Origin: Muribaculaceae bacterium Isolate-110 (HZI) | Lineage (GTDB): Bacteria; Bacteroidota; Bacteroidia; Bacteroidales; Muribaculaceae | Assembly (NCBI GenBank): GCA_003762875.1 | Contig: RIBL01000002.1 | Location: 124,001 to 188,000, forward strand | DNA length: 64,000 nt | Direction: 5' to 3' | Part shown: one piece after another, positions 1 to 64,000 of the stretch | How positions within the stretch are numbered: position 1 is the first letter of the stretch | Layout: each line of letters starts with the position of its first letter | The notes under the pieces: generated by a model | The model's input: the letters and a program-made list of their open reading frames with translations, nothing else | What the model was told of the DNA's origin: nothing | The model's database searches: none | Program-made: the position numbers and the translations under genes

Positions 1-2
1 TG

Positions 3-881
3 ATGCACCTGCAATTTCCGGCAATTCCCAAACCCAAGTCCATACCCTTCTCGGAATACCTCAAGGGCCGCAATCCGGAGCTATACAAAGTGTTTGGCGA
101 GGATGAGGCCGAGTATGCACGCTATTATGACAAAAATCGGCCCTATTTCCGCGCCGACAGCAACGAGGGCTACAGTCTGGAAATTGACCAGGAGGCCCGT
201 GCGCTCGGCATTGCCAACAACGATATACGCCTGCTTGACAAGGCTGTCGAACTACTCGAAAAAGGTGGCGATGACGCCGTGACCGGTCGTACACTGCTTG
301 AACGCTACACACTGTGCCGCTTCGCCACACCCGCCGAGTGGAAGGCGTGGCTCGATGCCAACCGCGACCGTATGTTCTTCAGCGAAAGCGGCGGATGGCT
401 GTGGCTTGTCGACACACTCGATCCCTCGGTGCCCGGCAACGACTACTCGGTGCTTACCGCTCCTGCACAGCCCGAAAACACTGCTCCAGTCGCTCCGGCC
501 GGTGACACAGACCGCAACAATCCCGTGGCTCTGAAAGCCGAAATCGTCGATGCTCCCGGCGGCATGAAGGACGTGGTCATCACCATGACCGTACACGAGG
601 GTTTCCACACCTATGCCTATGTGGCCGATGAAGACCCGTTTATCCCGACCGAAGTGAGCATAGAACTCCCGGAGGGATATGAGAAATCGGGCTCGCTCGT
701 CACTCCCACCCCAACCCCTTCGTCGACAGCAACGACCTATTACACCGGCAACGGAGCTTTCCGCCAGCGCATAAAAGGCAACGGCGACGGCGAGGTCGTA
801 TGTAAAGTTAAATATCAGGCATGCGACGCGTCAATGTGTATGCCCCCGGTAACAAAGACTATAACATTAGCTATCCGATAG
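3..881 (+). CDS. Cut gene, C-terminal part with DsbD N-terminal-like domain
   Basis: The window opens inside or at the very start of this gene. The first in-frame Met is at base 3 and nothing upstream is visible, so it is probably missing its 5' part. Of the 292 visible residues, about 1-140 form a Trp/Tyr-rich region (ending in GGWLWLVD) that I do not recognise. Residues 141-175 are a Pro/Ala/Thr linker. Residues 175-290 resemble the periplasmic alpha domain of the thiol reductase DsbD, ending in the Cys pair 274 and 279 in ACDASMCMPP, like the CxxxxxC-YPP motif of that domain. The likely role is a periplasmic or envelope redox or substrate-binding protein, but the substrate cannot be named. 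A hairpin at 903-948 closes the transcript. Confidence 0.6.
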   Translation: MHLQFPAIPKPKSIPFSEYLKGRNPELYKVFGEDEAEYARYYDKNRPYFRADSNEGYSLEIDQEARALGIANNDIRLLDKAVELLEKGGDDAVTGRTLLERYTLCRFATPAEWKAWLDANRDRMFFSESGGWLWLVDTLDPSVPGNDYSVLTAPAQPENTAPVAPAGDTDRNNPVALKAEIVDAPGGMKDVVITMTVHEGFHTYAYVADEDPFIPTEVSIELPEGYEKSGSLVTPTPTPSSTATTYYTGNGAFRQRIKGNGDGEVVCKVKYQACDASMCMPPVTKTITLAIR

Positions 882-902
882 AGACAATACTGAAAAGACA
901 CC

Positions 903-948
903 ACGAGGCCGAGTCCTGAATGATAACAACGTCAGGATTCGGCCTCGT
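903..948 (+). terminator. Hairpin terminator after the DsbD-like gene
   Basis: Two 17-base arms (903-919 and 932-948) pair with one G-T type mismatch around a 12-base loop, just after the stop at 881 and before the MFS promoter. The T-tract behind it is weak, so termination is inferred mainly from position and stem strength. Confidence 0.65.
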
Positions 949-983
949 CTTGTATCGGTGTGCAGGTATCTTTACGGACACAC

Positions 984-1015
984 TTTGGCTGTAAGTCAAA
1001 AAAACACTACCTTTG
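984..1015 (+). promoter_or_regulatory. Bacteroidetes-type promoter for the MFS gene
   Basis: TTTG at 984-987 and TACCTTTG at 1008-1015 are separated by 20 bases, matching the -33/-7 consensus of the Bacteroidetes primary sigma factor. Transcription would start near 1022, which rules out the in-frame ATG at 958 and supports ATG 1039. Confidence 0.75.
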
Positions 1016-1038
1016 CAGTCACAAAAATTCATAGTGAT

Positions 1039-2223
1039 ATGGACGAGAAATTAGAGCGGCTGTGGAACCGCGAATACTGCAAGGCGATGGCAGGTAATTT
1101 CATGCTGTTTTTTTCGTTTTACCTACTCACACCTTTACTCCCCATCTATCTCGACTCTCAGTTTAAAGCCGACAAGGATATGATAGGGCTTGTGCTGTCG
1201 GGCTATGTAGTCGCAGCACTCATCATCCGCCCGTTCAGCGGATTTATAGTAGACAGCTTCAACCGCAAGAAAGTGTTGATGCTCTGCTTCTTTACTTTTT
1301 TCATATGTTTTACGGGCTACATCGGAGCCGGCACGCTGCTGATGTTTGCCATCGTGCGCACCATCCACGGTATCCCCTTCGGAGCCACTACGGTGGCCAA
1401 CAGTACGGTGGCTATAGACGTATTACCCTCCTCGCGACGCAACGAAGGCATAGGCTACTATGGACTGAGCAACAATCTGGCCATGGCGATAGCACCTTCG
1501 GCGGGCATATGGATATATGGTGCCACAGGTGATTTCACACTGCTGTTCTGGATTTCGCTCGCTGTGGCTTTCTTAGGTTTTTACTGCTCGACGGCCATCA
1601 GACTCCCGGCCCGCACACCTGTGGAGGGTAAACCTCATCTGAGCATGGACCACTTTTTTCTCACACGCGCATGGCTCATGGCCATCAATATATTCCTGTT
1701 CAGCATCTGCTGGGGCGTAATGAGCAACTATGTGGCCATATATGGTAAAGAAGTGATGGGTATAACCGATGGCACAGGTATATTTTTCGCACTGCTTTCG
1801 GGTGGTCTGTTCGCATCACGTCTGTATGGCGCGAAATCTCTACGCGAAGGTCGCCTGACCGAAAATGCTCTCGAAGGCGCGTGTATCTCGGCTGTAGGTT
1901 TCACACTCTTTGCTCTCGCTCCTGGTGTGTGGGCATTTTATGTGTCGGCCTTGCTCATCGGTCTCGGCAACGGACGAATGTTTCCGGCCTTTCTCAATAT
2001 GTTTATCTCCGTTGCCCGCCACGACCAGCGCGGCACAGCCAACTCGTCAATACTCACTTCATGGGACCTCGGCATGGGTGTAGGCATACTCCTTGGTGGC
2101 ATACTTGTGGAATATGCCGGCTACTCGACAGCTTTCTGGTTTACGGCCGCCTCACAGACTTCAGGCGCGTTGCTGCTCTACTTCTTCACCCGCCGTTTCT
2201 TCCAGGCAAGAAGAAGAGTTTAA
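1039..2223 (+). CDS. MFS transporter (12-helix permease)
   Basis: A 394-residue inner-membrane protein with about twelve hydrophobic helices in two halves, typical of the major facilitator superfamily. The loop between helices 2 and 3 reads SGFIVDSFNRKKVL, a version of the family's G-x-x-x-D-R-x-G-R-R signature. The substrate cannot be deduced; the general look is that of the drug or sugar efflux group. An upstream in-frame ATG at 958 exists, but the promoter at 984-1015 lies inside that extension, so 1039 is chosen. It converges with the histidine operon, and its final Arg-Val-stop lies in a repeat shared with the end of hutI. Confidence 0.85.
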   Translation: MDEKLERLWNREYCKAMAGNFMLFFSFYLLTPLLPIYLDSQFKADKDMIGLVLSGYVVAALIIRPFSGFIVDSFNRKKVLMLCFFTFFICFTGYIGAGTLLMFAIVRTIHGIPFGATTVANSTVAIDVLPSSRRNEGIGYYGLSNNLAMAIAPSAGIWIYGATGDFTLLFWISLAVAFLGFYCSTAIRLPARTPVEGKPHLSMDHFFLTRAWLMAINIFLFSICWGVMSNYVAIYGKEVMGITDGTGIFFALLSGGLFASRLYGAKSLREGRLTENALEGACISAVGFTLFALAPGVWAFYVSALLIGLGNGRMFPAFLNMFISVARHDQRGTANSSILTSWDLGMGVGILLGGILVEYAGYSTAFWFTAASQTSGALLLYFFTRRFFQARRRV

Positions 2224-2300
2224 AGTTTAGAGAGTTTAGAAAGTTTAGAGAGTATATCGTTTAAACTTTATAAACTCTCTAAACTTTAAACTCTAAACTC
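2224..2300. repeat. Inverted repeat built of AGTTTAGA units between convergent genes
   Basis: AGTTTAGA occurs at 2224-2231, 2233-2240 and 2242-2249. It is then mirrored as TAAACT units from about 2262 to 2300, so the whole folds into a long imperfect A/T-rich hairpin. It begins at the stop of the MFS gene and includes the stop of hutI (2293-2295). It probably serves as a bidirectional terminator. Confidence 0.7.
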
Positions 2301-3528
2301 TATACTCAATACCCTTAAGATAGACTGTTTCAATGACTGGTTCGGTATAGGAGTAGAGCATATAAGCCGCAGAAGTGAGCGGTTTGGTGAGGAAGAATGA
2401 CGCCACTTTGCCGGGAGTAATCGAGCCATAGTCGGCGGCAAGTCCCATAGCGGCGGCACCGTTGAGCGTCGAAGCGTTGAGCGACTGCTCAGGCGTCATG
2501 CGCAGTTGTATACAACCAAGCGATGACATGAAACGCATGTCGCCCGATGGAGATGAACCTGGATTATAATCCGAAGCTATGGCAACGGCAGCCCCGGCCT
2601 TTATCAGCTCGGGAGCCGGAGCATGACACATGTTAAGGAAAAATGATGCTCCCGGCAACACTGTAGCTATTGTAGGCGACACGGCCAGGAGTTCAATCTC
2701 GGCCTGTCCGATATTTTCAAGATGGTCGACCGAAGCGGCTCCGTGGGCCACACCCACCTGCACTCCGCCCGAGCAATGAAGCTGATTGGCATGCAGACGC
2801 GGAGTGATGCCATAACGGGCGGCTTCATTAAAAATCCTGTCGGTCTGCCCGACAGTGAAAAATCCCTGCTCACAGAATACGTCGACATAATCGGCCAACC
2901 CTTCGGCCGCCACAGCCGGAAGCATCTCGCGGCACACATGATCGACATACTCGTCCTGACGCCCTTCGAAAGCACGGCCTACAGCATGTGCTCCGAGAAA
3001 TGTCGAACGTACGGCGAGCGGAAAATCCTGACGTATGCGTGCTATGACACGCAGCATCTTGAGTTCATCGTCAAGTGTGAGTCCGTAGCCGCTCTTGATT
3101 TCCACAGCTCCTGTGCCAAACGATATTATATCACGTATACGCGAAGATGCCTCGTCATACAGTCGGTCCTCGCTATATTCGTGCAGCCTGTCGGCCGAAT
3201 TGAGAATGCCACCGCCTCGTGCGGCTATCTCGGCATAACTCAAGCCATTGATTTTGTCGACAAACTCCCGCTCCCTGCTCCCGGCAAAGACCAGATGGGT
3301 GTGCGAGTCACAAAACGACGGGAAGAGCCAGCGTCCGCATGCATCGATAGTCTCACACTCCCGGACCGGACACTCCGACATCTGACCATAGGAGTGAATC
3401 CTCTCACCCTCCACGGCCAACCATGCGTCATGAAGCACGGGCAGAGCGTCCATCTCACTACCACGCAGGGCCTTGCCGGCTTCGTGGCGCACACCGACTA
3501 TAGCTCCGATATTTCTGATTAACAGCAT
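2293..3528 (-). CDS. hutI: Imidazolonepropionase
   Basis: Third step of histidine breakdown: opens 4-imidazolone-5-propionate to N-formimino-L-glutamate in the cytosol. The 411 residues match the family length. Metal-dependent amidohydrolase marks are SHTHLVF (His76, His78), EIKSGYGL, FLGAHAVG, HANQLHCSGG with GAASVDHLE, and ASDYNPGS near the end carrying the late Asp ligand. It is the last gene of the ftcD-hutU-hutH-hutI operon, 96 bases after hutH. A hairpin in that gap may lower its expression. The C-terminus ends inside the AGTTTAGA repeat. Confidence 0.96.
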   Translation of the reverse strand: MLLIRNIGAIVGVRHEAGKALRGSEMDALPVLHDAWLAVEGERIHSYGQMSECPVRECETIDACGRWLFPSFCDSHTHLVFAGSREREFVDKINGLSYAEIAARGGGILNSADRLHEYSEDRLYDEASSRIRDIISFGTGAVEIKSGYGLTLDDELKMLRVIARIRQDFPLAVRSTFLGAHAVGRAFEGRQDEYVDHVCREMLPAVAAEGLADYVDVFCEQGFFTVGQTDRIFNEAARYGITPRLHANQLHCSGGVQVGVAHGAASVDHLENIGQAEIELLAVSPTIATVLPGASFFLNMCHAPAPELIKAGAAVAIASDYNPGSSPSGDMRFMSSLGCIQLRMTPEQSLNASTLNGAAAMGLAADYGSITPGKVASFFLTKPLTSAAYMLYSYTEPVIETVYLKGIEYRV

Positions 3529-3547
3529 ATTGTATCTATTATTTAAA

Positions 3548-3599
3548 AAGTTAAAGGAGTCATAAAGTCAAGACAACACTTTATAGCCTCCTCTAACTT
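3548..3599. other. Stem-loop between hutH and hutI
   Basis: Arms 3548-3568 and 3578-3599 pair imperfectly around a loop of about nine bases. It lies between two genes of one operon, so it may be an mRNA-processing or partial-termination hairpin. It resembles the other A/T-rich long hairpins in this window. Confidence 0.5.
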
Positions 3600-3624
3600 C
3601 TTGTATATTAGTTATTATCACATA

Positions 3625-5103
3625 TTATGCCTGGCGCAGAAACTGCACAGCCTTCTCGATGTAGGTATACATCACGGTATCATTCTGAATAAATGGAACT
3701 TCACGACGGAATGCATCGTGGAACTCCTCGACTACAGGCGATGACTTCAACGGACGGCGGAACTCGAGAGCCTGGGCGGCATTGAACAGTTCGATAGCCA
3801 GGACGCGCTCGGTGTTGTCGGCCACACGCAACAGTTTGGTGGCTGAGTTAGAGCCCATCGAAACATGGTCTTCCTGACCCTGCGACGAAGGTATGGAGTC
3901 AACACTTGCCGGCCAGCAGAGACCCTTGTTCTGGCTTACGATAGATGCGGCGGCATACTGAGGTATCATGAAACCGCTGTTGAGTCCGGGTTTGGCCACA
4001 AGGAACGACGGAAGCGAACGCGCACCCGAAATTAGCTTATAGATGCGACGCTCGGAGATATTGGCCAGTTCGGCGAGAGCCACGGCAAGAAAATCCATCG
4101 GCAGAGCTATCGGTTCGCCATGGAAATTGCCGGCCGACACGATGAGGTCGCTGTCGGGAAACACGGTCGGATTGTCGGTAGGACTGTTGATTTCGTCCTC
4201 AATCTTGCCCTTGACATAGGCTATTGTGTCCTTGACCGCGCCATGCACCTGAGGTATGCAGCGGAACGAATAGGGATCCTGCACATGCTTCTTGGGATGA
4301 ACTGCTATCTCGCTACCCTCAAGATATTCACGCATCACGCGGGCGGTCTCGATCTGACCCTCGTGGTGACGTATGCGGTTGACCTCATCGCCAAACGGTT
4401 CGAGACGGCCGTCGAAAGCGTCAAGCGACATTGCGGCAATCTTGTCGGCCTGACGGCTGAGACGCAGAGACTTGATTAGCGCGTCGGTGGCATGGGCCGA
4501 CATGAACTGTGTGCCGTTGAGCAGGGCGAGCCCCTCCTTTGACTGGAGCTCGATAGGACGCCAGCCCATATTGTCGAGAGCCTCTGAGGCAGGAATAATG
4601 TGGCCGTGCCACATCACTTCGCCAAGTCCGAGCAGAGGAAGACTGAGGTTGGCGAGCGGTGCAAGGTCGCCCGACGCGCCGAGCGAGCCCTGACTGAACA
4701 CGACAGGAAGTATGTCGGCGTTATAGAAATCAATCAGACGCTGCACGGTGGCCAGTTGCACACCCGAGTTGCCATAGGAAAGCGACTGGATTTTAAGCAG
4801 GAGCATCAGACGCACTATCTGCGGAGCCACCCGTTCGCCAAGCCCACAGGCATGCGACATGACGAGATTTTTCTGAAGCTGCGACAGTGCCTCGCGGTCG
4901 ATAGATATGTTGCACAGCGAGCCAAAACCGGTAGTGATGCCGTAGATAGGCTCGGTCTGCGACTCCATCTTCTCGTCAAGATATTTGCGGCACTTTTCGA
5001 TGCGCTCCTTTGCGTCGTCAGATAGCGAGAGAGAGGCGTGAGAGTTGAGGATCTCCTCAACTTTCTCTATGGTAAGCCATTCGGCTGATATTTCGTGATT
5101 CAT
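3625..5103 (-). CDS. hutH: Histidine ammonia-lyase
   Basis: First step of the pathway: converts L-histidine to urocanate and ammonia. 492 residues, normal for the family. The Ala-Ser-Gly triad that cyclises into the MIO electrophile is seen in GASGDLAPLANLSLP at about residues 142-144. ITTGFGSL near residue 60 (the loop with the catalytic Tyr), LLNGTQFMSAH, QDPYSFRCIPQVHGA and NSPTDNPTVF are also classic. The start ATG at 5103 follows the hutU stop by about 50 bases. No odd features. Confidence 0.97.
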   Translation of the reverse strand: MNHEISAEWLTIEKVEEILNSHASLSLSDDAKERIEKCRKYLDEKMESQTEPIYGITTGFGSLCNISIDREALSQLQKNLVMSHACGLGERVAPQIVRLMLLLKIQSLSYGNSGVQLATVQRLIDFYNADILPVVFSQGSLGASGDLAPLANLSLPLLGLGEVMWHGHIIPASEALDNMGWRPIELQSKEGLALLNGTQFMSAHATDALIKSLRLSRQADKIAAMSLDAFDGRLEPFGDEVNRIRHHEGQIETARVMREYLEGSEIAVHPKKHVQDPYSFRCIPQVHGAVKDTIAYVKGKIEDEINSPTDNPTVFPDSDLIVSAGNFHGEPIALPMDFLAVALAELANISERRIYKLISGARSLPSFLVAKPGLNSGFMIPQYAAASIVSQNKGLCWPASVDSIPSSQGQEDHVSMGSNSATKLLRVADNTERVLAIELFNAAQALEFRRPLKSSPVVEEFHDAFRREVPFIQNDTVMYTYIEKAVQFLRQA

Positions 5104-5152
5104 AGTTTCTTGCGGTTATTCTTGTTATTTCATTTGTAACACATCCGACGGT

Positions 5153-7195
5153 TTATGCCAGCACCGACTCTATCAGAGAGTCGTCGGCAAGATTGGGAAG
5201 CGTTACCGTAAGCCCCGGAGTGCGCTCCATCTCGCGCTTGATGGCATCGACCGCGCCCTGATTGCGGGCCCATGAGCGACGGGCTATACCGTTGTTGACA
5301 TCCCACAGGAGCATGCGGCGTATGCGGGTGTCAGACTCGGGAGTGCCGTCGATGACCATGCCAAAGCCTCCGTTCATCACTTCGCCCCAGCCTACTCCGC
5401 CTCCGTTGTGGAGCGATACCCATGTGGCTCCGCGGAAAGAGTCGCCTATCACATTGTGGACGGCCATGTCGGCACACAGGTTGGAGCCGTCATAGATATT
5501 GGATGTCTCACGATAAGGAGAATCGGTGCCCGACACGTCGTGGTGGTCGCGTCCGAGCACCACGGGAGCCGACAGTTCGCCGTTGCGGATAGCCTCGTTG
5601 AAAGCAAGCGCGATGCGTGTGCGGCCCTCCGAGTCGGCATAAAGTATGCGGGCCTGCGAACCGACCACAAGATGGTTTTCGGCAGCCGACTTAATCCAGT
5701 GTATATTATCGTCAAGCTGACCGCGGATGTCGTCGGTCACCTCCTCACGCAACTGCTCAAGCACACGGGCGGCGATGCGGTCGGTGGCTGCGAGATCCTC
5801 GGGAGTGCCGGAAGTGCACACCCAGCGGAACGGACCGAAACCATAGTCGAAGAAAAGCGGTCCCATGATGTCCTGCACATATGACGGATAACGGAACTCG
5901 CCGTCAGCATTCATCACATCGGCTCCGGCACGCGACGACTCGAGCAGGAAGGCATTGCCATAATCAAAGAAATACATGCCGGCATCGGTCAGCTTATTGA
6001 TAGCGGCAATCTGACGGCGCAGCGACTCCTGCACGCGGCGGCGGAACTCCTCGGGGTCATCGGCCATCATGGCGTTGGACTCCTCGAGCGACAGTCCTAC
6101 GGGATAATATCCGCCGGCCCAGGGATTATGGAGCGACGTCTGGTCGGAACCGAGATCCACGCTCTCGCCTTCGGCAGCAAGACGCTCCCAGAGGTCGACC
6201 ACATTGCCGAGATAGGCCATCGAAACGGCACGGCCTTCAGCTCGGGCCTGACGGATGCGCGGCAACAGTTCGTCAAGCGAGTCATATACCTCGTCGACCC
6301 ATCCCTGCGCGTGACGTTTCTCCACGGCTTTGGGATTGATTTCGGCAACCACGCTCACGACTCCGGCTATATTTCCGGCCTTGGGCTGGGCTCCCGACAT
6401 GCCGCCGAGACCCGACGACACAAAGAGCATACCGGCTGTCGACTCACGCCCCTCTGTAAAGCGGCGGCGGGCTGCGTTGAGCACGGTGATGGTGGTGCCG
6501 TGGACAATGCCCTGCGGACCTATATACATATATGAGCCGGCTGTCATCTGACCATACTGCGACACTCCGAGAGCATTGAGACGCTCCCAGTCATCGGGCT
6601 TAGAATGATTGGGGATGACCATACCGTTGGTCACGACTACGCGCGGAGCCTCCTTATGAGAGGGGAAGAGGCCGAGCGGGTGGCCCGAATACATGACGAG
6701 TGTCTGCTCGTCGGTCATCTCGGAGAGATATTTCATGGTGAGCAGATACTGTGCCCAGTTCTGAAACACAGCTCCGTTGCCGCCATAGGTTATAAGCTCG
6801 TGAGGATGCTGAGCCACGGCCGGGTCAAGATTGTTTTGAATCATCATCATGATGGCAGCAGCCTGACGCGACCTGGCGGGATATGCGTCAATAGGACGGG
6901 CATACATATCGTAAGTGGGACGGAAACGATACATATATATACGTCCGTAGGTGTGAAGCTCCTCTACAAATTCCGGAGCAAGCTCGGCATGCAGAGTAGC
7001 GGGGAAATAGCGGAGCGCATTGCGCAGAGCCAACCGCTCCTCCTCGGGAGTGAGTATGTGTTTACGGCGCGGGGCATGGCTCACCGACTCGTCACGTTCA
7101 CGACGAGGGGGCAGGATGTCGGGTATACCTTGTATAATCTGATTCTTGAAATCGGATGTCTCTGATGTCATATTTTGAGTTATATTATTTTTCAT
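5153..7195 (-). CDS. hutU: Urocanate hydratase (long form)
   Basis: Second step: hydrates urocanate to imidazolonepropionate using NAD+ as an electrophilic cofactor. Motifs include GGNGAVFQNWAQYLL, YSGHPLGLFPS, GLGGMSGAQPKAGNIAG (dinucleotide-binding stretch) and NIYDGSNLCADMAVHN. At about 680 residues it is longer than the ~557-residue enzyme of Pseudomonas and close to the ~676-residue animal form, as usual in Bacteroidetes. The start is uncertain: ATG 7195 sits one base after the ftcD stop and is preceded by a purine-rich GGAAGAGAAAA, while ATG 7171 has an A/T-rich leader. An ATG at 7216 would overlap ftcD and is less likely. Confidence 0.95.
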   Translation of the reverse strand: MKNNITQNMTSETSDFKNQIIQGIPDILPPRRERDESVSHAPRRKHILTPEEERLALRNALRYFPATLHAELAPEFVEELHTYGRIYMYRFRPTYDMYARPIDAYPARSRQAAAIMMMIQNNLDPAVAQHPHELITYGGNGAVFQNWAQYLLTMKYLSEMTDEQTLVMYSGHPLGLFPSHKEAPRVVVTNGMVIPNHSKPDDWERLNALGVSQYGQMTAGSYMYIGPQGIVHGTTITVLNAARRRFTEGRESTAGMLFVSSGLGGMSGAQPKAGNIAGVVSVVAEINPKAVEKRHAQGWVDEVYDSLDELLPRIRQARAEGRAVSMAYLGNVVDLWERLAAEGESVDLGSDQTSLHNPWAGGYYPVGLSLEESNAMMADDPEEFRRRVQESLRRQIAAINKLTDAGMYFFDYGNAFLLESSRAGADVMNADGEFRYPSYVQDIMGPLFFDYGFGPFRWVCTSGTPEDLAATDRIAARVLEQLREEVTDDIRGQLDDNIHWIKSAAENHLVVGSQARILYADSEGRTRIALAFNEAIRNGELSAPVVLGRDHHDVSGTDSPYRETSNIYDGSNLCADMAVHNVIGDSFRGATWVSLHNGGGVGWGEVMNGGFGMVIDGTPESDTRIRRMLLWDVNNGIARRSWARNQGAVDAIKREMERTPGLTVTLPNLADDSLIESVLA

Positions 7196-7196
7196 G

Positions 7197-8894
7197 TTAG
7201 ATTTTCTCTTCCACAACCTTCAGTACTGAAGCCTCGAGAGTCTCGGCCTCGGCGGCAATAGCCTCGGCGTGTGCCACGAGCGAGTCGGCGAGCTCACGAT
7301 CTTTGAGACCGGCGGCATTGATTTTAACGTTAAGCAGCGCACCACGGACTGCGGCACGGGCGGCAAGCGCACCGACACCGGCATCGCTCACCGACGCGGG
7401 ATTGCCCTGCTCGGCCATAAGCTGTGCGAGAGGAAATACCTTTACAGCCTGCTCCATAGTGCGCAGAGGCACACGGGTGGCATACTCGGTGGCTCGTTCC
7501 ATAGCCTCGGCACGGGCGGCTTTCTCGGCATCTGTACCCTTGGGCATGGCAAAGACTGCCATTATGCCGTTGAAGGCCTGTGTGTCCTCGTCGACCAGAG
7601 CCAAGAGCGAATCAACAAGTGCCCGGCCCTGCTCGGCTACATCCGAAAACTCGCGCCAACGCTCGTCCCAACCGGCTTTGTGGGCCGAAAGATTGGCCAC
7701 CATAGTGGCAAGCGCGCCGCCGAGCGCACCCATATAGGCCGAGATGGAACCGCCGCCGGGAGCGGGTGACTCGGATGCAGTTTCGTCGGCAAACTCGCGA
7801 CACGTCATGTCGACAAGTTTCTTCGCCCCGTCATTAGAGGCTATCATATATTCGATAATCTTTTCGCTTGGCTCGAAAGGCTTGAGTTCGTCAAGACCCA
7901 TCGACTTGACGGCCATGCGTATGATTTCGCTTTCGGGAATACCTGTCGACCGCTGCTGCTTGTGGAGGAAATAGCGTCCGGCATCAACAATAGCACTCTT
8001 GGGCACAAGACCTACAATCTCGGTGCCTGTCACCCGTATGCCACGCTCGTTGGCCGCACGGCACACCTCGTCAAAAGCCACATGGAGAGGAGTGGTGGAG
8101 ATGTCGGTAATATTCATCGACACCTGCGCGATGCCATACTCGTCGATATACCATCCGATGGCCTTGGTGCAGGGAAGGGTGCCGGGTATGGTTATGGTCT
8201 TGCCGTCGGCATCCTTCATCGGTTTGCCGTTGGGCTTGCCGCCTTCGCGCATCGGGCGACCCTTCTCGCGCACGTCAAACGCGATGGCATTGGCTCGGCG
8301 CGTAGAGGTCGTATTGAGATTGAAATTCACAGCAATCAGGAAGTTTCGGGCTCCTATCGTGGTCGCACCTGTACGTGCGGCACGCTCGTCAAACGGACGG
8401 TTACCGAAATCCGGGCCCTCGATCTCCGAGCCCATACGGTCGGCCAGTCCCTCATACTCGCCCTTGCGGCACACGGCAAGATTCTTACGTTCGGGACGGA
8501 AAGCGGCCGCTTCATAGCAGTAAACAGGGATATCCAGCTCCTCGGCCACCCTTTTGGCCAACTGACGCGACAGTTCGGCACACTCCTCGAGCGTAATGCC
8601 GCTTACAGGCACGAAAGGACACACATCGGTGGCACCCATGCGCGGATGTGCCCCATGATGCTGACGCATATCTATAAGCTCGGCGGCTTTCTTTATGCCC
8701 TGAAAGGCAGCCTCAAGCACATCCTCGGGCGAACCTACAAATGTGACCACCGTGCGGTTGGTCGCTTCACCGGGATCCACGTCAAGAAGACGCACAGCCG
8801 AAGCATCCGTAATAGCATCGGTAATTTGCTTTATCACATTCTTGTCACGTCCCTCACTGAAATTGGGCACGCACTCAACCAGCCTGGTTTTCAT
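7197..8894 (-). CDS. ftcD: Glutamate formimidoyltransferase / formimino-THF cyclodeaminase, bifunctional
   Basis: Finishes histidine breakdown: moves the formimino group from formiminoglutamate to tetrahydrofolate, releasing glutamate, then deaminates formimino-THF to methenyl-THF. 565 residues from ATG 8894, which begins MKTRLVECVPNFSEGRD, the typical transferase start. Residues 1-300 carry HHGAHPRMGATDVCPFVP and DFGNRPFDERA. From about 350 to 565 lies the all-helical cyclodeaminase part, with SPAPGGGSISAYMGALGGALATMV. Upstream in-frame Met codons (to 9071) are rejected because the -7 box at 8938-8945 lies within that extension. First gene of the hut operon. A fused FtcD means no HutG or HutF is needed. 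Confidence 0.96.
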   Translation of the reverse strand: MKTRLVECVPNFSEGRDKNVIKQITDAITDASAVRLLDVDPGEATNRTVVTFVGSPEDVLEAAFQGIKKAAELIDMRQHHGAHPRMGATDVCPFVPVSGITLEECAELSRQLAKRVAEELDIPVYCYEAAAFRPERKNLAVCRKGEYEGLADRMGSEIEGPDFGNRPFDERAARTGATTIGARNFLIAVNFNLNTTSTRRANAIAFDVREKGRPMREGGKPNGKPMKDADGKTITIPGTLPCTKAIGWYIDEYGIAQVSMNITDISTTPLHVAFDEVCRAANERGIRVTGTEIVGLVPKSAIVDAGRYFLHKQQRSTGIPESEIIRMAVKSMGLDELKPFEPSEKIIEYMIASNDGAKKLVDMTCREFADETASESPAPGGGSISAYMGALGGALATMVANLSAHKAGWDERWREFSDVAEQGRALVDSLLALVDEDTQAFNGIMAVFAMPKGTDAEKAARAEAMERATEYATRVPLRTMEQAVKVFPLAQLMAEQGNPASVSDAGVGALAARAAVRGALLNVKINAAGLKDRELADSLVAHAEAIAAEAETLEASVLKVVEEKI

Positions 8895-8937
8895 AATTAC
8901 TGTATTTATTGGTATTCGGTTATTAGACTTATTGACG

Positions 8938-8945
8938 CAAAGGTA
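8938..8945 (-). promoter_or_regulatory. -7 box of the hut operon
   Basis: Reading the minus strand, TACCTTTG lies about 43 bases before the ftcD start codon, a good match to the Bacteroidetes TAnnTTTG element. No well-spaced TTTG -33 box is evident, so an activator may be needed. This sets the start of ftcD at 8894. Confidence 0.6.
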
Positions 8946-9047
8946 GTAAATTTCAGCAGTATTTTTTCGCGTCAAAACAATGTTTTTTAACAGCATCCCG
9001 ATAAAAATAAATATTCCCCAAAACAGTGCGAAAAAGAGTTTTTTTCT

Positions 9048-9055
9048 TAATTTTG
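9048..9055 (+). promoter_or_regulatory. -7 box of the inositol-monophosphatase-family gene
   Basis: TAATTTTG lies 21 bases before ATG 9077 and fits TAnnTTTG. The -33 position is weak. It lies back to back with the hut promoter in a 182-base divergent region. Confidence 0.5.
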
Positions 9056-9076
9056 CTTTTTCAAAAAACATCTGTC

Positions 9077-9847
9077 ATGGATTACAACCAATATCTGACA
9101 AAGGCCATGCAATGGGCCAAGGAAGCCGGCGATGTGACGCTGCGCTACTTTAGAAATCCCGAACTGAAATCGGTGACCAAGCAAAATGATTTTGATGTAT
9201 TGACCGAGGCCGACAAGGCTGCCGAAAAGGTTATAATGGACAATATACGACGGGAATTTCCCTCCCACTCCATACTTTCGGAAGAGAGCGGCACGACTAC
9301 TGTCTGCGACAGCGAATGGCTGTGGGTGATAGACCCACTCGACGGCACAACCAATTTCAAGCAGGGCCTGCCGGTCTACTCCATTTCCATCGCTCTGCAA
9401 CACAATGGCGAGACTGTAGCCGGAGTGGTGTATGCCCCTTATCTCGGAGAGATGTTTCACGCGGCAAAGGGTTCGGGTGCATTTCTCAACGGCCACAAGC
9501 TGCATTGCGGTCAAAACGACAGACTGTCGACTATGGTAGTAGCCACAGGCATGCCATATGACCGCGACCGTCATCCCGACAACAATCTCGACAACATCGC
9601 GAGAGTGAGCATGCAGGTCAGAGGCATACGGCGCATGGGCTCGGCCGCTATAGACCTTGCCTATACGGCCGCCGGGTATTTCGACGCTTATTGGGAACTG
9701 AATCTTAATCTATGGGATATAGCAGCAGGTGCTCTGATGGTACAGGAGGCCGGCGGTGAGGTCAAGTCGATACGCTCTGACCGCAATCATTCAATCATGG
9801 CCGGTAGCCGGACTTCACTTAATGTATTCAGACCTCTGATAAAATAG
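9077..9847 (+). CDS. Inositol-monophosphatase-family phosphatase
   Basis: A 256-residue cytosolic Mg-dependent phosphatase of the IMPase/SuhB/CysQ fold. Metal-binding residues are visible: Glu70 in LSEESG, Asp86 and Asp89 in DPLDGTTNF, and the late Asp near residue 214 in LNLWDIAAG. The family acts on inositol phosphate, 3'-phosphoadenosine 5'-phosphate or related small sugar phosphates; which one cannot be told from sequence. ATG 9077 (MDYNQYL) is preferred over an upstream ATG at 9026 because the -7 box sits at 9048-9055. A strong bidirectional hairpin at 9882-9944 ends it. Confidence 0.93.
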   Translation: MDYNQYLTKAMQWAKEAGDVTLRYFRNPELKSVTKQNDFDVLTEADKAAEKVIMDNIRREFPSHSILSEESGTTTVCDSEWLWVIDPLDGTTNFKQGLPVYSISIALQHNGETVAGVVYAPYLGEMFHAAKGSGAFLNGHKLHCGQNDRLSTMVVATGMPYDRDRHPDNNLDNIARVSMQVRGIRRMGSAAIDLAYTAAGYFDAYWELNLNLWDIAAGALMVQEAGGEVKSIRSDRNHSIMAGSRTSLNVFRPLIK

Positions 9848-9881
9848 TAATGTTTCGTATCATATCGTGTCGTTTACCGAC

Positions 9882-9944
9882 ACTGAAAAAAATCAAAGTC
9901 GGATGGCAAGCTCTTCTCTACCATCCGACTTTGATTTTTTCAGT
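9882..9944. terminator. Bidirectional hairpin terminator
   Basis: Arms of about 25 bases (9882-9906 and 9921-9944) pair almost perfectly, with A-rich and T-rich outer ends. It serves the plus-strand phosphatase gene and the minus-strand hydrolase gene, whose stop is at 9946. Confidence 0.88.
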
Positions 9945-9945
9945 C

Positions 9946-10776
9946 TTAAAGCACCTGCTCACGGAGCCACTTCTCAAGCTCTCCGGTCCATTGACGCTTA
10001 TACTTGAAACTGTCACGGAATCCCCATCCATGGCCACCGACCGGATATATGTGCATTGCGGCCGGGACTCCGTTGGCAATCAATGCATTGTAATAATTGA
10101 TTGAATTGGCCGGAGGAACGGCCCGATCATCAGACGAGAGCATGATGAATGCCTGAGGTGTCAACTTACTGACATGAAGCTCGTTGGAATACTCCTCCTC
10201 AAGAGCCTTTCCGGCATCCTTGCCGAGAAGATTATTGCGCGAGCCCATGTGGGTCACAGCAGGATCCATCGAGACAACAGGATAGAACAGCACCTGGAAA
10301 TCAGGACGCGAGAGCGAATCGGGATAATGTGTGGCGAGTGTCGAAGCGAGATGTCCGCCTGCCGAGGCTCCCATTATGCCGATTTTCGACGGGTCAACGC
10401 CCCACTCTCCGGCATGACTGCGCACCAGGCTAACGGCTCGGGCTGCATCTTCGAGAGGTACATTGCTGCGCTGTTTGGGTATACGGTATTTGAGCACGAC
10501 GTAAGTCACTCCCTGGGCGTTAAACCACGGAGCCATGTCGTGTCCCTCGTGAGCGGCGGCCTGATGACTGTAACCTCCGCCCGGACACATCACGACGGCC
10601 ACTCCGTTAGGCTTGGCCGGACGATAAACGGTCATGCCCGGCTCGACCGACAGGTCCGACATATCTATATGCCGGTCGCGGGCCTCGGGATTGCTGAACA
10701 ATATCTCGATTTTTTCCTGAGCTACGGACGTGAGTCCCATCGCAGTCAGTATCATAAACATTACTTTTCTTATCAT
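9946..10776 (-). CDS. Secreted alpha/beta hydrolase (carbohydrate-esterase-like)
   Basis: 276 residues with a Sec signal peptide (about 1-19, ending SVAQ), so exported. The alpha/beta-hydrolase fold of the BD-FAE / lipase-esterase group is shown by the oxyanion loop MCPGGGYSHQA (residues 63-73), nucleophile Ser138 in GASAGG, acid Asp217 in SSDDRAVPP and His249 in GGHGWGF. Relatives include acetylxylan and feruloyl esterases, but also esterases of unknown substrate. It lies far from the xylan locus, so the role stays open. 66 bases after yitT, possibly the end of the clpC-yitT transcript. Confidence 0.85.
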   Translation of the reverse strand: MIRKVMFMILTAMGLTSVAQEKIEILFSNPEARDRHIDMSDLSVEPGMTVYRPAKPNGVAVVMCPGGGYSHQAAAHEGHDMAPWFNAQGVTYVVLKYRIPKQRSNVPLEDAARAVSLVRSHAGEWGVDPSKIGIMGASAGGHLASTLATHYPDSLSRPDFQVLFYPVVSMDPAVTHMGSRNNLLGKDAGKALEEEYSNELHVSKLTPQAFIMLSSDDRAVPPANSINYYNALIANGVPAAMHIYPVGGHGWGFRDSFKYKRQWTGELEKWLREQVL

Positions 10777-10842
10777 GGTATGATTGGTGTAAAAATGGTA
10801 ATTAAGAGGGTTTTAATAACAAATGTCGACCGAAAACACTCT

Positions 10843-11772
10843 CTAACGCTTGCGTGGCTTGAGCTTGAGTGTGTCAAATCCGTTGCCCCACACACCGCGC
10901 ACGTCACAGTCAGTGATATAGGCCGTCGGGTCGACTTCGTGCACTATATGGAATATCTCGGCCGTATTGTACTGGCGACACCATACGAGCAGCAACACGC
11001 GGTGCGCGCCCGTCCAGTAGCCGTGAGTGTCGATGGTCGAGACACCGCGCCCAGTCTCGTGGGTAATGCGATAGGCTATCTCCTCCCACTTGTCAGAAAG
11101 GATGAAAAACTGGATGGTCTGCTTGTCTGCCACGATAAAACGGTCGGCGATATAGGAGTAGACAAATATGGCCACCCAACCGTAGATTATGGTCTCGGTG
11201 CGGGCTTGTATGCGGGCCTCCATATCGCCGTCAAACGGCAGGAAAAACGATGCGGCGACAATCGACATGTCCACAATCATCATGGTGCGCCCGACGCTTA
11301 TCGAACTCACGCGTTCCATCACTGCCGCGATTATGTCAGTGCCGCCGGTGGTGCCGTTATGGCTGTAATAGATGCCGATGCCTACACCGAGCAGCATAGC
11401 TCCCATAAGCACACTCATGGTCATGTCGCTCACCAGCGGGGGACGCGACACAAAATATCCTTCCATCGCTCCGATGACAAGCGACAACACCGTGAAACCA
11501 AACACGGTCTTGATAACAAAATTTCGTCCTATGTAACGGAATGCGCACAGCAGCAACAACAGGTTGCTGCAATACATGGCCACCGCCACCGGGATGCGTT
11601 CACCCGAGAAATAGTACACTAATGTGCCAAAACCCGACATCCCCCCGATCACGACATGGTGAGGGAGGATGAAAACGGTAAATCCTACGGCATATATCAA
11701 TATGCCGAGGATTATGTAGAAATAGTCGCGTCCGCTGAGGACAAGTCTATTGCAGGCCCTTAATATGTTCAT
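10843..11772 (-). CDS. YitT family membrane protein
   Basis: 309 residues: five or six transmembrane helices in the first ~200 residues (YitT/DUF161 region, with LPHHVVIGGMSGFGTLVYY and the duplicated SHNGTTGGTDIIAAVM), followed by a C-terminal cytosolic DUF2179-type domain of about 85 residues. The molecular function of the family is not established; a transporter is usually suspected. It starts five bases after the clpC stop, so the two are co-transcribed. Confidence 0.9.
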   Translation of the reverse strand: MNILRACNRLVLSGRDYFYIILGILIYAVGFTVFILPHHVVIGGMSGFGTLVYYFSGERIPVAVAMYCSNLLLLLCAFRYIGRNFVIKTVFGFTVLSLVIGAMEGYFVSRPPLVSDMTMSVLMGAMLLGVGIGIYYSHNGTTGGTDIIAAVMERVSSISVGRTMMIVDMSIVAASFFLPFDGDMEARIQARTETIIYGWVAIFVYSYIADRFIVADKQTIQFFILSDKWEEIAYRITHETGRGVSTIDTHGYWTGAHRVLLLVWCRQYNTAEIFHIVHEVDPTAYITDCDVRGVWGNGFDTLKLKPRKR

Positions 11773-11777
11773 TATGT

Positions 11778-14348
11778 TTATTCTTTGGGATGTCGTATCT
11801 CGGTGTCAAGTCTGTCAGCCCCGGGTGTATAGGAGACATATATCTCGTCGCCCGGCTTGACATTGTCCTCGACAATAAGCTCGGCCAGCGTGTCCTCAAG
11901 ATACTTTTGGATAGCTCTCTTGAGCGGACGCGCGCCAAACTGTGCGTCATATCCCTTGTCAGCTACAAAATCACGCGCCTCGTCAGAGACTGTGAGCTTA
12001 TAGCCGAGTTGCTCAACACGCTTGTAGAATCCGGCCAGCTCGATGTCGATAATCTTGAATATCGACTCACGGCTGAGGGGGTCGAACATCACTATATCGT
12101 CGATGCGGTTGAGAAACTCTGGGGCAAAGGCTTTGTTGAGAGCCTTGCGTATCACTCCCTGGCTCACCTCACGGTCATCGGCCGGACGGGTATTGAATCC
12201 TATGCCGCTGCCGAAGTCCTTGAGCTGACGCGATCCGATGTTGGATGTCATTATGAGGACTGTGTTCTTGAAATCAATACGTCGGCCGAGCGAGTCGGTG
12301 AGACGCCCCTCGTCCATGACCTGGAGCAGAAGATTGAATACGTCGGGATGTGCCTTCTCTATCTCGTCGAGCAGCACGATGGAGTAAGGATGACGGCGCA
12401 CCTTTTCGGTGAGCTGTCCGCCCTCCTCATAACCGACATATCCCGGAGGCGCACCGACAAGACGCGACACCGTAAACTTCTCCATATACTCGCTCATGTC
12501 GATACGTATCAGCGAGTCGGACGAGTCAAACATATACTCGGCCAGCTTCTTGGCCAGGTGGGTCTTGCCGACGCCGGTAGGTCCGAGAAACAGGAATGTG
12601 CCGATAGGCTTGGCAGGGTCCTTCAGACCTATGCGGTTGCGCTGTATCGCCTTGACAATCTTCTCTATGGCATTGTCCTGACCTATTATCTGCGCCTTGA
12701 TAGCCGGAGCCATCTCGCGCAGACGCTTACCTTCGGCCTGGGCTATGCGCTGGACGGGCACGCCGGTCATCATGGCCACAACCTCGGCCACCTTATCCTC
12801 ATCGACAGTCTCGCGCATGGTGGCGAGTTTCTCCTGCCACTCGGCATTGGCCGTGTCGAGCTGCGCCTTGAGCTGCTGCTCACGGTCACGATAGGAGGCG
12901 GCCTTCTCAAAGTTCTGAGCCTGGGCGGCACGTAGCTTCTCGGCAGCGGCCTCATTGATCTCCTGCTCAAGCTCCTCGATGGCGGCCGGCACAGCGATAT
13001 TGGTCACATGCACTCGGCTACCAGCCTCGTCCATGGCATCAATAGCCTTGTCGGGGAAATTGCGGTCACTGATGTAACGTTCGGTGAGCGACACACACGC
13101 GTCGAGAGCCTCGGGTGTATATATTACATTATGGTGGGCCTCATACTTCTCGCGTATGTTGTCGAGAATCACACGCGTCTCCTCGGGAGTGGTCGGCTCG
13201 ACCATTACCTTCTGGAAACGACGCTCGAGGGCACCGTCATTCTCAATGTTCTTGCGATATTCGTCGAGCGTCGTGGCACCTATACACTGTATCTCTCCGC
13301 GTGCCAGCGCAGGTTTGAGCAGATTGGCGGCATCCATCGAGCCGGCCGCGTTGCCGGCACCGACTATGGTGTGGAGCTCGTCGATAAACAATATCACATT
13401 CTTGTTTTTGGCGAGTTCGTCAAGAATACCCTTGACACGTTCCTCAAACTGTCCGCGATATTTCGTGCCGGCCACAAGCGAAGCCATGTCGAGCGACACC
13501 ACACGCTTGTCAAAAAGTATGCGCGACACCTTGCGGCGCACGATGCGGAGAGCGAGCCCCTCGACAATGGCCGACTTGCCCACTCCCGGCTCACCGATGA
13601 GCACCGGATTGTTTTTCTTGCGACGGCTGAGTATCTGGGCGAGACGTTCGATTTCGACATCACGGCCCACCACAGGGTCAAGACGATTGTCCTCGGCAGC
13701 CTGTGTCATGTCATAACCATACTTATCGAGCATCGGAGTGTCCGATCCGCTCCGACCACCAGCACTCTGCGGCTGACGCGTACGGGCTGCATTCTCGCGG
13801 CCTGACGGAGCTCCTGAAGCGGGAGCTGAATCCTCGTCTTCATCCTCCTCGTCATCCCCGTCACCCTGCAGACTCATGGGCCTGTCGGCTCCGGCCGACA
13901 GCATACGGTAAAGCGACTCGTATGTCACTCCGGCACGTCGAAACGGTTCCATGAAAGCCGAGTTCTGGGCATCAGAGTTATGAAAGATAGCCAAAAGCAG
14001 ATGTACCGTATCGACCACATTGCTCTTAAGCATGCGGGCCTCAAGTACGCTCAGTTTGATAATACGGCTGGCAAGGTCGCTGAGCGACACATCGGCCACA
14101 GCCACATTACCCGTGTAGCCGCTCTCGGCGGCGGCATTGAAGAGGTCACGGTCAAGAGTCTCCTGCAACTGAGCCACGGGACTGCCCTTTGAGGCGCGGT
14201 CCACAAGCGCGGCAGCCTCCGACTCCTTGTCGGAGATCAGCGCGAGCAGCAGATGCTCAGGCATGACATAACGACTGTTATGACGCGCGGCAACTGCCGG
14301 GGTCGAATTGACCGTTTCCTTAAATTTTTGTGAATATACTGTTTCCAT
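11778..14348 (-). CDS. clpC: ClpC-type AAA+ unfoldase
   Basis: 856 residues. N-terminal Clp repeat domain (1-150), a highly acidic low-complexity linker (about 165-200, [10 protein letters not shown]), and a first AAA+ domain with Walker A GEPGVGKS near 254 and Walker B ILFIDELH. Next come a UVR-like coiled segment near 480 ([15 protein letters not shown]) and a second AAA+ domain with GPTGVGKT near 592, [12 protein letters not shown] and a C-terminal D2-small domain. The short middle region with a UVR motif marks ClpC rather than ClpB. It unfolds substrates for the ClpP protease or acts as a chaperone. The promoter box at 14475-14482 closely resembles that of maf. Confidence 0.93.
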
Positions 14349-14474
14349 CTATTGTCCTTTGTCAAAAATTCAGTGATGAGTGTTATGTCTTTTAATTATA
14401 ACAAAAACCATGCCAAAAAGTGCACTTAAAAACATTTTTTTGAAAGTTTACGACCGCTCAACACATTCTCCTCG

Positions 14475-14482
14475 CAAATATA
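14475..14482 (-). promoter_or_regulatory. -7 box of clpC
   Basis: On the minus strand TATATTTG, within CGCAAATATAACACT read on the plus strand. The same 15 bases plus a TTTCAC ten bases further out occur at the maf promoter (15121 on). About 130 bases of leader separate it from the clpC start, room for regulation. Confidence 0.5.
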
Positions 14483-14512
14483 ACACTTATTTTGTGATTT
14501 CACGCTTTTTTA

Positions 14513-15103
14513 CTAAAACGACTTAAGGGCATCATATAGCCTGTGGACCGGGAGCCCCATCACATTATAGAAACTTCCGGTAATGCCACATATGGCAGCA
14601 GCACCTATCCATTCCTGGATGCCATAGGCCCCGGCCTTGTCAAGCGGCCTGTAGCGGTCAACATAATAATCGATTTCGGCGTCAGTCAGCTCGGCAAACT
14701 CAACCTCTGACTCGGCACTGAACGTCTCACATCTCTCCGACGTCCTCACGGTGACACCAGTCACCACCGTCTGTACCCGCCCGGACAATCTGCGCAACAT
14801 GGCCCGGGCATCCCCCTCATCGCGCGGTTTACCCAGTACTTCTCCGTCGAGTATCACTACCGTGTCGGCCGTAATTACAAGACGCCCATCCAGCTCCGCG
14901 AGCGGGAAAGCATCGGCTTTAAGACGCGACAGATAACCCGGCACTTGTCGGGCCGGCATACCTTCGGGCACTTTCTCGTCAACAGGATGAGATGTGTCGA
15001 CCGTAAAACTCAGGTCAAGCAGCCCGAGCAATTCCCTTCGGCGTGGCGAGCCGCTTGCAAGCACCACGCTGAACCTATCAAGATTTTCAAGTGGATGAAA
15101 CAT
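14513..15103 (-). CDS. maf: Maf family nucleoside-triphosphate pyrophosphatase
   Basis: 196 residues. SGSPRRRELL at the N-terminus, SRLKADAF, ITADTVVILDGEVLGKP with its catalytic Asp, and DKAGAYGIQEWIG are hallmark Maf motifs. The family hydrolyses non-canonical or modified dNTP/NTP and was first linked to septum formation. ATG 15103 is taken as the start, because an ATG at 15121 lies where transcription from the -7 box at 15123-15130 would begin. Confidence 0.93.
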   Translation of the reverse strand: MFHPLENLDRFSVVLASGSPRRRELLGLLDLSFTVDTSHPVDEKVPEGMPARQVPGYLSRLKADAFPLAELDGRLVITADTVVILDGEVLGKPRDEGDARAMLRRLSGRVQTVVTGVTVRTSERCETFSAESEVEFAELTDAEIDYYVDRYRPLDKAGAYGIQEWIGAAAICGITGSFYNVMGLPVHRLYDALKSF

Positions 15104-15122
15104 ATTTTTATCAATTTTCACG

Positions 15123-15130
15123 CAAATATA
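15123..15130 (-). promoter_or_regulatory. -7 box of maf
   Basis: TATATTTG on the minus strand about 20 bases before ATG 15103. It shares 15 flanking bases with the clpC promoter. Confidence 0.55.
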
Positions 15131-15439
15131 ACACTAAATTCGCTATTTCACATCATCCTCTCCGGCACTCGGCTTTACATACTTTTGTTAAATCTTGTCA
15201 CATTTTTAATATCTGATGCAAAAATCGCACACTTTCAGCAGAATTATACACTGTTTTTGGCTATAAGTTTAGAAAATTTTACATTTTTACTAATTTTTCT
15301 TGTTTTTTACATTTTTTATTCATTACTTTGCATCCATAGGTCAACTACACACTACAAGTGGTGGATTGCACATATATCCGCTCATCGCGAACACATCGTT
15401 ATCACACCAATCATTAATATACATCAAAAAATCAAAAGC
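15131..15439. promoter_or_regulatory. A/T-rich divergent region with susC promoter and leader
   Basis: About 310 bases without a gene between maf and the SusC gene. A TTACTTTG at 15323-15330, with TTG near 15300 and 20-base spacing, is a fair promoter for the plus strand and leaves a leader of about 100 bases. The open frame reaching back to 14945 is spurious: it runs antisense to maf and has no signal peptide. No other structure was recognised. Confidence 0.45.
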
Positions 15440-18400
15440 ATGAAGAGAATCAGAATGCTATTAACGGCCTCATTCACTGCTTTCTGCCTGTTGTCGGGGG
15501 GGATAAACTCTCTTGTGGCACAGACAGTTACAGCCAGAGGTACTGAAGAATCGAAAATAAGTGTGTATCGCGGAGTCGTGATTGACGACGAAGGTGACCC
15601 ACTGCCCGGTGTCTCAATTACAATCGTAGGGAAAAAAGGATTGGGTACAGCGACCAATGTAGATGGTGAGTTTTCAATTCGCTACAACCAGCCCAAATGC
15701 GTAATACAATTCAGCTATGTCGGCATGAAAACCCAACAGGTCAGGGCCATAGCCGGTAAGCGCATGACCGTGCAGCTCGAGACTGACGCCCAAGTCATAG
15801 GCGAAGCCGTTGCCAACGGTATCTACACCCGCAACATCGAGAGCTTCACAGGTTCGGTATCGACATTTAACAGTGATGATCTCAAGATGATCAGTGCCAA
15901 CAACATCCTCAAGAGTCTTTCAGCACTCGATCCATCAATCATCATGCCAGAAAACACCCTAATGGGTTCCGACCCCAACACACTCCCCTCGCTAACCATC
16001 AACGGTGAGATGAATCCCCAGGCACTCGCCCAGGAGTATGAGACCGACCCCAACCAGCCACTCTTCATTCTTGACGGATTTGAAAGCACACTTCAGGCAA
16101 TAAACGACCTCAACATGGACCGCATTGAAAGCATCTCTATTCTTAAAGATGCCTCGGCAACAGCCATCTACGGTTCAAAGGCTGCCAACGGTGTAATCGT
16201 TGTCGAGACCAAGAAACCTGAAGCCGGACGCCTCCAGCTCAGCTACAACGGCTCGCTGCAATTGGCATGGGCCGACCTCAGCGACTATAACCTCATGAAC
16301 TCTGAACAGAAACTCCAGTTTGAGCTTCTGTCAGGTGTATATGGCGAACTTGACAGCAACGGTCTGCCTATCGGCGAGACCAACCGCAACAGCTATTTTG
16401 GCCGTCGTCGACTCGTCGACATGGGCCATAACACCTATTGGATGAATGAACCTCTGAGAACTGCTGTAACCCAGACCCATAACGTATATATACAAGGCGG
16501 TGACCAGTCTTTCCGTTACGGAGCCGGCCTGTCATACAGCAAAAACGAAGGTGTCATGAAGGGCTCTAACCGAGATATCATCAACGGCAATATAAACCTG
16601 ACATATCGAGTTGACAATTTCAACTTCACCAACCAGACTACCATAAACAGTGTAAGTTCGGCTAATGAGACCGTTCCTTTTAGCAGATTCGCAGAAATGA
16701 ATCCGTTTTATGCAAAATACGATGCTGCGACAGGAGAGCCCCCAAGATATGTCTATGTCGACGGTTCAACCTATTATTGGAATCCTGTCTATGATATGCT
16801 TCAGAACAGTTTCAAAAAAGGTGATATAACGACCGTAACAAACAACTTCCAGTTTGAATGGCGCGCCACACGTCAGCTCCGTCTCCGTGGTAATCTACAA
16901 TATCAGATGCAAAAGACAACCAACGAGTCATATACATCGCCTAATGAAACATCACAATATTCCAATCCGGAGAAAGGTCTCTATTATAACAGTAATTCCT
17001 CAGCAAACAGCTACACTGGACGTATCAACGCCACATACGGTACAGCCATTGGTCTGCATACAATCAATGCCGTCGGCGGCATGCAGTTCTCCGAAAGAAA
17101 CAATCGCTCATACTCCTTCTCTGCTCAAGGCTACACCAGTGACACTTTCTGGAATCCCAACTTCTCATCAGGCTATCCACAGGGAGGTAAACCCAACTCG
17201 ACCGACTCAAAGACCCGCAACGTCAGCTACTATGCCAACGGCAACTATTCCTATGATATGAGATACCTCCTCGATTTCAACTGGACTCTCAGCGGAGCCT
17301 CACAGTTTGGCATCGACGACCCCTTCACCCCGACATGGTCGGTAGGTATAGGCTGGAACATTCACAACGAATCCTGGTTCAAGACCTCCAGTCTGATAAA
17401 CTATCTCAAGGTAAGAGCATCATATGGCAACCCCGGTAACCAGAACTATGACGCAAAACTCGCTGCCTCCATATATGACTTCTACAACGATTATTCCAAC
17501 CCGTTCGGTATAGCCAACATCATATCACAGTGGGGCAACAGCGGTCTCAAATGGCAGAAGACCAATACATATAACGTCGGCTTGACAGCTACCATGCTTG
17601 ACAACAGGCTCTCTTTCAATGCCGACTACCAGATACGTAAGACTGATCCCCAGCTCGTACGCATCGATCTTCCAGGCTCGACCGGTGTCACATCGGCACC
17701 CATGAATGTCGGCGGAACTGACAACCGTTCCATAAGCCTCTCAGCCACATTCTATATTATCAAGAAATATAATTTTAACTGGTATGTAAGCGGCAACATG
17801 AACCACTATACTACCAATTATTATGGTATAGGCAACATTCTGGAACAATATAACGAAGCCGGACGCACAAGCACATCGCTGTTGCGAATGTATGACGGAG
17901 CAAGCACCTCTGGTCTGTATGCGGTACGTTCACTCGGCATTGATCCCGCTACAGGCAATGAAATGTTCCTGAAGAAAAACGGTACGCCGACATATGAATG
18001 GAACTCTGACGACGAAGTGCTCGTGGGCGATTCCAATCCCGATATCCAGGGCAACTTCTCTACATCATTCCTATACAAAGGCGTCACTTTTGGAGCATCA
18101 TTCTCATTCAAGATGGGCGGAGATGTCACTCTCAGCACTCTGATGAACAAGGTGGAAAACATCTCAGGCAGCAGCCTCAACAAAAACCAGGATGTCAGAG
18201 CATTGACCGACCGCTGGAAAAAACCCGGCGACATAGCCAAATACAAACGTATCGACGATACATCGGCATCACATATCACCACCCGCTTCATCAAGACTGA
18301 AAACACTTTCAGTTGCGGTTCAATCAATATCGGTTACCGTACATCGACAGCCAAATTCCTCAACACTATTGGAGCGACATCTTTTGACATACGTTTCTAT

Positions 18401-18499
18401 ATGAACGACATCTTCCGCATCTCCAATATCAAGGAAGAGCGTGGTCTGAGCTATCCGTTCCAGCGTTCATGCTCCATGTCATTAGGCCTCAGCTTCTAA
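15440..18499 (+). CDS. SusC/RagA-type TonB-dependent outer-membrane transporter
   Basis: 1019 residues from ATG 15440 (MKRIRMLL), which starts a signal peptide ending in VAQ. It has an N-terminal carboxypeptidase-regulatory-like domain (GVVIDDEGDPLPGVSITIVG), a plug with SISILKDASATAIYGSKAANGVIVV, and a 22-strand barrel ending in the terminal Phe of SLGLSF. It imports a large ligand through the outer membrane with its SusD lid. It is followed by SusD, DUF4843 and PKD-like lipoproteins and no glycosidases, so the ligand may be peptide-like. The reading frame upstream of 15440 is rejected. Confidence 0.94.
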   Translation: MKRIRMLLTASFTAFCLLSGGINSLVAQTVTARGTEESKISVYRGVVIDDEGDPLPGVSITIVGKKGLGTATNVDGEFSIRYNQPKCVIQFSYVGMKTQQVRAIAGKRMTVQLETDAQVIGEAVANGIYTRNIESFTGSVSTFNSDDLKMISANNILKSLSALDPSIIMPENTLMGSDPNTLPSLTINGEMNPQALAQEYETDPNQPLFILDGFESTLQAINDLNMDRIESISILKDASATAIYGSKAANGVIVVETKKPEAGRLQLSYNGSLQLAWADLSDYNLMNSEQKLQFELLSGVYGELDSNGLPIGETNRNSYFGRRRLVDMGHNTYWMNEPLRTAVTQTHNVYIQGGDQSFRYGAGLSYSKNEGVMKGSNRDIINGNINLTYRVDNFNFTNQTTINSVSSANETVPFSRFAEMNPFYAKYDAATGEPPRYVYVDGSTYYWNPVYDMLQNSFKKGDITTVTNNFQFEWRATRQLRLRGNLQYQMQKTTNESYTSPNETSQYSNPEKGLYYNSNSSANSYTGRINATYGTAIGLHTINAVGGMQFSERNNRSYSFSAQGYTSDTFWNPNFSSGYPQGGKPNSTDSKTRNVSYYANGNYSYDMRYLLDFNWTLSGASQFGIDDPFTPTWSVGIGWNIHNESWFKTSSLINYLKVRASYGNPGNQNYDAKLAASIYDFYNDYSNPFGIANIISQWGNSGLKWQKTNTYNVGLTATMLDNRLSFNADYQIRKTDPQLVRIDLPGSTGVTSAPMNVGGTDNRSISLSATFYIIKKYNFNWYVSGNMNHYTTNYYGIGNILEQYNEAGRTSTSLLRMYDGASTSGLYAVRSLGIDPATGNEMFLKKNGTPTYEWNSDDEVLVGDSNPDIQGNFSTSFLYKGVTFGASFSFKMGGDVTLSTLMNKVENISGSSLNKNQDVRALTDRWKKPGDIAKYKRIDDTSASHITTRFIKTENTFSCGSINIGYRTSTAKFLNTIGATSFDIRFYMNDIFRISNIKEERGLSYPFQRSCSMSLGLSF

Positions 18500-18524
18500 T
18501 ACTTATTCACAAAAACGAAATCTC

Positions 18525-20039
18525 ATGAAAAAAATATTCATAACAGCTGTCACTTCAGCCCTCATGACCCTTTCGCTCTCTTCTTGTGCCGACTGGCTGA
18601 AAGTAGAGATGGAAGACAAAATCATGGAGCCTGTGCTATTCAGCAAATACACAGGATATGTATCCGCGCTCAACGGTGTATACGTCAGTCTGAACGACTA
18701 CTATACTAACTCCGAGCTGACAAATATCCTTGATGTAATGGCTCAGTATTATTATGTCACCGATGACAACAACCATAAATATCGTTTGTACCAGTCTTTT
18801 GACTTCAACGACATCGGTGTAGAATCAAAGAACGAGTCGCTTTGGAATCAAGGCTATACAATCATAGCGAATACCAATACCATCCTCAACCATCTGAGTG
18901 ACATCAACGACACCCCGCTCACACAGGCTCAATTCGATCTGTTGCGCGGCGAGTCACTGGCACTCAGAGCTATGTTACACTTTGACATCCTGCGCCGCCA
19001 CGGAGCCATTTATGCATTGAATCCTGATGCGGAAAGCATACCTTATCAGGATGACACAAGCCGCGAAATCAAACCATTTCTTTCCAACAAGGAAGCCATG
19101 GAAAAGATTATCGCAGATCTGACCGAAGCCTCAACCCTGCTGAAAGACTCCGACCCAATTATCACAGAAGGTATAAAAGACACCCAGACCGAAGATAACG
19201 GAGTGTCCAGTTACGACATGTCATTCCGACAGCTGCGCCTCAACTACTATGCTGTACAGGGCCTTCTCGCAAGAGCATACCTCTGGATGGGTGACAAAGC
19301 CAATGCTTATAGAATTGCCAAAAACGAGATCATAGACAAGGTCAACACCGAGTCACTCCAAGTATTTCCTTGGGTTACGGCCGATCAGGTAAGCGATGAC
19401 GGACGCCCCGACCTGCTCTTCTCCCCTGAAGTCATGTTCTCGCTTTACAACAACAATCGTAGGAAATTCAATGACAACACTTTCTCGAGCACTCTGTCAT
19501 TAGGCAACCGTCTCACATTCTTTGGAGAGAACAAAGAAGATTCAAAAGTTGCACTTCTGTATGAATATCCTAACGATTACAGACGTAATCAATGGACTGT
19601 TGCAGAACCAACTGTGGGCTCAGACGACGACAGCACCCAGGGCACAACTCTTTGCCTGACAAAATTTGAGGATTTCAAATCAGGTGCTCTCGAAGCGACA
19701 TACCGCTATATCATACCAATGATACGTATGAGCGAGATTTATCTCATTGCCGCAGAAGCCACAAGCAACAGAGAGGAAGCATTTGACCTGATTGATGAAA
19801 TCAGAATTCACCGCAACTGTCCTAATCTCGACAGGACACAAAACTTTAATGATGCTCTTCTATACGAATTTGCCGGAGAAATGATCGGAGAAGGCCAGCT
19901 CTACTTCTTCTACAAACGCCGCCAGAATACATTCGTAATCAGCCGCACCGGCACTTATGACTACAGCATGCAACTCAACAACTATGTGTGGCCCATTCCG
20001 GAAGGAGAGATCAGCAAGCGTGGACAAACTGGTAAATAA
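18525..20039 (+). CDS. SusD/RagB-type surface lipoprotein
   Basis: 504 residues with a lipoprotein signal (LSLSSCADW, Cys about 21). TPR-like helices carry typical features such as LRGESLALRAMLHFDILRR and YRYIIPMIRMSEIYLIAAEA. It forms the ligand-capturing lid of the SusC channel coded 25 bases upstream. It is shorter at the C-terminus than many relatives and ends close after the conserved WPIPEGEI. It shares the somewhat A/T-richer composition of its neighbours. Confidence 0.93.
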   Translation: MKKIFITAVTSALMTLSLSSCADWLKVEMEDKIMEPVLFSKYTGYVSALNGVYVSLNDYYTNSELTNILDVMAQYYYVTDDNNHKYRLYQSFDFNDIGVESKNESLWNQGYTIIANTNTILNHLSDINDTPLTQAQFDLLRGESLALRAMLHFDILRRHGAIYALNPDAESIPYQDDTSREIKPFLSNKEAMEKIIADLTEASTLLKDSDPIITEGIKDTQTEDNGVSSYDMSFRQLRLNYYAVQGLLARAYLWMGDKANAYRIAKNEIIDKVNTESLQVFPWVTADQVSDDGRPDLLFSPEVMFSLYNNNRRKFNDNTFSSTLSLGNRLTFFGENKEDSKVALLYEYPNDYRRNQWTVAEPTVGSDDDSTQGTTLCLTKFEDFKSGALEATYRYIIPMIRMSEIYLIAAEATSNREEAFDLIDEIRIHRNCPNLDRTQNFNDALLYEFAGEMIGEGQLYFFYKRRQNTFVISRTGTYDYSMQLNNYVWPIPEGEISKRGQTGK

Positions 20040-20060
20040 CGAATCAATAAGATTATCACA

Positions 20061-20972
20061 ATGAAAAAGCTTATATATCTTGCAGGACTTCTGTCAGTCT
20101 CTATGCTTTGGAATGCCTGCTCAAAAGAGGATATCGACACTTACAGCGGTGACAACGCTCTTTATTTCGCTCAACAATGGGGCGTATCATACTGGGTAAA
20201 CAACATTGACCTCAACAGCGGAAGCCGCAACCACCATCAGGCATATTCCAAAATAGGATTTGGCGGCATGATTGAAGAGGATTCACTGCTTCGTCTCAAC
20301 ATTCAGGCGTCCGGTTTTGTCAAGGATTACGACCGCCATTTCAGCGTTGAGGTCGTTCAAGACAGCACTACAGCCATTGAAGGGGTTGAGTTTGAATTAG
20401 TCGATCCTATTGCCGATGCTGTAATACCGGCAGGAAAAACCAATACTAAAATCAGGATACAGTTCCACAAGACCGAGCGCATGAATGACGAAAACATCAT
20501 GCTTCAGCTACGCATTGTCCCTGGTGAGCATTTCGTACTGCCATTCGACGGCGATGGCTATGGCAAACTGCCGATTTATCACAGTACTGCCGAGATGCTT
20601 AATGAATACAATCATCTCAATCTTGACCCCTCGGTCCACAATATATTCATAAACAACTTCCTCTCGTGTCCCCCCGACTGGAAAGATCGATTTATGGGTA
20701 TATGGTCGGAAACAAAATTCCGCCTTTTGCTTGACATGACCGAAGAGCGACTCGGATGGAATGTCGCAACATGGAACGATCCCGAGAGTATGTGGCCGCC
20801 GGCAACCAGATACAAAATGCCTCAAGCTCTGCTCGCCGACTATCTGAAAGAACAATACCAGAAAGGACGTGAATACTGGGTCTTGGATCCCGACGGCACT
20901 ATGATGTGGGTTCCGGATCAGAATCTGCCATGGGGTGAGGATGCCCGACCCGAAAGCATGGAAGGCAATTAA
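20061..20972 (+). CDS. DUF4843 lipoprotein
   Basis: 303 residues. Lipoprotein signal with Cys20 in LWNACSKED. The early stretch YSGDNALYFAQQ and the beta-rich first 150 residues match the DUF4843 family, which regularly follows SusC/SusD pairs and takes the place of a surface ligand-binding protein. Function is not established; surface binding of the same ligand is likely. It lies 21 bases after susD and 31 before the next lipoprotein. Confidence 0.8.
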   Translation: MKKLIYLAGLLSVSMLWNACSKEDIDTYSGDNALYFAQQWGVSYWVNNIDLNSGSRNHHQAYSKIGFGGMIEEDSLLRLNIQASGFVKDYDRHFSVEVVQDSTTAIEGVEFELVDPIADAVIPAGKTNTKIRIQFHKTERMNDENIMLQLRIVPGEHFVLPFDGDGYGKLPIYHSTAEMLNEYNHLNLDPSVHNIFINNFLSCPPDWKDRFMGIWSETKFRLLLDMTEERLGWNVATWNDPESMWPPATRYKMPQALLADYLKEQYQKGREYWVLDPDGTMMWVPDQNLPWGEDARPESMEGN

Positions 20973-21003
20973 TAGTTCATCATCATAACAACCACTTCAT
21001 ATT

Positions 21004-22608
21004 ATGAAATCAAAAATATATATCCCGCTCCTTGTCCTTGCAGGCTTTATGACAGCCTGTGTAGAGGACGAAGGCAGCTACACTTATACACCGGTCAATG
21101 AAATCAACATTGACGGCATTGAGGATACATATTATGGCATGGCATACAGCGATGTCATAGAGATCACCCCCAATATCACAGGTTCGGTCAAAGGTGAAGA
21201 CATATCGGACTATGAGTATACATGGTATCGCTGTCGTTCCGGTCATGTTCATGACACAATCAGTCATGAAAAAGATCTTGTATGGCCTGCACAGGCTTCA
21301 CCCGGTACTCATACTTTTTATCTCTCTGTAAAAGACAATGCAACAGGATATGAGAAAAACTACAGCACATCCATACAGCTCTCATCTCCTTTCTCTCGAG
21401 GCTTCCTCATATTAGGCAACCGTCCCCACACCGACAATCTGGTCGGACTTGATATGCTGGCAATTCTGAACGGCCGAAACGACACCATATATGCCAAAGA
21501 TGTTTTTGACAACTCGGAGCATCAGTTGAAAAACGCAAAAGCACTTATCTATACAGGCAATATGCGTCTCAACCGTTTCTATCTTCAGACCGAAGATGCG
21601 ACATACAACCCGTCATTCACCACTGAATTTGAAACTCTTGGAAAAGAATTTAACGACTTAGGTTTGATCGAATGTCTTGAACCGCACAAAGTCCCGATGA
21701 AACTGATGGATGTCGGCATGAGACAAGGCGTACACACCGCAATGCCTCTGTCATCCCTGCCACGTGCATATATTACCGAAGACCTCGCTTTCGCTCATAA
21801 AGGTACAGAGAGCATGAACCTGGCATTAAACCGTTACAGTGCCTACTCAAAGGATTATTTCAAATTCCATCCCTACCTTTTCTACAATACTCGAAAAAGG
21901 CTCAGTCACGTAACAAATGACTACGGTAATGCCCTGACCCCGATATTATTGTATGATGTGGATTATAACTGTTTCTCCTATATGCACGGTACAGCTCTGC
22001 AGTTTACCCATATGGTGCAGGTGCAGAACACAGCTCCATTGTTGCAAAACAATATCTACATGATGAACCAGCCTAATGGCCGTACAATCGTCTATGGCGA
22101 AAACGACTATTATCGCTCAAATGGCCGATGCTATGCCATTATGAAAGATAATGACGACAGATATTTCCTCTATCGTTTTGTTTTAGGAATGCCGGGTATG
22201 GGATTCGCGACCCAGCCCACCATTTCCGATCCTTACGGCTGTGAGCTGAAAGTGGCTGAAATAACCAATTTCCTTCAGAGAGAGCACATGTTCTTCGCTT
22301 CCGGAGCCGCATCTCAGATGTATTACTCGGTAGGCAATACACTGTATGCCTACGACTACGTAAGCAAGAAACTCGGCAGCAAAACCTTTGATGGACACAT
22401 CACATATCTCGCACCCGAGGTGTGCAGTATCCGTAACGAAATCTCACACTATTGGGTAGCGACATTTGACGGAGATAAAGGACATCTCTACAAAATGAAG
22501 ACTGTTGACAACCCCAACCAGATTGAATTTATGGAACTTGAAGGACAAGACTGGGAAATCGATCTTGAAATCAAGTCTGTGCTCTGGAAAGCCGGTTCAT
22601 TCTATTAA
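21004..22608 (+). CDS. PKD-like family lipoprotein
   Basis: 534 residues with a lipoprotein signal (GFMTACVEDEG, Cys19). The N-terminal third looks like a PKD-type Ig-like beta sandwich (YEYTWYRC followed by HTFYLSVKDNATGYEK). The rest is beta-rich, like a propeller, with no catalytic motif seen. Such proteins accompany SusC/SusD/DUF4843 sets in Bacteroidetes and are presumed surface binding proteins. Last gene before a clear terminator. Confidence 0.78.
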   Translation: MKSKIYIPLLVLAGFMTACVEDEGSYTYTPVNEINIDGIEDTYYGMAYSDVIEITPNITGSVKGEDISDYEYTWYRCRSGHVHDTISHEKDLVWPAQASPGTHTFYLSVKDNATGYEKNYSTSIQLSSPFSRGFLILGNRPHTDNLVGLDMLAILNGRNDTIYAKDVFDNSEHQLKNAKALIYTGNMRLNRFYLQTEDATYNPSFTTEFETLGKEFNDLGLIECLEPHKVPMKLMDVGMRQGVHTAMPLSSLPRAYITEDLAFAHKGTESMNLALNRYSAYSKDYFKFHPYLFYNTRKRLSHVTNDYGNALTPILLYDVDYNCFSYMHGTALQFTHMVQVQNTAPLLQNNIYMMNQPNGRTIVYGENDYYRSNGRCYAIMKDNDDRYFLYRFVLGMPGMGFATQPTISDPYGCELKVAEITNFLQREHMFFASGAASQMYYSVGNTLYAYDYVSKKLGSKTFDGHITYLAPEVCSIRNEISHYWVATFDGDKGHLYKMKTVDNPNQIEFMELEGQDWEIDLEIKSVLWKAGSFY

Positions 22609-22642
22609 TGAATAAAACCATCTATAATCCATACTAATCACA

Positions 22643-22689
22643 TGCCCGGAAAAGTAGTAATCCACAATCTTACTTTTCCGGGCATTTTT
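22643..22689 (+). terminator. Rho-independent terminator of the SusC/SusD operon
   Basis: A perfect 14-base stem (22643-22656 with 22671-22684), TGCCCGGAAAAGTA in the first arm, is followed directly by TTTTTA. It separates the uptake operon from the thioredoxin gene. Confidence 0.9.
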
Positions 22690-22774
22690 ACAGAATAATT
22701 AACTTACATAATGTTAAACCTTACCTGATTACTCAGGTCTAATATCCATATACAAATATTTTCCCGTCACTCTA

Positions 22775-22805
22775 TTTGTAAATCAACGAATATTTACTAC
22801 TTTTG
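22775..22805 (+). promoter_or_regulatory. Consensus promoter for the thioredoxin-protease-GLPGLI group
   Basis: TTTG at 22775-22778, 19 bases, then TACTTTTG at 22798-22805: a full match to the Bacteroidetes consensus. The leader before ATG 22863 is about 50 bases. Confidence 0.8.
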
Positions 22806-22862
22806 AGAAGCCTTAACGAAACACCATTCATCCGATCATCACACCATTATTAAATACAACTT

Positions 22863-23936
22863 ATGAAAAAGTTTTTTGCTACATTGCTCATGGGAGCAGC
22901 CGTACTGACAGGTTCGGCACAGACCGAGTTTCGTCACATTTCTTTTGATGAGAGTCTCGCTGCCGCCAAGCAGGAGGGCAAGCTCGTGTTTATCGACTTC
23001 TTCACCACATGGTGCGGACCATGTAAGATGATGTCGTCCAAGACATTCCCCCAGAAAGAGGTAGGTGACTTCATGAACGCCAAGTTCATCCCCCTCAAGA
23101 TGGACGCTGAGAAAGAAGGTCTTGAGCTCGCTAAAAAATACGGAGTGACCGCCTATCCCACCTATGTAGTGATTGATGCCAACGGTAAGGAAGTAGCCAA
23201 ATTCTCAGGCTACATGGACGGCACTCGTTTCATCGACAAGGTCAATGTCGCGCTCGACCCCGAACAGCAGCCAGAACGCATAAAAGCACGCTATGAAAAA
23301 GGCGAACGCACACCCAAACTCGTGCACGCCTACGCCATGCAACTTATGGAGCAACGCAAAGAGAAAGAAGGCTTTCAGGTAATTGACGATTATTTCAACT
23401 CACTCAGCGACGCCGACCGTCTCAAGCCCGAAAACGCCTTCATATTCACGGTCTTCACCATCGACATGGACAACGACCGCGCCCGCTTTATGGAAGCCCA
23501 CCAGACAGAATTTCCCGCCGAAGTACGCAAGGATGTCGACCGCAAGCTCCAACGTCTCTACAGCGAAGTGCTCAGCTCCTACTTCTCAGGCTTCATGTTC
23601 CGTGAAGGCAAGTATGATGCCGCCGAGTTCAACAAACTCAAAGCCACTCTCGCCAAACTCGGTCTCGAAAGAGAAGAAAACAAGGTCATCTATGAATTTA
23701 TCGAAAAACGCCCAGGCAGCACCGACATAGAGTATCTCGACTATATCATAGCCAACTATGACCGTCTGCCCGCCGACCGTCAGGCCAGCCTCATCTTCAA
23801 CCTCGCACGTCTCGTAGCCCCCGACACACCCGAGACCAAGGTTGGTATCTCCAAATTTATCCGCTCCAGGCTCTCAACCCTCACACCCGTCGCAATCCAG
23901 TTTGCCGGACGCACACTCCAAGGCGTAGAGGAATAA
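22863..23936 (+). CDS. Periplasmic thioredoxin-domain protein
   Basis: 357 residues. Signal peptide 1-20 (ending GSAQ), then a thioredoxin domain (about 22-135) with the redox centre WCGPC near residues 50-54 and the cis-Pro in VTAYPTYVV. The remaining 220 residues are helical and lack a recognised domain; they may bind a partner. Probably keeps disulfides of exported proteins reduced. Its place right after the SusC/SusD/PKD-like operon and before a protease suggests work on the cysteines of imported protein or of the locus's own proteins, which is inference. Confidence 0.85.
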   Translation: MKKFFATLLMGAAVLTGSAQTEFRHISFDESLAAAKQEGKLVFIDFFTTWCGPCKMMSSKTFPQKEVGDFMNAKFIPLKMDAEKEGLELAKKYGVTAYPTYVVIDANGKEVAKFSGYMDGTRFIDKVNVALDPEQQPERIKARYEKGERTPKLVHAYAMQLMEQRKEKEGFQVIDDYFNSLSDADRLKPENAFIFTVFTIDMDNDRARFMEAHQTEFPAEVRKDVDRKLQRLYSEVLSSYFSGFMFREGKYDAAEFNKLKATLAKLGLEREENKVIYEFIEKRPGSTDIEYLDYIIANYDRLPADRQASLIFNLARLVAPDTPETKVGISKFIRSRLSTLTPVAIQFAGRTLQGVEE

Positions 23937-23992
23937 ACTGATTTCCCACCCACTATGTTCAAGATGAGAAAACATTCGGAATAACCAACTGA

Positions 23993-24091
23993 TACAAAAG
24001 GACAAAAGTCGCAGGAGCAACAAAAGTTTTTTCACAATGATTATCTCATAAAACTCTTTTGTCTCTTCTGTAACTTTTGTTCTTTTGTGTA
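23993..24091. repeat. Long imperfect hairpin with repeated ACAAAAG units
   Basis: Arms 23993-24034 and 24046-24091 pair imperfectly. Each arm contains the octamer ACAAAAGT or its variants about every ten bases. It lies between the thioredoxin and protease genes, and is similar in wording to the hairpin at 42185-42292. It may be a terminator or a dispersed intergenic element. Confidence 0.6.
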
Positions 24092-24135
24092 CACATCCGA
24101 TGCTATCTCCTATAGACCATCCACACACAATAATC

Positions 24136-25053
24136 ATGCATTATAAATCAACCATCACCCTGGCCGTTATGCTTCTGCTCATGGCCGCCGGCGTCACATC
24201 GGTCAAAGCCGAGGACAACCTCAACTATTACGATCATGCCGCGATGGTCGAGGCTGCCACGGCCAAACTGCGCGCCTATCTCAAAGCCAATCCGTCAGTC
24301 TCGGCCGACTCTCTGCGCTCCAATGTGATCAATGACCTCACCGACGGCCCCGTTGGCAAAGCCCGCGAACTCACCCCGGCTCGCAAAAAGAAACTCACCT
24401 CGGCCCAGGTCTATGACGTAGCTGTGCGCAGTTCTTTAATATTCGGCAAGATGGAGCACAGCGACTTTATCAAGTCCGACTCCGCCTACAAGACTGCATC
24501 AGCCGTAGCCCTGACACCCGACGGCATCTGCGCCACCAACTATCATGTAGTGGCTGACGTTATACTCGCAGGCTCGCTCGGACGCACCAACAAAAACGAC
24601 GAGATGCGCTTTCTCATGGACTACGAAGGCAACGTCTATCCCGTCACAGCCATCCTTGCCGCCGACCCGCTCAACGACTGGGCCATAATCAAGGTCGACC
24701 CTTGCGGACATCCCCTCACCCCCGCCCCCGTCGGCGGTGACATACCTGTAGGAACTCCCGTCTACTGTCTGGCCAGCCCATCCGGATCACACTTCCATTT
24801 CACCGACGGCATGGTGTCAAACCGTACGCGCACCACCAACAAACGCACAGGCTTCACCACCTACACGCTCGAAATCACATCCGACTATGGAGTCGGAGCC
24901 AGTGGCGGACCGATATTTGACGAATGTGGCAACCTCGTGGCCCTCGTGAGCTCTACATTCTCGCTCTATGCCCAGCCCGAGCAATACCGCAACTTCCAGA
25001 TGGCCTACAAAAAGACAGTCCCTGTGTTCCTCATCAAAGAATGTTTCAAATAA
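24136..25053 (+). CDS. Secreted trypsin-like (S1-fold) serine protease
   Basis: 305 residues from ATG 24136, which begins a Sec signal (to about KAE, residue 26). The catalytic triad is visible: His137 in ATNYHVVAD, Asp181 in PLNDWAIIKVD and Ser256 in GVGASGGPIFD. The arrangement is that of compact chymotrypsin-fold or HtrA-type proteases without a PDZ domain. Periplasmic or extracellular. Its substrate is unknown, but in this locus peptide generation is plausible. It sits 14 bases before the GLPGLI gene, so the two are co-transcribed. Confidence 0.83.
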   Translation: MHYKSTITLAVMLLLMAAGVTSVKAEDNLNYYDHAAMVEAATAKLRAYLKANPSVSADSLRSNVINDLTDGPVGKARELTPARKKKLTSAQVYDVAVRSSLIFGKMEHSDFIKSDSAYKTASAVALTPDGICATNYHVVADVILAGSLGRTNKNDEMRFLMDYEGNVYPVTAILAADPLNDWAIIKVDPCGHPLTPAPVGGDIPVGTPVYCLASPSGSHFHFTDGMVSNRTRTTNKRTGFTTYTLEITSDYGVGASGGPIFDECGNLVALVSSTFSLYAQPEQYRNFQMAYKKTVPVFLIKECFK

Positions 25054-25067
25054 TCCCCCTCCACGAC

Positions 25068-25970
25068 ATGAAAACCCTATTCACAGCCATAGCACTTACA
25101 GCGGCCATTTCATTCAACTGTGCGGCCCAGCAACCCGGCCGACATGGAGGCGGTCAGCAGCAACAGCAGCAGAAAAACGAGGAAATGAAGGCCAAACTCA
25201 AAGAAGAGGCCGCCGCTTATTATGCCAACGCCGACACTGCCGAATATGGCGTGCGCTACCGCTTCAAATACAAATACAACAAGGCTCGCAACCTCTCCTA
25301 TGAGGAAGACCGCATGGTGCTCATACGCCCTGAGATGACGCTCGACATGAGCTATGAAGGCATGGGCGAAAACCGCTGGCGCATCAACAATCCTGACTCG
25401 CGCGGAGGCGACCCATCGCTCGCCTATCACCTCACCCCCTCCTACTATTTTTATTATCCCGAGACCGGCCGCATGGTCCAGACCTATCGCATAATCGCCG
25501 AAGAATTCAAGCTCTCCGACTCAACGTGTGCCAACAAATGGGACATCACGTCAGAGGAAAAGAAAATCGGCGAATACAACTGCCGTAAAGCCACGCTCGA
25601 GAAAGACGGACGCAAGTGGACAGCATGGTTCACCACCGATCTGCCCCACCGCGGAGCTCCGCGCACTCTTGCCGGACTCCCCGGAGTAGTGCTCGAAGCC
25701 TCCGATGCCGACGGCGAAGTATGCTGGATGTTCAACGGACTGCTTGCCGGAGAACCCGAAAGCAAGCTCTACATCAAATTTCCCGACACATTCTCACCCG
25801 TCTCACCCGAAAAATTCCCCAAGATTGTGCGCATGTTTGCCCTCTCCGACGGCAATCATCTCCAGTCGTCAGGCGTGATGGACATGCGTCAGGGCCACTA
25901 TCCCGAGAAATACCGTCCCTCGACCGGCATCCACGCCCTCAACATCGACAATCCCATCGAACGCCGATAG
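25068..25970 (+). CDS. GLPGLI family secreted protein
   Basis: 300 residues with a signal peptide to about residue 21 (NCAAQ), a Gln-rich run (GGQQQQQQK, coded by CAG/CAA) and the family signature as [10 protein letters not shown] preceded by [18 protein letters not shown]. The family is beta-rich, exported and of unknown function, and often lies next to TonB-dependent transporters. An upstream in-frame start at 24924 would overlap the protease gene heavily and is rejected. The gene closes the locus; a hairpin terminator follows. Confidence 0.85.
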
Positions 25971-25999
25971 TCCACGAGGTAAAAAACCTCAGACAAGAC

Positions 26000-26044
26000 A
26001 TAAGAGTCAAAAATCACTGCGTCGCGGTGATTTTTGACTCTTAT
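26000..26044 (+). terminator. Terminator after the GLPGLI gene
   Basis: An 18-base perfect stem (26000-26017 with 26027-26044) with a nine-base loop, 30 bases after the stop and ahead of the der promoter. Confidence 0.85.
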
Positions 26045-26100
26045 GATATTTTATCTCCGCCATCTTTCCGCCCGCATAGAGCCAGCAACGGCTTAATTAT

Positions 26101-26131
26101 TTTGACACGTCTGCGTTTTTTTGTAATTTTG
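26101..26131 (+). promoter_or_regulatory. Consensus promoter of der
   Basis: TTTG at 26101-26104, a 19-base spacer, TAATTTTG at 26124-26131. The leader to ATG 26213 is about 75 bases. Confidence 0.78.
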
Positions 26132-26212
26132 CCATGCAAAACGCATAAAATCAGTCCGAACCCCACCCCATCGGCACGCGTTTTATCACAAGAAATAATC
26201 ATCAATATTGAT

Positions 26213-27532
26213 ATGTCACAACTAATCGCAATAGTGGGTAGGCCCAACGTGGGCAAATCGACCCTTTTCAACCGCCTCACCCAGACCCGCACTGCCATCA
26301 CCAACGACGAGGCAGGCACCACGCGTGACCGCCAGTATGGCAAAGTGGACTGGAACGGCAAAGAATTTTCAATCGTCGACACCGGCGGTTGGGTAGTCGG
26401 CAGCGAGGACGTGTTTGAGAGCGAAATCAACAAACAGGTACACCTCGCCATAGAGCAGGCCGACGAAATCCTCTTTGTGGTCGACTCAACCAACGGTGTC
26501 ACTGACCTCGACGACCATGTAGCCGAGATACTCCGTCGGTCCACCAAGCCCGTAATCCTCGTGGCCAACAAGGTCGACGCCGGCGACTCGCTCTACAACA
26601 TAGCCGAGTTCTACGCCCTCGGCCTCGGCGACCCCTACGGAGTATCAGCCGTCAGCGGCTACGGTACAGGCGACCTGCTCGACGAAGTCGTAGCAAAGAT
26701 GCCCGAAAAGGATGACGATGAAGCCGCACACCTTGAGGACATCCCCAAGATATGCATCGTCGGCCGCCCCAACGCAGGCAAATCGTCGCTCGTCAATGCT
26801 TTCATGGAGCAGGAGCGTCACATCGTCACCGACATCGCAGGCACCACACGCGACTCCATCTACACACGCTACAACAAGTTCGGCTTCGACTTCTATCTGG
26901 TCGACACCGCCGGCATACGCAAAAAGACCAAGGTCAACGAAGACATCGAATACTACTCCGTCATCCGCTCCATCCGTGCCATCGAGGCCTCCGACGTGTG
27001 TGTGCTCATGATTGACGCCACCCGCGGCATCGAGTCTCAGGACGTCTCCATCTTCTCGCTCATACAGCGCAACAAGAAAGGACTCGTGGTTGTGGTCAAC
27101 AAATGGGACCTTGTGGAAGACAAGAGCAAAGAATCGATCAAGCACTACGAAGACGCCATCCGCTCGCGCTTCGCACCCTTCACCGACTTCCCCATAATCT
27201 TTGCATCGGCCCTTACCAAGCAGCGTATATTCAAAGTGCTCGAGACAGCCCTCAACGTGTGTCAGAACCGTCAGCGCATCGTCCCCACCTCACAGCTCAA
27301 CACCACCATGCTTGAGGCTATTGCAGCCTATCCGCCACCAGCCAACAAGGGCAAATTTGTCAAAATCAAATATGTGACAATGCTCAAAGGCTCACCCATA
27401 CCCACATTCATATTCTTCTGCAATCTTCCCCAATGGGTCAAAGAGCCATATCGCCGTTATCTCGAAAAAAAGATACGCGAAAACTGGGACTTCCACGGCA
27501 CACCCATCAACGTATACATGCGCGAAAAATAA
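26213..27532 (+). CDS. der: Ribosome-assembly GTPase Der (EngA)
   Basis: 439 residues. Two tandem GTPase domains: GRPNVGKST (about 8-16), [14 protein letters not shown] and NKVD in the first; GRPNAGKSS near 184, [14 protein letters not shown] and NKWD in the second. A C-terminal KH-like domain (about 355-439) follows. It acts in 50S subunit maturation. The start MSQLIAIVG at 26213 is preferred over in-frame codons back to 25616, which overlap the GLPGLI gene. Confidence 0.97.
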
Positions 27533-27555
27533 TCGCAGCCACACTTGCTGCTACA

Positions 27556-27614
27556 TTGTATAAATAACGAGAGATGCAACCGGTCTTCGGTTGCATCTCT
27601 CGTTATTTATACAA
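27556..27614. terminator. Perfect 27-bp hairpin between convergent genes
   Basis: Arms 27556-27582 and 27588-27614 are exact reverse complements around a five-base loop (GTCTT). It lies between der (plus) and the GH43 gene (minus), so it probably terminates both. The stem is unusually long and perfect for a simple terminator. Confidence 0.88.
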
Positions 27615-27627
27615 TAATCACTCTCTA

Positions 27628-29241
27628 TCAGAGCTCACTCTCGCCATAGCGGTGATAATCAAAACTGTCCACGTCGATATACCCGCCCGGAGCTGAAGTG
27701 GTCGAATAGTTGTATATGGCAAAACGCTGTCCCATAAACAGCAGACGGTAATCATACTTCATCTGATACTCCTTGCCTATGTCTGTCCACGACTTGCCGT
27801 CGGTGCTGTACTGACACACAGCCCTGTCTCTGCCGAGGCGGAAATCACCCTTGATGCGCAGATACAGCCTGTCACTCTTGAGTGACACCGACTCCTCATC
27901 CTCATTGTCAACAGCCATTATCACCTTGCTGCCCGGATGAAAGCTGACCTCGGTATTATGCTTCACCAGCGACTTACGGCCATCGGTCATCCTTACCGAC
28001 AGAAGTGTCGAATGACCGTTGAAAGCACCAAATCCGGCCACATCGCCATCCTTCATGCCCGAGAGGTCGAGACATACAGAGCCCTCACACCCGGGACCCT
28101 CCATGCGCTGAGTCAGAGTGTTGACCGCATCATATATGCTGCCGGCCTTACGTGATGTCTTCAGCCGCAGATAGCCCGGACGTTCGGTCAGCGACCATGA
28201 AGAGTTGTCAGGACAATGATTCCACTGCCAGTGATAACCCAGAGTGTCAGCCTCAAATCCATCAGCATCCACGAGCTTGCCTGCCGTCGACAAGTCGGCC
28301 TTATATTCGATAGACAGGGGAACACGTCCGTCACTGTTTCCAAGCATCGGCCAGCCGTCAATCCAGCGACACGGCGAGAGTGTGAGCACACGGCCTACGG
28401 CTCCGCGGTCCTGGAATATTACACCCCACCATTTGCCATCGGGTGCATCGACTATAGTGCCCTGGCCCACATAGGGAAATCCTGCAAAATTGTCCTCAAG
28501 CACCACCATACGTTCATAAGGGCCGGTAATCCTGTCGGCACGGTAACACAACTGACGGCGCGGACGTCCCGAAGGCCAGTTTATGACCATGGCGTAATAC
28601 TTACCGTCATGCTTTATCACACGGCTTCCCTCATGCAATCCAGCCGTCTCCTCGTCGGGACGTATCACTATCTCATCGACTCCGCCCTCTTTCACATCGC
28701 TCAGGTCGGGATTAAGTTCGGTGAGACGGATGTCGCCCGAGCCGGAAAACACATACACACGTCCGTCGTCGTCAAAAAACAACGACGAGTCATGAAAATG
28801 CCTCGGACGGCTCACCACACTCCACGGCCCGGCAGGATTCTCGGCCGTATATATGTACGATTTATACGGATGGTCGTTGGGCGAGAACAGCGCGTAAAAG
28901 CGACCGTCATGGTAGCGCAGCGATGTAGCCCATTGCCCCTTGCCATACACCGTCCCGCCATCGAGACGATAGGACGGAGTGTCTTCGAGCGTATCAAATA
29001 CATAGCTTATCACCTCCCAGTTGACAAGGTCACGCGAATGCATAACAGGACATCCCGGCATCAGGTGCATGGTGGTCGATACCATATAATAATCATCCCC
29101 AACCCTTATCACATCGGGATCAGGCACATCGGCCCACATCAGCGGATTGGTCATGGTCGCTGATACTCCGCTATTGTCGGCGGCACTGACCGTCAGTATA
29201 CCCGACAGCAGCATGGCTATCGGCAGCAGTCTTATTTTCAT
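27628..29241 (-). CDS. GH43 glycosidase with C-terminal beta-sandwich (GH43_12-like)
   Basis: 537 residues, Sec signal to about residue 21. Five-bladed propeller with the three GH43 acids: Asp41 in VPDPDVIR (base), Asp151 in HFHDSSLFFDDDG (pKa tuner) and Glu204 in LHEGSRVI (acid). Residues 330-537 form the concanavalin-like C-terminal domain of xylosidase/arabinofuranosidase types. Likely removes arabinofuranose or xylose from xylan oligosaccharides; the subfamily is my estimate. Last of four genes in the operon GH115-CE1-GH97/CE6-GH43. Confidence 0.87.
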   Translation of the reverse strand: MKIRLLPIAMLLSGILTVSAADNSGVSATMTNPLMWADVPDPDVIRVGDDYYMVSTTMHLMPGCPVMHSRDLVNWEVISYVFDTLEDTPSYRLDGGTVYGKGQWATSLRYHDGRFYALFSPNDHPYKSYIYTAENPAGPWSVVSRPRHFHDSSLFFDDDGRVYVFSGSGDIRLTELNPDLSDVKEGGVDEIVIRPDEETAGLHEGSRVIKHDGKYYAMVINWPSGRPRRQLCYRADRITGPYERMVVLEDNFAGFPYVGQGTIVDAPDGKWWGVIFQDRGAVGRVLTLSPCRWIDGWPMLGNSDGRVPLSIEYKADLSTAGKLVDADGFEADTLGYHWQWNHCPDNSSWSLTERPGYLRLKTSRKAGSIYDAVNTLTQRMEGPGCEGSVCLDLSGMKDGDVAGFGAFNGHSTLLSVRMTDGRKSLVKHNTEVSFHPGSKVIMAVDNEDEESVSLKSDRLYLRIKGDFRLGRDRAVCQYSTDGKSWTDIGKEYQMKYDYRLLFMGQRFAIYNYSTTSAPGGYIDVDSFDYHRYGESEL

Positions 29242-29286
29242 CGGTATATTGTTTTTGTATTGGATTTTGTCACTGTTTTTGTGCCA

Positions 29287-32016
29287 TCATTTGTTTTTCT
29301 TTCCGAGGCTCATCACCGCCTCGGCATATCTGCGGCCGAGTTCACGATACCCCTCGGCAGTAAAATGGAGTCCGTCGGGCGCGCCCTTGCATCCGGCCGA
29401 TGACACAACAGCCGAGTTGGGCACAGTCTCCGACAGCCTGTTGACTATCGGATTCATCGAGGCACAGAGTCCGCCCTCCTCCCCGGCAAGCATTTCACCT
29501 GCTATCAGAGGCACATTCTGCGGGTCGAGACCAAGGTCTGCTATAAGACGGTTGTAGATTTTACCCACCTTGTCAAGCCATGTGACATCGCCGGTGTTCG
29601 ACTCACCCTGGTGCAGCAATATACCCTTGATTACTCCGCTGCGCTTTGCCTCACGAGCCATCCCGACAAGTCGTTTGTAAGGATTGCTGTCATACATGGC
29701 CGATGTGCCGCGCAACCAGTCAGGCCCCTCAGCCAGCACAGTCTCACACGAATCCGTGTCAAAAAGCTCTATTCTACAACCACCGACAGCCACATTGACC
29801 ACACCGACCCTACTGTTCCGGGGCATTTTCTCCAGCAGTGCACGGCCGAAGTAATCGGCGGGGCAGAGGCCGGTGTTCTCGCGTGTCAGCGGAGGCACGG
29901 CACTATACCAACGACCCTTCTCGCGATTGAGAGCAGGCATATCCACCGCCGCCATCATCATGAAACGCGGGTCGATGCCACAGGTATCAACGGCCTCAAA
30001 AGGCGCGGCACCCTCCATATTGGACTGTCCGAAACACAGATAGACATGAAAGTCAGGGTCGGGACGGCCGGTGATGACAAAGCCGCCGTTGCAGGGCACG
30101 GTCACCTTCACACGCCCCTTCTTGTCGGCCCGACACTCGCGCATGCTGCCGTTGAGCGACTTATCGTCACTGTAAAGCGCGAGCGGACGTCCGCGCATCT
30201 CCTCAGGCAACTCTACCGAAATACTGTAAGGCTTCTCGCCGGCATTGACCCCGGCTATATACCATGTGTCACCGTGACGACGGCCGAGCACCACATACCG
30301 GCCCGGATAACCGTCGATATATCTCACCTCGTCCCACGTCGTAGGCACCGCCTTCATGAAATCCATAGCCCAGACGGGAGCGTCCTCAAGATTGTTTGGC
30401 GCGAGGGCAAAGTGCTGCACCGGGCTCTGAAACAGTATGGCCGTAGCCAAGGCAAACACATCGGAGGTGACGCGACGTGAGCCGCGAGGTGCATTATCGG
30501 CATTGTAATAACGGTTGAGCGCGCTGCCGCCGAAATCCATGCTGCCGACAGTATTACGCACAAACGGATGTATGCATGCATTCATGGCCTCGGCGTCACA
30601 GCTCCCTTGCGAGAAGTGCAAATTCTCGCTCGCAAGCACCGCCTCGCTCGCGGCATAGTTGGGATACATGCGTTCCCATCCGCGAGGCAGCGTGCAACCG
30701 TGAAATATCACCAGCAGCCCATAGTCGTTGGCATCGGCAAGTATGTCGTGATAGAGCCGCATGGTCTCCTGCTTGTCTCCACCGAAAAAGTCCACCTTGA
30801 TGCCGCGTATGCCAATCTTACGCATCCACGCCATGTCCTTGCGACGCTTCACTATATCGTTCATAACGCCGCGCGGGCCTTGTGGAGCATCGTTCCAGCT
30901 ACCGTTGGAATTATACCACAGATATAGGTCCACTCCTTTCGACTTGCCGTAACGAGCCAGCTCCGCTACCTTGTTATAGCCGATCTGAGCGTCCCACAGC
31001 GCGTCGACAAGCACACTTTCATAACCCATATCGGCCGCAAAGTCGATATATGCGCGCTGCTCGTCATAATTGCAGCTTGAGTCCATCTTTATGATCCAGC
31101 TCCACGTTCCGCGTCCGTATTCATACTTCTTGGAGGGCTCGTAGAGAGGTCTCACCACGTCAAACGCCACTGTAGTCTCCACTATCGGAGCTAATGAAGC
31201 TCCGATAGTCACCGTGCGCCACGGAGTCATGCCAGGCACCGACACCGAAGCCGATGTAGAGCCAAACCCGTTCATCTCGCCGGGCTGCGGATATGCCACC
31301 GTGTAAAGTCCGCCCTCTTGTCCGCTCAGATGTGAGGCGCAATAATCGCCGGCAATGCCTGTCTCCGACACGAGCACCCAGCCGGCATCACCGTTGCGAA
31401 ACAGACACGGGAACGAATAACCCTCACCCCATCCGTTCTTGCCCGTTGAATCATCAAGCGTATAGGATGTCTCATAGCTCGGCGATGTGCGGGCAAAACC
31501 ACCCATCGGCTTGCTCTGCGGACATAGAAATGTGGTCGTGCCCTCGGGCATCACGAAGCCCGTAGCCTCCGACTCCACCACGCAGCAACGCTCCTCGCCC
31601 TGAGGATGCAGACGGTAACGAAACGCCACATTATTGTCGCTCACTTCAAATATCACGTCAAACGCCGGTTTGCCGTCTCGCCCGAAAGTAAACTCGCGGC
31701 GATTGGCTCTGTATTCCACCCGGCTTTTCTTTATGTTAGGCAACGAATAGCTGTCGGCAACAGTCTGGCCGGGAGTATTGCCTACCAGACTGAGCGAACC
31801 GGTGAAGTCGCCCACATTGGTGCGCAGTCCGAGCGGCGACGGCATGACAAACCGTCTACCGTCATAGCTCACAGCATACTCAGGTCGCCCGTCAGTGTCA
31901 GTGACGGTCACGACTGTCTTTCCGTCGGGGCTACTCACCTCCTCCGATGCTGCAAACGCAACCATCGGAAAAGAGATGGCCGACAATATCAATCCTAAAT
32001 TCAATCCTCTTTTCAT
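29287..32016 (-). CDS. GH97 glycosidase fused to a CE6-like SGNH acetylesterase
   Basis: 909 residues in two enzymes. After a signal peptide, residues 24-645 form a complete GH97 protein: N-terminal beta-sandwich, barrel with GIKVDFFGGDKQ (Asp about 407, the nucleophile position of retaining GH97 alpha-galactosidases) and NYAASEAVLASE (candidate Glu), and C-terminal sandwich from about 560. Residues 652-905 form an SGNH hydrolase: CFGQSNMEG (Ser about 662), GGCRIELF, LLHQGESN and DGLHFTAEGY with its Asp/His, best matching CE6 acetylxylan esterases. Galactose is a known branch sugar on complex xylans, so both halves fit the locus. The GH97 sugar specificity is inferred. Confidence 0.85.
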   Translation of the reverse strand: MKRGLNLGLILSAISFPMVAFAASEEVSSPDGKTVVTVTDTDGRPEYAVSYDGRRFVMPSPLGLRTNVGDFTGSLSLVGNTPGQTVADSYSLPNIKKSRVEYRANRREFTFGRDGKPAFDVIFEVSDNNVAFRYRLHPQGEERCCVVESEATGFVMPEGTTTFLCPQSKPMGGFARTSPSYETSYTLDDSTGKNGWGEGYSFPCLFRNGDAGWVLVSETGIAGDYCASHLSGQEGGLYTVAYPQPGEMNGFGSTSASVSVPGMTPWRTVTIGASLAPIVETTVAFDVVRPLYEPSKKYEYGRGTWSWIIKMDSSCNYDEQRAYIDFAADMGYESVLVDALWDAQIGYNKVAELARYGKSKGVDLYLWYNSNGSWNDAPQGPRGVMNDIVKRRKDMAWMRKIGIRGIKVDFFGGDKQETMRLYHDILADANDYGLLVIFHGCTLPRGWERMYPNYAASEAVLASENLHFSQGSCDAEAMNACIHPFVRNTVGSMDFGGSALNRYYNADNAPRGSRRVTSDVFALATAILFQSPVQHFALAPNNLEDAPVWAMDFMKAVPTTWDEVRYIDGYPGRYVVLGRRHGDTWYIAGVNAGEKPYSISVELPEEMRGRPLALYSDDKSLNGSMRECRADKKGRVKVTVPCNGGFVITGRPDPDFHVYLCFGQSNMEGAAPFEAVDTCGIDPRFMMMAAVDMPALNREKGRWYSAVPPLTRENTGLCPADYFGRALLEKMPRNSRVGVVNVAVGGCRIELFDTDSCETVLAEGPDWLRGTSAMYDSNPYKRLVGMAREAKRSGVIKGILLHQGESNTGDVTWLDKVGKIYNRLIADLGLDPQNVPLIAGEMLAGEEGGLCASMNPIVNRLSETVPNSAVVSSAGCKGAPDGLHFTAEGYRELGRRYAEAVMSLGKKNK

Positions 32017-32029
32017 ATCTTCCTGATTA

Positions 32030-35738
<3,709 letters not shown>

Positions 35739-35769
35739 TGTGATTATGATTGATGGTTTTTAGTCTCTA

Positions 35770-35777
35770 CAAAATTA
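35770..35777 (-). promoter_or_regulatory. -7 box of the GH115 operon
   Basis: TAATTTTG on the minus strand, about 32 bases before the GH115 start codon, in the 209-base divergent region shared with the HTCS. No clear -33 box, consistent with activation by the HTCS. Confidence 0.5.
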
Positions 35778-35868
35778 CAATAATATTATATTAATTATAG
35801 AAAATCAATGTACTAACGGCATTGTGAATCGTCTATGCACATGTCTCTATGTAACATTTTCATTTCTC

Positions 35869-35903
35869 TTTGTAGATGCATATTTTATTTTTTTGTAACT
35901 TTG
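35869..35903 (+). promoter_or_regulatory. Likely HTCS promoter
   Basis: TAACTTTG at 35896-35903 with TTTG at 35869-35872; the 23-base spacing is a little long. The leader to ATG 35948 is about 35 bases. Confidence 0.45.
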
Positions 35904-35947
35904 AACTGCTGCAATGAAATAATATTTAACTTTACGCTTGTATTAGT

Positions 35948-38900
35948 ATGACCATGAAATCGTTTATCATTATCATTGCCTCTATTTTGACGTTTATGTT
36001 CCCAGCCATTCCGGCTTCAGGAAGCAACGGGAGCAGAGCTGTCAGACTTTTTTCCGATCCAGAACTCATCACCGGGCTCTACACATGTTTCTGTCTTGAC
36101 AAGGACGGCATGCTGTGGATTGGTTCCGACACCGGGCTGTTGCGGTTTGACGGGAACTCCTACGACGTATATCGCCACGACGACAACAATCCCGGCTCGA
36201 TAAGCGACAACCGCATACTTAAGATACTGTGCGATTCGCACGGCAACCTGTGGGTGGGAACAGCCAACGGGCTCAATCGCTATAATCCCGACACCGATAC
36301 ATTCTCACACATCACTCTTCCCGAAAAAGCCTTTGACGGCTACATCATCGGACTGATAGAGCAACACGACGGCACGGTCACATTTCTCGTGTCGGGTGTC
36401 GGTCTTTATGTGATAGACCATTCCGACGACATGCCAGTAGCCGTGAGATACCTTCCCAACACAATCGGCGAGAGAGGTTTCAGCATCCTTGCCAAAGGCT
36501 CTGACAAAAGCCTGTATCTGGGATGTCACAACGGCTCGATGTGCATAATCTCGCCCAACGGAAACGCCGAGTTCCGCAAAATATCGTCGGACTACATCAC
36601 CGGCATAGTCGTGGAGAACGACAGCAGCATTCTTATAAGCGCAGTCAACGACATATACCGCTACGACCCGCAGACCGACAGGCTTACCGCACTCACCATC
36701 GACAGCCACAGCAAACTCCCCGTCAACAATATCACCTGCGGCAAAGACGGCACCGTCTATGTAGCCACCCAGGGCTCGGGACTGTGGAAAATACGTCCCG
36801 GATCAAATAAAGTCGAGAAAGACCTGTCACTCTATTCGCCACTCCACAACATAAACCATCTTAAAATCGGAGCCACCTACATCGACCCCAACGACAATCT
36901 ATGGATAGGATGTAATTTCTATGGCGTAGGCATGGTGCCGTCGACACCTATCCCCTTCTTCTATCGCGGTATCAGGGATATCGTGTCGACTTTCAGCGGA
37001 GGTCTCAACACCCTGGCTTTTGTCGGCTCAAAACTGCTTGTAGCCATCGGTAACGGCACTATACTTATATTCAATCCCGACGGCTCCCTGAGCGCGAAAG
37101 CCATCGTGCCTACAGGCAATGACGCCACATCTATAATAGAAGGCTCTGACGGCTCGGCTCTTGTCGGGGTCGCAAACGACGGCATATACCGGCTCGAACT
37201 CTCAACCGGAAAAATGTCGCTCATGCTCCCCGTCGAAGGCAAATTTCCCGGCATACACCTCTGCATGGGTGCCGACGGCGACATCTTTGCAGGGGTGCAC
37301 GGCATCGGACTTCTACGATACAACCCCTCTGATAAATCCGGCAAATGGTATTACAACGAAGAATACTTGGACCGGTTGACCAACAATTATATAGCCGGAC
37401 TACACCTCTCGGCCGACAACAAAATATGGATAGGTCTGTATGGGGGACTCGCATGCTATGACTGCAAGGGCGATTCGCTGATGAGAATCGACCAGAGAGA
37501 TTTTCTAAAAAGAACTACGTCGTCCTTCGAGGACGGTCCAGACGGCTCGGTATACATGGCCACTACTCTCGGTCTCATACATTATCATCCCGACAAAGGT
37601 GTGATACGCACTTATTCGACCGAGGACGGACTGTCCAACCACGAGATACGCTCGCTCACTACCGACCTCAACGGCAATCTCTGGCTCGGCACCATGCACG
37701 GGCTCTCCTGCATGCGGCACGGCTCCGACAAAATCATCTCCTATCACGGTGGATACGGACTGTATGAAAAGCGTTATCCTTACGCTGTCACCTCTCCGCT
37801 TGACGGCACCGTATATTTCGGCAGTGACGCCGGCATCACGAGCCTCAGACCGTCGAGCGTGACAACACCCGACCTCAACAACTGCAACGTCAAGGTGAGC
37901 GCGCTCTATGTCAACGGCTCGAGAATCTTTGCCTCATCCATGTCGGGCGACCGTCCCATCATCGACGGCAACCCGCTCTCGCCCTCAGCTCTCCATCTCT
38001 CCCACAAGGACAACACTCTCATGATGCGGCTGTCGACACTTGATTTCCGCGACGCCTCCAATGTGCGCTACAAGTGGCAGATACCTCAGCTTGGCGACAC
38101 CTGGACGCGCACCAAGCCGGGCGAAAACGTCATCACGCTCCCCACTCTCGAGCCAGGCAACTACACTCTGCGCCTCAAAGCGTGTGAAAACAACATCAGT
38201 TCTGACGTCACCGAGATACGCATACACATCGCTTCGCCGTGGTACACGTCCGACATCGCCAAGGCTCTCTACCTGTTGGTGCTCATTGCCATCATCGTGC
38301 TCTCGTTCACGGTCATGAAGAAAAAACGCGAGGAGAAAATCAACGATGCCAAGATAAAATTCTTCATGGACATCTCACATGACATCCGCTCGCCGGTCAC
38401 ACTTATCCTAAGCCCTCTCGAGTCGCTGCTCAAGCAGCCGCTCGACCCCGAGGTCACCGCCAAGCTCCACACCATGCGCCGCAACGCCCACCGTCTGCTC
38501 AGTCTCGTCAACCAACTCCTCGACCTGCGCAAAATCGAGAAGGGCAAGATGAGGCTCAAATGCTCGCCCACCGACATGCGCTCGTTTGTCGGCGAACTCG
38601 TGGAAATGTACGAGTCACAGGCCGAGACAAAACACATCTCCATGGAGTTCAAGTGTGACGACGAGTTGCCTAAAGTGTCCATCGACCGCGACAATTTCGA
38701 CAAGATACTCGTCAATCTCATATCCAACGCCATCAAATACACCCCCGACGGGGGCAACATACAGGTCAGACTCTGCAAGGCCGACGATGACGAGATAGGC
38801 AAATGTGCCGAAATACAGGTCATCGACAGCGGTATAGGCCTTGACAACAAGACGCTGGCCCACATATTTGACCGATTCTACCGTGCGCGTGAAAATCACG

Positions 38901-40003
38901 GCAACTCCGCAAGCGTTGGTTTCGGCATCGGTCTTGACCTGTGCCGACGCCTCGTCACGCTCCACGGCGGCACAATCTCGGCCGCCAACCGCTCCGACGG
39001 CACCAAAGGCAGCGTATTTACTGTAAGAATACCGTTGTACGTCCAAAACACCATTGAGAATCAAGCTATTACAATCGGGGGGGGTAATTCGCACGCCCAA
39101 GCCGACAACGACAACAAACATATCGCCGGCTCCTACATTCCCAACCGCGACACTCCCCCGGCCTCCACGCGCGGCAAGGTGCGCTACTCGGCGTCCAACC
39201 GTCGCATTCTCGTGGTGGACGACGATGCCGAACTGCGTGAATACATCAAAGACCATCTCTCGGGCGTCTATCGTGTCACGACAGCATCCAACGGAGCCGA
39301 GGCCATGAAAATGATTCTCGACAATGTGCCCGACCTCGTGGTGAGCGATGTGATGATGCCAGAGATGGACGGTCTGACACTGCTCAAGCAGCTCAAATCC
39401 AACTCCCGCACCCACCATGTGCCCGTTATCCTGCTGAGCTCCAAGAGCGACATCGCCGACCGTATGGCCGGATGGAACCGCGGAGCCGACGGATACATCG
39501 GCAAACCGTTTGACATTGACGAGCTTGATATGATGATTGACAATATCATCGACAACCGCCTGAAGCTCAAAGGCAAATTCTCGGGCGTGCAGGACAATGA
39601 CGATAAGATTGCCACTCCCGAGATGAAGGGCAACGACGAGGCTCTTATGGAAAAAATCATGGCCATCATCAACACCCACATCAACGATCCGATGCTCAAC
39701 GTCGAGAAGCTCGGCCGCGAGGTGGGCATAAGCCGTGCCCATCTTCACCGCAAGATGAAGGAACTGATCGGCATGACTCCGAGCGACTTCATCCGCAACA
39801 TACGCCTCCGAAGGGCTTGCGAACTGCTTAAAAAGCCTGACGTAGACATCACGCAGGTGGCCTACACCCTCGGCTTCACGTCACAGCCCCACTTCTCCAC
39901 GGCCTTCAAACGATTTACCGGCGTGTCGCCCACCGAATACCGCACAATGCACGTCCAGGGCAAGTCACCCGAGATTCCCGACATGCCCGACATGCCATCG
40001 TGA
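35948..40003 (+). CDS. Hybrid two-component system regulator (HTCS) of the xylan locus
   Basis: 1351 residues. Signal peptide; two periplasmic propellers made of Reg_prop repeats (about 30-680, many D-G-x-L-W-I-G motifs such as GMLWIGSDTGL and NLWLGTMHGL); Y_Y_Y domain (about 690-768); one membrane helix (772-793); HisKA with phospho-accepting His near 811 in DISHDIRSP; HATPase (VNLISNAIKYTPDGG, GIGLDLCRRL); receiver with Asp near 1133 in VVSDVMMPEMDG; and an AraC-type DNA-binding domain (about 1235-1340, ending SPTEYR). It senses a xylan-derived oligosaccharide in the periplasm and activates the flanking operons. ATG 35954 is an equally possible start. A terminator follows at 40031. Confidence 0.94.
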   Translation: MTMKSFIIIIASILTFMFPAIPASGSNGSRAVRLFSDPELITGLYTCFCLDKDGMLWIGSDTGLLRFDGNSYDVYRHDDNNPGSISDNRILKILCDSHGNLWVGTANGLNRYNPDTDTFSHITLPEKAFDGYIIGLIEQHDGTVTFLVSGVGLYVIDHSDDMPVAVRYLPNTIGERGFSILAKGSDKSLYLGCHNGSMCIISPNGNAEFRKISSDYITGIVVENDSSILISAVNDIYRYDPQTDRLTALTIDSHSKLPVNNITCGKDGTVYVATQGSGLWKIRPGSNKVEKDLSLYSPLHNINHLKIGATYIDPNDNLWIGCNFYGVGMVPSTPIPFFYRGIRDIVSTFSGGLNTLAFVGSKLLVAIGNGTILIFNPDGSLSAKAIVPTGNDATSIIEGSDGSALVGVANDGIYRLELSTGKMSLMLPVEGKFPGIHLCMGADGDIFAGVHGIGLLRYNPSDKSGKWYYNEEYLDRLTNNYIAGLHLSADNKIWIGLYGGLACYDCKGDSLMRIDQRDFLKRTTSSFEDGPDGSVYMATTLGLIHYHPDKGVIRTYSTEDGLSNHEIRSLTTDLNGNLWLGTMHGLSCMRHGSDKIISYHGGYGLYEKRYPYAVTSPLDGTVYFGSDAGITSLRPSSVTTPDLNNCNVKVSALYVNGSRIFASSMSGDRPIIDGNPLSPSALHLSHKDNTLMMRLSTLDFRDASNVRYKWQIPQLGDTWTRTKPGENVITLPTLEPGNYTLRLKACENNISSDVTEIRIHIASPWYTSDIAKALYLLVLIAIIVLSFTVMKKKREEKINDAKIKFFMDISHDIRSPVTLILSPLESLLKQPLDPEVTAKLHTMRRNAHRLLSLVNQLLDLRKIEKGKMRLKCSPTDMRSFVGELVEMYESQAETKHISMEFKCDDELPKVSIDRDNFDKILVNLISNAIKYTPDGGNIQVRLCKADDDEIGKCAEIQVIDSGIGLDNKTLAHIFDRFYRARENHGNSASVGFGIGLDLCRRLVTLHGGTISAANRSDGTKGSVFTVRIPLYVQNTIENQAITIGGGNSHAQADNDNKHIAGSYIPNRDTPPASTRGKVRYSASNRRILVVDDDAELREYIKDHLSGVYRVTTASNGAEAMKMILDNVPDLVVSDVMMPEMDGLTLLKQLKSNSRTHHVPVILLSSKSDIADRMAGWNRGADGYIGKPFDIDELDMMIDNIIDNRLKLKGKFSGVQDNDDKIATPEMKGNDEALMEKIMAIINTHINDPMLNVEKLGREVGISRAHLHRKMKELIGMTPSDFIRNIRLRRACELLKKPDVDITQVAYTLGFTSQPHFSTAFKRFTGVSPTEYRTMHVQGKSPEIPDMPDMPS

Positions 40004-40030
40004 CACCTCTTCACTCCGATATGCAACAGC

Positions 40031-40073
40031 ACAGCCGCCTGACATCACGTCCGGCGGCTGTTTCATTTTTTTT
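40031..40073 (+). terminator. Terminator of the HTCS gene
   Basis: A perfect nine-base G/C-rich stem, ACAGCCGCC (40031-40039) with GGCGGCTGT (40053-40061), followed by TTCATTTTTTTT. Confidence 0.88.
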
Positions 40074-40531
40074 GGATTGACAACCGATTGACACGATTCA
40101 CATCGCAAGCATCTTTGTCAATACAATCACCTTAAAAAATTCTTAAAACTTGAGTAATACAATTTTTGTAATACCAAAAAACAATCTTTTCTAATCTATT
40201 ACCTTAAATACTACCTTTAAATACGTTTTTAATTCACACTACAAATATACAGCCGCTCCTCCACTCCTGCAATATGATGATACATACCGCTCCGCAATTT
40301 GTTACCAGGATGAAACTGCAAGGCCTGAAAGCCTGTCCGCGAGGTCGGAAAGCCTAAGAGCGTGTTACGGAAATAAACATTAATGTTACATATGCTCATG
40401 TTGCCGAAAAATGCCACTCTTTGTATCAAATGCTTATAAAAAGGTATCACCATATATTATATATGAGTTTTATGCCGTATATTTGCATCACATGAAAACC
40501 ATTGACTTCTGACATCTAACGTAACAATCTT
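40074..40531. promoter_or_regulatory. Long intergenic region with CE20 promoter and a small structured island
   Basis: About 460 bases without a gene. Bases 40080-40240 are A/T-rich. A G/C-richer island at about 40310-40375 holds two short hairpins, GGCCTGAAAGCC near 40322 and TCCGCGAGGTCGGA near 40337; it is of unknown nature. TATATTTG at 40478-40485 is a probable -7 box for the acetylesterase gene at 40532. A 74-codon minus-strand open frame here is not believable. Confidence 0.45.
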
Positions 40532-42154
40532 ATGATCAAACCAGTCACATCCATTCTGGCCGCCGCCCTGTTGTCGTTGTCGGCGACAATCAGCGCGGCC
40601 GTCACTCTCCCCTCGGTGCTGTCCGACGGTGTCGTGCTCCAGCGCGAACAGCCTATCAAAATATGGGGCAAGGCACTTCCGGGCGAACAGGTTACAGTGA
40701 AACTCAAATCGTCCAAAGCCAAGACCGTGGCCGACGACTCAGGCAAATGGTCGGTAACATTGTCTCCGCTCAAAGCCGGCGGCCCCTATGTGCTGACCGT
40801 AAATGATATTTCCGTCAATGACGTGCTCATCGGCGACATATATCTATGCTCGGGCCAGAGCAATATGGAACTTATGGTGAGCCGTGTCATGGACTTCTAT
40901 GCCGACGAGGTGGAGAGCTACACCAATCCGGCCATACGCGAGTTCAAGACTCCTAAAGAATATGCCTTCCACGGTGCCAAGGACGATGTGAGCAAGTCGG
41001 AATGGAAAAAAGTCGAGCCCGGCAAGGTCAAAAACTTCGGCGCGCTTGTCTACTTCATAGCCAAGAATCTCTATGAAAACAACGGCCATGTGCCCGTGGG
41101 CATCGTCAACTCCAGTTGGGGCGGCTCGCGCATCGAGACTTGGATCAGCGAGAACTCCATGGCCAAATATCCACTCCGCCTCAACCGCCTCCACACCGTC
41201 GAGGACGACGAATACCGCTCGCTGCTGTCCAAAGCCGAAAATCGCGCTTCATATCTCTGGTCAAAGACCATGAACAAGTCAGATCTCGGCTATAACAGCG
41301 GCGTCAGATGGAGCGACCCTTCGGCCGACGACTCCTCGTGGACCGAATATGACCTCCTGAGCCTCGACTGGGGCAAGGCCGACGGACAGCCCGTCAACGG
41401 CTCCCACTGGCTCAGAAAAGATTTTGAGGTTCCGGACGCAAAAGCCGGACGCGACGCCGAGCTCCGTCTCGGTTGTATAGTCGACGCCGACTCGGTGTGG
41501 GTCAACGGCTCCTTTGTCGGATTTACCTCCTATCAATATCCTCCACGCATCTATAAGATACCAGCCGGAGTGCTCCACGAGGGCAAAAACAATATCACAG
41601 TAAGAGTCGTAAGCAATTCGGGCACTCCGCATTTCGTGCCCGAAAAGCCCCATAAGGTAATATTCGGTGAAAACGACGAGATTTCCCTCGAAGGCAAATG
41701 GCGTCATCATCTCGGGACTCCGATGCCCAAGGCTCCCTCGGTCACCGACTTCTTCCAGACCCCCACAGTACTCTACAACGGTCTCATATCTCCGTTTGTC
41801 AACATGTCCTTCCGTGGTGTCGTATGGTATCAGGGTGAGTCGGATGTCGACATACGTTCGCAATACAAAGACCTGATGAAAACCCTCATCGCCGACTGGC
41901 GCGAGAGTTTCGCCAACCCCACCCTTCCCTTCTTTATCGTAGAGCTTGCCGACTTTCTCCACCCATCCGACCAAGGCGGACGCCGGGCCTGGCAGGAAAT
42001 GCGCGACGCCCAGCGCATGGCGGCCGAGGAGACTACCGATGCCTACTGGATTAAAAACAGCGATGTCGGCGAATGGAATGACATCCATCCCCGCGACAAA
42101 AAGACTCCAGGCATCCGCACCGCCACTGCAATCCTTAAACATTACGCAAAATAA
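40532..42154 (+). CDS. CE20-like SGNH carbohydrate acetylesterase
   Basis: 540 residues, signal peptide to about 23. Annotated in this family as sialate O-acetylesterase, but CE20 members act on plant glycans. Residues 24-100 form an N-terminal beta domain (VLQREQPIKIWG). The SGNH fold begins at CSGQSNMEL (Ser110), with NSSWGGSRIE, and is split by an inserted jelly-roll (about 255-390, WLRKDFEVPDA to ITVRVVSNS). It resumes with VVWYQGESD and ends with the Asp-x-x-His part in NDIHPRDK. Likely removes acetyl groups from xylan oligosaccharides. It is its own transcript, next to the HTCS. Confidence 0.85.
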   Translation: MIKPVTSILAAALLSLSATISAAVTLPSVLSDGVVLQREQPIKIWGKALPGEQVTVKLKSSKAKTVADDSGKWSVTLSPLKAGGPYVLTVNDISVNDVLIGDIYLCSGQSNMELMVSRVMDFYADEVESYTNPAIREFKTPKEYAFHGAKDDVSKSEWKKVEPGKVKNFGALVYFIAKNLYENNGHVPVGIVNSSWGGSRIETWISENSMAKYPLRLNRLHTVEDDEYRSLLSKAENRASYLWSKTMNKSDLGYNSGVRWSDPSADDSSWTEYDLLSLDWGKADGQPVNGSHWLRKDFEVPDAKAGRDAELRLGCIVDADSVWVNGSFVGFTSYQYPPRIYKIPAGVLHEGKNNITVRVVSNSGTPHFVPEKPHKVIFGENDEISLEGKWRHHLGTPMPKAPSVTDFFQTPTVLYNGLISPFVNMSFRGVVWYQGESDVDIRSQYKDLMKTLIADWRESFANPTLPFFIVELADFLHPSDQGGRRAWQEMRDAQRMAAEETTDAYWIKNSDVGEWNDIHPRDKKTPGIRTATAILKHYAK

Positions 42155-42184
42155 CCGTAATACGGATATCATACGCTAAGAGAC

Positions 42185-42292
42185 ACAGAAAGACAAAAGT
42201 CTCAAAAAAACAGAAGTTTTTAACTCGTTGGCAAAACAAACGTTTTGTGTGAGTTAAAAACTTCTGTTTTTTTGAGACTTTTGTCTTTCTGT
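42185..42292. repeat. 108-base hairpin with perfect 42-bp arms
   Basis: Arms 42185-42226 and 42251-42292 are exact reverse complements. The 24-base loop contains a further six-base stem, CAAAAC with GTTTTG. It lies between the convergent acetylesterase and GH31 genes and so could terminate both. The arms contain ACAAAAGT and CAGAAGTTTTT words also seen in the hairpin at 23993-24091. Confidence 0.85.
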
Positions 42293-42313
42293 ATCCCCGA
42301 CGCTCCTTCCGGA

Positions 42314-44749
42314 TTATTTCGGAAGAGCGACCTTCACGGCTTTGCCGTTGTAGTCTATTTCATTACGGTTGCCGGTCGCACCGTTAACGATGGTAAACTT
42401 GCGTGAGGCGAGCATACCGGGATATTCGCCCTTTCGGTCATTCACAGTAACTGTGCCCGACTTCCTGTCATACACAAAATCTATCGTGGTATACTTGCCT
42501 TTGGTATAGTTGTAATTGTCACCCTCGTCCTCATAGAGCGTAAATCGGCCGTCGGCTCCGGGGAAAACCTTTATCACGAGATTGTCCCACGGTCTCTCGG
42601 TAGCATAATTCACCTTCGGACCATTGGGGATGATACTGCCCGCCCTGGCAAACACAGGTATCGAGTGTATTGTCGTAGCTATATTGACAGTGCGTCCCCC
42701 TTCATAACGGCGTCCGCTGTGATAGTCATACCATACTGTCCCGGCAGGAAGATATACTTTCTGATCATGCTCGGCCATGAAATCAATGTTGCCGGAGAGC
42801 TCCGAAGCCACAGTCTCTTTGTGGTCCCAGCCGGTATTCTCGTCAATCTTCACTGTGGCCTCAGGGGTATAACGGGCCTCGAGCACAGGGGCTACGAGAA
42901 GCGAGCGGCCAAACATGTATTCACTCGCGCAGTCATACCCCCTGACATCCTTGGGAAAATCCATCACCAGCGGACGCATGAAGGTCGAACTGTTGGCTGT
43001 GACATCCCATGAGGTCGAGTAGATATAAGGCAGCAGTTCATAACGCAGTCTGACGGCACTCTCGAGAGCGTCATACACAGGCTCACCCTTCTTACCGAAG
43101 AGATATATCTCGCGGGGCGAGTCGGCTCCGTGTGAACGCATCATCGGTGTGAACACTCCGAGCTGGGTCCAGCGCACTACAAGCTCGCGAAACTGCGGGT
43201 TTTCATAAGCCTCCTTGCCGTCCACCTTGTAATGTCCGCAGAAAAATCCTCCGAGGTCGGAGTTGCAGTTGGGATTGCCTGTCATGGAAAAATTGAGATG
43301 AGCGGGTATTTGCTTACGGAGCATATCCCATGTCGAGCTGACATCGCCCGTCCACACGTTGCATCCGTAACGCTGCTGACCAAACCATCCCGAACGGGTG
43401 AGTATAAACACACGCTTCGTCGAGTCCTCCTTTATCTGGTGGTCATGCACACCCCCGACCGTGAGCAGCGGATAGGCTCCTCTGACACGTCGGAACGAAC
43501 CCTTGCCGGTGGAAAAATCCATATTGCCGTCAAAATGATCGGGCTCAGTCGAGTCCATCCACCAGCCGTCCATCCCGAAGGCGTGGAGACGTTTCAGATT
43601 GTTCCAGTATATGTCGCGGGCCTCATCGCTGTAAGTGTTGTAGACCTTCACGCCTGAGGGGTAATCCATACGCGGAGGCCACTGGGTGTCAATGCCCGAC
43701 TGAGGCCACGTGGAGATGTCAAAGAGCAGTCCGCGGTCGGCAAGCTCGCGGTAAGGCTTGGTCTGCGGACCAAACGATGACCATATCGAGATGATGGCAT
43801 GGGCATTGGCGGCGTGGATGTCATCCATCATCTTCTGTGGATTGTTGAAACCGGGATTCATGAACTCCATGGCATTCCACAGATAGTTGCCGCCCCAGTA
43901 TTGCCAGTCCTGGATAATGCCGTCGAGTGGCAGACCGAGCTCACGATATTTGTTGACCACCCCGGTAATCTCATGCTGGCTCTTGTAACGCTCGCGCGAC
44001 TGCCAGAATCCGTAGCTCCACAATGGAAACATAGGCACCTCGCCCGAGATGGCGCGCATCTCGGCTATCACCCCGTCGGCATCACCGCCGTTCATGAAAT
44101 AATAGTCCACACAGTCACCCACCTGTGAGGTCAATGACATTCCCGAGTCCTTGTCGCTATACTCGGTGGGAGAATAGTTGTCCCAATACAGACCATACCC
44201 CCTTGACGAAACTATGGCCGGGATACCGTCCTCGATATTTCCGGGCATTAACTGACGGGTGATGCCGCGCTGCGACAGTCGGCCGTTGGCAAGATTGCCG
44301 AGACCGTAGACCGCCTCGTCACGTCGGAGCGTAAACGTCTGCCCTACCTCATATGTGCTGTCGCCGAGATCAGTGATTGAAGTGAACCGTGCGGGACCGT
44401 TCTCCTTCATCAGTTCCCGGCCCGACTTAGATATAAATGTCAGCTCACCGTTTTTGTTGTCAATCCTCACTGTCAAGCCCGACGTGGTCACCGTAGTGTT
44501 GCGCGGCGATTCCTTCACCTTGCACGCCACGTCGGTCGGCTCGGCGATTATGGCATATGACTCCTTGTCGGGGCGGTCACTGCCGGGATATTTTACCACT
44601 CTTACCGTAGAAGGGCTATAGAAACTGAGTTCCACAGTCCCGCCGTCAACCATGACGGTGACCCCGCTGCCGGAGTGCGACACCACTCCTGCCTGAAGCA
44701 TCAAGCCGGCACATGACATGGCCATTAAATAAAACAATCTTTTTCTCAT
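42314..44749 (-). CDS. GH31 alpha-glycosidase, probable alpha-xylosidase
   Basis: 811 residues, signal peptide to about 20. N-terminal beta-sandwich, then the barrel with PLDGIIQDWQYWGG, nucleophile Asp near 397 in GWWMDSTEPD, RVFILTRSGWFGQQRYG, acid/base Asp near 468 in WTGDVSSTWDML, and GGFFCGHYKVDG; then C-terminal sandwiches. The YWGGNYLW stretch after the barrel start resembles alpha-xylosidases. Substrate assignment comes from context: complex xylans carry xylose side units. Last gene of the operon GH127-GH43-GH115-GH31, 30 bases after the GH115 stop. Confidence 0.87.
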   Translation of the reverse strand: MRKRLFYLMAMSCAGLMLQAGVVSHSGSGVTVMVDGGTVELSFYSPSTVRVVKYPGSDRPDKESYAIIAEPTDVACKVKESPRNTTVTTSGLTVRIDNKNGELTFISKSGRELMKENGPARFTSITDLGDSTYEVGQTFTLRRDEAVYGLGNLANGRLSQRGITRQLMPGNIEDGIPAIVSSRGYGLYWDNYSPTEYSDKDSGMSLTSQVGDCVDYYFMNGGDADGVIAEMRAISGEVPMFPLWSYGFWQSRERYKSQHEITGVVNKYRELGLPLDGIIQDWQYWGGNYLWNAMEFMNPGFNNPQKMMDDIHAANAHAIISIWSSFGPQTKPYRELADRGLLFDISTWPQSGIDTQWPPRMDYPSGVKVYNTYSDEARDIYWNNLKRLHAFGMDGWWMDSTEPDHFDGNMDFSTGKGSFRRVRGAYPLLTVGGVHDHQIKEDSTKRVFILTRSGWFGQQRYGCNVWTGDVSSTWDMLRKQIPAHLNFSMTGNPNCNSDLGGFFCGHYKVDGKEAYENPQFRELVVRWTQLGVFTPMMRSHGADSPREIYLFGKKGEPVYDALESAVRLRYELLPYIYSTSWDVTANSSTFMRPLVMDFPKDVRGYDCASEYMFGRSLLVAPVLEARYTPEATVKIDENTGWDHKETVASELSGNIDFMAEHDQKVYLPAGTVWYDYHSGRRYEGGRTVNIATTIHSIPVFARAGSIIPNGPKVNYATERPWDNLVIKVFPGADGRFTLYEDEGDNYNYTKGKYTTIDFVYDRKSGTVTVNDRKGEYPGMLASRKFTIVNGATGNRNEIDYNGKAVKVALPK

Positions 44750-44779
44750 TACATTAGATTTTTTATATTGGTTTTCATA

Positions 44780-47362
44780 TTATTTTGACGTTTGGGCTGG
44801 CGACGGCCCGACATAGCTCGGCAGCAGTCCGCCATAATCAAGGACCACGCGCTGCACCATCGCCCCCGGATCGATGCCTCTAATGGCCAGAGTGTGATGA
44901 TTCAGAGTTTTGTCGACCGGAAATTTCACGACTGCGACAGCCGAGTTGCGCAACACATTCTCCTTCCATTGCGGCGACCACTCCTCAGGCAGATATTCTG
45001 TCACGACCTCAGGCTCTCCGTCAAACGAGATGCCAGTCTTCGTTCCCCTACCCTCATAGACAGGGAAGAATGGCAGCGAGTAGAGGTGTACGTTCACCGT
45101 GTCGGCCTCACACGCGGGAAGTTCAAAGCTCACTTGGGGCACGTGCCCTCCCTTCTCACATCCAAGCGCATCGCCGAGACACAGCGATGTCCAGTCATAC
45201 CCAACTCCTTCGATGAGTCTGACACCGGCCTCGCTGTCGGTCTGAGTTATCACGGCCGTAGTGAGGTCTACCGTGTGACATCCGTCGAGTCTGTCACATG
45301 CAGGGTCAACCGACAGATCAACTATCCTACACCCCTCGCCTGCATACTCCGTCAGTGACGGCATACCGTGATACTGCGCGCAATAGCCGGGTGGCACCGT
45401 CATCAAGCCATCCCATTTGCCGCCAACCAGAGTGTTGTATCGCCTGTTGAGAGCCTCGATGCTGTCGGCGGCCTCTCGCGCCTGTCTCGCCGCATAATTG
45501 GCCCCTGCCCTGTCACCGGACTTAACAAGCTCGCCGTTGAGCTGCGCCATGAGAAATTTGCGGTTCATCATGTCGGAAGCCATCACAGGATAGCCGACTA
45601 TCTCGAAAAAAGCAGCCCGCTTATCCACCTCCAGTTGCGACATGATGCTGTCGACCAGATCCGAGATATGGCGATAGTCGGCCAGACGACGCCGGGCGTC
45701 ATTATAGTTGGCAAACGAATATTCCGTCGGGCGAAGACGCTCATTCTCGGGAGAGTCCCATTCGATTTCCCACCCCATATATTCAGGCTTGCGCGACCAG
45801 GCCAGGCGGTAATATGTGTCAAGTATCATCTGCAACGCGTCTTTGTAATCCTCGCCGAATATTCCCGCAAGCCATGCAGCCTGGTGATGGTTGACATTGT
45901 CATGACTGAAACGGGAGAAATCCCACGCCATGTCAAAAAACGTCTGCATTGCCGCCTCGGCCGGCTTGATGTCACCGACATTGAGCAGCCAATAGCGGTC
46001 GGCACCTGCGTCAAAAGCCTTTCGCAGCTCGTGATACATCAGAGCCGGAGGCGTGGTGCAGAGCCACAGATAGTCATGAGGCGTGCCGAGATAGGAGGTG
46101 TGGTAATAGACGCCAGCCCCACCCTTGCGCGTCCGCTCGGCCGGAGTGCTCAGGCTCTTCATGTAGCCGTAATTGTCGTCGGGCCACACTATGGTCACGT
46201 CATCGGGCAGTCTAAGTCCAGCACGATACAGGTCAAGCGTCTCCTTGTAAGGGACAAAAATCTGAGGCACATCCTGCGGGTCGCGGTCAAGACGGTCGCG
46301 CAGGATGCCGCGCTGATCCGAGATGACCTGCTCAAGCAACTCTACGCGCTGTGAGATCGACATAGTGCCCTGTATGGCCTCGTCGTGCACTCCACGCATG
46401 GCCACGGTATAGATATTCTCATATCCCGCGGCCTCGGCCACCCGCGAGTCAAATTTACCGAATATAGTCCGGCGGTTGGTGGAGTAATCCCACTCTCCGT
46501 CACGCTCACGGCTCCACTCCGAGGGGGCAAAATTGTTGAAGAGCATCGGTTCGCAATGAGAAGTTGTGACTATGATGCCGTAATCGTCCACCGTCTGCTT
46601 GCTCTCCGGATGAGAGTAGAACGCACCCGTGCAGTCATGCATGGCCGGAGCGAGCATATTGCCGCGCAAACGCAGCAGCAATTCACACACGCGTGCATAA
46701 GTGAGCGGACCTATGTCACCGAGCTCTTTTTCATAATTTCGAGCGGCCCAGGGATGCAGCCCCCAGTCTTCGTCATTGATAAAGATGCCGCGATATTTCA
46801 CCGACGGGGTCTGCGACACACTGTCGGCCCTGACACATAGTGACGGTCTGCACTCCACAGGCACATCAGCCCACCACACCCAGGGGTCAACGCCTATTGC
46901 CTGGCTTAGAGTGGTGATGCCGTAGGCTGTGCCGCGGCGGTCGCTCCCGGCTATGACTATAATTGCCGGGCGATCATCGCCATCGGTTGCCACGGTACGT
47001 ATCACAAACCGTTCCCATCCTCCGGTTATGTCAGCCACATCAAGCTGACCCGACTCTATCATTCCATCGATAATACCGCTGCAGCCTATGGTTCCGACCA
47101 CGATTGCGGGGACATTCCGTCGGGATAATCCGTCAGCCGACATCGGATGTACACCCGTCACGGCCTCTATGTCTCCGGCAAGCATCCCGACAGCCTTGTG
47201 TACACAAGTGTAGTCAGCACTGTCGACACACAGAGTGACACCTTTCAGGTCGACAGCCCCGGGCATACGGCTTTCTGATACGCATATCGAGGCCGATGCG
47301 ACGGATGTGCTCATTGCGACAACCATTGCGATTGCAATAGCTGAATATCGCTTGAAATTCAT
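44780..47362 (-). CDS. GH115 alpha-glucuronidase (second, divergent copy)
   Basis: 860 residues, signal peptide to about 24. It shares the family frame: AGSDRRGTAYGI, VKYRGIFINDED, YARVCELLLRLRGNMLAPAMH, AMRGVHDEAI and VWPDDNYGY. It departs from the first copy at key places: LAPAMH instead of LWPAMW, and TTSHCEPM instead of GTSHHEPM. It may therefore prefer a different decoration or backbone position. Its ATG overlaps the GH43 stop in ATGA, so the two are translationally coupled. Confidence 0.9.
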   Translation of the reverse strand: MNFKRYSAIAIAMVVAMSTSVASASICVSESRMPGAVDLKGVTLCVDSADYTCVHKAVGMLAGDIEAVTGVHPMSADGLSRRNVPAIVVGTIGCSGIIDGMIESGQLDVADITGGWERFVIRTVATDGDDRPAIIVIAGSDRRGTAYGITTLSQAIGVDPWVWWADVPVECRPSLCVRADSVSQTPSVKYRGIFINDEDWGLHPWAARNYEKELGDIGPLTYARVCELLLRLRGNMLAPAMHDCTGAFYSHPESKQTVDDYGIIVTTSHCEPMLFNNFAPSEWSRERDGEWDYSTNRRTIFGKFDSRVAEAAGYENIYTVAMRGVHDEAIQGTMSISQRVELLEQVISDQRGILRDRLDRDPQDVPQIFVPYKETLDLYRAGLRLPDDVTIVWPDDNYGYMKSLSTPAERTRKGGAGVYYHTSYLGTPHDYLWLCTTPPALMYHELRKAFDAGADRYWLLNVGDIKPAEAAMQTFFDMAWDFSRFSHDNVNHHQAAWLAGIFGEDYKDALQMILDTYYRLAWSRKPEYMGWEIEWDSPENERLRPTEYSFANYNDARRRLADYRHISDLVDSIMSQLEVDKRAAFFEIVGYPVMASDMMNRKFLMAQLNGELVKSGDRAGANYAARQAREAADSIEALNRRYNTLVGGKWDGLMTVPPGYCAQYHGMPSLTEYAGEGCRIVDLSVDPACDRLDGCHTVDLTTAVITQTDSEAGVRLIEGVGYDWTSLCLGDALGCEKGGHVPQVSFELPACEADTVNVHLYSLPFFPVYEGRGTKTGISFDGEPEVVTEYLPEEWSPQWKENVLRNSAVAVVKFPVDKTLNHHTLAIRGIDPGAMVQRVVLDYGGLLPSYVGPSPAQTSK

Positions 47363-48759
47363 TTTTTAAACTCCCACCAGTCAAAATTAAACAACTTCGG
47401 GCCCTTGCGTCCGGTAAACACAAAGTAAATGTCATGCACTCCCGTCACCTCCATGAGAGCCTTGGCCTCAAGCGTCTTCCAGCTCTCCCAACCACCTGTA
47501 CCCGGCACATCGATACGCGCCACAAGCGGTCCAGCCACACTGTCCATACGCACCTCAATGACACCGCCCCTAAGTGCGCTTGCCACCGAAACCTTGAATC
47601 TCGAGGGGCCGCCCGAACCGAAATCGACGTTACGCACCTTGATCCAGTCGCCATTATGGATATCAGCCACATACACCCCTGTACGGGCATTTGGCTCGGT
47701 AGTCACTCCGCTGGAATAGGCGATGGTCTCGGCCTGCACGCGACGATAGGGATTGAAAACTGCAATCGGACTGACTCCCTCTTCGGTGGGATGTATCACC
47801 GGGAATGTCCCGTCGGGATTATATTTGAACTCCTCTATAGCCACACTGCGTCCGAAACCGCCTCCCCCCGGGAGCCGGCCCGTGTGATAGAGAAAATAGG
47901 AATGTCCTCTGAAGTCGGCCACACCGCAATGGTTGGTAAACGACCCTGTGTCATGGAGCGGCATTATCTCGCCCATATACTTCCACGGCCCTTCGGGAGA
48001 GTCACTCATCGAATAGGATATATGTTCGGGCACACCTCCGGCCGCATAGAGCAGATAATATTTGCCGCCACGCTTATAGAACCACGGCCCCTCGGTATAC
48101 ATGTCTTTGTATTTGGTATTCTTGTCACGGAGTTTGACCGCCGGGGCTCCGAAGCCCTCCACCGTCTGCTCGACTTTTCTGACCTCGCCCTCAAACGAAA
48201 TCATATCCCTGTTGAGCTTCACATAATAAATTTCCGGATTACCCCAGTAGAGATAAGCCTGTCCGTCATCGTCGACAAAGACCGTAGGGTCGATATAGTC
48301 CCAACTGCCGTCGACAAGCGGCGCGCCTATGGCATCCTTAAACGGTCCGACCGGCGTGTCACCTACAGCCACTCCGATAGCCATCGCCCCGGTAAGACTG
48401 GAGTGGAGCGGCACATAGAAATAAAACTTGCCATCGCGCTCCACACACTGCGGTGCCCAGGCCCTGTCGTCAGCCCACTTGAAATCCTCTATCGCCAGGG
48501 GCGAGCCGTGGTCGGTCCAGTTGACCATATCCTTTGACGAATACACGCGCCACTCCTGCATCCAGAAAAAGTCGGCTCCGTTCTCATCATGGCCGGTGTA
48601 TATGTAGAATGTATCGTCATGCACCATCGGTGCTGGATCGGTGGTGTAGCATGTCTGCACCACCGGGTTCTGAGCCGAAGCCGCCGCTGTGGAGGCCAGC
48701 ATCAGTGATAGCATCAGCTTAAGTCTCATTTTTGTACTCTGTTTATCACTATTTTTCAT
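47359..48759 (-). CDS. GH43 glycosidase with CBM6-type domain (arabinofuranosidase-like)
   Basis: 466 residues. Propeller with Asp41 in TTDPAPMVHDDTFYIY, Asp157 in DYIDPTVFVDDDG and Glu223 in MYTEGPWFYKR, the GH43 catalytic set. A CBM6-like sandwich covers about 335-466 (VQAETIAYSSGV to FDWWEF), likely binding xylan ends. The start at 48759 overlaps the GH127 stop as ATGA, which favours it over ATG 48729; either leaves an intact signal peptide ending ASAQ. Expected to remove arabinose from arabinoxylan pieces. Confidence 0.87.
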   Translation of the reverse strand: MKNSDKQSTKMRLKLMLSLMLASTAAASAQNPVVQTCYTTDPAPMVHDDTFYIYTGHDENGADFFWMQEWRVYSSKDMVNWTDHGSPLAIEDFKWADDRAWAPQCVERDGKFYFYVPLHSSLTGAMAIGVAVGDTPVGPFKDAIGAPLVDGSWDYIDPTVFVDDDGQAYLYWGNPEIYYVKLNRDMISFEGEVRKVEQTVEGFGAPAVKLRDKNTKYKDMYTEGPWFYKRGGKYYLLYAAGGVPEHISYSMSDSPEGPWKYMGEIMPLHDTGSFTNHCGVADFRGHSYFLYHTGRLPGGGGFGRSVAIEEFKYNPDGTFPVIHPTEEGVSPIAVFNPYRRVQAETIAYSSGVTTEPNARTGVYVADIHNGDWIKVRNVDFGSGGPSRFKVSVASALRGGVIEVRMDSVAGPLVARIDVPGTGGWESWKTLEAKALMEVTGVHDIYFVFTGRKGPKLFNFDWWEFKK

Positions 48760-51131
48760 TTCTTTTCAGGCTTGATAAGTCTCACGTGAAACACTCCTCC
48801 GGCTGTCTGTCCCTTCTCTCCGGCAAACTTTACCGTCACATACTCCTTACCCTCGACCATATGGGCCGGTATGTCATATTCCTGCTCGACAAACTCGTTG
48901 CGGCCCCATTTTCCGGCCGTGTCCTCGGAGGTGAGAACTGCGTCATCGACAAGTATGTTGAAGCGTCGTTGTCCCGACTCATTGCCCCAGTAGCGCACAC
49001 GCAACGCGAGCTCCGAGGCACCGTCAGTCTTCATGCGATAGGAGAAATATCCACCGTTGGAAGCGTCACGCCACGGCTCGCCGTTGAAGTTGCCCGAGGC
49101 TGACGAGCGGCTCTCCATGAAATGATCGGCCTCGGGCTGCTGCTCGCCGGTATTGACCGCATCAACCGTGCGGCGATCGAGAGCCAGACGCATCTCCTCG
49201 TCGCGGCGCGCGTTGGCCTGATAGAGCCTGTAATCTCTGGGGGTCATCGACAGCCAATACATCATGTAGCGCGAGTCGTGTATGCCGTAGAACGGTTCGA
49301 GCACCAGGTCGGAAAACTTTCCGTCAAACAGTCCCGCCACTCTGTAGGCCATCTCACGACCCTCCACAGGCTTCATGGAATTGAGTTTTTTTACTATATC
49401 CTTGCGGTTGCCTATCAGCAGCGGTGTGTCAAACACCGACACGAGCGGACCGTGGGCTATGTGGCCCCAGCGGCTGTCGTCGGCCACCAGTCCTGTGAGC
49501 GGCGCGCCGTTGTCAAAGCGGGCCGCCATAACGATGGGGCCGCGGAGTATGCTCACATATTCTGGCAGATGATTGAGTTCCTCGAGACGCACTTTCATAG
49601 GCATCTCCATCTCTACCACATCACCGTCACTCCACTCACGGTCTATGGCGATGTATGACGATGGTGTCGACAGAGTCTTCACCTTCATCCCGTTGACCTT
49701 GACAGTCACTGCCTCACACCATCCCGGATGGCGCAGCATCAGGCTCATGTGTCGGGGAGAGTCCATTGCCATAGTCAGAGTGGTGTTTCCGTCAGAGGGA
49801 AAAGCGGTGGTTTGAGTCAGCGTCACACCCTTCTCGCGCCAGTTGAGCACCGAGGGGATAAACAGATTGACATACAGCGAATCGTCACCTGAATGAGTAT
49901 AGATAAACTGACCATACTTGCCATGATTCTCCATGCCGGTGCCCACACAACACCACATGGCACTGTTGGGCTTGGAATACACCCTGTAATGGCCAGGACG
50001 GGCCGATGTGAAATAGACATAGCCGCCATGGTCGGGATGCTGGGTGGAGAGTATGTGATTATAGAGAGCTCGCTCGTAAAAGTCGGCATATCGGGCCTCG
50101 GGGCTCATGCGGAAGAGTCCCTCGGTGAGTTTGAGCATATTGTTGGTGTTGCACGACTCGGGACCTTCGCGGTCATCCACATAACTCTTGGCATCGGAGG
50201 CCGACGCGAAATGCTCGCGACGGCTGTTGCCGCCTATCGAGAGCGAGCGGTTGTTTACGACAGTCTCCCAGAAAAATGTGGCTGCCTTGCGATAGTCGGT
50301 GTCGCCCGAGAGCTCGGCCACACGCTGATAGCCCACGACTTTGGGCACCTGGGTGTTGGCATGCCGGTTGTCGAGATTGTCCACTCCGTCGCGCATGCCG
50401 TCAAAGAGCTGGTGGTGGGTGAAGCGTCTGGCCGCGTCGAGATATTTCACTTCGCCTGTCATGGCATAGGCATCGGCATATACCTCGTCCATGCCGCCAA
50501 ACTCATTATTGAGCATCGACTCCATCTGTCCGTCATCAAGACCTCCGATGACACCAAGACCCCAGTCACACATGCCGAGAAACAGATTGCGACCCACCTG
50601 CGAACCGGTATAGAGCCAGCAGTCACGAAGTCCGGCATACATCTTGTGTACATTATACCAAGGCACCCACCAGTCCCATATCTTACCGGGATTGCCTTTG
50701 CGCAACTCACTCCACAGTTCGTCGCCGTTGGGTACGCCCCCCACATATCCGTCACCGCGGGCTGCCGCACACATGGCAAGCTGGCTCAGCATATAATCCA
50801 TACGCTCTTTGAGCGCGCGATTGCCGGTAGCGGCATAGTGGATGGCAAGTGCCGACAGATAATGACCGCCCACGTGGCCGTCAAGACCGTCCCAATTGGG
50901 AAAACTCTCTCCTTTGGGCTCGAGGCCTGCCGCTTTCATATATGGAGCGAGCAGACGGTCGGTGTCATAGCTCAGCAACACGTCAACGTTAAGGTCGCGG
51001 GCATGGCGAAACGGCCCGTCGAGCAGTTCGACATCCTGCAAGGCAAACTCATTGTTATAAAGTCCGGTCTGCGCGTTCGCCAACGACGACACACACAGCA
51101 TAGCCACCGGTAATAGAATATAAGGTTTCAT
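48756..51131 (-). CDS. GH127 beta-L-arabinofuranosidase family protein
   Basis: About 791 residues from ATG 51131 (MKPYILLPVAML), which starts a clean signal peptide. The zinc/thiolate centre of GH127 is complete: Glu and Cys in ESCNTNNML, and the double Cys in MWCCVGTGMENH near residue 394, the second being the nucleophile in the characterised enzyme. Alpha/alpha barrel first, then beta-sandwiches (about 440-640) and a C-terminal extra domain. In-frame ATGs at 51152 and 51170 exist; the latter lies inside the -7 box. First gene of the operon. The sugar removed in this locus is inferred to be arabinose. Confidence 0.87.
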   Translation of the reverse strand: MKPYILLPVAMLCVSSLANAQTGLYNNEFALQDVELLDGPFRHARDLNVDVLLSYDTDRLLAPYMKAAGLEPKGESFPNWDGLDGHVGGHYLSALAIHYAATGNRALKERMDYMLSQLAMCAAARGDGYVGGVPNGDELWSELRKGNPGKIWDWWVPWYNVHKMYAGLRDCWLYTGSQVGRNLFLGMCDWGLGVIGGLDDGQMESMLNNEFGGMDEVYADAYAMTGEVKYLDAARRFTHHQLFDGMRDGVDNLDNRHANTQVPKVVGYQRVAELSGDTDYRKAATFFWETVVNNRSLSIGGNSRREHFASASDAKSYVDDREGPESCNTNNMLKLTEGLFRMSPEARYADFYERALYNHILSTQHPDHGGYVYFTSARPGHYRVYSKPNSAMWCCVGTGMENHGKYGQFIYTHSGDDSLYVNLFIPSVLNWREKGVTLTQTTAFPSDGNTTLTMAMDSPRHMSLMLRHPGWCEAVTVKVNGMKVKTLSTPSSYIAIDREWSDGDVVEMEMPMKVRLEELNHLPEYVSILRGPIVMAARFDNGAPLTGLVADDSRWGHIAHGPLVSVFDTPLLIGNRKDIVKKLNSMKPVEGREMAYRVAGLFDGKFSDLVLEPFYGIHDSRYMMYWLSMTPRDYRLYQANARRDEEMRLALDRRTVDAVNTGEQQPEADHFMESRSSASGNFNGEPWRDASNGGYFSYRMKTDGASELALRVRYWGNESGQRRFNILVDDAVLTSEDTAGKWGRNEFVEQEYDIPAHMVEGKEYVTVKFAGEKGQTAGGVFHVRLIKPEKK

Positions 51132-51167
51132 AAGCTGTATTATTTTTTCCATTGCATAACTGTATGA

Positions 51168-51175
51168 CAAAAGTA
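51168..51175 (-). promoter_or_regulatory. -7 box of the GH127 operon
   Basis: TACTTTTG on the minus strand about 37 bases before ATG 51131. No clear -33 partner. It decides against the start at 51170. Confidence 0.55.
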
Positions 51176-51315
51176 ACCTTTTTTACATTAGCAACCTACA
51201 CAACGACATCTCAACAATATCAACACACGTTACATTGTCATACAACTACGTAACACAATTATGTCAATTCATAACATCCCCACTGAATATCAACCTGATA
51301 CAGCACAAAAAGATA

Positions 51316-51352
51316 GGGGCGTATCAGTTGTGCTTTCGCTCTGATACGCCCC
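51316..51352 (-). terminator. Terminator of the xus operon
   Basis: A perfect 12-base stem (51316-51327 with 51341-51352, GGGGCGTATCAG). On the minus strand it is followed by TATCTTTTTG. It sits 47 bases after the stop of the last gene of the operon. Confidence 0.88.
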
Positions 51353-51398
51353 CGCTAAGACGAGATGTCTATATTACAAGATTATGATGAAGGTATTT

Positions 51399-52829
51399 TT
51401 ACTTCACAAGATATTTCTTGCCGTTGATGATGTAGAGTCCGGCGGGAAGATTGTTTATGTCTGAAGCCTCGGCTGTGCGGAGTACACATATGCCCTGGAG
51501 GTTGTAAACGGTATAACCCTGTGTTTCGGGAGTAACCACCACATCCTCGATGGCCGATACGTCACCGCTGTTGGCACCCTTCTGGAACCATAGCTTCACA
51601 TTGTCGACATAACACTGGTTGAGACAGGGGAAGAATCCGATGTTGATGGCAAACGATGTCTTCTTGCCCATCTCGTCGCGTGTCTGGTCGGCATCCCAGT
51701 GTACGGGGGTCGATACTGCGTCATCACCCTCGCCCTCGGTGACTGTGAAGTCGCGGGGAGCCCATGCTATGCCCGAGGGAAGGAACTCTACGTGAGTCCA
51801 TTCGTTGGTCTTGGCAAGAGCCGAGTTGCCGCAGGTCGAGCCGTTGCTGTTGCTGTCTATGCTCCAGGGAGCGTCCTTGACTTTCAGCACGGGTGCTCCG
51901 TTCTTGCCGGCATATTCCTGACCGGTGGTGTGATCAACTCCGGCTATTTCGGTCTCGTAAATATCATACTCTACAAGACGGAGATCGTCGAATGTATATC
52001 CTTCGGGACACTTGATGAGATCCCAGAGGAATATCTGGGTATGGCCGCCATAGATAATGTGGGCGCAATTGTTGTTGTAACCCTCGGGGCCCTTGTCGAT
52101 TATCATATCGGGACGGTTGGAGCTGCCGCCGTTTGATCCAAGGTGGGGAGTGCCCGCGGGATTGGCCTCGAGGTCGTCAAAGTTGATTTCCACACATGCT
52201 GCGGTGCTTTTGTCGAGAGCGGCCTCGTCAAGCTCGCGCTGCGACATCTCTTTCTCGAAGTAAAAGGTTATGTCACCGATATAATAGTCGGTGGGATTCT
52301 TGAAAAATCCGATTGCGAGACCAAAATCTGATGCCTTTGTATTGGCTTCGCCCTGCTCGGTATACTCAAACGAGTCGGGAGCGAAAACTGCCGTATTCCA
52401 TCCGTCCGAGAGAATATCCTCGTCCTGTATCACATTGGTCCAGTCGGCGGGATAGGAGGCTACTGGTGCTTTGAGTTTGATGTCGAGGGGCTTGGGGGTC
52501 TCTGACGGATTGTAATAAGTCACCTCGATCATGATACAGTCGGCGATGGTGAAGCCCTTGGGACAGGAGATGGTTGCGATGCGCGCCCATGTATCCCAGT
52601 CGGGATGATTGACGTGGAGCACTCTGCCCTGCTCGCCTCCCTCAAGAGGGTCTTCAGTGATTATGATGTCGGCATGAGAGGGTGAACCGTTGGTGCCAAG
52701 CTGTGTGCCAAGCTCATAGTTCTCAAAATCAATGGTCAATTCGGTTGACACCGTTTCGGCTGAGGCGGAGAAAGCACACACGGCTCCCAGGCTCAACAGC
52801 GAGAAAAATTGTTTGCAACTAAGATTCAT
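51399..52829 (-). CDS. Secreted protein with two related beta-sandwich modules and a sorting-like tail
   Basis: 476 residues, Sec signal to about 24 without a lipobox. Two modules, about 30-193 and 212-417, are repeats of each other: both begin with an (I/V)xFxxxE/DL-type strand, carry CP(K/E)G(F/Y)T(I/F)xD (89-97 and 274-282), then GFF near 174 and 399, and end with Y(I/V)(G/D)(D/N)(I/V) strands. The same wording occurs in the module inserted in the GH10-like protein of this operon. Residues 439-476 (VYNLQGICVL to the end, LPAGLYIINGKKYLVK) look like a type IX sorting or related C-terminal anchor tail. No catalytic motif. A xylan-binding role is inferred from operon and module, not known. 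Confidence 0.75.
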   Translation of the reverse strand: MNLSCKQFFSLLSLGAVCAFSASAETVSTELTIDFENYELGTQLGTNGSPSHADIIITEDPLEGGEQGRVLHVNHPDWDTWARIATISCPKGFTIADCIMIEVTYYNPSETPKPLDIKLKAPVASYPADWTNVIQDEDILSDGWNTAVFAPDSFEYTEQGEANTKASDFGLAIGFFKNPTDYYIGDITFYFEKEMSQRELDEAALDKSTAACVEINFDDLEANPAGTPHLGSNGGSSNRPDMIIDKGPEGYNNNCAHIIYGGHTQIFLWDLIKCPEGYTFDDLRLVEYDIYETEIAGVDHTTGQEYAGKNGAPVLKVKDAPWSIDSNSNGSTCGNSALAKTNEWTHVEFLPSGIAWAPRDFTVTEGEGDDAVSTPVHWDADQTRDEMGKKTSFAINIGFFPCLNQCYVDNVKLWFQKGANSGDVSAIEDVVVTPETQGYTVYNLQGICVLRTAEASDINNLPAGLYIINGKKYLVK

Positions 52830-52894
52830 AAGTAAGAAAATTAGGTAGTTAGTAAATCTGTTAAATAATTGGTAAAAATTTAAATTGGTTTATA

Positions 52895-52927
52895 GTCCCC
52901 GGAGCGGCTCTGGCCGCTTCCGGGGAC
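52895..52927 (-). other. G/C-rich stem-loop between GH98 and the two-module gene
   Basis: Arms 52895-52907 and 52914-52927 (GTCCCCGGAGCGG in the first) pair with one bulged T. No T-tract follows on the minus strand, so it may stabilise or process the mRNA, or partly terminate it. Confidence 0.6.
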
Positions 52928-52937
52928 ATTTGTAACA

Positions 52938-55772
52938 CTAAGGAAGCGGTTCGATAATCATATTGTCGAGATAGAGGTCACATGCACCGGCTGCATTGGC
53001 TTTGAGCTCGATGATATTTTTGCCGGCATTGAGATATGCTCCGGTGGAGTTGACATACCATATGGTCTTGTCGCTGCCCGACTGGGTGAACACAGGCGAG
53101 GCCACTTTCTCTCCGTTGACATAAAGGTCGACGGTGGTCACGTCGGCACTCTCGGCGCGGTAACGGAACTTGACGGCATATCTTCCCTCATCGATCACGC
53201 TCACCTCGTCGCGCACGGCTGCCGTGTTGCGCTTGCCAAAGTTGATGTAACCCTGACCGGTGTAGTTGCGGATGTTGGAGTTATAGCCGCTTGTCACACG
53301 CGAAGCCACATACTTGAAGTCAAATACCTCGGCCTCATACTGGCGCGGACCATGATAAATCCTGGGCGAGCCTGGCACCTTGAGTGTGGCGGGTGTATAG
53401 TCGGTGAGACGGTCGGAACCGTTGCCTGAACACTCTATGGTGATGTCGAGCGGACCGTTGTGGTCTATAGTCAGAGTGAGCACTCCGTCAGCCCAACTGT
53501 CGGAGGTGCGCACCGAGGCCTCGGCTCGCGGAGTGACAGTATAGGAGGGCTGCGACGATGCTCCGTTGAGTCGGATTGTCGAACGTACGGTGCCGCCGTT
53601 CTCGTTGTAGTTGGTGAGATAGCAAGTGAGACGGTCGGAATACTCCTTCCACACACCTGTGGTAAAGGTCTCAAATGTCAGGTCGAGGCTCTCGCAGGTG
53701 TTATATTTGAGCGGTATGTTGGCCGAGCGCACATCCACCCAGGGGTTGTAGGTCACCCACGTGTTCTCGTGACGGCCGGCAAAGAGGTTGCCGTCATACT
53801 CCTTGGGATAGATGCGGTTGAGCTCGCGGGTCTTGGTTGCGGTATTCTCCCATGACGAGAGGCTCGACTGGTTATACTTATACTCAAACAGGTTGGCGTC
53901 CGAGCCAACAAGCTCAGCCACTACAGGCACCGCCGGATAGCGGCCCGTCTTGCGCAGATAAAAGTGGTTGTCCTCGCGTCCGTTGTCATGGTCGAGCGCG
54001 CTCGTGCCGAGGTGGAACCATTTGGGCAGACAGTACTGCTCGATTTCCGGACCAGAGGTGATGTCCTGTATGACCACAATCTTGGCACGCTCTATTACCT
54101 CTTTTTTGGTCATCAGACGTATGGTGCCGTCGAGTATCTTGCGGAAGAGGTCGATATTGATATTGCGGAACTGCGGGAATGTGCCCCAGGTACGGCTTTG
54201 GTAGCCGTCACCGACATTGGCAAGCCCCTCCTCCTTGAAATCCTGCTGCCATATAAGCTCAGGACCGTCGATGACTGTCTGACCTGTCAGGGTAATGTGC
54301 TCAAGCTGAAGTGCCGCCCCGAGAGCTACCGGATAATCAGCATCGCTCTTGCCGAAATAATAGCTTCCGGCCCATTCGTTCCATGCACACTGGTCGAAAC
54401 GTATGCCGTAGTGGCCGGCATGGCCCGAAAGCCACACGCCCATGCACTCGGCCTCGACATCGAAGAAACAGCCCGACTGGGTGTATTTCTCACACATGAT
54501 AAAGTTTTCGGCATATTGGGCAGATGTGCGGGCAAACTCCGGATTGCGCTTGATCATGGCCACAGGATTGATGGGAGCCGACCAGTAGTTGGCACAGAAA
54601 CTCACGGTGAGATAACCGCCATACTCGTGGGTCAGCTTGAGGAGCTCGTTCCAATGGGCCACTCGCTGCAACCATGAGGGCGAGCCGAGTGCGTCGGTCG
54701 AGTCAAAGCCCCAGAACTGCTCGCAGTAGTTGAAGCCGAGAAAGTTGGGATACTCGCTGAAAAACTCCTTGTACATGCCATACTTCTCCTCGTCAAACTG
54801 TGAATAGGACGAGACATCCGGGAAGTGAGTAAAACCACCCGACGAGGGCTGTATCATTGCCCAGAGATTGCGCTCGGCACATGTGCGGAGCCACGATTTC
54901 ACCGTCTCGTAGCCATACTCGCTCACCTGAAACTGTCCGGTCTGCTCATTATGGCTTACCGACAGCGAAAGGTTGAAGATGACATAAGGCAGTATGTCGT
55001 CAGGTATAAGCTCGATAATCTTTACGGGGTCGGGATAGTTCCAGCAGTCGATGTGCACGAGCCATGCTGGCGACTCGACACTGATGGGACGGCGCAGAGA
55101 GCCCGTGACAGGATCGTCGGGCTTGACGGTGCCGCCACCCGCAGCAAGCGAGAGCGGAGCTGTCGACGAACTGAAATGCACCAGTATGTTTTCAAGATTG
55201 GAGACATCTATCGACTGTATGGCACTTGTCTGTGAGCCTGATGTCATAGATCCGAGCACCTTGCGTCCATAAACCTGTGCGTCGAGCACCCAATGGCCGT
55301 CGGCATCGACCGAAAGCACCGGGGTGACACTCTTGCCGCCGGTCACTTCGATTTTGTTGCCGGTAGTCTCGGCCAGGAGCCACTCGCCGTCGAGAGTCCA
55401 GTAATACACGCCATCCTCATCTGCCTCGGCGGCGACCGCCGGAGTGTAGGAGGTAGGTGATGGCTGCAACGACGGGACTCCCATCGAGCCGACATTGGCG
55501 CGGAAAGCTACCGTGTTGCCGTCGCTGAACTCAATGAGACATCCGTCATCGTCGGCCAGACGGGTTATCTTACTGACAGTCGAGCCGAGAGCCTTTGACT
55601 CGACAGCCTTGCGTATGGCCGCGATATTGGCATTGATATTGTCGAGCGACGCATCGGTCGCAGTAGCCTGAGTCAGCCCCTGCGGTTTGATGTCGCTGTC
55701 GGTGCAGCCCGTGAATGACAAAGCTCCAGCTGACAACAGCAATGCCGGAAATATTATGTTTCTGATTTTCAT
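52938..55772 (-). CDS. GH98 surface lipoprotein, probable endo-xylanase
   Basis: 944 residues. Lipoprotein signal with Cys23 in SFTGCTDS; a DUF4988-like N-terminal region (about 35-205, with a short helix ASLDNINANIAAIRKAV); a GH98 barrel at about 228-575 (PAWLVHIDCWNYPDP, LGFNYCEQFWGF with candidate acid Glu351, YGIRFDQCAWNEW, IDGPELIWQQDF); a beta region; and a C-terminal CBM6/35-like module (about 800-944, YEAEVFDF to YLDNMIIE). GH98 includes blood-group endo-galactosidases, but a Bacteroides ovatus member is an endo-xylanase on heavily decorated xylan. The setting here points to the latter. It is the only intact endo-acting candidate in the window. Confidence 0.85.
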   Translation of the reverse strand: MKIRNIIFPALLLSAGALSFTGCTDSDIKPQGLTQATATDASLDNINANIAAIRKAVESKALGSTVSKITRLADDDGCLIEFSDGNTVAFRANVGSMGVPSLQPSPTSYTPAVAAEADEDGVYYWTLDGEWLLAETTGNKIEVTGGKSVTPVLSVDADGHWVLDAQVYGRKVLGSMTSGSQTSAIQSIDVSNLENILVHFSSSTAPLSLAAGGGTVKPDDPVTGSLRRPISVESPAWLVHIDCWNYPDPVKIIELIPDDILPYVIFNLSLSVSHNEQTGQFQVSEYGYETVKSWLRTCAERNLWAMIQPSSGGFTHFPDVSSYSQFDEEKYGMYKEFFSEYPNFLGFNYCEQFWGFDSTDALGSPSWLQRVAHWNELLKLTHEYGGYLTVSFCANYWSAPINPVAMIKRNPEFARTSAQYAENFIMCEKYTQSGCFFDVEAECMGVWLSGHAGHYGIRFDQCAWNEWAGSYYFGKSDADYPVALGAALQLEHITLTGQTVIDGPELIWQQDFKEEGLANVGDGYQSRTWGTFPQFRNINIDLFRKILDGTIRLMTKKEVIERAKIVVIQDITSGPEIEQYCLPKWFHLGTSALDHDNGREDNHFYLRKTGRYPAVPVVAELVGSDANLFEYKYNQSSLSSWENTATKTRELNRIYPKEYDGNLFAGRHENTWVTYNPWVDVRSANIPLKYNTCESLDLTFETFTTGVWKEYSDRLTCYLTNYNENGGTVRSTIRLNGASSQPSYTVTPRAEASVRTSDSWADGVLTLTIDHNGPLDITIECSGNGSDRLTDYTPATLKVPGSPRIYHGPRQYEAEVFDFKYVASRVTSGYNSNIRNYTGQGYINFGKRNTAAVRDEVSVIDEGRYAVKFRYRAESADVTTVDLYVNGEKVASPVFTQSGSDKTIWYVNSTGAYLNAGKNIIELKANAAGACDLYLDNMIIEPLP

Positions 55773-55814
55773 ACGCTGTGATTATTCAATATGGATGAAT
55801 TTTTTCGATTGAAT

Positions 55815-55851
55815 CCTGTCGGGACGGCTCATAAGTCACCATCCCGACAGG
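55815..55851 (-). other. Stem-loop between the GH10-like gene and GH98
   Basis: A perfect ten-base stem CCTGTCGGGA (55815-55824) with 55842-55851 and a 17-base loop. No T-tract follows, so it is more likely an mRNA processing or stability element than a full terminator. Confidence 0.55.
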
Positions 55852-55862
55852 CTTACAACCTC

Positions 55863-57512
55863 TTACTTTCGGTCAAGTCCTCTTACGATGCCTTCGTAGA
55901 CAAAGTTGCGGTTGCCGTTCGCAACCCAGGGAGCCACATTGACGCCGCCGTCGACCACATCGGAGAAACTGAAGCCATAGGCATTGGCCCCGGCACCGTC
56001 CATATAGCCGCGCACCACCTTCTCATAAAGCTCCGCCACAGCCTGACGCTCAACTGTGTTGAGCGACGAAGGCGACACCTGCATGCCGCTGTGGTCAAGC
56101 ACCTTGACGGTAAAGTTGGAAATACGCACCGGGCGGTCAATCTTAGACAGATGCGCCATGGCCTTCTCGACGGCCGCTTCATTCTTCACCTGAGCGGAAT
56201 ATTCCTGGCGATACACAGCATCGAGCACAAGGTTGATACCGTCGACCTTCACGCCCTTAGCCTCGAGTGCAGCCACCGACTTCATGATTTCGTCAATATC
56301 GGCGGGTGTGTTCTCACCAAGCGAGAGTGTCTGGCTAACGAAATATCTGACAGGCATGCCGACCGCATCATTTACAGCCTTCTGCACGTCGGCCACATAA
56401 CCATCGCCGAGATAAGCAGCCCAGTCAAACGACGCGCTCTCATCGTCAAGAGGCTCGTCATAGATGATATACTCGCTGACATTGCCGCCACACACCTCTA
56501 GTACACCGTTTACCCACTTGTCGAGCTGGCCGCCGATGATCTCCTTCTTCTCGGCATCGCTCTTCTCAATGACGGTGTCATCACCCTTGAGGTGGTCTAT
56601 CTGCACCTGTACGTCATCGATATAGCAGCTTATATTAGAGCCATAGGCTCCCGCACACAAGCTAAACGAGTTGAGGGCCATCTGCTGGGCTGTGAGCTTG
56701 ATTTTCGACATGTCAAACACATAGTCGAGCCATTCGCCCGTGGTCTTGTAGTCATTGTCCTTCTCGTTGTAGCCGGCTGTCTCGATCTGCAGACGCGAGC
56801 TTGTGGCCTTGCCATCCACAATGTAGCATTTCAGACGCACGCGCGATACGTCGGCGAGCGTATAGCCTGCGGGAAGAGTCACCTTGGGCACTTTTGGCAG
56901 ATCCATCGTAAGCTTTGTACAGCCGAGCACCTTGCCCTGCACTCCGGCGGGATCATCGGCAATGGCCACATTGACCGAACCGACATTCTTCTTTGACGAA
57001 GGATACTTGGTGCCGGTGGCCTCGTTCTCAAAGTCGGCCACCTTTACCTGCTCGCTCCAAGGCTCATAGGGTATGATCGTCGGTGCGATAAGCCCTTTGA
57101 GATAGCTGTCGGGAATATTCGACAGCGAGCAGAGGGCCGGTCCGAAGAGCGACACTCCATCCTTGCCGGCCACATCGGCTATCGACGAGAGTCCCGAGAA
57201 GTCATAGTCGCCCTCCTCGTTGATGAGCGTCGAGGGGAGAAACTGCGAGGCGGTCTCTATCTGGTTGAAATTGGTGTGGACTATGCTGTAGGTGAGTCCG
57301 TGCTTGGCATAGTCGGCGGGGTCCACATTCACGCCGAGTCTGAACTCCGGGTCTGACACATAGTCGGTGAGCACCGAGTAAGCCGACAGACGCTGATCCA
57401 TCGCCACGTCATAAGGCTTGTCGGGCACAGGGATAGTGGCCTTGTATTCATCGGCACACGACACCGCCATGATGCAGGCCACTGCCATCCATAAAGGTTT
57501 GATATATTTCAT
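55863..57512 (-). CDS. GH10-like surface lipoprotein without catalytic nucleophile, with inserted binding module
   Basis: 549 residues, lipoprotein signal with Cys19. The layout is that of Bacteroidetes Xyn10C: the first part of a GH10 barrel (about 41-150, ending SLFGPALCSLSNIPDSYLKG where active enzymes have GHTLVWHSQTPDW), an inserted beta-sandwich module (about 155-307), then the rest of the barrel (314-548). The acid/base loop is kept as YDEP (Glu353, active form NEP). The nucleophile loop reads VRISNFTV (Asn466) where active enzymes have VRISELDV, and the conserved His/Gln strand reads INLVLDAV. It is therefore probably not a xylanase but a surface xylan-binding protein. It occupies the xyn10C slot of the xus operon, 27 bases after the DUF1735 gene. 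Confidence 0.8.
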   Translation of the reverse strand: MKYIKPLWMAVACIMAVSCADEYKATIPVPDKPYDVAMDQRLSAYSVLTDYVSDPEFRLGVNVDPADYAKHGLTYSIVHTNFNQIETASQFLPSTLINEEGDYDFSGLSSIADVAGKDGVSLFGPALCSLSNIPDSYLKGLIAPTIIPYEPWSEQVKVADFENEATGTKYPSSKKNVGSVNVAIADDPAGVQGKVLGCTKLTMDLPKVPKVTLPAGYTLADVSRVRLKCYIVDGKATSSRLQIETAGYNEKDNDYKTTGEWLDYVFDMSKIKLTAQQMALNSFSLCAGAYGSNISCYIDDVQVQIDHLKGDDTVIEKSDAEKKEIIGGQLDKWVNGVLEVCGGNVSEYIIYDEPLDDESASFDWAAYLGDGYVADVQKAVNDAVGMPVRYFVSQTLSLGENTPADIDEIMKSVAALEAKGVKVDGINLVLDAVYRQEYSAQVKNEAAVEKAMAHLSKIDRPVRISNFTVKVLDHSGMQVSPSSLNTVERQAVAELYEKVVRGYMDGAGANAYGFSFSDVVDGGVNVAPWVANGNRNFVYEGIVRGLDRK

Positions 57513-57539
57513 AATAATTGTTTTGCGAGTTACTTATGA

Positions 57540-58580
57540 CTACTTTACAACTACTTCGGGATACTCGGCGGTCACACCGCGGTTGCGGAGCACGAGCGTA
57601 TCGTCGACCTCGAGCGACCATCCTGAGGGATGAGTCACGGTGTAGTCCAGATAGAGGGCGTCACGGTCGGTGCCGCTGATGGCGTTCTTCTCGCCGTCGG
57701 CCACAAAGCGTCCCGAACCGCTCACGGTGACTCCGTCCTCGGCCGATGAGATGACACATGTGCCGTCCTCGGAGTTAAAGTCAAGGCGCAGTCTATAGGC
57801 ATAGGTGTGGTCGGCATCAGTTCGGGTGGAGAGAGATATCTCACAACTGCGATAGGCCGAAGTGCTTACACTCACCTCCTCGTCACGCTCTATATAGTCG
57901 GCCTTGCGCACGATTTCAGATGTCGTGCCGTCGGCGAGAGTGAGACGGTCAGTGCCGCGGCGCAGATACACGCCGTGCCACTCGTTGACATACTTCACGC
58001 AATAGAGCACATAGTCACGCGGGGTCACGCTCCAGTCGGAGGCATTGAGACGGTCGGGATTCTCTACCGCGGGTCTGCCCTGAAGTATCGAGTCGACACC
58101 CTCGGCATGAGTCATCACGATGGGGAGCACATAATTGTAGCCGATGGCTTTGGGGTCGTTGAAAAACTTTTCGTCAAGGCGCACTGTGACTCCGCCGTCA
58201 TGACGGCCGGGCTCAATGGATATGACTCCCGACTCAAGCGTATAGTAATCCTCGGGGAGCACCTCGGCCTTGCCTCCGCCCTCACCCTCGCCGAAATAGA
58301 GGTTGTCGCAAAGCTCGGGCACCACGTCAAAATGGATGGTGCGGGCTACTGTGTTCTTGTACACACCGCCCAGCACGGCCTTGACCATGACACGATGCTG
58401 ATTGTCGAGAGTCAGGTCTACCTCGCGGTCACGGCCGAGTTCGACGGTGCGGCCCACCGACTGATTGGCGAAATATACTGTCTGATAGTCAAAATCAGGG
58501 AACTCGTTGTCAGAATTGTGGCACGAGGAGAGAAGAGCCGGCAACATGGCGGCGATGGCCGTTATCTTGATTGTTTTCAT
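57540..58580 (-). CDS. DUF1735 surface lipoprotein (XusE-like)
   Basis: 346 residues, lipoprotein signal with Cys20 in LSSCHNSD. The N-terminal half matches DUF1735 (FPDFDYQTVYFANQ, ISIEPGRHDGGVTVRLDEKFFND, NYVLPIVMTHAEG). The C-terminal half is a beta-barrel-like domain as in the DUF5627 group. This type sits fifth in the xusABCDE-xyn10C cluster described in Prevotella and Bacteroides and is thought to bind xylan at the surface. Located 38 bases after susD and 27 before the GH10-like gene. Confidence 0.82.
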   Translation of the reverse strand: MKTIKITAIAAMLPALLSSCHNSDNEFPDFDYQTVYFANQSVGRTVELGRDREVDLTLDNQHRVMVKAVLGGVYKNTVARTIHFDVVPELCDNLYFGEGEGGGKAEVLPEDYYTLESGVISIEPGRHDGGVTVRLDEKFFNDPKAIGYNYVLPIVMTHAEGVDSILQGRPAVENPDRLNASDWSVTPRDYVLYCVKYVNEWHGVYLRRGTDRLTLADGTTSEIVRKADYIERDEEVSVSTSAYRSCEISLSTRTDADHTYAYRLRLDFNSEDGTCVISSAEDGVTVSGSGRFVADGEKNAISGTDRDALYLDYTVTHPSGWSLEVDDTLVLRNRGVTAEYPEVVVK

Positions 58581-58618
58581 GATTTCTTCAATAGTGTTAC
58601 TTGTTACATTTTTGTCGA

Positions 58619-60382
58619 TTACCAGCCGGCGTTTTGCTGAAGATTGCTGAATTTCAGCACCTCCGAGTTGGGTATCGGGCCGTAATACATATAGTCGGTA
58701 AATTCGCGACGCTCCACCTCGGGCAGCGCGGTGTGCACTCCGCCTCTGATCTCAGTGCCGCGGGCATTCTCGTTGATGTCAGCCTTCCAGCGGCGCAGGT
58801 CCCAGAAACGGAAGCTCTCGAAACAAAGTTCCAGACGACGCTCGTTGCGTATCAGAGCCTGCATCTTTGCGGGGTCGGCCGCACACTCGTCAAGATAAGA
58901 GTGGTCGGTGATGCCGGCGCGGGTGCGGATGGCCTTGATTACGTCATAGGCCGAATAACCATGCTTCCCGGTGCCCTTGGGACCCCAAGCCTCATTGGCC
59001 GCCTCGGCATAGTTGAGAAATATCTCCGTGTAACGGATGCGCGGTGTGTAGTGGTTCTTTGACTGAGCCATCGAGGGATTGCAGTTGACATCCATGCGCA
59101 GACGTTTCTTCATGTAATAGCCTGTGCGGGTCGAGGTCTCGCGCTTGTTGAGACCGTCGGCGGTGGTGGCGTCGGCCGATGTGTTGATCACCGTATTGCT
59201 GACTCCGGCCTTCGATCCGTTATAGATGATATAGAGGTCCAGACGGGGGTCGCGGTCAGCATAAGGATTCTTCTCGTCATATCCGCTACGCGAGTCGCTG
59301 ATAGGATAGCCGTTCTTCATCGGGAAAGCATCCACGAGATTCTGAGTCGGATTCATGCGGCCCTTGCCGTAGAGCGAAGGCGGGAAATTGTTCTCCTCTT
59401 CCGAACGATTTGACTCCACATTGCCGCGCCATATCATCTCTTGGGGGCCGACACCCATCTTCAGGGCATCGATTTCGTCAGTATTATTATAATATGTGTG
59501 ACCGTTGGATGCAAGTTTCGAGGGACCGCCTATATGGTCGATGACATCGGCGGCTGCGTCGGCGGCCTCGGCCCAGGTGACGGCTGCGGCTGCCTCATAG
59601 GCCGGACTCGCGGCGAGCAGTGCCACACGCGAACGGATGGCGCGGGCTATAAGACCGTTCATGAGATGTTGGCCATACTCGCCCATCACACGGTTGTAGC
59701 TGCCCACATGGGTGGTGTACTGGTCAAACGGTGCGGGAACAGTGGCGTCGGAGGGCAGACTGACATACTCAAGCGGCAGATTCTGCTCGGCTATGTCAAG
59801 GTCTTCGTTGATCATTCTCACATACTCCTCAAATGTCGCGCGTGGTATATTGAAATCCGAAGTGTTTGCCATATAGTTGCGCAGAGCTATCGGTCCGTAG
59901 AGCTGTCCGTCGGCGGCGATGCCCGAATGGTTGCGCAGCAGATAATACATGAAGAGGGCGCGGAGTCCGTGAGCCTCGCCTATGGTGCGGGCTTTGAACA
60001 GAGCAGCCACCTCGGGGTCTTCGGCCCACTGAACTTTATCGGCGTTGTCGAGAAACAGGTTGAGGTTCTGGATATTATTGAGACATCCCTGCCACTTCGA
60101 CAACGGGTCGTTGAACGATGTCCACGAGCCTGTGGCCATATTGCGTATGGCATTATCGATTTCGTTGGTCACGGCGTCGTCGGTGGCATATTCGCTGTTG
60201 TCGTAATAGCCGGGTATGTTACGGTAGACGTGCATGAGAAATCCCTGCGCGAAGTTACGGTCATCCTCGATCTGGTCTACGTCCTTGAGGTTGTCATCGG
60301 CCGGATCAAAGAGGTCGTCGCAGGAGGAGAGGCCTGCCACCGACACGAGAGCCAGCATCATATGAGCTATTTTGTGTTTCAT
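58619..60382 (-). CDS. SusD-like lipoprotein (XusD-like)
   Basis: 587 residues, lipoprotein signal with Cys21 in AGLSSCDDLFD. TPR-like helices with GEAHGLRALFMYYLLRNHSG, then RIRYTEIFLNYAEAANEAWG, the C-terminal RNERRLELCFESFRFWDLRRW and the final NAGW. Ligand-binding lid of the SusC coded just upstream. Its neighbours make a xylan oligosaccharide the probable ligand. Confidence 0.94.
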   Translation of the reverse strand: MKHKIAHMMLALVSVAGLSSCDDLFDPADDNLKDVDQIEDDRNFAQGFLMHVYRNIPGYYDNSEYATDDAVTNEIDNAIRNMATGSWTSFNDPLSKWQGCLNNIQNLNLFLDNADKVQWAEDPEVAALFKARTIGEAHGLRALFMYYLLRNHSGIAADGQLYGPIALRNYMANTSDFNIPRATFEEYVRMINEDLDIAEQNLPLEYVSLPSDATVPAPFDQYTTHVGSYNRVMGEYGQHLMNGLIARAIRSRVALLAASPAYEAAAAVTWAEAADAAADVIDHIGGPSKLASNGHTYYNNTDEIDALKMGVGPQEMIWRGNVESNRSEEENNFPPSLYGKGRMNPTQNLVDAFPMKNGYPISDSRSGYDEKNPYADRDPRLDLYIIYNGSKAGVSNTVINTSADATTADGLNKRETSTRTGYYMKKRLRMDVNCNPSMAQSKNHYTPRIRYTEIFLNYAEAANEAWGPKGTGKHGYSAYDVIKAIRTRAGITDHSYLDECAADPAKMQALIRNERRLELCFESFRFWDLRRWKADINENARGTEIRGGVHTALPEVERREFTDYMYYGPIPNSEVLKFSNLQQNAGW

Positions 60383-60404
60383 TTTGTTGCTAATTTAAGG
60401 TTTA

Positions 60405-63215
60405 TCAGAATGACAGCTTGCAGCCTACGTTGTAGTAGCGTGTCTGGGGATAGCCTGTCGACATCTCGAGTATCTTGCGCTCCTTGGCGATAGTCGCAAG
60501 GTTCTCGCCTTCGACATACACACTGATGCCCGACACGACTTTGCCGTCAAAGAGGCTCGGTGAGAAGTCATATGTGAGCTGCACGCGGCTCAGGTCAAAG
60601 CGGTCGGTGCTGTAACGCCAGAAGGTCGAGGTCTGGTTGTTGTTGGAGGTAGTGCCTGTGGTCAGACGCGGATAGAGGGCTGTCGAGGCGGTCTCGGGAG
60701 TCCAGCGCAGCCATGCGTTTTCAGAATACTTGTTTTCGCCTCCGTTGAGATAATAGCTGTTGTTGTTGAATGCTATACCGCCCGTGCGACCGGTGCCATA
60801 GGCAAAGAGTGTCCAGTTGCGCCACTTGGCTGTGATATTGATGCCGTAGGAAAAATCGGGCGTATATGTGCCGAGATACACACGGTCGTTGCTGTCAACC
60901 ACTCCGTCATTGTTGACGTCCTTGTATTTCAGGTCGCCGGGACGGAGAGTGCCGCCGAAAGCCTGGCGCACACCGCGTGAGTCTATCTCTTCCTGGCTCT
61001 CGAAAAATCCCTCGCATATGTAGCCGAACGCCGAGCTCAGCGGACGTCCCACAGTCGAGAGATAGTCATAGCGCACCATCTCGTCGCGGCGGGTGGCCTT
61101 CTGCGACAGATACATGCCCGAGAAACCGGCCGAGAGTTCCCACTCGCCGAAATTCTTGACTGCACGCACCGTGAAGTCTACACCCTGACGGCGGTCATTG
61201 TTATAATTGATCCAGGGCAGATAGTTGGAGTCCCATACGTCGAGAAACGAGGGATACACCGAGTTGGAGCCGCGTGTGAGACCACCCTTGGTGTCCTGGA
61301 TAAACCAGTTGACTCCGGCCGACAGCAATCCGTTAAAGAATGTGCCTTCCAGTCCGGCCCTTATCTCCTCGCGAGTGATAAAGGTCAGGTCGAGGTTGTC
61401 GCCCTGCTTGGGCATGGAGGTGTAGATGCCAACGTTGCCGTCCTGATAGGAGAGCCAGCCGCCGTTGTGCTTGTAGCCGAAGTAGCGTTTCCACAGATAC
61501 CAGTCCGACACATCGATGTCCTGATGCAGACGGGCGGCCGAGGCGGTGAGCTTGAGCTCATCGATCCACGATGCGTTCTCGCGGATGAAATTCTCCTGGC
61601 CTATGCGCCAGCCGAGAGTCACGGCGGGCGAGAAAGCGTTGCGCTTGCCGGGAGCAAACTTTGACGAGCGCACCAGCGCGCCGGCGAGTGTGGCATAATA
61701 GCGGTGGTCGAAATTATAGCTCACCTGAAGGCCCGCGTTCACGTTGGATGTGTTGTGAAACGAGCTGCTCTCATGGTCGGCGTCTGCCGAATTGTGGGTC
61801 TGATAGCCCCAGCCCATGAGCATGGCGTCAACCTGATGGAGTCCGCCAAACACCGCATGGTAGTCAAACTGCCCGCGGAAGAGCATATTCTGATAATAGG
61901 TCGACTGGCCGACAAATTCGTTGGTCGAATTGGTGTCGTTGCCATACTTGTTGAGACCGATTATCATATCCTTGCCGTTGAGATTGCCCCACACGGGCTC
62001 ATAGACGGCATAACCCTCGCTGAAACCCTCGGAATACACCGAACGGTAGTCAACTCCGAAGGCTGTCTTGAACGAAAGACCTTTGAGTATGGCCTTGAGG
62101 TCAAAGTCCAGACCCACGTCAAAGAGAAATGTACGGGTCTTGGTCTTCACATATCCAGCCTCAAGTGCGTCGCCGATGGCGTTGGTTGAATTTTGCGATG
62201 TGCCGCCAAGCAGATAGCGTCCGTCGATAAGTGTGGCCGAGGCTATCATGTCCTGAAGCTCCGAATTGTTGGGGTCAACCATATCGACAGGCAGAAGCAC
62301 TCCGAAACGGTTGGGCCATGTGCCCGAGGCCATACCCCAGAAATCGCCTCGCGAGGCATAGTCGTCGTTGACCAGCACCGAAGCGTTGGTATAGCCCTTG
62401 AGCCAGTCGGTAATCTGCATGTCGACATTGCCGCGCACATTGAAGCGCAGGGTATTGTCATTCTTGTGATCGCCGACCTTGACCAGACCGTTGGTGTATT
62501 TTAGTCCTACATTCATGTAGTAGTGAGTGCGCTCGTTGCCGCCGCGTATCTCACCGTTGGCCCCGTAAGAGTTGGAAAACTTGCGCAGAAACTCGTCGTT
62601 GTAATACTTCTGGTCGGGATAACGGTAAGGATTTGCTCCGACAGCCGTATTATATATGGTAGCGGCATCATAACGCTCCGACAGGCCGTCATTGCGGCAT
62701 GCCTCGTTATAGAGAGTCATGTAGCTGGCCGCGTCAAGATATTTGGGATAGGTCTTTGGCACATAGAATCCGGCATTGGCGCGGAAGTCGATGTGCATCT
62801 TCTCCATATTGCCGCGCTTGGTGGTGATGAGTATCACTCCCTTGGCGGCACGGCTGCCATAGAGTGCCACCGCGGCGGCATCCTTGAGCACCGACACCGA
62901 AGCCACTTCCGAGGCAAGCACGTCGGCAACGTCGCGGGGCATCCCGTCGACGAGCACAAGCGCGTCCTGACCCCACACCTGGCCGTTGTAGCCTCCGATG
63001 ATTGACTGAAGGCTGCCGTCAAGGGCATTGTCGGTAAAATTCTTCTTGAGCAGCTCCTCCATATTCACTGACGACACGGCATTGATGACATCCTCTTCCG
63101 GCAATGTCCCGAAAGCCACATTCACAATGCTGTCGCTCTGAGCATAGACCGTCAGGCAGGGGCATAGTGCCATCGTAAGGGCCGTGCTTACGATATATTT
63201 GGATATTATGTTCAT
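60405..63215 (-). CDS. SusC-like TonB-dependent transporter (XusC-like), short N-terminus
   Basis: 936 residues, signal peptide ending VYAQ (about 26). The mature protein goes almost at once into the plug (DALVLVDGMPRD, VSVLKDAAAVALYGSRAAKGVILITTKRG). It lacks the carboxypeptidase-regulatory-like domain seen in the other SusC in this window. The 22-strand barrel ends VGCKLSF with terminal Phe. It lies 22 bases before its SusD partner. Together with the upstream SusD it represents the second half of a tandem SusC/SusD xylan uptake system. Confidence 0.94.
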   Translation of the reverse strand: MNIISKYIVSTALTMALCPCLTVYAQSDSIVNVAFGTLPEEDVINAVSSVNMEELLKKNFTDNALDGSLQSIIGGYNGQVWGQDALVLVDGMPRDVADVLASEVASVSVLKDAAAVALYGSRAAKGVILITTKRGNMEKMHIDFRANAGFYVPKTYPKYLDAASYMTLYNEACRNDGLSERYDAATIYNTAVGANPYRYPDQKYYNDEFLRKFSNSYGANGEIRGGNERTHYYMNVGLKYTNGLVKVGDHKNDNTLRFNVRGNVDMQITDWLKGYTNASVLVNDDYASRGDFWGMASGTWPNRFGVLLPVDMVDPNNSELQDMIASATLIDGRYLLGGTSQNSTNAIGDALEAGYVKTKTRTFLFDVGLDFDLKAILKGLSFKTAFGVDYRSVYSEGFSEGYAVYEPVWGNLNGKDMIIGLNKYGNDTNSTNEFVGQSTYYQNMLFRGQFDYHAVFGGLHQVDAMLMGWGYQTHNSADADHESSSFHNTSNVNAGLQVSYNFDHRYYATLAGALVRSSKFAPGKRNAFSPAVTLGWRIGQENFIRENASWIDELKLTASAARLHQDIDVSDWYLWKRYFGYKHNGGWLSYQDGNVGIYTSMPKQGDNLDLTFITREEIRAGLEGTFFNGLLSAGVNWFIQDTKGGLTRGSNSVYPSFLDVWDSNYLPWINYNNDRRQGVDFTVRAVKNFGEWELSAGFSGMYLSQKATRRDEMVRYDYLSTVGRPLSSAFGYICEGFFESQEEIDSRGVRQAFGGTLRPGDLKYKDVNNDGVVDSNDRVYLGTYTPDFSYGINITAKWRNWTLFAYGTGRTGGIAFNNNSYYLNGGENKYSENAWLRWTPETASTALYPRLTTGTTSNNNQTSTFWRYSTDRFDLSRVQLTYDFSPSLFDGKVVSGISVYVEGENLATIAKERKILEMSTGYPQTRYYNVGCKLSF

Positions 63216-63238
63216 TGTTGGGTGTGTTTATTTTAAGT

Positions 63239-64000
63239 TTACCATCCGGGATTTTGTCCGAACTCGGGATAGATATTCACGTCGGCCGTCGGCAGCGGGA
63301 ACCAGTAGTGACGTGCGTCGAGCTTGCGTTCGAGTATGACCTCCTCGCGAAGATTCACCACTCGGGCCTCCTTGGGATTGCTGAAATCCATACCGGCCGC
63401 GCGGTCAAACTCCAGGCGCGTCTTGTAGGTGTAAGGACGCTCGGTGAGCAGCAGCCAACGGCGAAGGTCATGGAAACGGTGACCCTCAAAGGCGAGCTCT
63501 ACGGCGCGCTCGCGGCGCACTTCGCTCATGAATGCCTCGCTATCGCCTGTGTAGCGCGAGTTGACTCCGCCCACTCCGGCACGGGCACGCACCTTGTTGA
63601 CAGCCTCTACCGCGGTCATCCCGAAAGTAGCGGCCTTTGACGAGGGGGTGCCGTAACCGTTGGCCACAGCCTCGGCATAAAGCAGATACACATCAGCAAG
63701 ACGCATGAAGCTGACCGACATACACATGTCATACTCGTTGTAATAAGCCACGGTCTTGGCCATCTGAGGGATCCATTTGGTCTCGATAAAGCCTGTGAGA
63801 TTTGACTTCAGAGCATTGGCTGTGCGGTGCTTGCCTTTGGAGTAGAGACTCGCATACTTGATCTCAGCCTCGACCTCTCCCTTCTCGTCCTTGACCACCT
63901 GCACACCGTCAAATGCTACGTCCTTGTAGAAACGCGGGTCGCGATCCTTCCAGGGATGCGAGGGGTCATAGCCCGACACGGGGTCGGCTTCGGTCCACGA
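63239..64000 (-). CDS. SusD-like lipoprotein, cut by the window end (XusB-like)
   Basis: C-terminal part only; the frame stays open to base 64000. The visible ~253 residues hold SVSFMRLADVYLLYAEAVANGYG, VRRERAVELAFEGHRFHDLRRW and the terminal GQNPGW, all typical of SusD C-termini. The ATG-less start near 63979 is not a true start. 23 bases before the SusC gene, in the place of xusB. Its own SusC partner should lie outside the window. Confidence 0.93.
   Translation of the reverse strand, partial: SWTEADPVSGYDPSHPWKDRDPRFYKDVAFDGVQVVKDEKGEVEAEIKYASLYSKGKHRTANALKSNLTGFIETKWIPQMAKTVAYYNEYDMCMSVSFMRLADVYLLYAEAVANGYGTPSSKAATFGMTAVEAVNKVRARAGVGGVNSRYTGDSEAFMSEVRRERAVELAFEGHRFHDLRRWLLLTERPYTYKTRLEFDRAAGMDFSNPKEARVVNLREEVILERKLDARHYWFPLPTADVNIYPEFGQNPGW

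What the first reader, a model, noticed from the sequence alone, without database searches (positions are those of the whole stretch)
55863..57512. Dead GH10 xylanase kept in the Xyn10C slot, probably as a xylan-binding protein
The protein aligns with GH10 along its whole length, including the inserted module, and keeps YLGDGYVADVQKAV (compare YLGDDYV...A in enzymes), LEAKGVKVDGI and a final Y-E-G-I-V-R-G-L. Yet the nucleophile Glu is Asn466, the strand with GHTLVWH is replaced by FGPALCSL, and the conserved His/Gln positions are gone; only Glu353 of the catalytic pair remains. The gene keeps its lipoprotein signal and an intact frame, so it is under selection for some other use. A surface binding protein derived from the very enzyme that normally fills this operon position would be a neat case of enzyme-to-receptor change.
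Basis: partly seen in the sequence, partly recalled or inferred. Interest (0 to 1): 0.78.

Follow-up and report, generated by a model that had tools for sequence, protein, structure and literature searches.

The report
Dead xylanase relative, likely xylan-binding
A bacterium carries a former xylan-cutting enzyme that has lost its cutting residues; it matches, in sequence family and gene position, a protein of Bacteroides ovatus already reported as inactive and xylan-binding on the cell surface, so it is a good extra example of a known kind.

Summary
Window 55863-57512 (-) encodes a 549-aa protein with a real GH10 match (Pfam 1.1e-8) and a predicted xylanase barrel. Glu353 is kept, the nucleophile position is Asn466, and GHTLxWH has become FGPALCSL. 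The explanation is in print for a relative: Rogowski et al. 2015 report BACOVA_03431 of Bacteroides ovatus PUL-XylL as an inactive, surface-located GH10 that binds xylans. I found that gene by position beside the gene of crystal structure 3N91. The window protein has the same neighbours (two SusC/SusD pairs, the 3N91 homologue, GH98) and falls in the same clade: 32 dead proteins against 6 intact GH10s, support 100/100. So this is a Muribaculaceae member of a known kind. Added here: the gene block occurs beyond the B. ovatus/B. xylanisolvens range of that paper; 11 of 32 clade members lost the acid/base Glu too; and the inserted module is not detectably that of the intact in-slot enzyme. It is a CBM-like domain without a Pfam model that also sits on intact GH10 proteins and a GH8 protein. 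Old active-site columns are no better conserved than the rest of the barrel, so binding may lie in the module. Binding by this protein is unmeasured.

The parts
55863..57512 (-). GH10-like pseudoenzyme, 549 aa, positional and phylogenetic counterpart of BACOVA_03431
57456..57512 (-). lipoprotein signal peptide, MKYIKPLWMAVACIMAVSC, followed by ADEY
   Evidence: read from the sequence; lipobox and surface-export rules are recalled, not tested
57075..57380 (-). first part of the GH10 barrel (residues 45-146), with FGPALCSL in place of GHTLxWH
57123..57146 (-). FGPALCSL (residues 123-130)
56577..57074 (-). inserted CBM-like beta-sandwich module (residues 147-312), no Pfam model
55866..56576 (-). 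second part of the GH10 barrel (residues 313-549)
56454..56456 (-). codon of Glu353, acid/base position, kept
56115..56117 (-). codon of Asn466, nucleophile position
57540..58580 (-). homologue of 3N91 (BACOVA_03430), BT_3987-like_N + DUF5627
   Evidence: the BACOVA_03430 name for 3N91
58619..60382 (-). SusD-like protein
60405..63215 (-). SusC-like TonB-dependent transporter (Pfam Plug match)
63239..64000 (-). second SusD-like protein, cut by the window end; whole gene and the second SusC follow on the contig outside the window
52938..55772 (-). GH98 (50% identical to the GH98 two genes after the B. ovatus dead GH10)
51399..52829 (-). 476-aa protein with one clear and one weak copy of the same module
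48756..51170 (-). GH127-type beta-L-arabinofuranosidase by Pfam (the label GH146 in my scripts is recalled)
47359..48759 (-). GH43 with CBM6
44780..47362 (-). GH115
42314..44749 (-). GH31
35948..40003 (+). hybrid two-component sensor regulator

Best explanation
It is a surface xylan-binding lipoprotein derived from a GH10 xylanase, the Muribaculaceae counterpart of BACOVA_03431. It is anchored by a lipidated cysteine. It would hold highly decorated glucuronoarabinoxylan at the cell surface beside the GH98 and the two SusC/SusD transporters of the same operon. It should not cut, because the nucleophile and most substrate-contact residues are gone. Shown here: loss of the residues, gene order, clade, purifying selection in relatives, CBM-like predicted fold of the insert. 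Taken from the B. ovatus homologue: surface location, lack of activity, xylan binding. Inference only: that the inserted module does much of the binding.
For: BACOVA_03431 is similar to GH10, lost the nucleophile, was inactive on xylans, sits on the surface and binds BGX and CX (PMC4491172, passages). In genome G1229 the gene after a protein 100% identical to 3N91 over 312 aa is a dead GH10, followed by GH30 and GH98. In 26 of 27 mapped dead loci the gene upstream is the 3N91 homologue; the 27th starts at a contig end. One clade, 32 dead against 6 intact, 100/100. dN/dS 0.05-0.17 in 14 of 15 computable pairs of 17 tried. The insert's model resembles CBM11, CBM4, CBM22 and SGBP domains, and its profile also finds intact GH10 proteins and a GH8 protein. 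The rest of the locus is a complex-xylan gene set.
Against: Only 31% barrel identity to BACOVA_03431, and one module instead of two. BACOVA_03431 itself binds with lower affinity than a SusD of its locus. Old active-site columns are not conserved above the barrel (0.752 against 0.712 in 11 Muribaculaceae rows; random draws reach it in 25%). Comparable GH18-like dead protein BT1284 showed no measurable glycan binding (PMC11180146, passages). dN/dS of the target against its nearest relative is 0.30 with dS 1.4, so selection on the window gene itself is shown only weakly. The module's best structure matches are weak (TM 0.35-0.56) and the same list holds Cry toxins and other beta-sandwiches.
Confidence: 0.75

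Rival explanations
1. It is a structural partner of the SusC/SusD complex that no longer binds glycan itself, a docking or spacing lipoprotein.
For: The old cleft is not under extra conservation. A GH18-like dead protein in an N-glycan locus bound nothing measurable. BACOVA_03430, the homologue of its fixed neighbour, bound none of the xylans tested.
Against: The B. ovatus homologue binds xylans. The insert has a CBM-like predicted fold and its profile finds intact GH10 proteins and a GH8 protein.
Confidence: 0.15
2. It is still an enzyme, with another residue as nucleophile or another reaction.
For: Glu353 is kept, and 21 of 32 clade members keep that Glu. One member, L048, has Glu at the nucleophile column.
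Against: 11 of 32 have Gln or Asn at the acid/base, 31 of 32 lack the nucleophile Glu and 32 of 32 lost the GHT His. The B. ovatus homologue was inactive on xylans.
Confidence: 0.06
3. It is a decaying gene with no function.
For: Loss of catalytic residues and long branches compared with the intact GH10s. Two hits were fragmentary (G832, G1254), either assembly breaks or broken genes.
Against: Open frame in the window, low dN/dS among relatives, fixed gene order in 26 of 27 loci.
Confidence: 0.03

Closest known systems
BACOVA_03431, inactive GH10 SGBP of Bacteroides ovatus PUL-XylL (Rogowski et al. 2015, PMC4491172)
   Same: Same slot after the 3N91 homologue and two SusC/SusD pairs, upstream of GH98; nucleophile lost; same clade; same module family inserted
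   Different: 31% barrel identity; one inserted module, not two; acid/base Glu kept here while the B. ovatus gene found by position has Asn; nucleophile Asn here, Asp there; no GH30 between it and GH98
Intact GH10 with inserted modules in the same slot (own genome, L003 within L078)
   Same: Same position after a 3N91-like gene; insert at the same point of the barrel
   Different: All catalytic residues present; 23% barrel identity; inserts not detectably related by sequence
GH18-like pseudoenzymes of Bacteroides N-glycan loci such as BT1284 (PMC11180146)
   Same: Dead glycosidase barrel kept in a SusCD locus
   Different: Other family; no glycan binding measured there

Membership tests
GH10 (as sequence and fold family) | Significant match to the GH10 profile and barrel fold | tested here: met
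   Pfam 1.1e-8 above cutoff; Foldseek best E 9.4e-11 to a xylanase
GH10 (as an active xylanase) | Both catalytic Glu and the GHTLxWH histidines | tested here: not met
   Glu353 present, Asn466 at the nucleophile, Pro125 for the GHT His
Inactive-GH10 SGBP of the BACOVA_03431 type | Gene slot directly after a 3N91 homologue in a tandem SusC/SusD xylan locus | tested here: met
   the second SusC lies just outside the window
Inactive-GH10 SGBP of the BACOVA_03431 type | Same clade, apart from intact GH10s | tested here: met
   100/100 for 32 dead rows against 6 intact rows, rooted on the intact ones
Inactive-GH10 SGBP of the BACOVA_03431 type | Loss of the nucleophile and of -2 subsite residues | tested here: met
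   the alignment in the -2 loop is less certain and subsite numbering is recalled
Inactive-GH10 SGBP of the BACOVA_03431 type | Surface lipoprotein | tested here: inconclusive
   Signal peptide and Cys19 are visible in the sequence; no predictor or localisation was run
Inactive-GH10 SGBP of the BACOVA_03431 type | Binds xylan, no xylanase activity | not testable with these tools
   Published for BACOVA_03431 only, as far as seen
Known CBM families (insert) | Match to a Pfam model | tested here: not met
   0 Pfam families at E <= 0.1 for the target module, 1 marginal hit (PF22686, 0.037) in 1 of 13 members; predicted fold CBM-like, TM 0.35-0.56. CAZy CBM families without a Pfam model were not tested

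The most novel reading that the evidence does not exclude
The death of the enzyme went with an exchange of the inserted module. The GH10 barrel has become a scaffold, and xylan is held by a CBM-like module family without a Pfam model. That module family also serves intact GH10 proteins, a GH8 protein and a module protein encoded two genes downstream.
Probability: 0.35. Interest if true: 0.5.

Novelty: new member of a known kind. Interest (0 to 1): 0.33.

Why it matters
The inactive GH10 binding protein, for which the 2015 paper knew no other natural example, belongs to one clade found in Bacteroides, Phocaeicola and Muribaculaceae genomes (names from record titles or inferred), with the complex-xylan gene block around it. 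It also marks a CBM-like module without a Pfam model whose ligand could be measured directly on a small soluble domain.

Tried and rejected
The first genome-contig scan with the single protein found no relative; the second, with alignment A1, gave 10 loci. An order-wide profile search found only the own genome, 1 of 393 at 1e-40; at most 3 candidates were scored in each genome listed and it spread over 207 genera, so it says little about spread. A test whether the old active site is a conserved new pocket failed to show it. A test whether the insert is the same module as in intact GH10s was negative by sequence (no profile hit in L003; hhalign against 5 intact rows 5%, E 0.0076, over 73 columns), but distant kinship within beta-sandwich CBMs is not excluded. 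L048, with Glu at the nucleophile column, could be an intermediate or a reversion; its place inside the clade is unresolved. Two fragmentary hits, G832 (L036) and G1254 (L055/L063), were left out of the alignment and counts. For the tree rows L031, L035 and L044 were dropped as second pieces or copies of proteins already in. For the conservation test five near-copies (L065, L066, L067, L069, L034), the identical intact row L039, those three rows, and the three-row Muribaculaceae subfamily L075-L077 were not in the tested groups. Foldseek against the pdb_via library could not be run.

Full report
Observation. The frame 55863-57512 (-) encodes 549 aa. It is a genuine GH10 relative: Pfam PF00331 at 1.1e-8 and a predicted barrel; of the 50 PDB neighbours listed (249 at E <= 0.001), 48 are described as xylanases or GH10 and 2 are designed enzymes. 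Glu353 holds the acid/base position, Asn466 the nucleophile position, and GHTLxWH reads FGPALCSL.

Prior art. Rogowski et al. 2015 (PMC4491172; passages read) describe BACOVA_03431 of Bacteroides ovatus PUL-XylL: a surface lipoprotein similar to GH10 that lost the nucleophile and has a disrupted -2 subsite, inactive on xylans, binding BGX and CX (birchwood glucuronoxylan and corn xylan; expansion recalled). It lies next to BACOVA_03430 (PDB 3N91), GH30 (03432) and GH98 (03433). The paper says no other natural inactive GH10 had been described, and that the high synteny of PUL-XylL seen in B. ovatus and B. xylanisolvens was not found in any other of 260 Bacteroidetes genomes. A 2016 paper repeats the case (PMC4855328, passages). 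A 2024 review suggests that a GH10 gene of Phocaeicola may likewise serve binding (PMC11610566, passage), so the extension to that genus has been guessed at in print. Searches for further cases showed none in what I opened; the library is open-access only, one search listed 20 of 32 papers, and several listed papers (for instance PMC12333352, PMC11892949, PMC11155115) were not opened.

Is the window protein of that kind? Its upstream neighbour matches 3N91 at 2.8e-97. Genome G1229 (6.47 Mb) encodes a protein 100% identical to 3N91 over 312 aa, taken to be B. ovatus BACOVA_03430. The next gene is a 754-aa GH10-type frame with Asn and Asp at the two catalytic positions, then GH30, then a GH98 50% identical to the window's. 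I take that gene as BACOVA_03431 by position. Of 28 loci mapped, 27 carry a dead GH10. In 26 of 27 the gene before it is the 3N91 homologue; the other (L021) starts at a contig end. After it comes GH30 (12), GH98 (5), a relative of the window's 476-aa module protein (7), or, after about 1.4 kb, a GH98-like gene of 37% identity (3; a small separate frame lies between). The 28th locus, L078, is from the window's own genome: a 3N91-like gene (39%) followed by an intact GH10. In the window only one SusC and one whole SusD are inside; the second SusD and SusC run on just beyond the window end on the same contig, followed by a GH43.

Spread. Hits at the thresholds used: 12 of 397 genomes of the window's family including its own (1e-20); 8 of 61 of the genus of G784, which a record title calls Phocaeicola, of which four (G784 itself, G805, G830, G843) have a full-length dead-type protein, one (G832) a fragment and three intact GH10s (1e-30; motifs); 6 of 399 of that family (1e-60); 13 of 119 of the genus of G1074, taken to be Bacteroides because G1229 is in it (1e-60). 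These sets overlap in part. Muribaculaceae is the title of several matching records, others there are titled Porphyromonadaceae; the window's organism is placed by belonging to the same family group.

Evolution. A barrel-only tree puts 32 dead-type proteins in one clade against 6 intact GH10s, 100/100; branch lengths among the dead are long, and the outgroup is small. In those 32: nucleophile column Glu in 1 (L048), Asp 18, Asn 6, Ser 5, Val 2; acid/base Glu in 21, Gln 7, Asn 4 (among them BACOVA_03431); the GHT His in none. dN/dS could be computed for 15 of 17 chosen pairs: 0.05-0.17 in 14 and 0.30 for the target and its nearest relative, where dS is 1.4; several other pairs also have dS above 1. 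The family is under purifying selection; for the window gene itself the evidence is indirect.

The insert. A profile built from the insert of 12 Muribaculaceae members, run on 8 chosen proteins, finds two copies each in BACOVA_03431, L026 and L027, a clear copy in the window's 476-aa protein and a copy in a GH8 protein of the same genome, and none in the intact in-slot GH10 L003. hhalign against the inserts of 5 intact GH10s gives 5% probability, E 0.0076 for that one comparison. A wider module profile (which includes the 476-aa protein's copy) gives 7 matches in the own genome at 0.01: the target, the 476-aa protein (one strong, one at 0.004), the GH8 protein, a 440-aa two-copy protein, and a 1000-aa protein that carries a GH10 domain (3.6e-97) with both catalytic motifs readable. 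In the family sample 4 of 149 genomes match at 1e-10; in G037 the module lies on another GH10 protein with its motifs intact (3.3e-96) and on a 793-aa protein without Pfam match. The module has no Pfam model and only a chance-level sequence match in the PDB (0.93). Its predicted structure (pLDDT 91.6) resembles CBM11 (best, 3.2e-5), SGBP domains, CBM4, CBM27 and CBM22, with Cry toxins and other beta-sandwiches in the same list. The partners point to xylan or a related beta-glucan as ligand; that is inference.

Where is the binding site? If the enzyme cleft had become a receptor pocket, its columns should be well conserved within the dead clade. They are not: 15 active-site columns average 0.752 against 0.712 for the barrel in 11 Muribaculaceae rows, and 0.759 against 0.706 in 13 Bacteroides/Phocaeicola-type rows; random draws do as well in 25% and 19%. 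In 5 intact rows the value is 1.0. The two Trp columns tested are mostly Ser. This argues mildly for the module as the site, and against the reading that the old active site was turned into a receptor. It is a coarse test with few rows.

Context. The locus has a hybrid two-component regulator, two GH115, two GH43 (a third just outside), a GH97 with an esterase domain, two further esterase-type genes, a GH127-type enzyme, GH31 and GH98, the make-up of a complex glucuronoarabinoxylan locus.

Verdict. A well-supported new member of a known kind. The added value is the wider range, the loss of the second catalytic residue in 11 of 32 clade members, and a CBM-like module without a Pfam model that replaces, or has diverged beyond recognition from, the module of the intact enzyme in this slot.

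Noticed in passing
window 51399-52829 (-): 476-aa protein without a significant Pfam match carries one clear and one weak copy of the same CBM-like module as the dead GH10; relatives lie directly after the dead GH10 in seven other loci and after GH98 in L018.
   Followed up: partly
L097 1182-4184 (-) and L098 5350-8708 (-), own genome contigs C24 and C25; L106 8694-10439 (+): The same module sits on GH10 proteins with intact motifs in two genera, on a GH8 protein, and in two copies on a 440-aa protein beside the GH8 gene.
   Followed up: partly
L048 1486-3780 (-): A member inside the dead clade has Glu at both catalytic positions but has lost GHTLxWH; an intermediate or a reversion.
   Followed up: partly
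L075 8359-10008 (-), L076, L077: A second Muribaculaceae subfamily in the same slot has Asn at both catalytic positions; L075 falls below the Pfam GH10 cutoff (15.8 bits against 22.1).
   Followed up: partly
L026 (JAMPHR010000001.1): Record is titled Paenibacillus sp. but has the contig length and gene of G184, a genome of the window's own genus, and a Muribaculaceae-type xylan locus; the public label looks wrong.
   Followed up: no
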